Origin: Hygrocybe punicea
Lineage: Eukaryota; Basidiomycota; Agaricomycetes; Agaricales; Hygrophoraceae
NCBI GenBank assembly: GCA_963556145.1
Contig: OY744467.1
Coordinates: 5,146,001-5,210,000, forward strand
Direction of reading: 5' to 3'
DNA: 64,000 nt
The translations under genes and the position numbers were made by a program. Below the pieces are notes generated by a model that searched no databases, was not told the origin of the DNA, and was given only the letters and a program-made list of their open reading frames with translations. This document shows positions 1 through 64,000 of this stretch, in pieces. Positions within the stretch are counted from its first letter, which is position 1. The number at the start of each line of letters is the position of its first letter.

Positions 1-760
1 CACTATAGGATCCTTGGTTGTTGTACCAGGCAACAACCAGAGATTCTGGAGTGTCATTGGCATAACTGGTATGTAAATTCCTCAGGCTTTGTTCTCATGT
101 CTGTTTCATTCACAGGGCTACTTTATTATTATGGTATGTTCTTTTTTTTTTTCTGCTGTTGATTATCATCTTGGTTCTGGTTGCATCCAGCTAAGTGTTT
201 GATGTCTATTACCTCAGTACTGACAGTTTGTTTTTGAAGTATCCTTGTCAATGAAGATTGTAGCATCTCTGTTTGCTCCACCGTTGATGGCTGGTACTCA
301 GCAATGAGTGCTGGTCACCATGGGTTTCTGATATCAGGAGTTCAGGGAGGGTGAATCCACCTGGATTTCCTTGCTAGGCAACCTACTTGTAGTGGGCCTG
401 GTGGCATTGACAAAACTTCATTGGGTAAGTCTTATTTTCATTATTATTAATCCTTGTATGATTGACATTGTACAAATAGGTGATGTATTGTATTTGTCTC
501 AATTTTTTGTTTTGTTTGTATGTTCATGGCCTCTTTTACAATTGTTGTGATGTTTTCGAAAAAATTTGACATTATTTCTCTGGTCAGTCATTCTTGATCA
601 AGAAGGAGAAGAGCTCCTTCTTCTTGATCAAGACTGGATGACTTTACTCTCTAGCTTCATTTGCATTTCTGTCTTTTTGTTTTCACACTTGAATTAGTTG
701 TTCATGTCATTGTAATTGTATATACATAATGTTATGCGGATGTGGAAGATTTATTGAATT
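1..760. other. Gene-poor lead region
   Basis: No open frame of useful length and no recognisable protein similarity is visible. The only structure is an inverted repeat at 592-632, listed separately. The sequence is T-rich and ends against a telomere-like repeat. Confidence 0.6.
592..632. repeat. Imperfect hairpin (inverted repeat)
   Basis: TCTTGATCAAGAAGGAG is followed five bases later by CTCCTTCTTCTTGATCAAGA, so the two halves pair with one three-base bulge. It may be the remains of a fold-back insertion; no function is implied by the surroundings. Confidence 0.6.
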
Positions 761-763
761 TTC

Positions 764-785
764 TAACCCCTAACCCTAACCCTAA
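764..785. repeat. Short internal telomere-like CCCTAA tract
   Basis: About three consecutive CCCTAA units are visible. The same motif (CCTAACCCTAG) closes both copies of the downstream tandem element at 3,002-3,012 and 5,260-5,270. It is too short and too internal to be a chromosome end. Confidence 0.6.
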
Positions 786-980
786 GTTGCTATGTTAGGA
801 AACACCTTGAAGTGTGATGGAACTGATGTTGATATATCTTGTCCAAACTAGAATATTGGACTCCATGGGAGGAATTCTATAGTTAGGTTGACAGTGGACG
901 CGTGACCTGATGGATGAGGAAGCTGACATAAATTTTGCGGAGTTGCTGAGTGAAGCAAAGCAACGGCAACCCCCTCCCAA

Positions 981-999
981 GACTGAGCGAAGCTCAGTC
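981..999. repeat. Perfect 8-bp stem hairpin
   Basis: GACTGAGC, GAA, GCTCAGTC forms a perfect stem with a three-base loop near the left end of copy A. Copy B lacks a clear equivalent. Confidence 0.6.
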
Positions 1000-1190
1000 T
1001 CAGGCAGGCCTGGTGAGGTTTGCTTGGCAGTTTGGTTGTCTGAGACTGAGCAGAGGGGGATTTGTGGGGGAAAAGACACTGTTTGTGGTGCCGTGGCTGG
1101 AATGGGGCACGCGAATTTTTGGTAAATTACGTGCATATTCTACACTATATATGCAACATTTTGTCCCACTAAAAGGAGTCCCCATGTCGT

Positions 1191-1574
1191 GTGTGTGAGC
1201 CTGCAGAATGTCAGGAAAGTGAAGGTGGTCCGGAGTTGTGGCTGAAATTCAGACTCAGTTCGAAATCCACAGCCAGAGCGTTCACACTCAGCCGAACTCA
1301 AAACCTTCGGCTCATCAACATCCCATCCCCTCCATTCCCGACTCTCCTGCCAGCTTCCTGCTGCCCCTGCTGCCCCACAACTTTCCCATGTCCCTCTATG
1401 GGCACTCAAGCCCCAACAGGTGAGTTTTTGGCCTTCATTTGGCCCTCAATCCCCACTCACAGCCCCACCAACACCCAGATCAACATGGACGCGATTCGGC
1501 TGCTTCTGAGCGCCAGGGAGGGCTCTGAGGGCAGCAGGGGTTGTGGTGCACCCACCCCCTGCTGTACCAGGTGA
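1191..1574 (+). CDS. Element-encoded open frame, copy A (unknown product)
   Basis: I do not recognise this product. The frame is Pro/Ser/Thr-rich and is matched by the frame at 3,162-3,749 in copy B, including the shared stretch DAIRLLLSAREGSEGSRGCG. Two consensus splice donors (AG|GTGAGT at 1,420 and 1,571) are kept in both copies, and an intron of 1,420-1,478 would end at an AG. The frame also reads through that intron, so the true splicing and frame are undecided. It may be a gene fragment captured by a non-autonomous element rather than a working gene. Confidence 0.25.
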   Translation: MCEPAECQESEGGPELWLKFRLSSKSTARAFTLSRTQNLRLINIPSPPFPTLLPASCCPCCPTTFPCPSMGTQAPTGEFLAFIWPSIPTHSPTNTQINMDAIRLLLSAREGSEGSRGCGAPTPCCTR

Positions 1575-1629
1575 GTGTTCAGTTAAATTGGGTGTTTTGG
1601 ACATGAATTGACTGGGTAGTGATCACTCA

Positions 1630-1860
1630 GGCTTCAGCCCCCTCTCCCTGCCCTCCCAGCACTCCATCCAGCTCATCTGTACCTCCCTTCATCCCTTCTG
1701 CAATCCCTCTACCCATTCCCTACCCTTCCCTCTGCTCCCCCTGCCCCCCTGGCCTCTTCAACCCCTTCCCTCACCCTCCCTGTTCAATCTCCCTCTCCAA
1801 CCCCTTCTTTTCACCCCTATTCCTCTCCAAATCACTCTGCCCATGTCCTTGACCTCTCTG
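1630..1860 (+). repeat. Pyrimidine-rich tract, copy A
   Basis: About 230 bases are almost entirely C and T, directly after the second splice donor. The same position in copy B (3,796-4,150) and in the elements at 50,700-52,020 and 57,280-57,480 is also pyrimidine-rich. Confidence 0.7.
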
Positions 1861-1920
1861 AGCTCTGCAGTGCTGTATTATAGCAGTTTGTATAATATTT
1901 GACATTTGATTATAATAATT

Positions 1921-1960
1921 CAATAAATAAATAAATAAATAATAACAATAAATTGATAAC
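1921..1960. repeat. AAAT microsatellite
   Basis: A short run of AAAT/AATA units lies just after the pyrimidine tract of copy A. Confidence 0.85.
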
Positions 1961-2045
1961 TACTTAGCAATAAATGAACAAGTATGAGATCAAGCCTATC
2001 AATAATAATTATAACATAATGACATTGGTATAAAGAAAGGTACAT

Positions 2046-2390
2046 GGGGTGCTGCAGGTGTTGTCAGTGCAGCAAACAAACATGGACAAGGTGAGAGTAA
2101 ATTAAGACGGGGTGCTACAGATGTTTGTGAGCGCAGCGAACAAACATCAGTGGCACAAAAAGCATTGTGATAGGGAAGGTGAGTAACTTAAGATGGGGTG
2201 CTACATCAGTGGCACAAAACGCATTGTGACATGGAGTTGGGGTTCCACAAGTACACTCACAAACCTCACTGGCACACAGAAAGCATTGTATATAATGTAA
2301 ATTAAGATGGGGTGCTGCAAGTGTTGGTGAGCATAGTGAACCAACATGGGTGGCACAAAAAGCATTGTAATGGGGACAATGCAAGTCATT
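2046..2390. repeat. Degenerate tandem repeat, about 63-113 bp units
   Basis: GGGGTGCT recurs at 2,046, 2,110, 2,196 and 2,310, each time followed by related text including GTGGCACAAAAAGCATTGT. Unit length varies through internal deletions. The minus-strand open frames over it are repeat by-products. Confidence 0.7.
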
Positions 2391-2439
2391 TGAATCATTG
2401 CACAATGTGACTAAAATGTTTTAACACTCCACACAAACA

Positions 2440-2890
2440 TTCTTGATCCTTCCTTTACTATGATTATTTGTACACCTATGAATTCTAATACAAAATATTC
2501 CAGGTGCAGCCAATTGAAGTGAGGTCTGAGCCTCCTTTGTGATATATTCCACCTAAGAATATTCTCTGCAATGCACAAAATGTATAAAAATTCACAATTC
2601 TTCCTTTACCACCCATTACTATGAATTATTGACACCTAATAGTTGAGGGGCGAGGTCTCAGCCCCCTTTATGATATATTCCACATAAAAGTATTCTCTGC
2701 ACCTATTGTTATTATTATATGCCCATTAAATATCCAAGACATTGCGGCTGAGTCACGTTCATCATAAATTCCACATAAAAAAAGTAAAAATATTCTCTGC
2801 TCCTATTGCTATCTTTATATGCACACCTAAAACATTTAATACCAAATATCCAAGGGGGCGGGGCCGAGCGTAGCGAGGTCTCAGCCCCCT
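2440..2890 (+). repeat. AT-rich subrepeats with a GC palindromic block (copy A tail)
   Basis: The phrases ATATATTCCACATAAA and TATTCTCTGC recur about every 130-180 bases. The tail ends in a GC block (about 2,854-2,889) that begins GGGGGCGGGGCCGAGCG and closes with GGTCTCAGCCCCC, so its ends can pair. Copy B repeats the layout at 4,340-5,147. Confidence 0.65.
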
Positions 2891-3161
2891 CCATAAATCA
2901 CAATATATTCCACAGAAATTTTCCAAAAACATCTCAGCAGCCCTTTCTTTCTAGGACTTTAGATCCCGTCAAGGACGGGATTATTGACTCCCTGGACGGG
3001 TCCTAACCCTAGTCTGTAGTTAATCAGAGCTTGGACGCGTGACCTGACGGATTAGGAAGTGGCTTACATAAATTTTGCAGAGTTGAGCAGGTTCCCAGGG
3101 AGAGTGGGAGGTTGGGGGCGGTGACACATTGGTCGGGTGGCTGCAGGGTTGGGGGTAGGGG

Positions 3162-3749
3162 GTGGCAGGGGTTGTGGGGGGGCCCTGTAAATTTTTTTGG
3201 GGGGTCCGGTTGGATTTGAGCTGGCAGGTGGGGGATTTATGGCAGAGTGGGCACTGTTTGTGGTGCTGCAGCTGCAATTTGGCACCCGAAATTTCGCTAA
3301 ATGATATGGGTATTCTACACTATGTATGCAACATTTTGTCCCACCAAAAAGAGTGGACAAATGAAGTTTCTGAGGCTACAGAAGGCAGAGAAATTGGGGG
3401 AGGTCCGGAGTTGTGGCTGAAATTCAGACTGAGTTTGAAATCTATAGCCAAAGCGTTCGCACTCAGCCGAACCCAAAATCTTCTTCTGTTCAACCTGGCT
3501 CCTCTTCCACTGCTGACTCTCCTGCCAGCTCCCTGTTGTCCCTGCTGGCCTACAACTTTCCCATGTCCCTCTATGAGCCCTCAGGCCCCAACAGGTGAGT
3601 TTTTGGCCCTCAATTGGCCCTTAATCCCCACTCACAGCCCCACCAACACTCAGATCCAACTGGATGCGATTCAGCTGCTTCTGAGCGCCAGGGAGGGTTC
3701 TGAGGGCAGCAGGGGATGTGGTGCACCCACCCCCTGCTGCTGCAGGTGA
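3162..3749 (+). CDS. Element-encoded open frame, copy B (unknown product)
   Basis: This frame is the counterpart of the copy A frame at 1,191-1,574, extended upstream. The shared blocks GGPELWLKFRLS and DAIQLLLSAREGSEGSRGCG and both GTGAGT donors (about 3,596 and 3,746) are conserved. No known domain is visible. A conserved reading frame in two diverged copies hints at past selection or a captured exon, but the composition is low-complexity and the call is weak. Confidence 0.25.
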   Translation: MAGVVGGPCKFFWGVRLDLSWQVGDLWQSGHCLWCCSCNLAPEISLNDMGILHYVCNILSHQKEWTNEVSEATEGREIGGGPELWLKFRLSLKSIAKAFALSRTQNLLLFNLAPLPLLTLLPAPCCPCWPTTFPCPSMSPQAPTGEFLALNWPLIPTHSPTNTQIQLDAIQLLLSAREGSEGSRGCGAPTPCCCR

Positions 3750-3795
3750 GTGTTCAGTTGTATTGACTGTATTGGAGGTGAATTGACATGGAGTG

Positions 3796-4150
3796 ATTAG
3801 CCAGGCTTCACCCCCGACTCCCTCCCCTCCCCTCACCCAATCCAGCCCATCTCTACCTCCCTTCATCCCTCCTGCACTCCCTCCACCCATTCTCCACCCT
3901 CCCCCATGCTTCCCCCATCTCCCTGGCCTGTTCTGGCCCCCCCTCCACCTCCCTGCCTTTTCCCCCTCTCCAGCCCCTTCCTTTAGCCCCCATTCACTTC
4001 CCTATCACTGTCCTGCACTTCCTCCACCCATTCACCCATTCCCCACCCTCCTGCTTCCCCTCCCTTCCTGGCCCATTTGGTCCACCTCCCTCCTTTTCCC
4101 CCCCTCCAGCCCCTTCCTTTAGCACCCATCTACCCCCCCATCACTCTCCT
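3796..4150 (+). repeat. Pyrimidine-rich tract, copy B
   Basis: About 350 bases are dominated by C and T, in the same place as in copy A. Open frames through it translate to Pro/Ser-rich text and are not believable genes. Confidence 0.7.
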
Positions 4151-5470
4151 GTCATCTCTCTCACCACACTGTGCCTATACCCTCTGTAGTAGCTCATTTT
4201 GTATGATATTGACATTTAATTTGATTTAATTTAATTTAACTTATTAAATAATTAAATAATTAATAACTACTTAACAATGGCTGAACCAATGCAGTGTCAA
4301 GACTACTGTGAATCCTGTCTTCAGTACCAGACTATTCTCCACTGTACAGGTGGGAGTCTATTTGATATTTACCTGTAACATCAAGCATGGTCAGGTCTCA
4401 GCAGTAAACACAATACATTCCAGACATACATGAAATTATAGGAATTCAAAACATCTTTTCTTCTTTGCTCACACTCAGCATTTTGATATATACACCTACC
4501 AGTAGAATTAATCGCTAAACCTGTCTTGGTGAGCTTGCACAATGAGTGGTAGGATAATGCGACTATGTTTTGGGACCAGTGGCATAACCTGAGGAAGTGT
4601 ATTTGTTAGGTAAGACAGCGAGATATTAGCATTCGCAGAAAGATCAGAAAAACAGGGGTGAGTTAGAATGCAAGGGGAGCGCAAGAAAATTATATTACCT
4701 GGAAACGGTGAGCTAACAAAGCAACAATGTAAACACAATGACAGAGATTTACAAAGAAGACTTACTCACAGTTGTGAGTAGTGAGACTGAGATCAGGCTG
4801 TGACCACATCACACAAAATGTAGTTGGTCTCAGCAACAGTTACAATGTATGCAACATACACTGGGGCCAAGGTCTCAGATCTCAACATAACATATTGCAC
4901 ATAAATATAATTTTTGGCAGAATTCACATTACACAGAATGTTCTGTAGATTATATTTTACCTAACAAACCTCAAGGACATATTCCACATACAAAACCCAA
5001 AAATATTCTCTGTACCTATCTTGATTATTATGTTCACCCAACACCAAATAAACTTCACAATTGTTCCTTTACTACCTATTACCATTAATTATTGACACCT
5101 AATAGTTGAGGGGGCGGGGCCGAGCATAGCGATGTCTCAGCCCCCTCCATGAATCATGATATATTCCACATAACATGTCCAAAAACATCTCTACAGTCCT
5201 TTCTTTCTAGGACTTTAGATCCCGTCCAGGACAGGATTATTGCCTCCCTGGACGGGTCCTAACCCTAGTATTACTGAATTGAACCAGCTACTGATGACTT
5301 ATTTGATGGTCATGGAATTGGGCCATAGTGAGCAAACAAGATCAGTCTCTCTGTTCACCAAGTGAGATCTACCACTAAAATGTGACAAGGGATTCACACT
5401 AGACCAAGGCAGTTCCTAGAATGAAGTAATGTAAGACACAGAAATTTGCTGCATGGTGAATAGTTGTTAG

Positions 5471-6080
5471 CCAACCCAGCCTTGATGACCAGCCATATGG
5501 CCCTGCTGCTCAGCTGACCCATGCTCTATAGCCAGTGAATATATCCAGTGGGTTGACTGACCTAGGTCTGATTGCCAGCTAAAATATGGCAGTGGGGCCA
5601 ACCCACACAGCCAATATATCCAGTTGGTCAGCCAACCTATGCCTGATGGGTAGCCAACAGATCACTGCTGGTCTGCCAACCCAGGTCTAATGGCCAGCCA
5701 ATATATCCCTGCTGCTTGGCCAACCCTGGGCTAATAGCCACCCAACATATGCCAGTGGGTCAGCCAACCCATGCCTGATGGCCAGCCAAAATATGACAGT
5801 GGGTTGGCCAACCCAGGTCCAATGGCCAGCCAACATATCCCTGCTGGTCAGCTAACCCATGTCTAATGGCCAGCCAAGATATCCCCACTGGTTGGCCAAC
5901 CCACGTCTGATGGCTAGCCAATATATTCCAATAGGTTGGCCAACCCACACCCGATGGCCAGCCAATATATGGCAGAGGGTCGGCCAACCCATGTCCAATG
6001 GCAAGCTGAAACCCCTACTGGGTTGGGCAAAATATCCCCTGGTTGGCCAACCCACTCAGGCTGGCGAGCTGTATGCCTTG
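5471..6080. repeat. 44-bp satellite
   Basis: AACCCA recurs at 5,766, 5,810, 5,854, 5,898, 5,942 and 5,986, exactly 44 bases apart, and more degenerate units extend the array in both directions to about 13 copies. Each unit contains GGTTGGCCAACC and TGGCCAGCCA, which are palindromic or nearly so. Because 44 is not a multiple of three and the unit has few stop codons, several frames stay open on both strands; these are not genes. Confidence 0.9.
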
Positions 6081-6197
6081 GCCAAGCCATCTGCCTTGGG
6101 AAAAGATATTGGTCGGCTGAGGTCGGCTGGCCCACTTCAAGTGGGAATTGTCCATCTCGGCTGACCCACGTTTTATGGAAAAGATATGCTGAAAGGG

Positions 6198-6404
6198 CTC
6201 AAAATTGCCATATCTCATGTAATACTCAACATACAGCTTAGCAGTTTGAAATATGAGAGTTTGAATATAATGTCTAGATGTTCACAGTGTAAAAGGTCCC
6301 AAAAACAGTCACATAAAAATTCAAATTTTTCAGTGCAACCCCCCCATGTGCAACACCTGCAGAAGCTTTGGGAGTCCACCAATCCACACAAAACTTCACA
6401 TCCA
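6198..6404 (+). repeat. Left arm of a 210-bp inverted repeat pair
   Basis: This stretch is the reverse complement of 13,640-13,854 with scattered mismatches. The match starts abruptly at CTCAAAATTGCCATATCTCA and includes CTCATATTTCAAACTGCTAA on the other strand. The arms enclose 7.2 kb with three gene relics and may be the TIRs of one large element. No target duplication is evident. Confidence 0.75.
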
Positions 6405-6589
6405 TGACCTCTGGTAACCTATCAATGTGCTAGTCAATCACTGTGACTTTCTTGTCAATAATTCAATTCCAAGGTGAGGGGAATTGATGATAACTGCCTA
6501 AATTGGGAATTCAACGAAAACTTGGCAGTTCAACATCATCAACAACCACCCATGGTTCAAGGCAAGGCAATTCCATCAGTTGTTCAGTG

Positions 6590-8433
6590 GATAATTGTAT
6601 GACTTGGCACAACCATGACACAGGAGGACATTGCCATTAAGGATTGACACGGGTTCGGGTTTACCCATGGTGTTTCCTAAATGGGTAGCACGGGTTCGGG
6701 TACGGTGTTCCAAAACACACATCGTTCCCAAACCGCACCCGTTACCCGTGGTGTGCGGGATTTTCATGTCCTCACTTGAGGACCCTAAGGTAACCTTTTA
6801 TTCTTTAATAATTACATTTTTACTTATTTTTTGACAGCAGCTGTCACTTGCCACCACCATCACCACCACCACCACCACCACCACACATCAACTGTGTTCC
6901 ATGCAGCGACCGACGCTGGTTGCATGGACGATGCCAGCGAGGACACACGCAGAGGACGAACAGGGCCAGGTGGGTGGTGCGCCCACCACCCATTCTCCAG
7001 GTACGTGCCCACTGCATCTCGCGCTGACCAGAACCCAACCCAACGACACACACACGATGCACACACACGACACAGCACGATGCACGCACACATGACCACA
7101 TGCACGACCGCACACACGCACACACACTTAAACGACGCCATCTCGGTTGGCACTGGCCCATTGGCCAGTCCATTCCATAGACGGTGTTCGATGGAGGTGT
7201 GCAGATGTCGCGACACAGATGGGCCACATCTATTGACGTGTGCTCGACGTGTGTGATGTCGCTGTGGTAGTCACTGTGGCAACCCATTGAGTAACGGGTG
7301 CGGTTTGCACCCATTACCTGTCCGGGTATGGTTTTGGCGGGTGCAGGTGCAGGTGCGCCGTTTTGGACCTGTGGGTCAACCCATGTCAATCCTTAATTGC
7401 CATGTACACCAATGTCTCTAGTCGTTCCATTTGGAAGATACTGGCATACTTCAAGCGTTCTGGCCGAATCAATGTCCCTGAGTGCAAAAGGCCAAAAGTG
7501 CATTGAATTCTAGGTAACTATGATATTGAGGTGTGTAGCATTACATCTTGTGCACTCCTTCTCTACAAAATTTCGATATGCAGTATATGCATCGCAGGTT
7601 GAATGAATGCCCTGATCTGTATCTTGATGAACTGCAAATGGAGCTTCAGGAGACTTGTGGTACTTCAGTATCAATTTTGACGATATGGAGAACCCTTGTA
7701 AAGGGCAGTTATACCATGAAAAGGTATGCTTTGCCCACTAATTCATAATTATCCAACTAATCAATTGTCAGCTCTCCCATGTCGCGATTGAACAAAGCAA
7801 AGAGAAATGAAGCATGTTTGCTGCTTGCATTGGCACATATGAGGCTGAACAACTAGTTTTTGTCAATGAAAGTGCTGTGGATCATTGAACAACCTATCAT
7901 GGAAGAGCCTAGGCCACCTGTGGCCGAAAAGCAACTCACAAAGCCTTCTTTTGCTGCAGACAACAGTATGTTCACTTACATTTTAGTCCTCCATTCATTG
8001 ACAATGCTAATATATTTCTAGGTTTTCTGTTCTTCCCGCTTTGGCCCTTGATGATGGCATCATCCACTGTGAAATTGTTTAAGGCGCTTTTGACACAAAT
8101 ATTTTTTATTCATTCATAAACCATCTCCTTGATCAAATGCAATCATTCCCCACCCCAAAATCAGTTATTATCATGGATAATTGCCGAATTCACAAGCACC
8201 CTGAAATTTTGGAGCTCATCAAATCTTGGTAAATTTTGATTTATATTATCTTCAATTTTGTGACTACCATGTCATTTTTCAGAGGTATGCGGTGTGAATT
8301 TCTACCACCGTATTCGCCTGACTACAATCCAATCGAACTGGCATTCTCTGCAATGAAATATTCCCTCCACCACAATGGTGAATACATCCACATGGCTATG
8401 ACAGAATTGACTTTAATGGATATTTATTGTGTG
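6590..8433 (+). pseudogene. Tc1/mariner-type transposase, decayed, with introns
   Basis: A DDE_3-class cut-and-paste transposase. An N-terminal helix-turn-helix segment reads SSRSIWKILAYFKRSG (from about 7,415), then an exon around 7,570-7,720 with NECPDLYLDELQMEL, then catalytic exons with IIMDNCRIHKH and FLPPYSPDYNPIELAFSAMK. Likely introns are about 7,722-7,768, 7,965-8,021 and 8,229-8,281. The first catalytic Asp is Asn (AAT at 7,865-7,867, expected GAT), and in-frame TGA codons stand at 7,808 and 7,886 where Arg is expected. The start is split from the rest by the 758-bp element at 6,638-7,395; removing that element rejoins QEDIA to MYTNVSS. Confidence 0.85.
6638..7395 (+). mobile_element. 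758-bp TIR element with 8-bp TSD (ATTGCCAT)
   Basis: Ends TAAGGATTGACACGGGTT and its near-complement AACCCATGTCAATCCTTA are flanked by ATTGCCAT at 6,630-6,637 and 7,396-7,403. Inside are GGGT-rich subterminal repeats, an intron-like segment 6,790-6,837 (GTAACC to TTTGACAG), a CCACCA run, the motif GGTGGTGCGCCCACC before a donor at 7,001, a CACACGA-type run, and a degenerate palindrome near 7,213-7,262. It encodes no transposase, so it is non-autonomous. An 8-bp TSD fits hAT or Zisupton/KDZ-class transposition. Confidence 0.9.
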
Positions 8434-9051
8434 TTACTCAAACCCCTCTACGAGATTAGCCCCATGGATGTTTTGGTTGGTTTAGGCACTGTGGTTATGT
8501 GTAGCTTGGCCTCCTGTCCTCCCCCTATGTTTCTTCCACCATTTCTGTACAATATATGTATACCCTTTGTTGTAAATGTGATTATTTATTATGATCTGTG
8601 ACTTGCTAGTCAGGGAATTAGAATACATGGAAAAGAACAGTTTTCATATTGTAAATGTACAAAATACACGGAGTCATCACATCTAGGAAAATGGCTCTTG
8701 ATCGAAGCTTGATCACCGGCAGACTGTTTTACCAAAAAACCTAACAACTACTCAATTGCAACCCCAATTCGAACAGCAATTTGTCGCCTCCTTTCTAATA
8801 CACTCTTGAACTGAGAAGGACTATCTGACAAGGTCAGAACAGGATAGCAGAATGATCTTACCTGTGAATTGCACAAGTTCATCCCGGGTTGTAGGATTAG
8901 GCGCTCCCATTAGTGGGTGAACACCATAGGCAACTACAGTTGGGTTATGGAGGGGCCCTTGAGGTCCTGTTTGGCTGTCGTAAAGGAGGATGGGAAGTTC
9001 ATCTGACTGTTGAAGCAGCAATGTGAGATTATTATTGATTCGATTGACCAT

Positions 9052-11024
9052 TGTGATGGCGAGTTCTGTTGTAGACCCGGAATGGGAATCTATGAAAGTG
9101 GTGATCAGCTAGAAAGTGATCAGAGGAATTTAGTTTCTTTTAGAAAGGTCTAGTCAATCCAACCCGAATCCAGGGGTTCCGGAATCAGAGGGTGAGTGTG
9201 GGGAAAGGACGAAGAGTAGACTAAGAAATAGAACTGAAGTGCGGTGATAAGATGTGAGGGGGAATGGTATCCTGTATTTTTCTATATGTGTGTATGGGTA
9301 TGGGTATTTCTATATGGTTTGTAGTATAAATGTGCTACTTTTATACTACTGAGAGGGATCCTGTGCTGTAGTAACTAAGTACTACAAGTGAAGGCTGTAA
9401 ATGATAGGGGTGGAGTGGAGTGGAGGATAGGAAGAGTGCTATGTACTAGGAGACAGGAAATGAAGATACATGATATATAACTATAAACGTACTGATTCCA
9501 GGTCATTAGGGACATTGAATCTTGAGTAGGAATGATTCCAGAGGCAGAATCCAGAGTGGAATCGATAGGAATGAGCGGAATCGAATGGAGTCGATGATAC
9601 GGTGTTATGTCAATGTTTGTTTCACCAAGAATTACCGGAGTTGACTTTGTTCAGGTACCTTCTTGTTGTTCGTGGGTTTCTAATATTTAAATAACCTATC
9701 AAGAAGGGGTTTTGTGGGTATATGTACTATATGAATCAATAGAATGTAATAGTGAGGTCTCTTCAATTAAGAATTGAGACTTTGAGTAGGGATTAATAGC
9801 AATTGGGTGTGTGATGTACTGAAAATACTACTGGAATATAAAAATATAAACTAATGAATACTGATAACAATATTCACCAGTTTAATATGGACAGTTTTGG
9901 CTACAGGGCCTATTCAATCAAGAGTATCTCTGGGTATTATAATATCTGACTTAAATCCGAAGCTTCAAACACACATTGGCTACTAGTTCAGGGATATCTT
10001 TAATACCTTTTGAATACTCTGTTTTGTTTAGGATGAAACCTTAACCTTAGAAGTGTATCTAGCTGACTAATGCTGACTAATGAATTGATTGGACTGAGTG
10101 AACTGGGTGAATTCTCCTTGATGACAAGGAGAACTCAGAGAATGATAGAATAAGAGTGAACTAGACTGGATTGCAAGCACTAGCTACTACAATGAGTAAC
10201 TACTAGTACTAAGAGAATGGGGGATCACACTGTGTGAACCCAACTGAGAGTGACTACTGAGTGGTGAGGGGGGAAATCCTACTGACTACTGGAATTTGGG
10301 GGCCCTATTTATACTGTTGGAGAACAATGGGGGACTGAGAACAATGGGAAAGTGAGAACAATAGGACTGAGTCATGAGAACAATGGATGGCATCAAAGAG
10401 GCTGTGAACAATAGGCTCTATCTCCATTTGGACTGTTTAGAACAATAGACTGCTCAGAACAATAGACCATTGTCTTTATGTAAGCAGAATATCACAATCA
10501 CTCTCTGATGCATCCTATCTTATCATTATCTTATCATTCTCTTGTTCACATCTTATCTAATCATTTCCCATCATCTAGCTAAGCCGCTTTTGATCAATAC
10601 AAGTAAACAAGATTTGTAATCAATCCATTACTGCTAATATAGGTAACAATGCTAGTTGGGCTTGTCTCCTTGCACGCGCAATACAGAGAAATATATAATA
10701 AATACTAATGAGTGGGGGATGTGCCTCTGTGCACCAGGTCTGGGCATTACTAGTGAACCCATAATAAATGATATAAAGGTAAGCATATATGCTATTTGTG
10801 TCTGTTCACTAGCATGCGTAATGTGGAAAGGCATAGAATGGGTACTAATGAGTGTAGGTGTGCATCCATAGTGTTGCACTTAAATATCTAAGTCCGTGGT
10901 CCGATGGTAAACCCATGACATTACACCCAAAAACACTTGGGGTCATGACAATGGGAATGGGAATGGATGGGAATGGAGTGGGATATGAAGGGGAAACAGA
11001 TCCACATGATCCGGAGCCTCTACA
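9052..11024 (+). mobile_element. Solo LTR, family A, copy 1 (with insertion)
   Basis: The body starts TGTGATGGCGAG and ends GGAGCCTCTACA and matches the copies at 30,397, 44,906 and, reversed, 56,401, for example GATCCTGTGCTGTAGTAACTA. CCATTG (or ACCAT) flanks both ends, as expected for a target duplication, and the sequence splits the Mug135-like frame. The middle is displaced by the insertion at 9,603-10,950. Confidence 0.75.
9603..10950. mobile_element. 1.35-kb insertion inside LTR A copy 1, probably another LTR
   Basis: Alignment of LTR A copies shows that this block is extra. It starts TGTTATGTCAATG, ends GGGTCATGACA, contains a TATA-like CCCTATTTATACTG at about 10,304, and holds no real gene. 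TG...CA ends and no internal coding region suggest a solo LTR of another family. No clean target duplication was found. Confidence 0.45.
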
Positions 11025-11513
11025 CCATTGCAGTGAGGTTTGCCAACCAGGGCGGAGCAGCATCTCCCTCAGGATTATGGGAGAAACCAACTGAATTCTT
11101 GTAGAGTTCAGTATACCCAATTTCTGCATCAGTGGCACAGAGGGGATGTCCTGCCACTATCATGAACAATCAGTAGAGTTCTCACAGCAAAAACTGGCTT
11201 CTCATACTGACTTTTGGAGTGTGAGAGCTTTTCCACATAGTCCTTCACATTTGTGATATCCACAAGGGTGGGTGGATTAGCAGTGAGGGATGGAGGGATC
11301 ACTCCCACAGCATTGAGGGGTGGGACGAGAGCCATGGTTTGCGTGAGCTTTTTGGTTGCATGAGTATTTGTTGATATACAAAATAAAATTTTATGTTGTT
11401 CCTGGCACTAGAGCACTGAAGATTCGACCTTGAGAAGCCAGAGTCTGTCTGATCTTTTAGTGTTTACAAACACTGACACTGAATGGTTTATACTCACAGC
11501 AGTTCCTCCCTCT

Positions 11514-13418
11514 ATGGCCCAAGGGGCTGTGAAAAAATGACAATAAGCAGCCAAAGCAAAACAAAAGGCCATCCAGGAAGCAAAAGCAGTGGTGAATCTC
11601 CAAACTGTCACCCCTGATCCCTCTGCTGATGAAGCATCTCTGGAATCAGCTGTAACTGATCCTGACAAAAAGGGGTGCACTAACAGAGTAACCATGTGAA
11701 CTCGAACCCATTCAACTCATTCCGCTTCCACAAATGGTTCCAATCCTGCAAGAACTGGCACCTTCTTGAAATCAGCTGCATCGACATTCAGTTCCAATGC
11801 AGATGACTCTGCCATGTCATCTGACAAATGGAAACTCACCTCAGCTCGGCCAACTCATGCAGCTTCGAACCCAGTCAGGGCCTTATTCCATTGCATGGCA
11901 GTAGATATCATCAATGAGCAAACTGGGGATGAACACAAATCTGATGTGGGGGAAAACACAGCTGAAAAGGAGGAGGAGGAGGAACTGGAGTACACAGACA
12001 GGGAAATATATTCTGAGGAGGTCAAGGTGGTTAAGGTGGTTGAAGAGGCACCAACAAAGCCAGCCTGCAAAAAAGCTGTTACCAAGACAAAGAAAAAGGC
12101 TCCACCAACTATCCTGTCTAAGGATAGTGACAGTGATCTCATGGATGGTGATTATATGTATCTGCTCATCCATGTTTTGTCATTGCTCATTCTGTGCCAG
12201 ACTCATTTACATACACCATTGAGGTAAACAACAGAACAACACAAACACAGTTAATTGAGATGTTGAATTCAACAACTATGTGGTTTGGACTTCAGCAAAA
12301 ATTGGCTGAAATGTTCAATATATACCCTACATCTCTCCATCATTTCAGCACAGACAACAAACAGTCCCTCCTACTCGACCTTACCTCACAAGTTCATCTC
12401 AATACCATGATTTCACTTCTTCGGCCACTTGTGGTTCCACCAATCCTTGCCAATGGCCATCATTCAACTTGTCAAATGAAACCTGTTGTGGTTCAAATTT
12501 TCAATAAAGGTGATGAGCCAGCACTCATCAGGGATGGTAAAGTGAGTACCACATTTCGTTATTAATAACGCTTTGCATTAATCCAATGTTTCAATGAAGG
12601 ACAGCAGTACAGGAAAGTCAGTTGGGAAGCCAGTTGTCATTGATCAGGATAGGCTGAAAACAGATGCAGACCATTATCATGAACAGAGGGTGCAAGCGCG
12701 TACCAACATTATTAACACCTTCCAATGCGATATCCATAGCCTTTCTGGAAAGCCTGTTCCATGCTACAATGATCCCCACACAGGCCTCTGTTATCCAATC
12801 ACAGAGCAGAACCTCAATTTATGGGCAACATTGCATGTAAGATTATTCTTTTTACATGCCATTCACAAGCCAATTTAGTAATCCTGCACAACTAAGGCAA
12901 CCAGATCAATGTCCAATTGATAAAGTCCCTCTGGAACTTAATATCTATGCCAATGGTCCCCACACAAGGCCTCAGCTCAACACTTATGAGCACAGTCAGC
13001 CGCGGTGCAGCACAGTTACCACCCCTTTCAAACAGGGAATTCCCATCAGCCTCCTCAACCTGTGGCTAAACTCGCACACAATACCAACTCAGCACTTCTC
13101 ATGCCAAATCCAGCCAAGCCAACCACTGGCCCAGCTGCCCCAGTCGAGTACCCCCTTATATCTACCTGGCTGGATTACTGTGACAAGCATTCTGACCATT
13201 CCAGGAAGGAATTCAGTCAACTTCTACCAAACTTTGACAAAGAAGATTTCCATCGAGTTCACCAACTTACTGGGGATCAGATTACTGTGGAGAAGCTTGC
13301 AGAATGGGTTAACATTGGATGGGGCACAGCAGATCTGCTTATTCGCTATGCTGAGAAAGATGTTGCACTGATAAGGTCAGAAGCCTCCCAGACCATGCCT
13401 GAGATTGACACGGCTTAA
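11514..13418 (+). pseudogene. Multi-exon TE-associated gene with SAM-like C-terminus
   Basis: The frame starts at MAQGAVKK (11,514) and soon meets in-frame TGA and TAA. It continues as a Lys/Ala/Glu-rich segment with an acidic run (EKEEEEELEY). Likely introns are 12,158-12,200, 12,542-12,600 and about 12,836-12,896. Later exons read QLIEMLNSTTMWFGLQQKL, then KPVPCYNDPHTGLCYP, and the last exon ends with TWLDYCDKHSDHSRKEF and EKLAEWVNIGWGTADLL, a spacing of Trp, Leu and Gly like a sterile alpha motif fold. The family is unnamed to me and its role is unknown. It is divergent from the Mug135-like gene and lies within the same 210-bp inverted repeats. Confidence 0.45.
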
Positions 13419-13639
13419 AACCCAGTTGGAAACATAATGCTAAGCCAATCACACATCCTCCATTGTCTTTTCGAGGTGTGTGTGGCCCAATTTCATATTT
13501 CTATGCTCTTTATTCTTGCTCATCGCTACAAGTTGTCCTGTCCCAATATACCAAAAATATTCTTGTTGAAACCTGCTGTGCATGAACAGCCCCTTATTAA
13601 TAATAATAATACAGCTCCCAGAATTAAGATGGACTGCTG

Positions 13640-13854
13640 GGGAGCATGCATGTGAAGTTTTCCACTGACTGGTGGACACCCAAAGCTTCTGAAGGTGTTG
13701 CATGTGGGGGGGGTTGCACCAAAAATTTTGAATTTTTATATGACTGTTTTTGGGACTTTTTACTCTGTGAAGATCTAGACATTATATTCAAACTCTCATA
13801 TTTCAAACTGCTAAGCTGTTCATTGAGTATTACATGAGATATGGCAATTTTGAG
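13640..13854 (-). repeat. Right arm of the 210-bp inverted repeat pair
   Basis: Reverse complement of 6,198-6,404. The match stops sharply at GGCAATTTTGAG (13,854) on the outer side and near GCATGTGAAGTTTT on the inner side. Confidence 0.75.
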
Positions 13855-14014
13855 TTGGGTGCTCAAAATGAAGCATGACTGTGACATTGGCAAAGTCACA
13901 TGCAATACACAATAAGTTAGCTGATGATTTCAGAAATTTGCTGATGGGAAAGTTTGGGTCTACATGTGTAAAGTGTGTGTAATGCAGCGAGCAAAGCCAG
14001 TCCTCCTTCCACTG

Positions 14015-17000
14015 TTATTCCAAGTGTTTGCTGAGTGTCAACTTGAGGGCCAAAATGTTGGATGGCAGGGAGTGTGTGTGGAGGGGGTGGTCAGGAGTGT
14101 GATGGGCTGGTGAGTCCTCTTGCTGCCCTCTTAGCTTTGGTGTTGACCTTCTTGTTGCCTGCAACTCTGCTGTGACTTGAGATCCAGTTGATATCAATAG
14201 TGAGGAGGTGATTGGTGTTGATAAGTCATTGCACTGCTTTTTGAAAGATGCTTATGGTATGTTGTCTGGAGCAGGTACTTCTTGAGGTCAGGGTGCAGAT
14301 AGTGGACTGACAGTCTATGTAAATAGAGACATTATGTAGTGTAGTTTCCCAGCTTAATAAGTGTAGGGAAAGGGTGCCTGCTATGTTCTCCACTTCTACA
14401 TTGTGGTGGTCTTTGCTGGAGCTGAGGTAAAGTCACAGGATTCTGGGTCGTGTACGCCCTGATCAGTAAAGTATGGCTGCTGCCTACTCCACTGTCAAGG
14501 GTGGATCCGTCTGTGTAAACTTTTATGTCAGCAACATCGTTGTCATGCAGTTTAATGGAATCTTCTCTCAAGGCTGGGATGGATGTGCATAGTGCGAAGC
14601 GTGTGTCTGGGGACAGGGGCGAGGGAATTGGGAGGATTAGCTCTACTTCATCGAGGTCAATATGGTATAAGTGAGTGAGTAAATGTAGGGATTTGTGTCT
14701 GAATATCAGGTGCCTAGCATATGTTCTTATGGGTTTGTGCAGGGGGTGTGATGCTGGGAGGGCTGCCATCCTAACAATGGACCTGTAACAAACTTTCTGC
14801 ATTAGTAAATAAATGAGGAGGATACCAGTGTGGAGGTCAAGTGAGTCATTCAGGGTTGTCCTTAGGGCTCCTGTGATGGGGATCAGAGTGATTCGTTGGA
14901 CCCTGGTCAGTTCTCACTTTGCCCTCATGGACTCTCTTCTATGGGAGTTACTGGCTGGCTTGTGGATTGGGGTGTACCAGATGTCCACAGCATATGACAT
15001 TTTTGGGACCACTACTGCCATGTAGAGTTGTCGCATTAGCTTCCTGGGTATGCCCAATTTTGGTTGTGCCAGTGGACAGAAAAGGTGAATCAATTTGGTG
15101 GGCTTGGCTATCATGTTCTCTCTTTGCTCATGTCATCATAGATGTTGATCTATGATTATTCCTAGGAATTGATGCATCCTGATGGGCTTGATAGTGGTGT
15201 TGTTTAGGATCAGGGGGGGCCGATCTATGTCACTACTCAGGAAATGCAAGGATAAGGGTAATCCCTGATCCACAGGTATCCGTACTCTTAAAAGTACGAG
15301 TACAGATACAGATTCTCGTATCCGTGGGCTTCAAAATGAGCCTGAGATCACCCGAAACGGTCAAGAATTGACTGAGATAGAGACTAAACATTGATTGGAC
15401 TCTATCTCAGTCAATTCTGGACTGTTTCGGGTGATCTCAGGCTCATTTTGATCAGGAATCCGTGGGTAAAATCCATGGATATTGTATCCGTATCTGTGGG
15501 GAGTACAAGTATGGATACAGACAAATGTATCCTGGGATTACCCCTGCATTTCCCTAGTCACTACACTGTGAGAAGTCAATTAGTGCAAACTTGGAGGTTT
15601 CAAATTTGGAATTGTGGTCCTTAGACCAAGTGTATGCTCCACCCCTTTTGTTCATGAGCTTTTTTATGAGCTCATTGGTTTCTGTGAAGTCCTTGCCCTC
15701 TACATATAGGGCCACATCATCGATGAAGGCTACAGCCAGTTCGTGTTGGCCTGTGGGTATTTCAAGCAAGTCAACGTTATAGAATAGGTAAGTAATCATG
15801 GAAATTGGATCACCCTGGCCTATGCCATTTTCTAAGTAAATCAGGTCAGATATGAAGTTGTTAAAAGTGAGGTGGGTTGTCTGGCCCTTCAGTAAGTTGC
15901 CTACAAAGAGGATCAGGGGTTCTGGTATCTGGTATCTGCCACTAATGCATGTTGTGGAGGAGATGGTCAGTGACTGCATTTGGAAAGGCACCCTTGATGT
16001 CTAGGAATAGTATGGCTGCTACATGTTTGTTTTGCCAGGCATGTTTTATACTGCCAGTGTACATGAGGATGTGCATGGAGTTAGTTTGACCTGGGTAGCC
16101 ACCAAAGTGGTGAGGGGGTAGGAGTTGGTGTTCATCAGCCATGTGTGAGATGGTTTCTGAAATGATAGATGTTAGTAGTTTAGGAAGTATGTTCAGTAGG
16201 GCTATGGGGCAGTAAGCTCTAGGGATATCATATCTTGGCTTATCTGGTTTATGAAGTGCACCGGTGATAAATTCTTTCCAGGGGTCGTAGTAGATGTTGA
16301 GTGAAAGTATTGCATTGAATATAGAGTGGATGCAGTCAGTAATGAGGGTGGAAGCTTCCTTGAGCATAATGTTTGGGATGCTGTCTGGGCCTGGTGCCTT
16401 GTGGGGGTGAATCTTTGCGATGTTGTCTGTCAATAGTTTCCTTGGCGATACTGGCCATGTAGGGAACTTGAGTTGTGTATATGAAGTCTGGGGGAATCAT
16501 AGAGTGCTCAGGTTAGGAAGAAGGCCTTGGCTATGGCTTTGCTTCTGGCTTCGTTTGAGGTTGCGTAAGTCTTGTGGCCATCTGGTTGTGTGAGCTCTAA
16601 GGCAGGGATAGCAGTCTTGCCTCCATCTCCTCTGGGGTTGTTACTTATGGGGTTAGAGGCACATTTGTTGATTGTCCAGATATCATGGTCGCTTGCCTTG
16701 TTGAGGAAGGCAGCCCAGTGTCTTTCTTTTGCTCTGATTATCTTGTTGCCATATTGGCTACATGCCGTTCTGTGTGCTTCGTGACTGGGATGAGTAGCGT
16801 CTGCATGGTGTCAGTATGAGAGATGACTTAGCTTGCTTTTAGCTCATTTTAGTTCATTTAGTTGGGGTGTCCACCATTGCTTGGAGTGTGGGCATGGGGT
16901 GGATAAGAGAACCACTGTGTCAATTGTTAGTTGTAGTATATTTGTCAGCATGGTGATGGCATTGTCAAGCTGTTGTTGTGATGCTATGGGAGTTGGAGGG

Positions 17001-17854
17001 GGGAGTTGGTTCAGCAGGGATTCTAGATGGGTTCAGAATGCACCCCAGTCAATGTTGTGATAGTTATGTGAGGGCTTTTTGGGTTGTGTCCTGGTTGAGA
17101 ACATGATAGACATGAGTATGGGTAAGTGGTTGGTACCGGTTGGTTGATGGTCAGGTTCAGTGTCGCAGATCAATACGAGGTTACTTGTTTTGGCTGTGCA
17201 GAAGACATTGTCAGTCCTGGTCCAGTTCTTGGTTGCCATGAATTCAAGGGTAGGGAGGTTCTTTAGTAGGGCCATCACCATGTTGTGGTCAGCCATGGCC
17301 TCAATGAGGGGTGTGGCCTGGGCCCAAGTGTCAGCAGTGAAGAGGTGGTGGTTATGTTCTTTGTCCCAGAGGGGGTGGTGCCCATTGAAGTTGCTGCACC
17401 AGAGCATATGGTCGGTTTCATGTTGGTGTAGGGTTGCTTTGCTGTTTCTAGCAAATAGTTAGAGGGTGTTGAGGGTGTTGGAGTGGTGGCAGTTGTTGTA
17501 GATGTTGAATATGGCAAAGTTGCCTGTGGGGCTTTTTATGTGGATAGCTGTGAGGTCATTAGAGCTATGTACTTTGATTTGTTCCCAGTAGTTCGTGTTG
17601 AGTTTGGAGTTCACTAGGATAGTAGAGCAGATTGCAGTGTTGAGGATGAAGCAGTCAGAAGGGTAGATGACTCTCCAATTGTGCATCACCTTCATGTTTC
17701 CGTAGAAGTCAAAATAAGGTTCCTGCAGTAAGAGAATGTCACATTTGGTATGAATTAGTGAATTGATGAGGTCCCAGTGTGCTTTGGTGGATTTATTGAG
17801 GTTGATTTGCCACACATTGAGTAGAGTTGGCTGTAGATTCAGGTGTTCAGGCAT
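14015..17854 (-). pseudogene. LINE ORF2: endonuclease, reverse transcriptase, RNase H (decayed)
   Basis: The N-terminus reads LNVWQINLNKSTKAHWDLIN and then CDILLLQEPYFDF, matching the exonuclease-endonuclease-phosphatase fold of LINE nickases that cut the target. The RT follows at 16,433-15,557 with KAPGPDSIPN, LDIKGAFPNAV, GIGQGDPIS and the catalytic FIDDVAL. After the MITE, the RT thumb continues to about 14,810. RNase H is at 14,802-14,332 with IKVYTDGSTLDSGVGSS. Numerous stops break it, many of them TGA at expected Arg. Reverse transcription at the nick would have been its role; it cannot act now. Confidence 0.85.
15237..15556. mobile_element. 320-bp MITE with central hairpin, 8-bp TSD (GTCACTAC)
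   Basis: GTCACTAC lies at 15,229-15,236 and 15,557-15,564. The ends are TCAGGAAATGCA and TGCATTTCCCTA, followed inward by GGGTAATCCC. About 60 bases of the centre (from about 15,331) pair with the reverse complement ending near 15,452, giving a near-perfect stem around a short loop. Size and core (ACGGTCAAG, TTGA) resemble the 318-bp element at 31,524. Excision restores the LINE RT frame region. Confidence 0.85.
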
Positions 17855-17859
17855 TTGTT

Positions 17860-19674
17860 GAGGAAGCTGGGGGGGGATTGCTGTCTTTCACAGGGGTAGC
17901 CAAGGAGATAGGAAGGGGTGGGGGCAGGGAAGGTGGAGTGGTGGGGGGTGGGAGGGGTTCGTCTCCCCAGCCACATGGTACTAGGGGAGGAGTCACTTGT
18001 CGTGAGGGTTGTCTGTCGAAAGTAATGGTGGTCTGTCTTGTTTGTTGGCTAGTTGTCAGTCAATTGCAAGAAGGTGGGGGTAGGGGTTGGTTGAAGATGG
18101 AGGGGGGTGGCGAATAGTGTCGGGAGGCTGGCAATAGGGGGGAAGTGGATATGGGGAGTGTTGTCTGTTTGTTGTTGATGGGTGATGGTTTGTCTGTCGA
18201 GCAATGTTAGTTCGGGGATGGGGTGCAAAAGCATTGCTAATAATGTTGTTGCTGGAATATTGGGACTGTGTCCAGGGTTTGGCTGTGGGGTAATGGGGTA
18301 GGAGGTTCTCAGGGTTATGTGAATCTGCTTCTTTGTACTTTTGCTGGAAAGTGGGGCAGTTACGGTCCCAACTGGTGTGTCTGCATTACTTGCAGGGGAT
18401 GCAGTAGGGCTGATTGGGATTTTCGCATGAGGGGGTCCTGTGCTGGCCTCTGCATGTGCTGCAGGTGTCATTGTCTACTGGGCATCAGGCTGCGGTGTGG
18501 TTCCAGTGGTGACAATGTAGACATCACATGGGTTTCTTCTTGCATTTGCTAGTGTTTATTCTTTTATGGCAGATGAAGAAGCCTCTTGATAGGACATGGT
18601 TGGCAGTTTTGGGGTTGCTGAATGAGAAGATTGTGTGGCCACACATTTGGTTGGGCAATCGGCGATCCTTGGGTTTGATCCAGTTGGCTTGTATGATGGT
18701 GTCCACTGGCAGATCATTGACTTCCTTGATTTCTCTGAGGTGGTCGGCTGATTCCACATAAAAGGTCAGTGGAATGAAGTATGCTATAGTGGTGTAGGTC
18801 CATCATTTAACTGATGCACCATGACCAAAGTTGGATAAGAAGGTGGCTAGGTGTGTGTCGTTGCATAGCCATCGGGTGGTATTGTCAGTGTTAGCTTCTA
18901 AGAGTATACCTACATTGTGTAGTTGCGTGACTCCTAGGAATTTGAGGGTCAGTGGGGGGTTGGTGGCTTTGAGCGCCACATTGGCTTTTTCGGTGAGATT
19001 CGCTAAGCTGACATCTAGGACTTTCTTAGTTTCTGGAGTGTCTGTGACGTCGAGAAGTAATTGGTGGGCTTGGAGTAGTTCCCTGGCTGTGATGCGGGGG
19101 TCTCTGTGATCAGCGGTGGCTCATGTGTTTTTGGTTAGGAGTGCATCTTTGTATGACATGGTTGTGGCTTCGAAAGTGGTAGACGTCTTGGCAATGTGTG
19201 CTGCCATCTGCTGAAGCTGGCTTTTGGTCTCCATGAGGCTAGTCCCTATATGGCCTGTTATTTGGGTGAAGATATTGTCAAGGATGGGTTCCAAAGCTTG
19301 ACTGATGGCATCTTGAATCATGTCTGTCTGTCTTTTAACCTCATTTGTGACTGCATTGGCAAGTAGTTCCATTTTGGTGTTGAAGTCTAACAAGTTAAGC
19401 AGTATTGCAATGGATCAGATGGTGTTGGTTATGGGGGGGATGGTGTTGTTGTTGTCCATAGCCAATATCTGCATTAGTATATTCGACAGGACGGGAATAT
19501 TGAGGTCCTGGTTGGGGGGTAATAGGGACTTAGCTAGAAGGCAGTTAATGGCTTGTTGTGCTGTTTCCGGTTCAAGCTCATGTTCAAAGTCAACTTCTGT
19601 TTGCTGGTTGGCCGCATGTCGAGAGGCTGTGGTTTCTGGTGGCAGTGAGGTTGTGGTTTGAGAGTTCTTGCCTC
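17860..19674 (-). pseudogene. LINE ORF1, gag-like with zinc knuckles (decayed)
   Basis: The nucleic-acid-binding protein of the LINE. It begins beyond the 10.3-kb insertion, near 30,025, with ATPNEGAPSK, and resumes at 19,674 with GKNSQTTTSLPPETT. A helical region (19,121-19,393) contains MELLANAVTNEVKRQTDMI. Around 18,350-18,530 three Cys/His knuckles follow one another: CLHCHHWNHTAA-C, CSTCRGQHRTPSC and CIPCK-CRHTSWDRNC. The C-terminal third is Pro/Ser/Thr-rich. In-frame stops are mostly TGA where Arg is likely. The ORF ends just before the ORF2 start at 17,854. Confidence 0.7.
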
Positions 19675-19900
19675 TAGTGCTACCGAAGTTCAGTTCAGTC
19701 CAGTTCAGACCCATTTTGGCTGAACTCTGAACTGAACTCCGGGTTCAGTTCAGGATTTTCCGTAAACTGAACCTGAACCGCTGTGAACCATTTGGATTTT
19801 TTTTTCAGAGCCTGAACCGAGTTCATGAATGGACACTTAATTTTCGTATTATCACGCATTTTACCAAAATAAATTACAATATATTACTGTAGCTATCTAA

Positions 19901-20965
19901 TCTAGTGGGTTTGTTTTCCGCAACCCGTACCTGTACCCATTGCCATGGGTACGGGATTGCGGGGGGTTAATCCGTGGGTCCTCAGACGTGACTGGGTGGT
20001 GTTGGGCACACCACCACCCTCCCGGTTACCTCGCGGTTGCAGCGCCGACGTCAATTGACGTCGCGGTGCGCATCCACGAGGTATGTTGGTGGTGGGTTTG
20101 CGGGTCCTCAGCCGTGACCGGGTGGTGTTGGGCACACCACCATCCTGCCGGTTAACTTGCGGTTGCAGCACCGACGTCAATTGACGTCGCGGTGTGCATC
20201 CGCGAGGTACGTTGGAGGTGGGATGCGCAGTGGCCTTCGTCACGGTCGCGCTTGCGCTTGCACTCGTAGTCGTGGTTGTGGTTGTGGTTGTGGTTGTGGT
20301 TGTAGTCGTGCTAGTGGTCGTGGTCATAGTCGCTGTGGTCATTGTGGTGGTCGTGGTTGATGTTGTCGTTGTTGTCATCGTCATATTTGGAGGGCTGTGG
20401 GTTGTCGTTGTCGTAGTGGTGGTGGTGGCCGCCGTTGTCACCCTTGTCCTCACCGCCTGTCGTTCTCGTTGGGTGTGTGGTGTTTGTGTTGTTGGTACTG
20501 CTCTCATCATCGTTTGTGTAATTAGTAGCTAAGAAAAAAAAACAAAAAAAAACCATACCTACTGCAACGGGGGGTGGGTGCACCACCCTCCTGCTGCCCT
20601 TCTTCCAATGTCCCATTGTTGTCCGGCGTCGTTGTTGCCATCGTTGTTGCCATTGTCCGTTGTCGTTGTTGCCGTTCTCATTGTTGTTGTCGCCGTTGCT
20701 GTTGGTGGTTGAGAGCAAACTGTCATTAACTTGAAACAAATGATAATAAAAGTAAAAAACTTACCTCAAATGCTTGCGTTCGAGGGTCACTCTTGCAGGA
20801 AGTTCCGGACCCCGAAAGTCTGCCAGTCTGCCAGTTGCGGCAGTCTGCCAGAACACATGTACAAACAAATCAAATACACCAAACACCCACCCCACGACAA
20901 ATGCACGTGCAATCCCTCAAAATACCTGCTTGCTGGCCAGGATACTGGTATGTCTTGCAATGCCA
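19901..20965 (-). mobile_element. Nested non-autonomous TIR element (right end uncertain)
   Basis: The left end TAGTGGGTTTG leads into GGGTACGGG-type subterminal repeats. The inside follows the family plan on the minus strand: intron about 20,764-20,721 (GTAAGT to ATGACAG), the motif GGTGGTGCACCCACCC before a donor at 20,558, a long CAACGACGACAAC-type simple sequence (20,240-20,500) and two 53-bp palindromes. The best right end is CCAACCCACTT at about 20,965, judged from distances in sister elements, but no matching target duplication was found. Confidence 0.55.
20029..20207. repeat. Two 53-bp palindromic modules
   Basis: Copies at 20,029-20,081 and 20,155-20,207 have outer arms CCTCGCGG/CACGAGG and ACTTGCGG/CGCGAGG and the centre CCGACGTCAATTGACGTCG. 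Both are exactly 53 bases with the centre TCAATTGA at the same offset. Confidence 0.85.
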
Positions 20966-21755
20966 ACCCACTTGTATGTCATTCCCCATTGTTTTTCATC
21001 TCCAACATGCTAACTGTGACGCATAGGTGTCATTACTGAAAACCCTCACAATGTATCTAGTCCCGACACTCCCTTTTCAAGCCGAACACTTCCTGCTTCT
21101 AGCCTATATCATGTCCAACATAGAAGGTCAAAATTGCCAGTCTTGCCACCGTTTTCTGCTGTATCAATGTTGTAAATCCAATGCTCACAGAAATCAGGGT
21201 AGAATGTATGTTCAGGTAAGTAACGGCATGTTATATGCACTTTGTAACTGCTCATTGTATCATAGTGTGGGGCTACCAACCCAGATACGCATGAACCTTG
21301 TCGCTACTTCAGGTGGAAGAGTGGGTCTTCGAGTCCCTCACTTTCATCAACTCTTAGTCAGCTTGGGGCGACCCCACTGGGCCCAGGGACAGTTGAGGCC
21401 CCAACGGTCCCCACTTCTATCATTATTACTCCACGAACGTACCCTGGATTAACACAGACACGCTGCCCTGTTGGTTCCTGCCAATCAACTCGCATTTGGG
21501 TAGATTGTGGGCACCGCTTTTGCAAAATGCATTGCCTTGCAGCTGGAGGATGCGGGAGCAAGGCACATAAGACTTCTGCAAGCCAGGTCTTGCCACCGAC
21601 AAGTTTTATTCCACTGCCACCACCCACTTCGCATCCCATGTCATCCGAAGTACCACTTGATCCACAGCTATCAGCAGCAGAACCATCCGCACCCTTATCT
21701 GAAGGAAACATGCCTATTGATCCACAACTTTTAATGGCAGTTCAGCCCATTGACC

Positions 21756-23412
21756 TGTTACCTTTCCAACTCCGCTTCCGACCCCGATGCCCATTCCAAT
21801 ACCTACCATGACGATTCTACACTGCCACCTTCCTTTTTTATTTCATTTTGTCCTTTGTCTTTGTTTCGATGTCATTGTTTCTTCATTCGGACATCCTTGT
21901 ACTTTCTTGTTCTTGTTCTCTTTTTGTCCCACCTTCTAGAACAATCCAGACCGACCATGGACATATCCACGTGACCTCATTGTACCCGAATAGTCTCCTT
22001 GCCGACGGATGTCACCGACATTGTCTTTTCCCTTCGATATCTTGTTTACGCTATCCCACGACAAACCGATCACAATGGCTGTACTCCCGAAACAGCTCAT
22101 TACCGTAATTATCATTGGCAGCATCGCCATCACTTTCCTGATCGGTTTCTACATTGTTATGATCTATCTTTGGCATCGGCACCGAAACCCTTCCACCATC
22201 GATACTTCCGACTTCCACCTCGACAATATATCAACACGTAATTGACAATTGCCATTCTTGGATATATGGTTTCCACTTTCGTATTCCGTGCCTACCATTA
22301 TCCTCCCTGACGATCCGACGACATTCCTCACCTGCTTGAGCACTCTGAACAATCCTCGATCACACGACAATTCACTGTTCCCTCCAAGCCGACCATCGCC
22401 GAAGCACATACATTCAAACTTCGACCATAGACCACACGACTTCCCAATACAGTGACCCGACCCCTATCGTTTATTGTTCACACGACACCGCTTCAATGCA
22501 GTACCCGACGACTTGTTCCCACAGCTTGTCACCTGTGCCATGACTCGACACCTGGACCCACATTCCTTTTATCCATAACCTTGTTACCTCCCACATTCAT
22601 TTACAACGATACCCTTTCTTGGACGATACCAACATCAGATGGACCCTATTGTTCCATGAACAGGACAAGACACCGCTCCTCGACACGTCATCAACACAGA
22701 CATCGTCATCCGGTACAGCTTATGCTGTTCACATGTCTGATCTCGACTAGCCCACCGTCCTTGTTGGTTTTCCTTCCGCACATTCCTTTGTTTTCTTTCA
22801 TGCCGACTTTGCTGTTACATCCACACCACCTCAAGACATTCCCTTCACCAACCCCACACTGGACGATACCCATCTTCGACCCGACCGTGCAATGCACTTG
22901 CCAAACTGCACACTTGCCCGTTACAGCAAGTGTAGACCCCGAATTGGCAATTCTGCATGTCACATGATCCGATGACGGATCATCCGAGTCATCCGGACCT
23001 CTTCTATCCTCAACGACACCCGGGCCTCCAGTTGGATCGCGAGAACATCGACATGAGGACGCCTCATGTACGCCTCATGGTGAACACATGGTAGAGTTGG
23101 ACATGTTGTGGCTTCATGGTTGTATTCCTATTTACCTCCCCTCAAGACCAGCCACTATATGTACTGTTCTTGTTGTTGGTTCGGACTTTTTCTTCTTTTC
23201 CTTTCCTTACGTTTAGTCTGGTTCTTGGGGCAGACTCATCTTGTTTTGGGTAACCCCCACGGCTCGCAATGACATTAGACCTTGACCCCCCCCTTCTTAG
23301 CAGTGTTGTCTTAGCTGTAAGCAACAATGAAAGCTGCTGTTCTCCCCTCTGGAAGCCGATCCCCTGTTAAGTTGATTGTTGCTGGAGCCCGCTGCAGAAG
23401 CGATCCGTAACA
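21756..23412 (+). mobile_element. LTR, family C, forward copy of a head-to-head pair
   Basis: Starts TGTTACCTTTCCAACTCC and ends AGAAGCGATCCGTAACA. It matches the solo LTR at 59,630-61,298 along its whole length. Open frames inside are reproduced in all copies but have no recognisable product. Confidence 0.8.
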
Positions 23413-24861
23413 TGACCCCGCTATAGGGCTCGGACTCCTTGTCCCCTCTACGTCGCTCAATATTGATGCTCGCGCCAACTCTCGTTATGTTTCTGTTATG
23501 GATCGCTTCTGCAGCGGGCTCCGGCAACAATCAACTTAACTAGGGATCGGATTCCAGAGGAGAGGAGAGCAGTTTTCATTGTTGCTTACTACTAAGACAA
23601 CACTGCTAAGAAGGGGGGTTCATGGTACAATGTCATTGCGAACCGTGGGGGTTACCCAAGATAAGGGGGTCTGCCCCAAGAACCAGACTAAACGTAAGGA
23701 AAGGAAAGAAGAAAAAGTCCGAACCAACAACAAGAACAGTATATATAGTGACTGGTCTTGAGGGGAGGTAAATAGAAATACAACCATGAAGCCACAACAT
23801 GTCCAACTACACCATGTGTTCACCATGAGGCACACATGAGGCTTCCTCATGTCAATGTTCTTGTGATCCAACTGGAGGCCCGGGTGTCATTGAGGAATAG
23901 AGGGGGTCCGGATGACTCGGATGATTTGTCATCGGATCATGTGACATGCAGAATTGCCAATTCGGGGTCTACACTTGCTGTAATGGGCAAGTGCACAGTT
24001 TGGCAAGTGCAATACACACTCGGGTCGAAGAAGGGTATCGTCCAGTGTGGGATTGGTGAAGGGAGTGTCTTGAGGTAGTGTGGATATAGCGGCAAGGTTG
24101 GTGGTATGAAAGAAAATAAAGGAATGTATAAAGGAAAAACCAACTAAGACAGTTGGCCAGTCGAGGTCAGACATGTGAACAGCATAAGCTGTACCGGATG
24201 ACGATGTCTGTGTCAATGACGTATCGAGGGGTGATATTTTGTCCTGTGTGTGGAACAAGGTGGTCCACCTGATGTCGGTATTCGTCCAAGAAAGGGTATT
24301 GTTGTAAGTGAGTGTGGGAGGTATCAAGGTTATGGATGGAAAAGGATAAATGAATGTGGGTCCAGGTTTCGAGTCATGGCATGAGTGACAAGCTGTGGGA
24401 ACAAGTCATTGGGTACTGCATTGAAGCGGTGTCGTGCAAACAATATACGATAGGGGTTGGTTCACTGTTTGGGAAGTCGTATGGTCTGTGGTCGACGTCC
24501 AAAAGAGTATGCTCCAGCGATGGTCGGATTAGAGAGAACAGTGAAATGTCTCATGATCAGGGATTGTTCAGAGTTCGCATGCAGGTGAGGAATGTCGTCG
24601 GATCGTCAGGGAGGATAATGGTGGGCACAGGGTATGAATATGGAAACCAAATATCCGGGAATGGCAATTGTCAATTACGTGTCGATATATTGTCACAGTG
24701 GAAGTCAGAAGTATCAATGGCGGAAGGGTTTTGGTGCCGATGCCAAAGATAGATCATAACAAGGTAGAAACCAATCAGGAAGGTGATGTCAATGCTGCCA
24801 ATAACAATTACGGTAATGAGCTGTGTCGGGAGTACAGCTATTGTGATCAGTTTGTCGTGGG

Positions 24862-25875
24862 TAGTGTTGCCGAAGTTCAGTTCGGTCCGGTTCCGACCCT
24901 TTTTGGCGGAACCGCGAACTGAACTTCGGGTCCGGTTTGGCGCATGGCCAAACCCGGACCCAGACGGCGTCAAACCGTCTCTTCGCGTTCGGTCTGGGTT
25001 CAGACGCGGTCTGAAACCCAGACCGAGGTGGGCTCACCCCGTCCGTTCTCCTCGCGAATGGCAGGCGCGTATCAATAGATACGGCGCTGCACTTCGCGAG
25101 GTAGATGGGTGTGGGGGAGCCCTCCGGTGTCCCCAAGGGATGTGGAGGGATGGGGGGTCTTGTCCCGTGGTCCCTGTGTGGCATTGCCGGCGCTGCTGCT
25201 GCCAACCGTTGTCCTCGTCGGGGTGGTGGTATGGCTGTGGTGGTGTTGCTGCCACAGCTGCTGCTGTTGCCGCCGTTGCTGCTGATACTGCTGCTGCCGT
25301 CGTTGCTGACCTCGTTGCTGCCATCGTTGCTGCCGCTGCCGGTGCTGCTCCTGCTGCCGTCGCCGTTGCTGCTGCCGCTGGTGGTGGTGGTGGTGGTGGT
25401 GTTGCAGCTGTCGTGCGTCCGTTGGCATTGGGTTGGCGTTGGGTGGTCATCTCGCGGTCGTGGGTGTGGTCACACTGCGGTCGCGGTCGAGCTTCCTGTA
25501 GCAGGCAACATTAGTAAAGTTCAGGAAAGTAAAATACATACCTGTGTTCATGAACGCGACATTGTGTCGCGTTCATTGGCCTTGCGTTGTTGCGTGTTGG
25601 TGAAGAAAGCTACCTGTAATGGTCACATGATACCGTTTAACACGAAAAAGTAAGTAAAGGAATGCGAAAAATAAATGAAATAAATACCTTAAAAATATCC
25701 GCGTTCGCGGTTTGGACGCAGTTTGGAGCCGTTCAGGAAATCCGGCAGGCCTCGAAACCCAGAACTGAACCCGCGGTCCGGTTCAGCACTTGGCTGAACT
25801 TAGACTGAACCTAGGGTTCAGTTTGGGGTTTGAACCAGGTTCGGCTAGGTTCGGAACCGAACTACGGCAACACTA
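24862..25875 (-). mobile_element. 1,014-bp TIR element with the KDZ element's TIR, TSD GTCGTGGG
   Basis: GTCGTGGG flanks both sides (24,854-24,861 and 25,876-25,883). The left end TAGTGTTGCCGAAGTTCAG is nearly the end of the 10.3-kb KDZ element (TAGTGCTACCGAAGTTCAG). On the minus strand two introns (about 25,689-25,616 and 25,541-25,496) precede a CAGCAGCAACGGC-type simple sequence and one 52-bp palindrome. It has no transposase and is best read as a non-autonomous partner of the KDZ element. Confidence 0.9.
25050..25101. repeat. 52-bp palindromic module
   Basis: Arms CCTCGCGAA and TTCGCGAGG surround GCGCGTATCAATAGATACGG. The centre has one change (TCAATAGA) and the neighbouring arm bases pair as GTA/TAC. 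Confidence 0.85.
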
Positions 25876-27480
25876 GTCGTGGGATAGCATAAACAAGATA
25901 TCAAAGAGAAAAGACAATGTCGGTGACGTCCATTGGCAAGGAGACTATTCGGGTACAACAAGGTCACGTGGGATATGTCCATGGTCAGTCTGGATTGTTC
26001 TAGAAGAAGAAAGGATAAAAGGAGAACAAGAATAAGAAAATACAAGGATGTCCAAATGAAGAAACAATGACGTTGAAAGGAAGACAAAGGACAAAATGAA
26101 ATGAAAAAGGAAGGTGTGCAGTGCAGAATCGTCATGGTGGGTATCGGAATGGGCATCGGGGTTGGAAGCGGAGTTGGAAACGTAACAGTTTCCCACATGC
26201 CGCTGTTTTTCACAGAGCAGTGGGAGAAGGAGCAGGAGCTTCGTGAACGTCAGCGCAAGACAGATGCCACCCGACTTGAGAACATTAACAAGTCGAAACA
26301 CACTGTCGTCATTTATGCTTGGCCTCATAATAACGCTGAGCCAACGATTGTTGAATATCAAGATGGCTTTACGTGGCCTCACTTCATAGTCAGCCATGCC
26401 ATCTTGGATGACCTTGGCTTCAGGGATCAGGTGGCCACCGTGCAGCTTCACCGTTCCACCCTGGGAACATGGACAAGGATACGTGAGGGTCATGTCATCC
26501 CTGTCGACAACCAAAATCGTATATTTCTCAAAGCCATTGGTGTCATAGAAGCCCTTGATTTTGATCGACATATCCAACACAGTTCACAGAACAACACTCT
26601 CCACTTCCACCGTAATCTACCTCACGAACAAAGTTGTGTCCGACAAGAGACACTCAACAAGAGGGTAAAAGCCAGACCTGTGTATGTTGAGGTGACATCT
26701 GCGTCGGAAAACTTGTCTGACATCGAATGTTCACGCCAATCTGGACCCACTACCAGCAGTGCGAAAACCAAAGTGAAACGAAAGCGTGTTCAGCATGGCC
26801 ATGTTGTGGCTCACACCAATGTTGCAACGGTCTCGTCAGGAGAATCTGATCCCGTAAACATGATCAAACGGTCGCATACATCTCAAGTAGTCGGCGAGAC
26901 CATTGACATCTCCTCAGATGACTCTGATGGGACACCACAGCCATCCCGAACACTACTACTGCCTGCAATCAAGGCAGAACTGGCTTCGCCCACTCCCCTC
27001 CAGGTCAACCGGCATTCACTCATTATCACAGAGTCAGACCAGAGCTCCAGCAGTAGCTCCAGTGGGACGAATTCTCACAAGATGGAGTGGCCGCAAGACT
27101 TTTATGTCAAGGACATTGTAGAATTTTTCTGTGCCTGTGACGAAGTTGAGGGCTGTCAGGTTGTTCAGGTATTCATCATGCACTTCAACACCCCCTTCTG
27201 GCGCTCCACCTACTATGAGAACAAGAAGCGTTGGCAGCAAGCACCGCAGTTCATCAAGGACAGCGTACTCAAAGCAGGCCATTCTGCTGGAGGACTCTGG
27301 TCAACATTCTTATCTAGAATCCCTTCCAGATGAGCTGGGAGCAGTTCAACACAGACGAGAGTTGCACATTCAATGAGCAAAGAGAGCTCAAATTAGTTAG
27401 CCGGTATCACCATCCTCTATTCTATCACCATTATCCTTTCCTCGTTTTGTATGTAGTCTCATATTTGCTACAGCCAATTA

Positions 27481-29580
27481 CTAGGACCTCTTCCCTCTGC
27501 AGCTAACTTTTCTTTCGTGATGCGGTTTCGCTGTAAGATCATCTCATCAAGAAAGAAGTCATACTTATCTGGCAGCATTTCACGGCAAATTGCAAGAAAA
27601 CCTCCAAACCAGGCATTGGTCTGCTCAGCAACAGATGAATTGAAGTACCACCCTTTTCCATCTATGCCAATAAGCTCCGGAAACAGTGCTGGGTTACAAT
27701 TCTGTTGGCAGAATGTATCGCGTTCAGAGTGTTTGCATTTGAAATGGAAAACATCAACGGGAAGTGCCACATTGGCGAATGCAGGATCATCTTTCACAAC
27801 TTTCTTCATTGAACAGTTGTTGTCAAAAAAGATATGCGTGGGCATGTGTCCGTGGATCCGGAAGGTACGTTTGATCATTTCCTGAAAATGCGTGAGTAGC
27901 ACAAAAAATCCCTTTGTGAATGGCACGTACTGCTACGGTGGCAACTGCCTCTGCACCATAAAACGTTTCTCGAGCAAGAATTATTCCACATGGAGCTACT
28001 ATCAGCTGCTCGTTGTGAGTCCGCCTTCTTCCAAATTGAGCACAAACCTTCTTCGCATTGGCCAACGTGGGTGCGTCAGTAGTAGGAGAGATATGATTAT
28101 TGTCATATACATTGAAAAATTGATCGCGGTCATCATCAAAGACCTGCGCCAAGTCAACCCCATGAGACTCATTTGTTTCAGGATGGGCTACCTGGGCCTG
28201 ATGGAGTCGCTCGTTAAGTTGAAAGAAGGCCTGTCCACGTTCTGTGTGAATACGTTCGATCTCTTGGTGACCTGCATCTGTGCAGGTCTTCTTTCCTATG
28301 GCAGCTGGGGAGCCACGGCCCACAATAGCGCATACCAGGTCAAGGTTGCTGTGGAGTGGGCAGAAGCGACTGTGATTGTTTGGAAGTGGTACATGACAGT
28401 TGTGGCTACCGCAGCATGGACGGCCAACTTTAACACCTTCAACAACAACTGCGGCGACAATTTGATCAGCTGCGGGAAAATAAGTCACCATGCAAAGAAA
28501 AAACAAAAAGATGACCTTTCCCATTGATGCCCTTGAACACACGTATGCACTTGTCACAATAGTGGCAGATTTCAGGCTGGCTGTAGAGGCGGATGCGGGC
28601 ATTTCATGCCTGCATTGCAGCAGTGAATCGCTTATGCTGATCACCAGTGTGAGGAACAACTAATGTTGCTTGGCGAGCTTGATGGTCCTCAAGCAGGGAG
28701 AGTATGATGAATGCGTCATACACATGTCCTGGCTTCAGTGTGAAGCCGAAATTCCATTCTTGAGGCCTCTTGTGATCCTTGGCCAATGCATACTGATAGG
28801 AACGAGCACAATTGGTTGCCGACTTCCATGCAAGATTAATATCCGTTCGCCAGAGGTTGATGACTTTGCATTCAACAAATTGATGGGTTCCAACCTGTAT
28901 GACATCTGGGATATCATCATAGTATGTACGCATGCCATTTTTGACCTGATATTCATGGTGATAGCTGGTATGACAGTCTATATAAATGGTATGTGACGTT
29001 CAGCAGTTAGCATATGCTGGTATATTGCACCTTCACAATACAAAGGGATATTCCACACGGCCAGAGCACCATTCCCTAGTGTATATAGCACTGCCTGATG
29101 AGGTTCCATTTTCTTCAGGCTCAGGCCCCGCCTCAATCGGTTGCAATCAGTGTTCATGCACTGGTGCTGTGGTGGGTACAATGTGCACGGAGACGCTAGC
29201 ATAACAGTTTTGTCAGCTGTAGTGTTTTATCAAAAGGTAAATGCAACGGGATACATACGAAAGCCAAGATCCAGTCCATGAAGCTGAAATACATCCTCCA
29301 TCGCAGCCTGAGACCCTGGATCTTGCCAAATGGTGTCTTTGAGTGCATTCCAAAAGTCGACAACAAGGGGATGGGGGAGATCACAAATACGACCAAGGAG
29401 GGTGGTTATCGATGGTGGAAGAATAAGTGGTGGTTTGTCGAGTGGGTGGTCTGCAGCTTGAGCAAGTAATATGTCATCCCTGAGCCGTGCAGCCACACTT
29501 GTAAATTGAATTATTTGACGAAGTGGGTCATTGTTGAGCACATTGGCATGGCAAGTAATGAGTTCAACGATGGGTAGCAT
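27481..29580 (-). pseudogene. KDZ transposase with CxC5/CxC6 cysteine clusters (nearly intact)
   Basis: The likely transposase of the 10.3-kb element. Exon 1 starts at 29,580 (MLPIVELITCHANVL); a 42-nt intron (29,217-29,258) follows. The CxC5-type region has CMNTDCNRLRRGLS, TYYDDIPDVIQVG and CHYCDKCIRVFK. After another intron near 28,480 comes a CxC6-type cluster: RPCCGSHNCHVPL, HSRFCPLHSNLDLVC, KKTCTDAGHQEIERIH. The C-terminal catalytic part has PTHIFFDNNCSM, LPVDVFHFKCKHSERDTFC and FNSSVAEQTNAWFGGF; Asp, Asp and Glu there are the candidate triad. Lesions are few: a TGA near 28,604 where Arg is expected and probable frameshifts near 28,980 and 27,925. It converges on the GRF gene. Confidence 0.7.
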
Positions 29581-31523
29581 AGTTATTTAGTGTGTAGTCA
29601 AACTAACTATAATTTGGCGGACTCATGGTAGACTGGTGGACTGGTGGACTTTCAGGTTCCGGAATGTCCTCCTCCACTCTTGTGGTGATTTGTCGGGGTT
29701 GTCGTGGCTGAGACTAAACTTTGGTGACTAAAAATGGAAATTTGCCGAAATCGGCATGTGAGTACAACTTTCGTGTGAGCAAAATATACATGCCTGCGGA
29801 CATCGGTTCAGCAGTTCTGAACCGCTCGTGAACCGTTTAGATAACCTGGGGGTTGCCTGAACCCCAAACTGGACCTGGGGTTCAGTTCAGCCCAAGGTGC
29901 TGGACTGAACCGAACTTCCGGTTCGGTTCAGAGTTCGAACCGGGTTCAGATCGGTTCTGAACCGAACTTTGGCAGCACTACTTGCCTCACTTACTTGGGG
30001 CTCCTTCGTTGGGGGTTGCCCATTGTCATAGGCTCATTTTGTACTTAGATATGCTTTAGGATGGGTTTTGAGTGTTATAAGAGGGAAAGGAGTTTAAGAT
30101 GGGCCTATAGCCCAGTGTACAAAGAGCTCCTTTTTTCAGGGTCCCAGTAGGGGTAACACATGGTTTTGAATCAAGAACCATCCATGTCTTAGTTTATTGT
30201 TTGATCTACTTAGTATCTCTAACCCAATTCAGAGGGATGCGCTACAAATTTTTACCACCATACTTGCCTGGCTGTAACCTGATTGAGCCAACTTTTTCTG
30301 CTCTTAAAGCACACATTAGAAGGAGCAGTGGACTTGTGTGAGCTGCTGGAGAGTCAGACACACAGAGGTGAAGTCATTGCCCTATGTCATAAAGCTGTTG
30401 TGACAGTGAGTGTGGGTGTAGACTCAGATGAGGAATCTACAGAAAGGGATGATCAGCTAATAAGTGATCATAGGAGTTTTCTATAGAATTGTCTTAATCA
30501 ATTGTACCCAGATCAGGGGGTTCTGGAACAGAGGGGAAGTATGGGAAGAGGATGAAGAGGAAACTAAAGTGTAGAACTGAAGTGCAGTAATAATCTGTGA
30601 GGCAGGATGATAACCTTTATTCTTATGATTTTGTAGTGTAAAAGGACAACTTTTGTACTACTGGTGGAATCCTGTGCTGTAGTAACTATGTACTACAAGT
30701 GTAGGCTGTATACAATAGGAGTGTGTGTGGAGAGTGAGACAGGAGTAAAGTCCTATGTACTAGGGAACGGGAAACAAAGATATATGATATACAAATAGAT
30801 ACATACTAATTCTGGGTTGTTAGGAACATTGCATTGTTGATAGGGACAATTCAGGAGCGTAATCAGTGGAACAGACCAGAATCAGGTGGAATTGATGATA
30901 ACAGAATGGAAATGGTTGGGAACAAAGTGAGATTTGAATAGGCAATGACACGGGTATGGGTACTGCCGGGTATGGGTCCAGGTTACCTTTTTTGGATCTG
31001 GGCAAAACCCATACCTGTGACCGCGGGTCTTGGCATACCCGCATATCAGCATCAACACAAACAGACACAACAACCCAGCTGCAACCGCTTACCAACACTG
31101 TTTTCAAGTGCCCACCACCTCCGCCTCGACGCAAACATCACCCACCAACAGCATCTCCATGTTGACCCAAATGGCCCCATCCTCGCGCAAAACTGTGTCC
31201 CAACATGTTGGACAATGCCCCATCATCAAATAGTGCCCAAACGCGAACCCCCATGCCAAAAACCCAATGGGAGATGCATCACATGCCTGCATCAGCCCCA
31301 AACACACCGTCCCCGCTGCAAAACGCGTCCGAATGCGTCTCAAGTTAGTTAATGGCATGGGTAACCCCCGGGTACAACTGGGTGTACCCGTACCCGTACC
31401 TGGCTTTACCCGTACCCATCGCAACGGGTACGGGTTCTGGTGGGTATGGGTACGGGTACACCTAGTTACCCAGGGGTATCCCACCACAATGTGGTGGGGT
31501 GCTGGTGAGGTGTCACCGGTGAG

Positions 31524-31841
31524 TAGTGTATTGCACGGGTACGGGTAAACCCGCGGGTTTTGCCACGGGTACGGGTACGGGTAGGGTACGGGTACGGATT
31601 CCTGGACCCGCCAGCTTTTTTTTAAGCCCGGGATCGTCCAAAACGGTCAAGTATTGAGCTAGATATGCTCAAAATACCTCATTGGAGTATTTTGAGCATA
31701 TCTAGCTCAATACTTGACCGTGTTGGACGATCCCGGGCTTAAAATGACGGGTACAACCCGCGGGTATTGTACCCACGGGTACAACGGGTGCGGGTACGGG
31801 TACAGCCAAAAATACCCGGGGGTTACCCATGCAATACACTA
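31524..31841. mobile_element. 318-bp MITE inside E2 with a long hairpin, TSD CCGGTGAG
   Basis: CCGGTGAG lies at 31,516-31,523 and 31,842-31,849. Ends are TAGTGTATTGCACGGG and CCCATGCAATACACTA, followed by many CGGGTA repeats. The centre (about 31,626-31,741) is a stem of about 55 bp, from AAGCCCGGGATCGTCC to GGACGATCCCGGGCTT, with a loop of about seven bases. Its end sequence equals the right end of E2, so it may be a deletion derivative. Confidence 0.9.
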
Positions 31842-31867
31842 CCGGTGAGGTCTCGAACCCCCTGCAA

Positions 31868-31920
31868 CCTCGCAAATGGAGCCCAACATCAATTGACGTT
31901 GGGGTTGCGTACTCGCGAGG
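31868..31920. repeat. 53-bp palindromic module
   Basis: CCTCGCAAA and TCGCGAGG surround CAACATCAATTGACGTTG; the arm pair CAAC/GTTG differs from neighbouring copies yet still pairs. Confidence 0.85.
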
Positions 31921-32016
31921 TGTTGGCCAGGGGGGCGGGGACCTGGGCACTGGTGCCAGGAACCTCGCACACCGTACCCGTTATTGGCAGGTACCCACCA
32001 CATTCCATCCTAAGTA

Positions 32017-32268
32017 CCTCGCGAACAACGGGGGCGCGTCAATTGACGCGCTCCGTTTGTTTTCGCGAGGTTGGATGGGGCTGGGGAGTTTCCATGGGCG
32101 TCCACACATGCTCACTACCTCGCGAACAACGGGGGCACGTCAATTGACGCGCTCCGTGTTTTCGCGAGGTTGGATGGGGCTGGGGAGTTTCCATGGGCGT
32201 CCACACGTGCTCACTACCTCGCGAACAACGGGGGCACGTCAATTGACGCGCTCCGTGTTTTCGCGAGG
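32017..32268. repeat. Three palindromic modules in a ~100-bp tandem array
   Basis: Modules at 32,017-32,070, 32,118-32,169 and 32,217-32,268 repeat at 101 and 99 bases. Each has CCTCGCGAA, a centre GTCAATTGACGCGCTCC and TTCGCGAGG, and each is followed by TTGGATGGGGCTGGGGA. The tandem unit ends about 32,310. Confidence 0.9.
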
Positions 32269-32299
32269 TTGGATGGGGCTGGGGACATCCCATGGGCGT

Positions 32300-32620
32300 C
32301 CGCCTCGTTTCCGTCGTCCGTTGCCCCTGTCCCCGTTCCCGTGCTCGCTGTCCTCGTTGTCGCCATTGTCGTCGTCCCCGTTGCCGTCGTCATCCCCGTT
32401 GCCGTCGTCCTTCTTGTCCCGGTCTCCGTTGTCCTCGTTGTCCCATTCCCCCGTTGTCGTCTTCCCGTTGTCATAGTTGCCGTTCCCACTTTGTCGTCGT
32501 CTTCCCGTTCTCGCCGTTGTTGCGTTTGTCGTCATTCTTGTCTTCATTTACCCCGTTGTCCTCATTCCCGTTGTCCTCGTTCTTGCTGTCATGGTCGGCC
32601 TGGGTTGTCCCTGTTCTTGG
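32300..32620. repeat. Simple-sequence exon (GTCGTC/CCGTTG-rich)
   Basis: Irregular repeats of GTTGCCGTCGTC and close variants keep several frames open on both strands, giving Val/Arg/Pro or Thr/Asn-rich translations. It corresponds in position to similar runs in the other TIR elements. Confidence 0.7.
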
Positions 32621-33456
32621 CTGCGTCCCATCTGCTTGTTGCTGTTGCCGTGTTCGCGTTCGTTTGGCGCGAGGGTGCGGGAAAAAAACCTAAAAGTATT
32701 TAAGTAGTTAGTAGAATAAATGAATAAATGAATAGAATGCTTACCTGGGGTGCCCTGGCACCCACACCCGTTGCCGTGTCATTGTTGTTGAAGGAAATCA
32801 TATGTCACGGGACCGTGACAGTACCCGTGAGCTAACCCATGAAAACCCGTACCCGGCGGCACGGGTATGGGTTTGTCATGGGTCCCAATGTGGCTACCCG
32901 TACCCGTACCCGGGCCTACCCGTAGGAAAAACCCGCACGGGTTCATGTACCCGTGCAATACACTAGTCTCAAGTCCCACCCCGGCCCCAAACCCCGTGCC
33001 CGTGCAAGAAAATGTGTTCAAACGTGTCCCAGACCGCGGTCCCACAACACCCGACCATTTGACGCCCACACAGGCCCCAAAGCCCGTGCCCATGCAACAG
33101 AATGTGCCCAAACGCACCCCAGACCCCGTTCCCCCCAATTACATGCCCACACGTGCCCACATCAGCCCAGAATCACGATGCCACCATCCAGATGCTGCAA
33201 CTGCGAACGCCAAGGCTCAACGGCATCAAAATGCGGGCTGATGCATATGCAAGGTTCAAGACGATGAAGGAGGATGAGAGGAAGGGGAGAATGGGACATG
33301 GTGCAGGGAACGAGGAGATGGATACGATGGGTGAGAGTCTCTCACCCACGAGAACCACCCATCGCCTGGTTCCCAGCCCCCCCACTCCTCGCATTTGCAC
33401 AGCGAGAGTCTCTCGCCCATGAGAACCGCTTGCCACCTGGTTCCCAGCCCCCCACT

Positions 33457-33509
33457 CCTCGTGTTTGCACAGCGCCACGTCAATTGACATGCATGTCAGC
33501 AATGTGAGG
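33457..33509. repeat. 53-bp palindromic module in E1
   Basis: A weaker copy: CCTCGTGTT, centre CACGTCAATTGACATG, right arm TGTGAGG. A partial duplicate of its left part lies at about 33,384. Confidence 0.7.
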
Positions 33510-33795
33510 TAGATTTGGGCTGGAACCCACCGGGTTTCCTGCATGGGTCAATACCTGTACCTGACCCGCCGCTACCCGCCATCTACCCGCTGAAAAAAGA
33601 CCTGTGGGTAGACAGGTACGGTTGGAGTGGGTCCGGGTACGGGTCAGCCTCAGGACACCCGTGGGTATACCCATGTCATTGCCTAGATTTGAAGAGGGTA
33701 TGGATCTAGAGGGTCTGGAGCCTCTACACCATATGGTCTGTTAACAGCAGATGATGCTCATGGGTTGTTTGCTCACTCCAGTTATATCTAATCTT

Positions 33796-34545
33796 GATTG
33801 TTTCATTAGCCTCAAGTAATTATGCATGTAAGCCCTTTGTAACACTAATATATACCTGTAAATGTAGTTATACAAGAATTCATAGCTGGTAGCAGATGTC
33901 AAAACTTGTGCAGTGTGCTACATTAAAATTTGCAGCCATATCTCTAGAGAGGGCATTCCTCCACCTTTTGCTCTGAAAACTTTTGTGTGCCCTGATGAAT
34001 GAAGTTAGAAACTCACACCAGTCAAACATTTCAGCATAGAAGGTGTGGTGGTCCCAAAAAATTCACAGATACTTGGATGGAGGATGAAAAATCAAGTTTT
34101 GAAATAGCGGTAGGAATCACTCAAAATTGCTATGGCACCCTACACCTTGTTGAATAGATCATTTTAATAATAAAATCATCTCAATCAGAGCAGTAGTTGT
34201 TGAGATAAAATCCAAATACTTTCAAGCCTCCCAGAGCTACTGAAAATAGTATTTGTGGCACATGTGCCAAAATAGTTGCAAACAGCAATAACCAGTTATT
34301 AACCAGTTATTAACTTGGGGGGTCTGTGAGAGGGGTTATTAACTGTTAAAAATTTGCCTTGCTCATACTGCTGTATATGGTTATATATTAATCATAGTTC
34401 AGTCAAGCTTTGTCAACAAGGTTCAAACAAGCCTCAATGGCGACCGAAATGCCCTTCTCTACCTAGCAGAACCTTGACAATCTTTGTTTACTGCTCTTGC
34501 ACCTTCTAGAGGCTCCTCCAAATCCTCCAGAAGAAATCAGCAGGT
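33796..34545. other. No gene seen
   Basis: AT-rich sequence following the mariner relic. No frame, tandem repeat or inverted repeat stands out. Confidence 0.5.
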
Positions 34546-35926
34546 ACTAGTGTTGCCATGGCATGGTCCAGCTCAGCTTGGCTATGGCTGACAACAGCTA
34601 ACCCAAATATGGGTTATTAGCTGGACAGCCTGGACCAGACAATTGTGGGCCCTAGGAAATAACATGGGTTACCTGCAGTTTTTGTGTGGGTTTTTGTTAA
34701 TGAGGGTGTAGCTCTTGATTTTGTGATTGAAATGCACTAATTTTCTTGTCAAACAGATAAGAACTGAGTGAGATATGGCCAATACAAGATATAGCATCCT
34801 ATCCCAACAACTGATCCTATACTACTCTGATCTTTCCAAAAAATCTTGAAAAGTCTGAGTTCTGAGTATAAACCCTCTCTCCTCCGTACCACCACCATCA
34901 ATGACAACGATGTTCACTTGTTCAACTAAATTTACTAGGTCATCCTCTGTTAGTTCAATGTATTATCATTTCAAGGCCAAGGACGATTGTATCCGATGGA
35001 CTATCGAAGCATATCCGGCGATCATTGCATTTAATTGGTGCTGTTTGACAGCTCCAGCCTCATGCCCATCGGAGTCTCAACCCTGCGAATCTTTTTCTGA
35101 TCTTCACACGATCCAGCCCTGGCGGTCCTGCTAAATAATTAGTTTCAAGTGAGTAAATAATAGTGTCATTAAATAAGTCCAAATCCGTTCCACTACTCAC
35201 CTTCAGTCTCTAAAAGCCAACACTCTATGAACTTCTCCTCCATCGGATTCCTTGTGTCCCATTCGGAATCTATACATATCAAACTCTTATAATAATCATA
35301 CAAACATATCAACCAGTAAACTACTGACCGTAGCTTGTTTCGATATCCATTCACCCCATAACTCTCCCGATAACTAACATCACTGAAGTTGTCGTACCCA
35401 GCACCACAAAAAGAAATCATCTTCTTTGCAGCCTTGAACTCTTCTCGTGTTGCGATGATTCTGATCTTGGTCTCCCAAGCTTTATCGATAACGAACTCAG
35501 CATCCGTAGTCTGTCTCAGTCTCCCCCCAACATCTACCAACATAACTACATCGTAAACCTTCTTATCGTTTCGTTTGAATTTCGCTCCAAGGAAGCCTTG
35601 TATCCTGACGTCGTTCCACCTGAACCAGTCGAGTATACATTTGTATGCCTGCGATTTAAGATATCTCTGGGCACTGTCTTGGTCCCAGCAGTGATGAAGA
35701 TCGATATGATAACGTATAACTAGAACGTAGACATCTCGCAAGTAGGGTGTAGCACGGGTGACCTGCGGGTCCCCAGGCCGAACACTGTACCCGTACCCGC
35801 AGACACCGCACCCGTCACAGGTCCGGGTCTGCATCACCCACCATCGGACACGGGTATAGTGGTTACCCACGTCACTGTGCGGGTAGCGGGTGGGGGCTCG
35901 TCCCACTCCATCCTGGTCATTGTTGA

Positions 35927-35980
35927 CCTCGCGAATGCCTCGCCATGTCAATTGACATGTGGCTGATGTGGTTCGCGAGG
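35927..35980. repeat. 54-bp palindromic module
   Basis: CCTCGCGAA, centre GCCATGTCAATTGACATGTGGC and TTCGCGAGG. The inner stem extends eight pairs beyond the fixed centre. Confidence 0.9.
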
Positions 35981-36451
35981 TCATTTGAGGGGGCCATGGT
36001 CCTGCCAACATTGTTGTTGACAGCCCCATGGCCCTCCACCCCCTGGCCCATTCTTGTCCCACGTCGCGTCGTTGCCAACCTCGTCACCGTTGGCCAATCG
36101 GCTGGCATCGTCGTGGCTGTCATCGTTGTGGCCGTCGTTGTCCTGGCTGTTGTCGTCATGGCCGTCACCGTTGTGGCCATCATCGTCGTGGCCGTTGTCG
36201 TCCCAGCTGTCGTCATCGTGGCCGTTGTCGTCTCGGCCGTCATCGTCCTGGCCGTTGTCGTCCTGGCCATCATCGTTCTGGCCCTCGTCATCATCCGGGC
36301 CCTCGTCGTCCACGTCCACGTCGCCCTGTCCGCATTGCCCTGTCTGCATTGCCCTGTCTGCGTTGCCCTGTCCACATCACCCTGTCCGCGTCACCCTCAT
36401 CACCGTCGCTGTGCTGTCGCGAGGTCTTCGTGTGTGTCTCCGTGCTGGAGA

Positions 36452-36504
36452 CCTCGCGAACACGCGTTGACGCATCGACTGACGTGTCAACGTCATTTGC
36501 GAGG
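36452..36504. repeat. 53-bp palindromic module, variant centre
   Basis: CCTCGCGAA and TGCGAGG surround GTTGACGCATCGACTGACG and GTGTCAAC. The centre is TCGACTGA instead of TCAATTGA, while the arms GTTGACGC/GTGTCAAC still pair. Confidence 0.75.
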
Positions 36505-37293
36505 TGTGGACTGGAAGGCAGGGGGTTAGCCAATGTTGGTGGTGAATGATTCGGGCACGTACCTGTGCTGGTAAGTGGGCGCACCACTCTCCCAGCCGTT
36601 TCCCTTCGTCACCATGTTGTTGTTGCTGTTGTTGGTTGGTGTGGTGGTGGTGGCAGCGGTGGTTTGGGTATAACTGAATTATTAGATATGTTAAATGAAT
36701 GAATTAAAAGTATAAAAAAACATACCTTTGGGGCTTGCGGCCCTCTGTGCTAACCTGTGGATAACCATCTACCGCGGGTAAGGGTGTGCGGTAGTACACG
36801 GGTTGCCAAATTGGGACACCGTACCTGTACCCAATCAACCTGCAGCCCGAAAACCGCAGGTTTACCCAAACCCGTGCTATACCCTACTCGCAAGTAGAAC
36901 ATGATGAATAGTAACCAGTAAATGAGTAGGAGCGGTCATTGATGGTGGTGGTATGGAAGAAAGAAAGATTACAAACTCCGCTCCACCTGTGCCTACTATG
37001 TATTCCGATTATTGGCCACACTGTTTGTACATATGTACGAAATTATTGACCACCACTACCTACTATAGTTACTTATTACTGTAAGTTACCAATACCTCCA
37101 ACTGCTGAGGGGTCGGTTTTGTGGTGGGTGCTTGAAACTTTTCAAGATTTTTTGGAAAGATCAGAGTAGTATAGGATTAGTTGTTGGGATAGGATGCTAT
37201 ATCTTGTATTGGCCATATCTCACTCAGTTCTTATCTGTTTGACAAGAAAATTAGTGCATTCCAATCACAAAATCAAGAGCTACACCCTCATTA

Positions 37294-38192
37294 CAGCTGT
37301 TTTCATAAACATGCATAAATTAAGAAAACAGCAAAGGTGTGGTGCAAGCCTGCTGCCACATGGCATTTGACTCCAAGTTTCAAATCTTTGCAGCATGGAT
37401 TTTCAACGTATTAGGAAAATATAAGGACTTGACAGAATTTTATGTGTTATCTCATGACATACTGAATAGATTTGGATGGTTGTAGAAGGAAAACCTATCT
37501 ATTCAATCAGAGCTAGCTGCTCCTGTAATTACATCCTGAAAATAATTAGTGCTAAGACTGTTGCAGATGAAATACCAATATTTCATGAGCCAAACCCACA
37601 TGAATAATGACATAACAAGAGCTCAGATTAACATGATTGTGGAAAGTAAATTAGTTTGATTTTTAAGAGTTCAAAATACTTGGGATTGTACTTGTTAATT
37701 TTTTGATATTATTTACTTCAACTAGACACAAACCTAATACACACCTAAGAATTCCACAGAAAGTTAACATGAGCAAAATCCCAAGTATTTTGAACTCTTA
37801 AAAGTCAGACCAATTTACTTCCCACAATCATGTTAATCTGAGCTCTTGTTGTGTCATTATTCACCATGTGGGTTTGGCTCATGAAATATTGGTATTTCAT
37901 CTGTAACAGTCTTAGCACTAATTATTTTTAGGATATAATTACAGGAGCAGCTAGCTCTGATTGAATAGATAAATTTTCCTTCTACAACCATCCAAATCAA
38001 TTCAGTATGTCATGAGATAACACATAAAATTCTGTCAAGTCCTTATATTTTCCTAATATGTTGAAAATCTGTGCTGCAAAGATTTGAAACTCAGAGTCAA
38101 ATGCTGTGTGGCAGCAGGCTTGTGCCACACTTGACTGTTTTGTACCACACTTGACTGTTTTCTCAGTTTCTGCATGTTTATGAAAACAGCTG
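37294..38192. mobile_element. 899-bp fold-back element with TA target duplication
   Basis: The left arm begins CAGCTGTTTTCATAAACATG and is complementary over about 430 bases to the right arm ending ATGAAAACAGCTG. TA stands on both sides (37,292-37,293 and 38,193-38,194), and the empty site can be read from the opposite arm of the host element (CATTAACAAA). No coding capacity. A TA target fits Tc1/mariner-type mobilisation. Confidence 0.85.
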
Positions 38193-38329
38193 TAACAAAA
38201 ACACACACAAAACCTGCAGATAACCTGTGTTATTCCCTAAAATTTGTGGCTGGCTAAACCATGGTTAACTATCCAAAAAAGGCAATTTGTAGTCTCACAT
38301 AGATAATAATTTTGTATTTACTGTTTGTC

Positions 38330-38780
38330 ATCACTCACCTGTAAAGTACTAGTGAGCATTCCTTCTACTCATCATTTTCCTGTACAAAGTACAAGTGAGC
38401 TTTTATCTTGGCTCAGATGCTTCCTCATTTCCTCATTCTGTCCCCATTCGCCCATATGAAGTACATGTGACCTCTAGGCAAATCTTCTTTCAGGTGTCCT
38501 TCTTGTTCACCCATAGAAAGTACCAGCAAGCTCCAGGCCCCTCTTGGCTCAGACACTCCCCCATTCCATCCTCATTTACCCATACAAGTACATGTGGGCT
38601 CCAGGCAAATCTTTGTTCAGGCACGCTTACTATGTTCTTGTTTGCCTATACAAAGTACTAGCAAGCTCTTAGCTCAGATGCTCCCTCATTCCATTCTTGT
38701 TCACCCATACAATACACATGGGCCCTCAGGCAAATCTCCATTCAGGCACACTTACTATGTTCTCATGTGCCTGTAGTATG
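38330..38780. repeat. ~130-bp tandem repeat, about three units
   Basis: AAAGTAC followed by AGCAAGCTC or AGTGAGC and CTTGGCTCAGA recurs near 38,388, 38,517 and 38,651, each followed by CACCCATA or CGCCCATA and a second AGTACATGTG-type phrase. Open frames across it are repeat-driven. Confidence 0.7.
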
Positions 38781-38789
38781 TAGGATGGA

Positions 38790-40390
38790 TTGAAATGGCT
38801 TCACAGGAAATGGAGCTTTGAAAAGGACAAGCTAATGAGTCCCTGGAGAAAATACATTTTGCTGTGGGACATAAAGCATTTGCTTTATCAAAGATGGGTT
38901 AGGAAAACAAAAGGACAAAAAGCCAAGACACAGACTTTGGGTGCCATTCATCACACAGATGTGGCTTTACATGACTGTGTGATGTCTTATGGTCAAGCTC
39001 ACAGGACATTGGTAAACCTGGGTGCTGACAATGACACATTGGCACACTACCAAGCAATTTGCAGAGAGGATTTGAAGCTCAGTGGAGATGTTGTGGAAGA
39101 AAACAGGTTTGGGCAAAGAGTGATGCATGGGCATGGTTTTGGAGAATGGGTGACCAGAATAAGGAACAGGAGGACAACTGGATGTCAGAATGTGAGTTTT
39201 AAAATGAGATCTACCAAAATATACCATTAAAGTTCCAGCAGTTTACACAGTGAACTGGTTGAGAGCAAATGCTGGGCAAGAGAGAGCAGGGGAAGAGGAA
39301 ACAAAAGTGTCAGCAGAGATGGAATTTACCATCAGATGGTATAGGTTTCAACAACAACTGTGGCAGGAAAGAGCAAGACGATGTAATAGTGAGGTTGGGT
39401 TGGCTGCAGAATGTAGATCCTAAACTAGGGGTGTCAGCATGAAAGTGACAAGGAATAATCAGTGTCGGGGATAGTGATAAAAGGATAGTAGGAGGGGTAG
39501 AATGTGAAGCCACCATGTAAAACTAAGAACACAGACAAATAATGATAAAGTGGACTGAAAATAGACAAATAATGGTCAACCTGACAGAAAACAGATAAAT
39601 AATGATGAACCTGATGATGCCAACATCGTCAGGTGCAGCAGGTTGGGTTGGGTTGGGTTGGGAACGATGAATGAATAATGGGAACTAAGACAAGGACAAT
39701 GAAGTGAACTACGAAAGTCTAAGGGGCTACAAGGATGAGCACGTGAAGAGATTAAAAGATGCTTCTGAATGTAGGCTGAGGACTATCTTATTTGTATGGT
39801 TGTTGGGGACCATTTTTATAGTACATGGATGGATACTTTCGGTCATGTCTATTTCGGCTGATGGAAAACTACAAAGAAAAGTTAGAATGGGGATGTGAAG
39901 AGGGGGGTTGCAATGCAATGAGGAAATCAAAATGGAGGGGAAAACAAATATCCAAGAAAAAGATCTAAAATGTCATGTATTTCTCTGAAAGGACAAGGGG
40001 ATGCATATATAGGGCAAGCCCAAAGTTGGGAATTGAGTCCGATAAGATCCATCCCCTAGTATTGGGACTCCATGGCTTATGAGCCTGCCAGATTTGGTCC
40101 AAGAGCGGCCGTGACAAAACAGTATACATTGGGTCATGTGGGTTACATCACATCACATCACATCGGGTTATGTGGGTTCAAATGCGAGTCATTTGGAGAC
40201 ATTGGGTTCATCTGGATTCATGATATATTGAGGATTTGGACTCAGGGGGATGTCAACCCTCTACAATGAGCACTTAAATCTTCAAAGCAGGGGAGGGGAC
40301 ATCATGCATATGCTAAGAAGCAAGTCCTAATGTGGAAAAGATTGGCCAAAGTGGCCAAGAAGAGTTTTCCACTAGACATGGTGGAATAGG
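38790..40390 (+). pseudogene. KDZ transposase C-terminal relic, split by an LTR
   Basis: The visible part starts KWLHRKWSFEKDK and reads TQTLGAIHHTDVALHDCVMSY and NLGADNDTLAHYQAICREDLK, then with frameshifts WFWRMGDQNKEQEDNW and VYTVNWLRANAGQ, FTIRWYRFQQQLWQERARRC. This is the C-terminal helical region typical of the CxC2-type KDZ transposases of agaricomycetes. The frame is cut near 39,413 by an LTR and a short piece (AYAKKQVLMWKRLAKVAKKSF) resumes about 40,300. It is unrelated in detail to the CxC5/CxC6 type gene at 27,481 and lacks its N-terminal half. Confidence 0.7.
39414..40265 (+). mobile_element. Solo LTR, family B, copy 1
   Basis: Shares its whole length with the copy at 55,524-58,136: start GATCCTA...CTAGGGGTGTCAGC, a GGGTTGGGTT run, AAAGATCTAAAAT, ATGCATATATA and end CCTCTACA. 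AATG flanks both sides as a probable target duplication. It splits the KDZ relic. Confidence 0.75.
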
Positions 40391-40689
40391 AAACAAGAAC
40401 AGACTTTAGAAATGAGTGGTTTTACTGTTGTTTTGCCATTGTGAATCATATATTATCCGTGGTTGTCTTATATTAATGCTAGTTGGATATAAATCATACC
40501 CCATTGTAACTCGTCATAGAGGTGGGACAGGCTCAGGGAAGGGACTCAAGGGACTTGGAGTTAATGGAACATTGATGTATCAGGATGAGGAACGCTTTGA
40601 CATGAACTGCTATCTAAGGAAACCAACCGTGGGAGACTCTGTCATGTGATCTACCACTACACCGCCTAACTTTGTTGTTGTCCCTATGT

Positions 40690-41690
40690 CAGCCAATCCA
40701 ATGCCAGTGTAACATAAATATCCCAGCCCATCTTGGCCCATCCAATGCTAGTGTCATATCTATGCAACTCCAAGGAATTCCGATGAACTCCGCTCCGGAC
40801 TTTTCCGCTGTTTTATCTTATCTTATCCTCTCATGTACGTTATTGTTCCTTTCCTTGTTTATACTCTATTCTTCTTCATCTCCGCTCCTCCGAACTCCTA
40901 TACGTTCTGTCCCTTTGTTTACTTGTCACCATACATAGCAACCTTTTGTTACTTTTATCCTTCTCCGAACTCCAGTTCCCTTTTCGGAGTTCTTATTATC
41001 TTTACATTACTAAGGACTTAACAATTAGTTTACCAAGTATATAAGTTAGAACTACAAGTCCTGTAACTCCGTTCAGAAAATCAACTTGAGTTCCCCTCAT
41101 CCTCAAACTTAGGGCTTCGCCTTAAGCTCTCTTTAGTCTCCATCTTTAGTCCAAACCTCCAGCCTAATTCCGCTCTGTCCGATTGTGCTTACTCAGTATG
41201 ACTCAAGGAAGTAGCATAACTACTTTGAGAGTTTGCACCTCCGGTCCTCTGACAACTCCATTCCATCCAGAGTTGCACACCTCTAACAGCTATCTCACCC
41301 CATGTTGGCCCATCCAATTATAGTGGGCAATAAATATCTCATCCTTCTCAGCCTATCCACTGCTAGTGGGAAATAAATATCCCACCCCATTTTGGCCCAT
41401 GCAATTATCATGGCAAATAAATATCTCACCATTTTGGCCCATCCACTGCTATTGGCAGAAAAATATCCCACCCCATGGGCCCATCAAATGCTATTGGGAA
41501 ATAAATATCCTACCTCAACTCAGCCTGTCTAATTATAGTGCAAAATCATTATTTCTAACTTTCTGGGCCCATTCAATGTCATCCAATCCAATAGGTCTTG
41601 ATATTATCTTGGCCTATCTCAGCCCATCCACTGGGATTGGACCTTTAGCCCATGGGCTCTCCCAATGCTACTGGTCACAAATCCAATGCA
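40690..41690. repeat. ~43-bp satellite, interrupted by a MITE
   Basis: GGCCCATCCA and close variants recur at 41,307, 41,351, 41,394, 41,436 and 41,478 (42-44 bases apart), with AAATAAATATCCCACCCCAT between them. Two more units lie at about 40,690-40,762, before the inserted element at 40,763-41,277. Confidence 0.8.
40763..41277. mobile_element. 515-bp MITE in the 43-bp satellite
   Basis: The ends TGCAACTCC and GAGTTGCA are inverted repeats and are flanked by CATATCTA and CACCTCTA, an 8-bp target duplication with two mismatches. Subterminal GGAGTT/AACTCC motifs recur on both strands. There is no coding content. Confidence 0.55.
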
Positions 41691-41869
41691 AGGTGTGAAT
41701 TGTTACTGTTAGACTAGACCTTGGATATTGACAGATTACTTTTTGTAGAAAGGAAACTCTTTCAACATAGTCTTACAAAGCATACAGCCCATGTAACTTC
41801 ACTGACAACTCAGCTGTGGAAGCCTATTTGTATGCACACCTAATCATCAATGGGATCCTCTTCACCATC

Positions 41870-43400
41870 ACTGTCCAAATTATCCCAAGGTGCAAAAGCA
41901 TCCGCCAGGCTTAGCCCAGTCAAGAGAAAGGTAGATCAAAACCGGAATCAAGCATCTTCAGTGTTGCATGGCAGGTACAAGCACAACGAACTCACATGTC
42001 ACACCCCGCAGGGGTATTGGTTTGCGGACTGTCGCGGCGCGTGGTAAAGAAACTTCGTTTGTTGGTCTTCAGGGAGAACATGGGTGTAAAAAGATATTCT
42101 GAGCCACTCGCAGCTCGAGAGAGACCGGAAGCATTATCCAACTGCCACTTAGCAGCAACTTTACCTCCAGCTTCCATTCCGGGCACGTGCATTACCGGAC
42201 CACTTCCTACGAGGGCCAGCGAAATGGCTTCGTTCTCTGAGGGGCAACGGTCAAATGGGGGGTTAATTCGCTAGTGAAACGCACGTCAATCACCCATGAC
42301 CATTGATTGTGACTTACTTTCTTGAGATAGATATAATGCGTAAGCAGGGCACATAACCACATCCACTACGACAACTTTGCCGTCGAGAAGGCTGATTTCC
42401 AACAATTTTTCATAGGGAAAGTCTGTGGGGAGATGCTTTATCTGCGGTCGATATACGATCAGCAGAGCACCACGATTCTTCCCAAATTTCCATTGGCCTT
42501 GAATGAATGCTTCTGCCTGCCCGATGTGACTATTAGGGAAACGGAAGGGGTAGATGCAGAAAAGTGATAGATCAGTGCTCAGCCTGGAAATATTCCCATT
42601 CATAGGTGATAGAAAGGCGTTTGTACTCACACGTCTGCACTGATCGAAAGTTTGATGGAGCGCACATCCTGAGATGTGCAAATGATGTGATCTTCTGCAG
42701 GAGCGAGTCGAGCTTCGAAACGCGGTAGGTCGAGGTTGTACTGCTTGAAAACTGGATCATAAATGCTACCTCTCCTTTCAAATTTACCAGATTGCTTGTC
42801 GATGGTTCCATAATCGCCGACCTGTGAACATCCTTAGAGACGCAAATATATCGGGAAAGCGCGAACTTCGATTGGGATGGGAGGCTCCCAATTCGCCCAT
42901 CTGCCTGAGGCAGAAAGAATCAAATCGATAAATAGGCGCGAGGCTTTAGTGTCTGGCATAGAGGGTCGGAGATGCGCCATGGACCTGTTCGGATTTACGC
43001 TGAAGTACTTGCTCTGACACTGCCGCAAGGCAGTGTTATCGGTTCAGGGGACGGGCTGTTTAAAGTCTTGGCGGCAATCTCGGGAACGAGAGCGTCTACA
43101 GACTTGTCATCCGAATAGACGCTGAGGAAAAATAGTGTAACCTATGGTAATCTCCTCGTAGACTATGGTCTTTTCGGCTGTCGAGGCTGAGGTATGGATT
43201 CGTCCGGCAGATTGCTCACGCTCCACACTACGTCTTGAAGCGAGTCAGCGCCGACGACATTCAAGTCGCGAACCGATGTTCGAACCCCAATATATGCCGT
43301 AATAACTTGTTCACCAACAACTCGGCCACTGCCGGGAAGTGAGTACCCAGTGGTGATGGGCATGGCCTTAGTAATGGGCTCGATACTGATGTCTGTTGAG
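41870..43400 (-). CDS. Conserved fungal protein of unknown function (host-like, multi-exon)
   Basis: In this stretch CpGs are frequent and the frames are not littered with stops, unlike the old transposons around it. Minus-strand exons read MPITTGYSLPGSGRVVGEQ and ITAYIGVRTSVRDLNVVG; SMAHLRPSMPDTKASRLFI; VGDYGTIDKQSGKFERRGS, IYDPVFKQYNLDLPRFEA and IICTSQDVRSIKLSISADV, followed by a GTGAGT donor; GKNRGALLIVYRPQIKHL and MCPAYALYLSQ; and finally a CpG-rich exon with KWQLDNASGL and FTPMFSLKTNKRSFF. The GDYGT.DK..G.F..EG.IY and CPAYALYLS patterns recall a basidiomycete family without known function. Intron borders and the true start are not settled. Confidence 0.5.
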
Positions 43401-43406
43401 GAAAAA

Positions 43407-43470
43407 ATAATGAATAAATAAATAAATAAATAAATAAATAAAATAAAATAAAATAAAATAAAATAAAATT
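43407..43470. repeat. AAAT and AAAAT microsatellites
   Basis: A run of AAAT units is followed by a run of AAAAT units, upstream of the host-like gene on its strand. Open frames through it give Phe/Tyr/Ile-rich text and are artefacts. Confidence 0.9.
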
Positions 43471-43514
43471 GAATTGGATAAAATCGGTATCTGTACATCA
43501 GTAAATAACATTGG

Positions 43515-44114
43515 CTAGTCAACATCCCAGCAAGGCTTATTGGGTCTCTTTGAGTCCCTACCACTCTTGCCACAATCCCTATACTGATCCAAACACAACC
43601 TTACCTCCTTTCTTTTGTTACATGATTCTTTTCCACATTTTTTGCATGTTTGGATCTTTCTTTTTTGGGATTTGGCTGTGCTGGGGTAGGAAGGGAAGCC
43701 AATGTCTGCTTGTGTGATAGGGAGTTGAGTTGGCTGTGAATTTTTGGGAGACAGACATGGCTTGGTGTTGTGGCAACACTGAGTGAGAGGATGAGTTTCC
43801 AGTTGGACTATCAGCAGAAATTTCCAGAAGTCCTTTTCCAACAAAATGCTGTCTGAGTGGTTGCTGTGGGGCATTTGGAACCTCCAGAACATGACATGGA
43901 TCAAGAATTGCAATGTGAAGTGATGCACAAGCATCTGAGGACATTGAGAGGGATTGTCAAATATTAATGCTTGTCTTCCACTCTCCATAGAGGTGTGGTG
44001 CTGTTCTGTCAGCTGATAGGCAGTGTCAGTATCATACAATGAGGTTATGAATGCAGAAATGCAGACACACCTTATATGATATATGCTGATGATTCCATAC
44101 CCATACTGCTTCAC
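43515..44114 (-). pseudogene. Unknown protein fragment with Cys-rich tail
   Basis: A 199-codon open frame of unclear origin. Its C-terminus has TCKKCGKESCNKRKEVRLC followed by DCGKSGRDSKRPNKPCWD, a regular Cys spacing (CX2CX4C, then C, CX2C-like) found at the tail of transposon-linked basidiomycete proteins. Nothing upstream is recognisable. It is probably the remains of a transposon gene, and the junction with the microsatellite follows its stop. Confidence 0.35.
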
Positions 44115-44168
44115 TGCAGTTTGGCTGGGTGGTTAAAGGTGAGATTGGTGAACATCAGCTGACAAGAC

Positions 44169-45692
44169 TAGTGATGGTCAGGTTTGGTTTGGTTCGGTTC
44201 AGGCCAAAAAAATCTGAACCTTGAACTGAACCTGAGGTTCGGTTCAGCTCATATGCTGAACCTTGAACTGAACCTTTGGTTCAGGTTCAGATAGGTTCAG
44301 TTCAGGTTCAGCCTGGCCTGAACCTGAACTGAACCTGTGAAAATACAAGTATACTAGCTAATCAATTTTCTCCATCCAAATTTTTCCTTTATTTGCTACC
44401 ACTCTACATTGTTGTTGTGCTAATGGTTTGACTCTTCAATTACATGTACTGTGTCCATGTTCACTGTGAATGAATCAATAGAATCTTGTGTTAGATGTGT
44501 CTGAAGCACAGTAAGCATGAAATATCCTGGACAACTGTTCAGATGGTCATTGCAAATGTTTTGCAGTATTTTAACAGGAAGGAAAGACCTTGCAATCAGT
44601 ATAACTGAATTACACAACATGGCATCCTAGGCTGAATTTCAACTTTACATTTTAAAATATATTTAAGTTTGCAAATATTCATGTTACAGAAGCACTAATT
44701 GCAACCGTATAAACTCTAACTAATCTAGATTCTGTTATTAATGGTGCTGAAATTTCAAGTCAGTAAATAGTTGGACCAAAACTAAGTCTCTACTCAGCAG
44801 AAATTAGACTAATATGTGAAAGATTAGGTTCAGGTTTGAACCAGTTTGAACCAGGTTCACAAGATTCCGTCCTTGACTGAACCTTGAACTGAACCTAAGG
44901 TTCAGTGTGACGGCGAGTGTGGTTGTAGATCCGAAAGGGAATCTACTGTGAAGGGTGATCAGCTAAGAAGTGATCAGAGGAGTTTAGTGTCTATGTAGTC
45001 TAGTCAATCCAACCCGAATCCAGGGTTCCAGATCAGAGGGGAAGTGAAGGGAGTGGAGTACAAAGACTAATATGGAGACGATACGAAGCGAGGACTAAAA
45101 GTGTAGAACTGAATCGGGATAATAAGATGTAATATGATGGGATGCAATGTGATACGGTGTAATATGATATGGTGGGATATGATATGGTGTAGTATAAGGG
45201 TACATCTTTTATACTACTGGGAGTGATCCTGTGCTGTAGTAACTATGTACTACAAGCGAAGGCTGTAACTGATAGGAGTGGAGTGGAGCGGAGTATAGGA
45301 GGAATCGTGCTATGTACTAAGTAACAGGAAACGAAGATATATCATATGTAACTATATACATAGTGATTCCGGGTCGTTAGAGACATTGCATCTTGAGTAT
45401 GAACGATTCCAGAGCGGAATCCGGAGCGGAATTGATGGAAAGGACCGGAATCGGGCGGAATCGACGATACCTGAATGGGAATGGACGGGGACGAAGTGTG
45501 ATATGAAGAGGATTCGGGTCCAGACGGCCCGGAGCCTCTACATCGGTTCAGGCATTACCCCGAACCTTGAACTGAACTTAGGTTCAGTTCATGTAGGTTC
45601 AGGCATTACCCCGAACCTTGAACTGAACTTAGGTTCAGTTCATGTAGGTTCAGGTTCGAACCCAGGTTCAGAACCGAACTGTACCATCACTA
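44169..45692. mobile_element. TIR element with GGTTCAG repeats, TSD GACAAGAC
   Basis: GACAAGAC lies at 44,161-44,168 and 45,693-45,700. Ends are TAGTGATGGTCAGG and CTGTACCATCACTA. Both subterminal regions are dense in GGTTCAG and TGAACC, as in the KDZ element. A solo LTR (44,906-45,542) sits inside. Without it the element is about 0.89 kb and has no gene. Confidence 0.9.
44906..45542 (+). mobile_element. Solo LTR, family A, copy 3
   Basis: At 637 bp this is the most complete uninterrupted copy of the family: TGTGACGGCGAG to GGAGCCTCTACA. GGTTCAG occurs at both borders, but the host element is full of that motif, so the target duplication is ambiguous. Confidence 0.8.
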
Positions 45693-45719
45693 GACAAGAC
45701 AGTGCCTGCTCCTCCAGAT

Positions 45720-47055
45720 TGTGAACAGGCAGGATTGCTTTTCAAGTTCCTTGTAATTTGGCAAGGAAATGGTGAGGTTGCTTGGCATCTATGTAGTTAA
45801 CATGCCACATTGTAAAGGCTGATGAGCAGGCTGTAGTATATTGACTTTGACATAAGGGCAGCTTCATATTTCATATTTTGAAAATATTTAATGTTTTCTC
45901 TAGGTCCTATACTACTTCAAAGAGATTAGACTAAATCTCTGCACAAGAAAAATCAAATACCAAAACTTAGTATTCTGTTTGAAGTAATTCACAGTGCTGG
46001 CAAGGCAGGATACAGAAGTTAGAATACAGCAGCACAACTGGAAGGTAAAGAAGAGTCATAAATGGTTAATTTTGGAATGGGTAAGTTAAAAAAGCATATT
46101 TTTGTGTGGTATTTTTCTCCAAATGACCAGAAACTTCAGTTTTCTTCATTAAATAAAGTACTGAAAACTTGTTGTATACTTAAAATCAGACATTTTACAA
46201 CACTTGGCTAAGGAATAAGTAGAATAACAATTCACAAGGCTCTAAGTGCCAAAGAAAGTGCAGATTTAAATGATTCTATTAATATTGACTCTATTTCTGC
46301 CTCAAAAGCCTTGACATTGCAGTGTCATTTGTAGTGTAACATGCCAACAGCATCTGACAATTTTTCTGGTATTTATTTAGTTGGGCATTGTAGCAAAACA
46401 ATGAAAACAATGCCAGCATCACCAAAAGCAGCACCTGAGTTGCTTAGTCATCGCTTAGTCAGTATCAGTATCAGTATCCGCAACAGACATCAGTATCGAG
46501 CCGCCTAATGTGCTTGAATCCATTCCCACGGTTTTCACGTGGTTTTGTATCTTACTGTCTCTGTTCCCCAAATCACCGTATCGTCCTCTAATGAAAGTCT
46601 TTCCTCACTCACTTGAAAATTAGGAATTGTGGATAATGTTTGACTCAGTTGATCTCCATTGATTGTAGTTAGGAATTTGCATACAATGCATCCTGAAATG
46701 AGATAGCCCAATCAGGTTTATAGAAGCACAACATTTTGTAGTGTATAATCAAACTCATTTTTTTTCATCTGGCCAGATTATTCTTGACCATCTTCTCATG
46801 GTAATCTCAAATCTTCAGAACAATCTGAGCCAAAGTGCAGCAGGGATAACATGTTTTTTTACGTGCAAGAGTTTAATGTTTAATTAACTTTTTGTGATGG
46901 CATCCACGACATACCAATATACTTTTTGAATTCAATTCTGCATCACTGTCCATATTTTGAATTCCCTCTGCTTTTGGTTCACTGTTTAGCTATGCATTGC
47001 AAGCTTCATTCCCCTGCCCAAATTGCTGTTGCCAACAAGCTCACGTCGTTCTGAT
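45720..47055. other. No gene seen
   Basis: AT-rich, stop-rich sequence with no repeats long enough to name. A short CAGTATCAGTATC run at about 46,465 is the only pattern. Confidence 0.5.
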
Positions 47056-47059
47056 GGTC

Positions 47060-47507
47060 AAATAAAGAAAACCAAAAGCCAATTCTACCCTCAAAGCCAA
47101 GAACCCACAACCAAGTACAGGTCCAAACTCTTGAAGACAAGCTCTCACTGGAACAGGCCATGACCAAGTCTCTGGAGGCAACAATTGATCAACAATCAGA
47201 AGAACTAGCCAGCCTACATACCCAAGTCCTGACTTTGGATGCCAATTTAAACCTTGCCAGCTCCGATCGGGTGGATGTCCAATCAATGAAGGCAGCAGTA
47301 AGCCAGGTGCATCAGGACTTCAGTGAAGAGTGCTCCAAAACAAGGAAGCAACACAGAAAAATCCTATGGCAACAGAATGAGCGGTGAAAGATGGCATCAA
47401 AGATTGGCACTCTACAAGAAATAATTGCATGGCAGGCCATGCAATTGGAAGATCAGTCTACTGCGTCTAAAAACGAGCAAGTGATGGCAACACAGAAGAC
47501 AGACTCC
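47060..47507 (+). pseudogene. Coiled-coil fragment, probably retrotransposon gag
   Basis: The frame reads EDKLSLEQAMTKSLEATID and SEELASLHTQVLTLDANLN with a regular heptad-like pattern, then a TGA at 47,385 where Arg would fit, and continues KIGTLQEIIAWQAMQLED. It stops at the LTR that starts at 47,508. A coiled-coil N-terminal gag segment of a gypsy-type element is the most likely source. Confidence 0.35.
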
Positions 47508-48060
47508 TGTCACTTTTCACTCCGATCTAACCGCCGATTCTGACCCCACTTCCAACAATGACATCATTGCTTGGGTCCAGAACATCATCAACGAAAACCG
47601 AAGACGGTATCCTGATCCCACACAATACCCTCATCATCCAATCACCGTCGATGAGTCACATACCCTCATACATGCTCTTAATAACACCACGCAGCATAAC
47701 CACCGAATCAGCTGTCTGTTGACACCAGACCTGCAACACAGTCGTTGGCCACCACGTTGGCACCCCAAAATGTGTAGACCACGAACCAAGTGAAGACACT
47801 GTTCATCTCAGAGCTCAGCCTCCTCGCTGCCATGCATCATGACAAAGAAGCCTGCCCTGAAGTCGTTATAGTATATAAACCCAAACACTTGTAGTCAGTA
47901 AACCCCAAGTCTAGTTTAGCTACTCTTCCCCCAATCGCCACTTTGACTACCCAGACAACCTTCCCTCCCCTTTGTTCTTTGTATCTGCTCATCTTGTACA
48001 TTCATCCTCTGTTTGGTTGATTGTTGCCAGAGTCCACAATTAAGACAGTGATCCATAACA
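47508..48060 (+). mobile_element. LTR, family D, probable 5' LTR of the gypsy element
   Basis: Starts TGTCACTTTTCACTCCG and ends GTGATCCATAACA, with GAAGCCTGCCCTGAAGTC and TATATAAAC inside. It is related to the shorter solo copy at 52,312 and, at its 3' end only, to family C. It stands 130 bases before the gag frame, where a 5' LTR belongs. Confidence 0.65.
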
Positions 48061-49881
48061 TAAAACTAGACTTCTCCCAACTCCCTCAGCAATCACCCAA
48101 GACAACCTGGATCCACAACGATACCAAATACCAGAATCAGACCTCGATGACGAATACCACCTGACACCTGAATCGCTGGAATCTTCTGACAATGAATTCG
48201 ACCAATACGTCGCAACAAGAACGACCTTCCATCCCTTGCCTTTCTCCTTGTCACCACTTCCTTTTACAACAACTCCTCCTTACCATCAAACTCACTCCCA
48301 TCATACAACAACAACCATGTCCACTTCCACTGTTACTCCACCCGCAGCCCCGACAACTCCAAAGTCTCATTGCTCTGCCGGTTAAATATGATGGAAACAA
48401 AGAAGGCTTTAAGACATTCATCCACAGTGCCCACATGTATATCAGAGCAAACATTACCCATCTCGACATGGATGAAAAGCAAATCCTTTTCGTCCTTTCC
48501 TATTTGCAGGGAGGACTCGCCGGGCGATGGGCAGATGAATTTGTTGACATCGCACTTGCACACCACCCGGTCGAATTTGGGACAATGGCAGACTTCGAAA
48601 CAGAATTCCGGTGGCACTTCGAGAAGCTGGACCAGAAGAAAGATGCATTGATGAAACTCAATGAATTATGACAAGGAAAGATGACTGCAAACAAGTTCTG
48701 GATTGAATTTGATACTCTCTGCCACATGTCTGGCTTGACCGAAGCTGACAAACTTCCTTACCTTGTTCAGCTCATTGAGCTACATATGAACAAACCACTG
48801 ATCGACCAGATCTACACCCTGTTAAATATTCCGGCTACCATCAATGAGTGGAGAGTCCAGACCACGAGGCTCGACCAACAATGGCGACGCCGTTGGAGTA
48901 GTGGGACCTGCCAGTCACGTGACCAGGCTCCCACAGTTGACCTAGTTAGTAGCCTTCCCGATGTAGTAGTCAGTCCATCATCATCATCCTATCCATCCCG
49001 TCTTACCTCTCGAGTCCTGCATGAGCCCCCGGAGAGGTACCTCGGTACCTCTCCACCATCAGGAACAAATACGTTCCATGACAACAACTACCCCAAAACC
49101 AAGATATACCGCAACAGCCACCATGACACAGACAACACCGGCACCAACATGACCACAATCCAAGTCCGTCCCTATGGACGTCGACACACGAAGGACCCAG
49201 CCAAGACAGCAAATGTTTACATGCCTGACCAATGAACAACGTCTTGATTACATGAAAAAGGGAATTTGCTTCAAATGTCTACAGCTGGGGCACGTCTCTC
49301 GTAATTGCCTGGAACAGAGAGGGCAACAACAAGTCTGGTCTATGCAGACCGTGCTGCAAACCCAGAAGCAGGAACAGGATGATGGCAAAGATGCCAGAAT
49401 TGCTGCACTTATAGACAAGTTGGCATTGTTGAAGAAGAAACAAGAGGATTTTTAAAGAAGCGATGTGTGGCACAGGAGGCCATGATCGCACGACTCGAGA
49501 ATGATGTAACAGTATACAGACAATTCAATACTGTTTTCACCAAACTCAAAGACCTCCAAAATGATCTACACCGAAACCAAGACCCAGAGGAGCACTTTAC
49601 ACTGAGCCACACATTCCTAGTGGAATCCGATCGGAATGCTTGGATTCCTAGGATTCTGAGTGGATTCCGAGTGAATTTCAAGTCTAGCCAAATTGTTAGA
49701 ATTATCACTATAAACTCAGTCCTAGTGCATTCCTAGTCCCAGCTGATTCCGAGTGGAATCCGAGCAGAATACTAGGAATCCAAGGAATCCTATGGAATTC
49801 TGAGTAAAGTCCTAGCATTTATTCTGCATTGGACTCAACTCGGAATCCATTCGGATTCCATTAGGAATTGTAAAGTAAAAT

Positions 49882-50614
49882 TTTTATTGCTATTTTCATA
49901 TATAATGACATTTTGAAAAACAAATATTTTTAAGAAGGAGGTCCTAGTAAAATGATAACTTGTGAAATACTGCACCAAATTACATAGTCTAAGAGAGAGA
50001 GTTTGTCTATGTTCTAAGGGCCATCTTTCCCTCTATTTACAATTTCAAAATATGTGTTATATAAAAGGTTATAGGTGAATTGTTGATTGGAGTCATTGCA
50101 ACTTGTACAATGAATATCTTTACAAGAAATGCTTGGATTGACATGGTTGTAGAGAGAAAGTTGTTCTATTTTTCAAGGGCTACAAGGGCCCATACCGCGT
50201 TTTCTTATATTTTGGACTTTAGCAGATTATTGTAATGTTATTTATACAGATGTTGTTTTGTGTAATCCTCCTTTAGAATTTCAAAGTACAGAAAAACGCG
50301 GTATGGGCCCTTGTAGCCCTTGAAAAATAGAACAACTTTCTCTCTACAACCATGTCAATCCAAGCATTTCTTGTAAAGATATTCATTGTACAAGTTGCAA
50401 TGACTCCAATCAACAATTCACCTATAACCTTTTATATAACACATATTTTGAAATTGTAAATAGAGGGAAAGATGGCCCTTAGAACATAGACAAACTCTCT
50501 CTCTTAGACTATGTAATTTGGTGCAGTATTTCACAAGTTATCATTTTACTAGGACCTCCTTCTTAAAAATATTTGTTTTTCAAAATGTCATTATATATGA
50601 AAATAGCAATAAAA
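49882..50614. mobile_element. 733-bp fold-back element
   Basis: The left arm (from TTTTATTGCTATTTTC, 49,882) is complementary, almost without mismatch over about 330 bases, to the right arm ending GAAAATAGCAATAAAA. The loop is about 85 bases. A TA is near both ends but the border is ambiguous. Near-identity of the arms points to a recent origin or to gene conversion between them. Confidence 0.85.
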
Positions 50615-50699
50615 CTATTATCTAATTTATTGTATATCTTAATTGGGGTGCTGCCCCAAGATAGATAGCTGAGTTTCGGGAGTTTATATAGGTTTGTTT

Positions 50700-51520
50700 G
50701 GTGCACGGACCATTTCAGTGCGTCACATGATCATCAACAAACCAACAAACCAAACAACACGAACAATGTGACAACACCCACATCCACCCACATGCACACA
50801 TCAAACGCCAAACGACAGACCCCGCCAATGCCCAAACAACCACGCCCGCACCCACGACCCATCAACCACACCACGCCCAACACCATGCCCACCTCCACGC
50901 ACCGCCAACAGACATGAGGCCAGCCAACCACAGGAGCCAGGGATGGCAACGGGGGCGCAACGGTGGGTGGTGCACCCCCGCTGCCCAGGTAAGCTATTTT
51001 TATTACTTTTTTTACATATTTTACTAACTACGACCACGCCCGGTGACCAACGACGCCCAGCAACCAAGCCCATACCCACCTCAGTGCCCACCTCCACACC
51101 CGCACCCACCTCCACACCCACACCCACCTCCACACCCGCGCCCACCTCCACCCACGCCCACGCACCCGCCAACACACGTGAAGCCAGCCAACCACAGGAG
51201 CCAGAGATGGCAACGGGGAGCACAGCGGAAGGTGGTGCACCCACCCCCGCTGTCCAGGTAAGTTTTTTATTATAATTTTTACTGATTTTACTGACTATAA
51301 CGGTGCCCACACGTGCCAGGCCACCACAGGACACACCATGATGCCCAGTCATTAACCCGACAGCGGCAACCTGGCAGCGGCAGTGGCAACGGCAACGGCA
51401 ACACACCAGCAGTGGCGGCAATGGCAGGGCAGCAGCAGCGGCAATGGCAACGGCAGCAGGCCAGCAACAGCAACGACAGCAGCAGCAGCAGCAACGGTGA
51501 CGGGGGCCAGCACCTGTAAG
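50700..51520 (+). other. Gene-like repeat with duplicated exon-intron unit
   Basis: Two units share CAGCCAACCACAGGAGCCAG, GATGGCAACGGGG, a GTGGTGCACCC motif and an AG|GTAAG donor (about 50,989 and 51,258), each followed by a T-rich stretch. Between them is CCCACCTCCACACCCACAC-type simple sequence. A third exon (51,360-51,518, GGCAACGGCAACGG-rich) ends at a GTAAGT donor. It follows the exon plan of the TIR elements, but no TIR or target duplication was found for it. Confidence 0.45.
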
Positions 51521-52020
51521 TCCCCTCCCTCCCCTGCCTCCTTCTCCCCCTTCCCTGCTAACCCTTTACTCCCCCTCCCTCAAACTCTCCCTCTCCCTCT
51601 TTCCCCCTCCCCTTCCTTCTCCCTTTCCCCCTCCTCTTCCTCCCCCTTCCCCCTTTCCCCCTCCCTTTCCCCCTCTCACCCCCTTCCACTTTCACCCTCC
51701 CTTTCCCTTCCCCCTCCCTTTTCCTTCCCCCACCCTTTCCCCCCCTTTCCTTCTCCCTCTCACTTTCCCTTTCCCCCACCCTTTCCCTCTTCCTTTCCCC
51801 CTCCCCCGTTTCCCTCTCCCCCTGACTTTCCCCCTCCCCTTCACCTTCCCTCTTCCCCCTTCCCTTTCCCCCACCCACTCCCACTCCCATTCCCCCTCCC
51901 TCTCACTTTCCCCCACCCATTCCCATTCCCCCCCATTTCCCATTCCCATTTCCCCCATTCCCCCTCCCATTCTCTCTGCCATCCCCCCCCTCATTTTCAC
52001 ACTTCCCCCTTCCTCACCCC
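51521..52020 (+). repeat. 500-bp homopyrimidine tract
   Basis: Nearly every base on the plus strand is C or T, with CCCTTTCCCC and CCCTCTCC as common phrases. Frames on both strands stay open because stop codons need purine-pyrimidine mixtures; these are not genes. Confidence 0.9.
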
Positions 52021-52311
52021 ACATACTTAAGAATAATTGTGTAGATTAATTGTGTAAATAATTTGTGAAATATTAAATTTTCTCTTGTATATGAGTTATC
52101 AATATTAAGAGTAAGATTGTGAGACTACTCTTAATAAAAACATGAGAAATATAGGCTGTCAAGATATAGCTGTAATTGAACAAAACCTGGCTTTGGAGTG
52201 AAATGATAGCAACCCATAGCACAACTTAAGAGATGGCAAATATTTCTAATCCAGTATCAATTCCTTGGCATGAATGAGGGCACAGGTGAATTAATAGTAA
52301 TTTTATGTTAT

Positions 52312-52680
52312 TGTCACAGCTCACTCCGATTCATGCTCCGGTTCATCCTCTTCCAACCTCAATGTTATTGATTGGGTCCATCGTGTCATGCATATCCCAC
52401 CATGACAACAAAGACGCCGTTCATCTCAGAACTTGGCCTCACCATCACCACGAGCCTTGACGAAGAAGCCTGCCCTGAAGTCCTGTTGTATATAAGCATG
52501 ACAATCATAGTCGTAGTCTACAAGTTTAGTCTAGCTACTCTTCCCCCGACCACTACCTACCCAGACACTTCCTCCCCCTTCTTACTCCCATTTGTAATAA
52601 CCTCATACCATATCACAATTCATCACTCTTGTTTGGTTCATTGTTGCTGGAGCCCGCTAAGACAATAGCGATCTGTAACA
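52312..52680 (+). mobile_element. Solo LTR, family D, short copy
   Basis: TGTCACAGCTCACTCCG to GCGATCTGTAACA, flanked by GTTAT and ATTAT. It contains GAAGCCTGCCCTGAAGTC and TATATAAGC, as in the LTR at 47,508. Confidence 0.75.
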
Positions 52681-52689
52681 ATTATACAA

Positions 52690-54480
52690 CTTTCAAAATA
52701 TCTCTACCCAGTGATATTATTAATTTATGAGCAATTCAGATTGAGACTAAAGGTTCTTAGATATCAGGTGCTAGATTAAATATATTGTGGAAAATAAACT
52801 AGAGGAAGTGCCAACTTTTTGGTGAAAACCTTGCTGGATGTGGTTAGACAATGTGTCAAGTGACATATATACAAAATGTGACAGTACGATCTCACACTCC
52901 ATGACTCTGCATATGTGTACAACCAGCACCTGAGAGGTCACTGAGCCCATCAGGTGAGGGCAACAAATTCTGGCTTCAATTAGGACAACTCAGTAATCTT
53001 GCAAGCAAGGTAACATGATTTCAGTCAGCTATTATTACAGATAAGCAAAGATAATGTGGAACCAAGAAGTGAAAGGACTGTATGCAAACTCTATAAGGCA
53101 GTTGAGGCTATCACTCAAACTAATGGGATCCAAAGGTGAATATATGTACAAGAAGGAATACCTAACTGTACCAACCTAAAGGAACCCCAGTAGGGCAGTG
53201 GAAAATATAACAGCCACTTTGGAGGGAGCCATGACTATACAGTACCAAATAAGGGGGTGGAATAGTGGGTAGTGATGGTGGGTGTATGAATAGCAAGAAC
53301 AATTATGAAAGAGATGAAAAGACTGAACCAAAATACAATACTGTAGATGCAGGGACTGGAACTGGTTCCAATGGTGCTTGAATTGAGCTACATGAGCTAT
53401 CCAGAACTGGAATTGGAGTCAGAATGGGATGTCCCCTTACAAACTCCATCTAAATGCTCACAGATTGAAATAACTCATTCAAGTGGTGTTTTATAAAGCA
53501 ACTCTACTACTGACCTAGATGAAAGCAAATGAATAGAGGATCTTCAATCTTGTCAGAACTGTAGCTGAGTAATATCTAGGATGAGTAGAAAATATGGAGC
53601 AACAACCAATTTATGATAATATAGATGGGTTCATATAGGCAACAGTTTAAATATCATCAGAAAAGTAATAAAAATAGATGGAAAGAAGAAATGAAAAGGG
53701 ATTCAAACAAATATGCATTCTGGTGAAAGTTCCAGGATGTATATTGTCATCTTTGGAGATAATAGGTCCATGGCTTCAAAAGTGGTTTATAAAACTCAAC
53801 CTTATCATCATCAGATCAGAAGCTGGTGATTGCTTGGCCTAAGTTTGGAAATATCATTAATAATAGGACCACCAGGTGTATATGGATAGTCCTGCTCCAT
53901 AGACAGTGATGGAAAAGGGTGGAAAATAGAGTACTCTTACATAGTCTGTTAAGGATATTAGACTGTTAAAGGGATGCTCAAGAGAATAAACTTTGGTAAC
54001 AGATACAACAGGTTATCCAATCATTGAAGACAATAACGAGATGATAATGCTGACTTTGGAATTGATATGGATCAGTAATCACTGGGGTTAACAGTTAGGA
54101 TTTAATAGTCATTGTAATGTGATGAGACTAAGCAAAGTAGCTTTACTTCACCAAGTCATTTAAAGGAATAGAAGCTTAGCTTTCAAATGCATTACTTAGC
54201 CATGCACTATAGAAATGTGAATGGAGATAAAGACTGAGTACTACAGACAAGGAAATGAATATAGGAAAAAAGGCAATTGAAAGGAAGGTGACATATGGAG
54301 AAAGAGAAAGGTATGCACCTCAGACTGGTGGAGGAAACATATATGGAAAGGAATGCTGTTCATAAGACATAAGCATAACAACTAAGTGGAGAGGAATGGC
54401 ATGTGTGTTATGATGACGACAAAGTAAAGAAGGAAAAGGAAGGAAAAGGACAAACAGTGAAGAAATACCTTAACAGTTTG
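52690..54480. other. No gene seen inside the 5.4-kb element
   Basis: AT-rich sequence without a coding signal on either strand. If this element ever encoded a transposase here it is beyond recognition by eye. Confidence 0.5.
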
Positions 54481-56400
54481 TTGGATGTTTGAATATACTA
54501 AGAATGCAGGAACAAATTTACAATGTTTTGCAAGGAATCCACTCGGACTCCACTCGGACTCCACTCGGAATTCTTACCAAATATGGAGCGTGGGAAAATA
54601 TTGCCTAATTTGGTTAGCATGCCCTTTGTATACCTGATCCCATATGTAGTGTCAGAATTGTTTTATTTACAAAATTAAGTGAGAAAAATGCAAAAAAGTC
54701 GAAAAAAGCTGGCGCTTTTCAAAAACTTGGCAGAATTCTGAGTGGATTCCGAGTGGATTCCTCATGATTCCTTGTAAATAAGCATACCCCATGAAATCCA
54801 ATGAAAATCCGAAAAATTGACCATTCCAAGCAGAATTTACTCGGAATCCGATTGGAATATCAGAATTGGTAGTGCTCTACAAAAAAAGATTCCATTCCTA
54901 GTGGAATCCGCTCAGAATCCTCAGAGTCCGAGCATTCCGATTGGAGTCTGATCGGATTCCATAGGAATGTGTGGCTCAGTGTAAAGTGTTGACCCAGAGC
55001 CAAAAGAGGAATACAACATGTGGCAAGATACCCATGTTGTGGAAGAAGAAGAAAAGACACAAGAAATGCAGAACACTGAACAAGTTGGTACACATTGATG
55101 CAATCATAATCATCATGAACAAAGACAAAAAACCACAATTGAATCGGAATTCAACGCTGCCGAAACAATTGTCGCCATGTGCAACACAACCATGGGTTAT
55201 GCCCTCGATCTACTCAACGATTATGACATTCATGGACAATGGACAGAGAAGATTTCACCTGAATTGGTTCTTTCACTTAATCGTCGACCGATCGACGAAG
55301 CCATCAAGTGGTTGGTACAAGAAATGCCACAAGACTCACCACATGAACCATGAATGCTTGAACCGGTCAGAGCCATAACGAGAAAAGATTCTGAATTACG
55401 AATGGCGTTACTGGTCCATGGCTTTGTCACTGTCCCACAGGATGGTCATCAGTATCCAATGACTGGCCTAATCGATTGCGGTGTAGATGTGGCTTCGGGG
55501 TGGCTTCAGAACAATAAAGAAGATGATCCTAGCCTAGGGGTGTCAGCGTAGAAGTGACTGTGGATAATCAGTGTTGGGGATAATAATAAAAGGTGGAAAT
55601 AGAAGTAAAAAATATAAGCCGCCATGTAAAACTGGACAAATAATGATAAATCTGGCGATGAATGGAATGAAAATGGGTAAATAACGATGAACGCGATGAT
55701 GTCGGGTACGGCGGGTTGGGTCGGGTTGGGTCGGAAACAATGAACGAATATACGGGAACAACGATAAAGACGACAAAATGAACTATAAAAGCTAAGGGTC
55801 TACGAGGACAAGTATTTTAAGGGATTAAAAGGCGATTCTGACTATTGGAAAATGGGGACTAAGGGTATCACTTTTTTTTTTGTATGGTCATCGGGGACCG
55901 TTTTTATAGTACATCAGTGAGTAATCTACTTTCGGACATATCTATTTTGGCCAATGGTAAACTACAAAGAAAGGTTGGAATGGGGATGTGGAAAGGGGGG
56001 TTGCAAAGTGACGAAGACAGGAAAATGGAGGGGAAAATGAATGTCCAAGAAAAAGATCTAAAATCTCATACATATCTCCAAAAGGACGAGGGGATGCATA
56101 TATAAGGCAAGTCCAAAGTTGGGGATTGAGTCCAATGAGATCCGTCTCCTATCATTAGAACTCTGGGGCTTCTGAGGCTGCTGGATGGCTGTGACGAAGT
56201 GGCATACATCGGGCACCTGACTATCCCACTATGTAAGCCTAACTATAGCTGTTGAGCACGTGCCTCAGCAGCTATTGTTTGGCTGGAGAGTGCTCTTTTC
56301 CCAACCCTGGCAATAAACCTTGCCCCAATACCCGCACGTACATAGTATAAAGTAGATAGCAATCCAAATATAGTAACATTGGCACTGGAAGCACATCCGA

Positions 56401-56884
56401 TGTAGAGGCTCCGGGCTGTCTGGACCCAAATCCTCTTCATATCTCACATCATCTCCGTCCATTCCCATTCATGTATCATCGATTCCGCCTGATTCCGGTC
56501 CTCTCCATTGATTCCGCTGTGGATTCCACCCCGGATTCATTCCTACACGCACTGCAATGTCCCTAATGACTCGGAATCAGTACGTTTATAGTCATATATC
56601 ATGTATCTACGTTTCCCATCTCCTAGTACATAGCATTCCTCCACTCCACTCCACTCCTATCAGTTACAGCCTTCGCTTGTAGTACATAGTTACTACAGCA
56701 CAGGATCACTCCCAGTAGTATAAAAGATGTACCGTATCATATTACACCATATCATATTACATCCCATCATATAGAAAATACAGGTTATCACTCCCCCTTC
56801 AGTTCTATTTCTTAGTCCACTATTTGTATCACCCATATTAGTCTTCGTACTCCACTCCCTTCACTTCCCCTCTGGTCCGGAATC
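56401..56884 (-). mobile_element. LTR, family A, copy 4, truncated at the gap
   Basis: Read on the minus strand it ends GGAGCCTCTACA at 56,401 and carries the family phrase for CTGTGCTGTAGTAACTA. The 5' end is lost in the run of N. Confidence 0.8.
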
Positions 56885-56984
56885 NNNNNNNNNNNNNNNN
56901 NNNNNNNNNNNNNNNNNNNNNNNNNNNNNNNNNNNNNNNNNNNNNNNNNNNNNNNNNNNNNNNNNNNNNNNNNNNNNNNNNNNN
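56885..56984. other. Assembly gap, exactly 100 N
   Basis: A run of 100 N, the conventional placeholder for a gap of unknown size. The true content between LTR A and the following exon-like sequence is unknown. Confidence 0.98.
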
Positions 56985-57540
56985 GAAACTAGCAGCGGCG
57001 GACTTGGCGCACAGCAACAAAGACGACAAGGGTGATGTGGAGAGTTGCCACCGGCGATGGTGTGGTCAACGGCGGTGGCGGCGTCGAGTTATCGCCACTG
57101 CAACTGGTGGTGTGGCCATCCTCGCGCGACATGACGGTGCCGGCAATCTGGACCGCAAAACCCACTATGGGGACCACAGGGATGTCGTACATGACGTCCC
57201 CATTGTTTTTATCGATGATGGAATGCACAGGGGGCCGCAGGGGGCCCCTAGTGGTACAGGTGAGTACCCACCTCCCTCCTGCTTTGTCCTCATGTACTCA
57301 CCCCTTCCCGCTGCTCGTTTGGGGCCGGGAGCCCTCCCCCATCCATCCCCTCTCCGTTTCCCCCAACCACCTCGCTTCCCAGACCTTTCCTCACCACCCA
57401 TTGCCACCCCCCTCTCCATGCACCCTTCCCCGCCCCCCAGTGTCCATCCCTCTCATCACCCACCCTCCAGCACCCTCCACCATCAAGTTTAGACCCAATC
57501 TGGTGCCTCCGCAAAGGTGAGTACCCACCGGTTCATCGGC
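56985..57540 (+). other. Gene-like exon stretch with GTGAGT donors and pyrimidine tract
   Basis: Two AG|GTGAGTACCCACC donors (about 57,259 and 57,516) bracket a C/T-rich stretch (57,280-57,480). The first exon side is CpG-rich and reads as Arg/Asp/Gly or Val/Thr-rich in different frames, so the coding frame cannot be chosen. The plan resembles copies A and B at the start of the window. Confidence 0.4.
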
Positions 57541-59629
57541 AGCACCCCATGTATTATTATTTTTTATTTCTTTTATTTCACTTTTATTTTGTTTATTTTC
57601 ATGTATATTAGTCTACATACGGCATGTAGGGCAATATATATATGATATATATAAAATTCCGCAAGAAAAGATGCCGGGACAGTGAAATGGTCATGCACAA
57701 CATCGACGACGACGAGCGCATATGCCTGTGAGTACATGTGAGTGATGGGCGGGGCCATGGCAACGGTGACGGGAAAGCCCGAGCCCATCAGCGCCCTTGT
57801 TCCTGACATCGGATGTGCTTCCGGTGCCAATGTTACTATATTTGGATTGCTATCTACTTTATACTATGTACGTGCAGGTATTAGGGCAAGGTTTATTGCC
57901 AGGGTTGGGGAAAGAGCACTCTCCAGCCAAACAATAGCTGCTGAGGCACATGCTCAACAGCTATAGTTAGGCTTACATAGTGGGATAGTCAGGTCACGTC
58001 GGGTCATATCGGTCACGTCGGATCACGTCACGTCGGGTTACGTCGGGTTGGAATGGGAATTGTTTGGAGGCATCAGGTTCATCCAGATTTGTGATATATC
58101 AACGGTACAGACTCAGAGGGACATTGAGTCTCTACAGCAGATGTACAATTTGCACCATTGATGTTGGATACGTCAAGGCACACAACATTCTGATGAAACC
58201 GTACCTCAACCCATTCAATTCATATATGGGTGACAGAACGCAACCAAAAACAGGACAAATCATGGAATACTGTGAACTTCGCCTATGCCTAGGAGACCAT
58301 CAAGAACTTCTCTGTTTCACTGTAACAACATTAGCAAAAATGGACATTTTCCTCAGATACAACTGGCTAAAGAAACATAACCCGGAAATTGATTGGCGTG
58401 AAAACAAGATCAAGTTTTCTCGATGCCTTTCTGGATGTGGCGAACCATCAACGATACAATCAACAGAACTCAATACCGTTGTTGGGGAACGTCCTCTTTG
58501 GTTTAATGAAGTTATGGCAGAAACAATGGAACCTGCACATTTCTGCTCTTTCATGACAAAGTCAATGGAACTCACAATCAAAGCACAGGAACAGCAAAAA
58601 GAGAAGACCTTTGAAGAATTAGTCCCTGAAGTGTATCGTGAGTATCGCGATGTCTTTGAGCCATCTGGCTTCGACGAACTTCCTGCATGGAAACCGTGGG
58701 ATCATGCTATCACATTGAAGCCCAATGCACCGGACCATCATGACTGTAAACTTTATCCGTTATCACCCATAGAACGACAGGATCTCGATAAATTTCTCGA
58801 TGAAAACCTGAAAACAGGACGAATATGACCATCGAAATCACCATACGCCTCTCCTTTCTTTTTTGTCTCCAAGAAAGATGCCACTGAACGATGACCAATA
58901 CAAGATTACCGCTGGTTGAATTCCTGGACTGTTGATGATAAATATCCCCTTCCATTAATCAACGACATCATTAATCAGTTGGCAGATGCGAAATTCTTCA
59001 CCAAATTGGATGTCCGATGGGGATTCAACAATGTTCGAATCAAAGAAGGAGATGAACATAAAGCCGCTTTCTTAACACCAAAAGGATTATTTGAACCAAC
59101 CGTCATGTTCTTTGGGTTGAAGAATTCACCACCGACATTCCAACGATTGATGAATCATATCTTCCAATATGAGATATGAGAAGGCTGGCTATTGGTGTAC
59201 ATGGATGACATTCTAATTTTCTCAAAATTGCTCGAAGAGAATCAAAACAAGTCTTGAAAATCTTCCATGAAAACAATCTATTCTTGAAGCCGAAGAAATG
59301 TACGTTTGACAAAGAAAAAGTCAATTACCTTGGACTTGTTGTCAGACAGGGTCAAGTACAAATGGACCCATCAAGACCAATGCCATCACCGACTGGCCAA
59401 CACCGATGAACAAAACAGAATTGCAATGATTTATTGGCTTCCTCAATTTTATCGATGCTTTGTGGAGAATTTCTCCCAGATTGCAGCTCCATTACATCAA
59501 TTGATGGGCAACGAAAAATGGGATTGGACCGAAGAACAACAAAACACATTCGATTGACTAAAGACAATCATTACGACCGATCCAATCCTCATTTTACCCA
59601 TTCCTGACAAAAGGTTTATCCTCAAATGT

Positions 59630-61298
59630 TGTTACGTTTCCAACTCCGCTTCCAACCCCGATACCCATTCTGATACCCACCATGACGATTCTGCACTGCA
59701 CACCTTCCTTTTTCATTTCTTTTTGTCCTTTGTCTTCCTTTCAACGTCATTGTTTCTTCATTCGGACATCCTTGTATTTTCTTATTCTTGTTCTCTTTTT
59801 GTCCCTTCTTCTAGAACAATCCAGACCGACCATGGACATATCCCACGTGACCTTGTTGTACCCGAATAGTCTCCTTGCCGATGGACGTCACCGACATTGT
59901 CTTTTCCCTTCGATATCTTGTTGACTTCATCCCACAACAAACCGATCACAATGGCTGTACTCCCAACACAGCTAATTACCGTAATCATCATTGGCAGCAT
60001 CGCCATCACCTTCCTGATCGGTTTTTACCTTGTTATGATCTATCTTTGGCATCGGTACCGAAACCCTTCTGCCATCGATACTTCCGACTTCCACCTCGAC
60101 AATATATCGACACGTAATTGACAATTGCCATACCTGGATATATGGTTTCCACTTTCGTACCCTGTGCCTACCATTATCCTCCCTGACGATCCGACGACAT
60201 TCCTCACCTGCATGCGAACTCTGAACAATCCCCGATCACAAGACATTTCACTGTTCTCTCTAATCCGACCATCGCCGAAGCACATTCTTTTGGACTTCGA
60301 CCACAGACCATACGACTTCCCAAACAGTGAACCAACCCCTATCGCATATTGTTCACACGACATCGCTTCATTGCAGTACCCGACGACTTGTTCCCACAGC
60401 TTGTCACCTGTGCCCATGACTCGAAACCTGGACCCACATTCATTTATCCTTTGCCATCTATGATCTTGATACCTCCCACACTCGTTTACAATAATACCCT
60501 TTCTTGGACGAATACCGACATCAGGTGGACCTTCTTGTTCCACAAACAGGACAAGACATCGCTCCTCGATATGTCATCAACACAGACATCGTCATCTGGT
60601 ACAGCTTGTGCTGTTCACATGTCTGACCTTGACTAGCCCACCGTCCTAGTTGGTTTTCCTTCCACACATTCCTTTGTTTTCTTTCATGCCGACCTTGCCA
60701 CTACATCCACACCACCTCAAGACACTCTCATCACCAACCCCACACTGGACGATACCCATCTTCGACCCGACCGTGCAACGCACTTGCCAGACTGCGCACT
60801 TGCCTGTTACAGCAAGTGTAGACCCCGAATAGGCAATTCTGCACATCACATGATCCGATGACAAATCATCCGAGTCATCCGGACCCCCTCTATTCCTCAA
60901 TGACACCCGGGCCTCCAGTTGGATCGCGAGAACATCGACATGAGGACGCCTCATGTATGCCTCATGGTGAACACATGGTAGAGTTGGACATGTTATGGCT
61001 TCATGGTTGTATTTCTATTTACCTCCCCTCAAGACCAGCCACTATATATACTGTTCTTGTTGTTGGTTCGGACTTTTTCTTCTTTTCCTTTCCTTACGTT
61101 TAGTCTGGTTCTTGGGGCAGACTCATCTTGTTTTGGGTAACCCCCACGGCTCGCAATGACATTAGACCTTGACCCCCCCTTCTTAGCAGTGTTGTCTTAG
61201 CTATAAGCAACAATGAAAACTGCTGTCCTCTCCTCTGGAATCCGATCCCTAGTTAAGTTGATTGTTGCCGGAGCCCGCTGTAGAAGCGATCCGTAACA
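59630..61298 (+). mobile_element. Solo LTR, family C, TSD AATGT
   Basis: AATGT lies at 59,625-59,629 and 61,299-61,303. The 1,669-bp body runs from TGTTACGTTTCCAACTCC to GCGATCCGTAACA, with 7-bp inverted ends TGTTACG/CGTAACA. Removing it rejoins the gypsy RNase H frame. It is the reference copy for the head-to-head pair at 21,756-26,187. Confidence 0.92.
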
Positions 61299-61670
61299 AA
61301 TGTGATGCATCAGACTTCGCAATCAGTGCCATTTTATCATAGGAACAACCTGATGGTCTTTTCCGCCCTGTTGCATATGTGTCAACGACAATGACCCCAG
61401 CAGAATGAAATTACCAAATCTTCAATAAAGAATTGCTCGCAATCATTCGGTGTTTCGAAGAATGGCGACAGTTCCTCCTTGGTGTGAACAAACAAATCGA
61501 TGTTTACACCAACCATGGCAATCTAGAATACCACAAGATCTCACATGATGACAAGCATGATGGATCGCTTTCCTGCAAGATTACAACTTCCATCTCCTAT
61601 ACTGAAAAGGATTGCAAAACAAAAAAGCTGATCTTCTTTCTTGATGTGTTGATCACAAACCCACATCAAA

Positions 61671-62125
61671 TGCTGCCCAAGCCTTTATTTGGATGAGATT
61701 GTTGATGAATTATACAGTCAACACAAGCTTGTTGTTTCTATTCCAACTGTTTATCGGGTGATCAAGGAGGCGGGCTTGACTCATAAGAAGGTAAATCTCA
61801 TTTATGCAATCTCTCTGTTCTGCTGATTATTACCTATGTTCTCCAAAGCTTTTGAAGATTGCAGTCGAGCATTGTGACATCAAATGCGCTGAATACATCT
61901 CAACATCACCGATGAACCAAAAGAAAATCTTGTATTTGTTGATGAGTATGCTGTCAACCAATTGAATACATACCGTGAAAATGGCTGGGCAATCAAGGGG
62001 CAATGGGCCCACAAGGTGTCACACTTCATCCATGGAACTAGGTTTGTTGAAAGTTTAAAAACCTTCAATCTTCTGATGTTTTTGGCACAGGTTTTCGGTA
62101 TGCCCACCCCCCATGGACAGTCTAT
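61671..62125 (+). pseudogene. Third Tc1/mariner transposase relic
   Basis: The frame reads [19 protein letters not shown] and TVYRVIKEAGLTHKK, then an intron to an AG near 61,848, then LLKIAVEHCDIKCAEYI. The catalytic start is kept as LVFVDEYAVN in part but is out of frame, followed by TYRENGWAIKGQWAHKV and HFIHGTR, an intron to about 62,091 and a scrap of the next exon. The second half of the catalytic domain is missing. It belongs to a different subfamily from the relics at 6,590 and 30,200 (YAVN, not SAVD). Confidence 0.75.
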
Positions 62126-62130
62126 ACCTT

Positions 62131-62166
62131 GAGCAGAGCAGTTTGCAATTGCAAATTGCTCTGCTC
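62131..62166. repeat. 36-bp near-perfect palindrome
   Basis: GAGCAGAGCAGTTTGCAATT is followed by its near-complement GCAAATTGCTCTGCTC, one base longer on the left. It sits just after the mariner relic and could be an element border. Confidence 0.65.
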
Positions 62167-62374
62167 GTTCTTGTTCTCACATTGGTTGCTGTGTTGATTT
62201 GATCTGATGTCACAGCTAAGTCACAGCTACCTGCAGGTTTTGACCATGGGTCACAGGTTTCTCATGGTTCTTGATTTGGCAACCTGTACCCATACCCAAT
62301 GATGCCAGGGGTCCAAACCTGCATGGCTTGAAAAACCTGTGCATATGCCTATTGTCTGTACAATGTTAATGCCC

Positions 62375-63920
62375 AGGATTGAAGCTGGGACATCATATTG
62401 TACCTGGAACACCTGCTGAACACTTTGTCAAACACCTTTCAACCTGTTCAAGAAGTGTAATCAATGTTTGCATTTTTAATAATTCCAATGTACATACTAC
62501 AAGTAGCTACAGCACAGACACAGCCAATCTATTGCTCATAAAGTTGTTTATGCAAGGGAAATGCCCCAGGTTATTGCAGTTTTCAGTAAAGCTGGCAGGG
62601 CTTGAAATGTGCACCAAATTTAGCAAAATCACTATTTTCTAAATAACTCATGGAATACTGTATGGATTGTTAAGGTGTAACAGGGAACAATCATCTACTT
62701 TACAAGGGCTAGGCAGCCCCAGGCTTACATTCTGAATATTACATGTATTACAAAAAATCCCAACAATTCACCTGTTTTCAGTCACCCTTCTGTAGGAGAC
62801 AAATAAGTCAGCAACCAGACCTCAGATTTGCAAGTATGTAGAGGCAAATTTTATCTATGGTTCTGGGGCTAGGCAGCCCCATCTGTCATTCAATAAATCA
62901 AGAACATCTGAACAATCTATGCAAGATCTATTAGTCTCATATAATTTGCATTATTTAGGGTGTTCATAACTTCATGTAAAAATTACAAGTGTGCAAGATT
63001 AATTATGGGGCTGCCTAGCCCCAGAACCATAGATGAAATTTGCCTCTACATACTTGCCAATCTGAGGTCTGGTTGCTGACTTATTTGTCTCCCACAGAAG
63101 GGTGACTGAAAACAGGTGAATTGTTGGGATTTTTTGTAATACATGTCAGAATGTAAGCCTGGGGCTGCCTAGCCCTTGTAAAGTAGATGATTGTTCCCTG
63201 TTACACCTTAACAATCCATACAGTATTCCATGAGTTATTTAGAAAATAGTGATTTTGCTAAATTTGGTGCACATTTCAAGCCCTGCCAGCTTTACTGAAA
63301 ACCACAATAAAGCTGGGACACTTGCCAAACACTTGTCAAACACTGTTTGACCTGTTCAACAAGTAATCACTGCTTGCATTGTTAATGATTTCATTGTGCA
63401 TATCAAATGTTGCTACATCACAGATACATCCACCATATGGTTCATACAATTGTTTGTGCCAGGGCAATGCCTCAGATTAAAGCTGGAACACTTGCCAAAC
63501 ACTTGTAAAATACTGTTCAGCCTGTTTGACAAGTATTCACACTGTGCATTACTAACAATTCCAATACACATAGTACATGTAGCTATACCACAGATACATC
63601 TGATATCATGTACATACAAATGTTTCTGCACTGGCAATGCCCCAGATTAAAGCTGGGACATCTGCTGAACAGTTTGTCGAATACTGTTAAACTGGCCTGT
63701 TTGACCAGTGTTTGACCTTTCCATTATCAATAATTTCAAGGTGCATAGAAATTATATGTAGCTATAGACTGACCTTTCATATTTGGTTCATCCAATATCC
63801 ATTGCACTGGCAATTCCTCAGAATACAACTGGGACACTTGTTGAACTCATCAGTGAATACTGTTCAGCCTGACTTGCTGGACCTCAGTCAGTGACAGGCA
63901 GGCACTGTCAGGTCTTGGAT
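62375..63920. repeat. ~170-190-bp satellite, about five units
   Basis: AAAGCTGGGACA or a close variant recurs near 62,384, 63,309, 63,480, 63,650 and 63,828, followed each time by GCCAAACACTTG-like and TACTGTTCAGCCTG-like phrases. The first gap is longer because a fold-back element lies inside unit 1. Confidence 0.8.
62574..63307. mobile_element. 734-bp fold-back element with TA target duplication
   Basis: The arms (about 305 bases each) begin TTGCAGTTTTCAGTAAAGC and end GCTTTACTGAAAACCACAA. TA flanks both ends (62,572-62,573 and 63,308-63,309), and neighbouring satellite units show the empty site (GATTAAAGCTGGG). GGGGCTAGGCAGCCCCA near the loop is itself self-complementary. Confidence 0.85.
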
Positions 63921-64000
63921 GTGAAAAAATATCATTGCATTATAGTTCTGTTGAATACTTGGTGAGATTTCCCTCTGCTACTTATTTCAAAGTTTTTTTA

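Follow-up and report, generated by a model that had tools for sequence, protein, structure and literature searches.

The window, a 64-kb stretch of Hygrocybe punicea DNA, contains a series of terminal inverted repeat (TIR) elements that carry a short palindromic module, scored here over 28 letters. Five of these elements have automatically found 8-bp target site duplications (TSDs). The largest, a 10.3-kb element (19675..29980; TSD CTTGCCTC, TIR TAGTGCTACCG / TAGTGCTGCCA), bears two modules on the + strand near its left end, at 20028..20082 (score 24 of 28) and 20154..20208 (score 23 of 28). A nested element (24862..25875; TSD GTCGTGGG) holds the module at 25049..25102 (+ strand, core TCAATAGA, score 26), and the element at 30939..33685 (TSD GATTTGAA) contains nested elements as well as a weak module at 33456..33510 (− strand, score 20, which is shuffle level). 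The element at 35743..36886 (TSD CTCGCAAG) carries an exact module at 35926..35981 (+ strand) and another at 36451..36505 (− strand, score 25, with core TCGACTGA on the + strand), and the element at 6638..7395 (TSD ATTGCCAT) a diverged one at 7205..7259 (− strand). One further element, delimited by eye (31345..32965; flanks GTCTCAAG), has its left end in common with the element at locus L022 and contains a module at 31867..31921 (+ strand, score 26), followed by three exact tandem copies on the + strand at intervals of about 100 bp (32016..32071, 32117..32170 and 32216..32269). A 318-bp element at 31524..31841 (TSD CCGGTGAG) has no module.

A sequence-only reading had named ten copies, and pattern matching, scoring and a covariance model found arms and core at all ten, which are real sites. 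The shared sequence that it attributed to them is exact in four. Scores of the remaining six range from 20 to 26 out of 28, with a different centre in those at 25050 and 36452. The full exact pattern occurs at four places in the window (eight rows over both strands) and in none of 100 shuffles, while scores of at least 21 are reached at nine places in the window and at none in each of five dinucleotide shuffles. A score of 20, that of the copy at 33457, was reached 1, 0, 4, 0 and 0 times in the five shuffles; by score alone this copy is within chance, and its position inside an element supports it. At E ≤ 0.01 the covariance model, whose training set held 8 of the 11 window sites (those at 20155, 32117 and 32216 being outside it), returned exactly the ten copies and the module at 7205-7259 (E 2.8e-9, in the training set), which is absent from the earlier reading.

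Geometry and distribution of the module

The consensus of the module is ACCTCGCGAA, 12-16 nt, TCAATTGA, 12-16 nt, TTCGCGAGGT. Genome-wide, we counted 1423 exact half-modules, against 0 for the reversed control, and 416 palindromes with perfect arms. The spacing had been described as fixed, which is true of the distance from arm to arm (±1 bp) and not of that from arm to core, where the spacers vary from 12 to 16: in a search allowing 49-79 bp, the total length was 54-56 bp in 49 of the 49 distinct places listed on contig C1. The centres of the outer TCGCGA sites are 42-44 bp apart, and TCAATTGA lies about midway, 20-24 bp from each. In a tandem family of 39 copies, identity is 99.7% in the core, 97% in the arms, 85-92% in the linkers and 72-87% in the flanks, the core and arm values being inflated because these two parts served to find the copies. 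Shorter palindromes with identical arms and other centres also occur (17 exact, with gaps of 15, 17-18 and 25).

All nine strong copies in the window are inside elements with 8-bp duplications, and the module is seen with about 12 kinds of TIR by our own count. The earlier claim of at least five elements holds for the five in the window with automatically found duplications. Confinement to 8-bp-TSD elements, by contrast, did not hold in 20 loci chosen by a seed module, of which 13 have the seed inside such an element and 7 outside any detectable element. For one of these seven, the surrounding TIR family makes 7-bp duplications, and another is part of a repeat that carries an integrase-core gene; a duplication of 7 bp also flanks the TIR element L042, which is closely related to locus L028. 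Away from the seeds, 5 of 11 modules are inside elements (6 with one later-delimited element), where elements cover 12.2% of the loci (P 0.0066).

The 10.3-kb element has, besides its 8-bp target duplication and TIRs, an open frame at 27823..28659 (− strand) with 85 homologues and a CxC6 domain, the cysteine cluster associated with KDZ (Kyakuja-Dileera-Zisupton) transposons (PF18721, E 1.5e-21, 76.8 bits, cut-off 27.5), and from this frame we call it a putative KDZ-type element. A scan of six frames did not detect the KDZ catalytic domain PF18758, and none of the matches listed for it falls in the window. The module-bearing elements of the window show 8-bp duplications, TA..TA ends and TIRs, rather than the 7-bp duplication, CA..TG ends and lack of TIRs of Kyakuja. 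Among the matches listed, as judged by eye, KDZ genes are not generally adjacent to exact modules on C1, and the covariance model detected no module in three KDZ or CxC6 loci, one of which (L039) gave a single chance-level score of 20.

It is quite unlikely, in our view, that the module serves KDZ-type elements as a cis-acting site of transposition (an enhancer or transposase site). Its placement would suit such a role, for nearly every longer element has it close to one end. Besides their two ends, the 10.3-kb element and that at L030 have in common 65 bp at the module, a weak 73-bp match and two matches to the ends of a nested element. Among the other module-bearing TIR elements, ends shared with a coding element were seen for L030 alone, and no coding partner was found for the other kinds of TIR. 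However, the module also occurs outside 8-bp-TSD elements, and it is present in 0 of 6 elements shorter than 700 bp compared with 9 of 10 longer ones; since all six short elements have 8-bp duplications, two of them being 461-bp copies with different duplications, transposition probably does not need the module. Later deletion, after insertion, could explain some of the module-free short elements.

Exon end, covariation and pairing of the arms

A conserved exon end with its splice site (GTGGTGCACCCACC..AG/GT, the exon border being at the slash) lies upstream of the modules at 20154 and 20028 on the − strand (20553..20586), of the module at 36451 on the − strand (36557..36587) and of that at 7205 on the + strand (6974..7006). 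Where the two lie close together, the module always follows this exon end downstream: in 16 of 16 pairs, a count that leaves out the module at 7205 (score 20), and in 13 of 13 on C1 by eye. A predicted 3′ splice site precedes the start of the module at 36451 by a few bases. A 54-aa peptide obtained by joining over a predicted intron has no homologue that we could find. A coding palindrome (LAN....SID....FAR) was rejected, as the spacers vary by single bases and no one frame is regularly open to an ATG at the exon-end motif: among 22 occurrences it may be f0, f1 or f2, more than one of these, or none.

Covariation between the arms, which the sequence-only reading had proposed as a check, is significant. 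In alignment A1, which comprises 20 families and four further members of those families and whose rows are not independent, 17 of 23 pairs are changed on both sides, with 58 two-sided cells against 26.0 (sd 3.9) in shuffles (0 of 500), and every measure of covariation falls when the partner is slid by 1-3 columns. A 24-family set, from which 4 of 100 matches were left out and in which 3 of the 29 sites entered duplicate others, gave a covariation figure of 69 beside the core against 50.9 (sd 4.0; 0 of 10,000). For the outer arms the figures were 204 against 185.4 (0 of 10,000), and spacer complementarity with gaps allowed was 25 against −9.7 (sd 9.4) for random pairs (P 0.00015). An earlier clustering, in which 88 of 96 modules fell together, was not used.

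The statement that the bases beside the centre stay complementary is correct for the 4 bp beside the core and for the outer arms and fails at positions 5-6 from the core, which are mostly mismatched (in A1, 14 of 24 cells unpaired at position 5 and 17 of 22 at position 6); complementarity partly returns further out. These two positions differ in like manner across families, and the core is the least variable part. Both observations argue against the idea that the arms are kept alike by mutation, through quasi-palindrome repair or gene conversion, rather than by selection, since such levelling should affect whole arms. The process itself is known, and one listed copy (C1:2374776) is a perfect palindrome through its spacers, but we judge this origin very improbable.

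The module could also act as RNA, folding into a hairpin towards the 3′ end of a spliced transcript, with a role in stability, processing or as a small-RNA precursor. Its position downstream of an exon and splice site, the covariation of the arms and their gapped complementarity would all be expected of a hairpin, as would the pairing of some shorter palindromes over their full length; the last two observations suit self-pairing and count against a protein site. On the other hand, total length is held to ±1 bp, the mismatches at positions 5-6 are conserved, and the window has no Rfam match at 19000-38000. Among all oriented modules we found no excess of G-U over A-C mismatches that is consistent on one strand (18 versus 43 beside the core, 66 versus 45 in the outer arms, and by families 5 to 3 and 6 to 8). 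That pairing is interrupted at positions 5-6 and resumes further out, together with the lack of a consistent wobble bias, argues against a hairpin, which we consider unlikely. In A1, the two innermost variable pairs have 12 G-U cells and 2 unpaired ones; this possible sign of RNA, a hint of strand asymmetry, was gone when all oriented modules were counted.

A putative site for a symmetric protein

The module is two-fold symmetric and its halves change in step, as do those of a symmetric protein-binding site. Selection for self-pairing or for such a site had been suggested from the complementary arms; the covariation agrees with selection of either kind, and the length held to ±1 bp, the unpaired positions 5-6 and the lack of a consistent G-U excess fit a protein site better than self-pairing. 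The module looks like a docking site, common to more than one kind of DNA transposon, for a symmetric protein. Judging from sequence, we favour, with some reserve, the interpretation that it is a cis-acting duplex-DNA site for a symmetric (dimeric or tetrameric) protein at the end of a spliced transposon cassette. Such a protein would bind the module in double-stranded DNA, with the outer TCGCGA sites about four helical turns apart, presumably in phase, and the TCAATTGA site between them. The core flanks would match on both sides within a family because one protein touches both halves, and would differ between families because the contacted bases drifted together. The module lies where a small spliced and apparently non-coding cassette faces outward, not far from the end of long DNA transposons that belong to more than one lineage (the nearest module is 133-195 bp from an element end in 22 of 27 elements), and our guess is that the bound module ends or insulates this unit rather than serving transposition.

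Another way for one module family to occur with different kinds of TIR would be recombination at the module, carrying the cassette from one transposon to another as at the attC sites of integrons, and an imperfect palindrome with oriented mismatches that closes a small unit on its downstream side resembles such a site. Yet homology between elements with different TIRs begins at varying points, 0 to 44 bp beyond the module and close to the inner border of the TIR, and the attC core motif is not seen in the arms; we find this analogy scarcely credible. Cassette exchange by recombination at one base of the module was rejected because of the varying homology borders in the pairs compared.

Where transposons have conserved internal palindromes, these usually go with a single transposase. 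More than 400 perfect-arm copies, co-varying between families, fixed in length to one bp and present in more than one kind of mobile element, would instead suggest that a single factor acts on many elements at once. Extending the protein-site interpretation, we tentatively raise the possibility, itself a doubtful one, that within a single fungus DNA transposons belonging to different superfamilies adopted one non-coding spliced cassette, which has a conserved exon end and finishes in a palindromic platform of fixed geometry, that one host or element protein recognises all of them, and that the platform is a common boundary or anti-silencing device. The module provides an exact bait for finding the binding factor, and through it one can ask if non-coding control modules pass between transposon superfamilies.

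The sequence-only reading knew of no description of such a module, and we likewise found none in the literature. Protein sites inside transposons, near an end, are known from the internal repeats of the P element, the subterminal repeats of Spm and the gypsy insulator, each in one family; the putative site described here is comparable in placement, whereas it is common to many kinds of TIR and has a fixed three-part form of 54-56 bp. APSES factors such as MBF or StuA have CGCG-centred sites, which the TCGCGA of the module arms resembles in sequence, and paired sites about four turns apart around TCAATTGA are, to our knowledge, not an arrangement of these factors. As for KDZ transposons of fungi, the 8-bp duplication reported for Zisupton (PMC12730594) and the CxC6 domain of the 10.3-kb element are points of likeness, while the 7-bp duplications, CA..TG ends and absence of TIRs in Kyakuja (PMC12730594, section 3.2) differ from the 8-bp duplications and TIRs of module-bearing elements; the available text of that article describes no internal palindrome in KDZ transposons. 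The same text reports TET/JBP genes common to several transposon superfamilies in fungi (PMC12730594), an accessory segment shared in a similar way. If the extended, more doubtful interpretation is true, the shared cassette would be a non-coding counterpart of these genes, from which the module segment differs in being non-coding, short and palindromic.

Number and fixed length of the module

All ten copies of the palindromic module (arm, spacer, core, spacer, arm) claimed in the sequence-only reading are present in the window. Using a score of 28 letters (ACCTCGCGAA, TCAATTGA and TTCGCGAGGT, with spacers of 10-17 allowed), nine places in the window reached at least 21, against none in five shuffles; the tenth copy, at 33457, scored 20, a level met 1, 0, 4, 0 and 0 times in the five shuffles. 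Exact modules account for 4 of the 10 copies, and an eleventh, diverged module lies at 7205-7259. A search of the window with a covariance model built from 24 modules, a training set that included 8 of the 11 window sites, returned exactly the ten copies and 7205-7259 at E ≤ 0.01.

Throughout the assembly (92.2 Mb, 42 contigs, window included), the two strands carry 708 and 715 occurrences of the half-module ACCTCGCGAAN{10,16}TCAATTGA, that is one arm, spacer and core; the pattern read backwards is found 0 times. Perfect arms separated by 29-59 bases gave 416 matches (control, 0). Among the 50 such matches listed, all on contig C1, 49 are distinct and every one of these measures 54-56 bp; the remaining match, of 66 bp, overlaps one of the 49. 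Spacer sums across 24 family representatives are 26 in 8, 27 in 13 and 28 in 3. This near-constant spacer sum and total length places the TCGCGA centres 42-44 bp apart, which is about four turns of B-DNA. A minority form has identical arms, gaps of 15, 17-18 or 25 and differing centres (17 exact). Shorter same-arm palindromes with other centres, some paired along nearly their full length, adjoin the standard module in two genomic loci (L020 568-603 and 740-783; L022 5154-5197). No description of the module was found in titles and abstract beginnings, mostly outside subscription papers and Repbase, of the literature on the arm string, on palindromes with fungal transposons and on KDZ (Kyakuja-Dileera-Zisupton) elements; among the titles listed for the arm string, there was no fungal-transposon paper.

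Arm symmetry and orientation

We grouped 125 modules into 24 families, with 96 of 100 modules from locus sequences and 29 from the genome match list, 3 of which duplicate locus sites. In the 4 bp flanking the core, own left and right arms share 69 identities, compared with 50.9 (s.d. 4.0) when arms were re-paired (0 of 10,000). Farther from the core, the ungapped comparison gave 64 identities versus 57.0 (s.d. 6.4, P = 0.16), and a gapped arm comparison gave 25 versus −9.7 (s.d. 9.4, P = 0.00015) with the single perfect palindrome left out. Covariation between the arms is significant: in an alignment of 20 families and 4 further members, two-sided changes occur in 17 of 23 pairs, for a total of 58 such cells versus 26.0 (s.d. 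3.9; 0 of 500). As had been proposed, the arms stay complementary beside the core. Pairing breaks at the fifth and sixth positions from it, where 14 of 24 and 17 of 22 cells, respectively, are unpaired, and is partly restored farther out. A strand bias was sought in the mismatches between arms and none was consistent. Together with the fixed length and two-fold symmetry, this consistent pairing break and lack of strand bias point to the module being a putative protein site on duplex DNA.

In several families one half ends in ..GCCRYR (A) and the opposite half in ..CRCRYR (B). Read from the near transposon end, the order is B-A in six families and A-B in one, the others being mixed or unclassed. 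On the strand of the small spliced unit described below, the order is A-B in 14 modules of 4 families and B-A in 6 modules. Two of these 6 belong to a single family; the remaining 4 lie in the inverted arrays of L028 and its relative L042, and we assign those 4 to the opposite unit. Given these unlike halves with a preferred order, the module is oriented rather than a perfect palindrome.

Association with a predicted spliced unit

A conserved exon end and splice site, GTGGTGC(A/G)CCCAC..AG|GTAYGT, lies upstream of the module on one strand; genome-wide it was matched exactly 429 times (control, 0). A looser version has 22 occurrences (one without the splice site) across the window plus 23 loci, and a module lies within 1.2 kb downstream in 16 and upstream in none. 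Against the complete list of exact half-modules on C1 up to 4.56 Mb, compared by eye, 13 of 36 exon ends have a half-module within 1 kb, downstream in 13 of 13, and 23 have none; copies being related, these counts are not independent trials. Of 26 elements, 14 show intron-like patterns on the predicted strand and 6 on the opposite one, compared with 3 when the sequence was reversed. No common reading frame was found across the exon-end occurrences of the window and the 23 loci. The exon end also occurs without the module, for example at window 1543, 3718, 50967 and 51232, where it reads GTGGTGCACCC(A/C)C..AG|GT(A/G)AG within repeats of another kind, and is therefore older or wider than the module. 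The module lies close to the transposon end, on the outward-facing end of a transcription unit, and from this position our guess is that it acts as a boundary or terminator.

Relation to TIR elements and their genes

Elements were detected from their TIRs and exact 8-bp duplications, without use of the module. Elements with about 12 kinds of TIR hold it, which bears out the claim of at least five elements with differing TIRs. All nine window modules scoring at least 21 lie within elements, one of them delimited by eye. Modules are not confined to elements with 8-bp duplications, a restriction that the sequence-only reading had raised. At C1 loci picked for exact half-modules, the seed (the half-module for which the locus was chosen) lies within such an element in 13 of 20, two via relaxed settings, and outside detected elements in seven (L018, L027, L028, L032, L034, L035 and L036). 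Of modules more than 1.5 kb from every exact half-module, 5 of 11 are inside elements (element coverage 12.2%, P = 0.0066); one more is in an 882-bp element (L020 278-1159, duplication CACACAGG) found by eye, then checked, which brings the number to six. L042, closely related to L028, is a TIR element with ends TATGACG..CGTCATA and the 7-bp repeat TTCTTGT on either side.

A part in transposition is suggested by the L030 element, whose ends are nearly identical to those of the 10.3-kb element at 19675-29980: the two share 226 bp at left, 284 bp at right and, at the module, a further 65 bp; three additional matches fall within a nested element. On the contrary, among 16 seed-free elements the module is present in 9 of the 10 that measure at least 700 bp and absent from all 6 below that length (Fisher P = 0.0009); with the window excluded, the counts are 4 of 4 and 0 of 5 (P = 0.008). 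The short module-free elements have duplications, hence inserted. Some of them may have lost the module after insertion.

Other repeats were also observed. Within the 10.3-kb element, a stretch of about 4.06 kb (21942-25997) whose ends match as inverted repeats over 60 bp encloses a nested TIR element and lies between two open frames of the + strand (21266-21811 and 26077-27333). A foldback at window 49930-50566, whose outermost 60 bp are perfect inverted repeats, resembles one at L041 3518-3913, and an open frame at window 48165-48671 matches DUF4939 and the Ty3 capsid below threshold (retrotransposon gag-like).

L018 and L040 are 99% alike across at least 2.6 kb. At a distance of about 1.35 kb from the module, this block contains a frame with an integrase core (PF24764, 7.3e-22). 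PIF1-like helicase frames lie some kb from the module in L022 and L032. Among the matches listed in the assembly (G000), three equal-score KDZ hits on contig C36 (257775, 695705 and 721195) each have a hit to CxC6, the KDZ-associated cysteine cluster domain, exactly 6906 bp on (264681, 702611 and 728101), a regularity suggestive of recent copying or of sequence duplication. Several small contigs (C11, C17, C19, C20, C29 and C32) repeat, with equal scores among the matches listed, KDZ or CxC6 hits of C8 (5.96-6.26 Mb), a pattern that may reflect alternative haplotypes or duplicated parts of the assembly. The 10.3-kb element itself contains a CxC6 domain, for which 85 homologues were found. A basidiomycete host is suggested by those with a species name, all 7 of which are from basidiomycetes.
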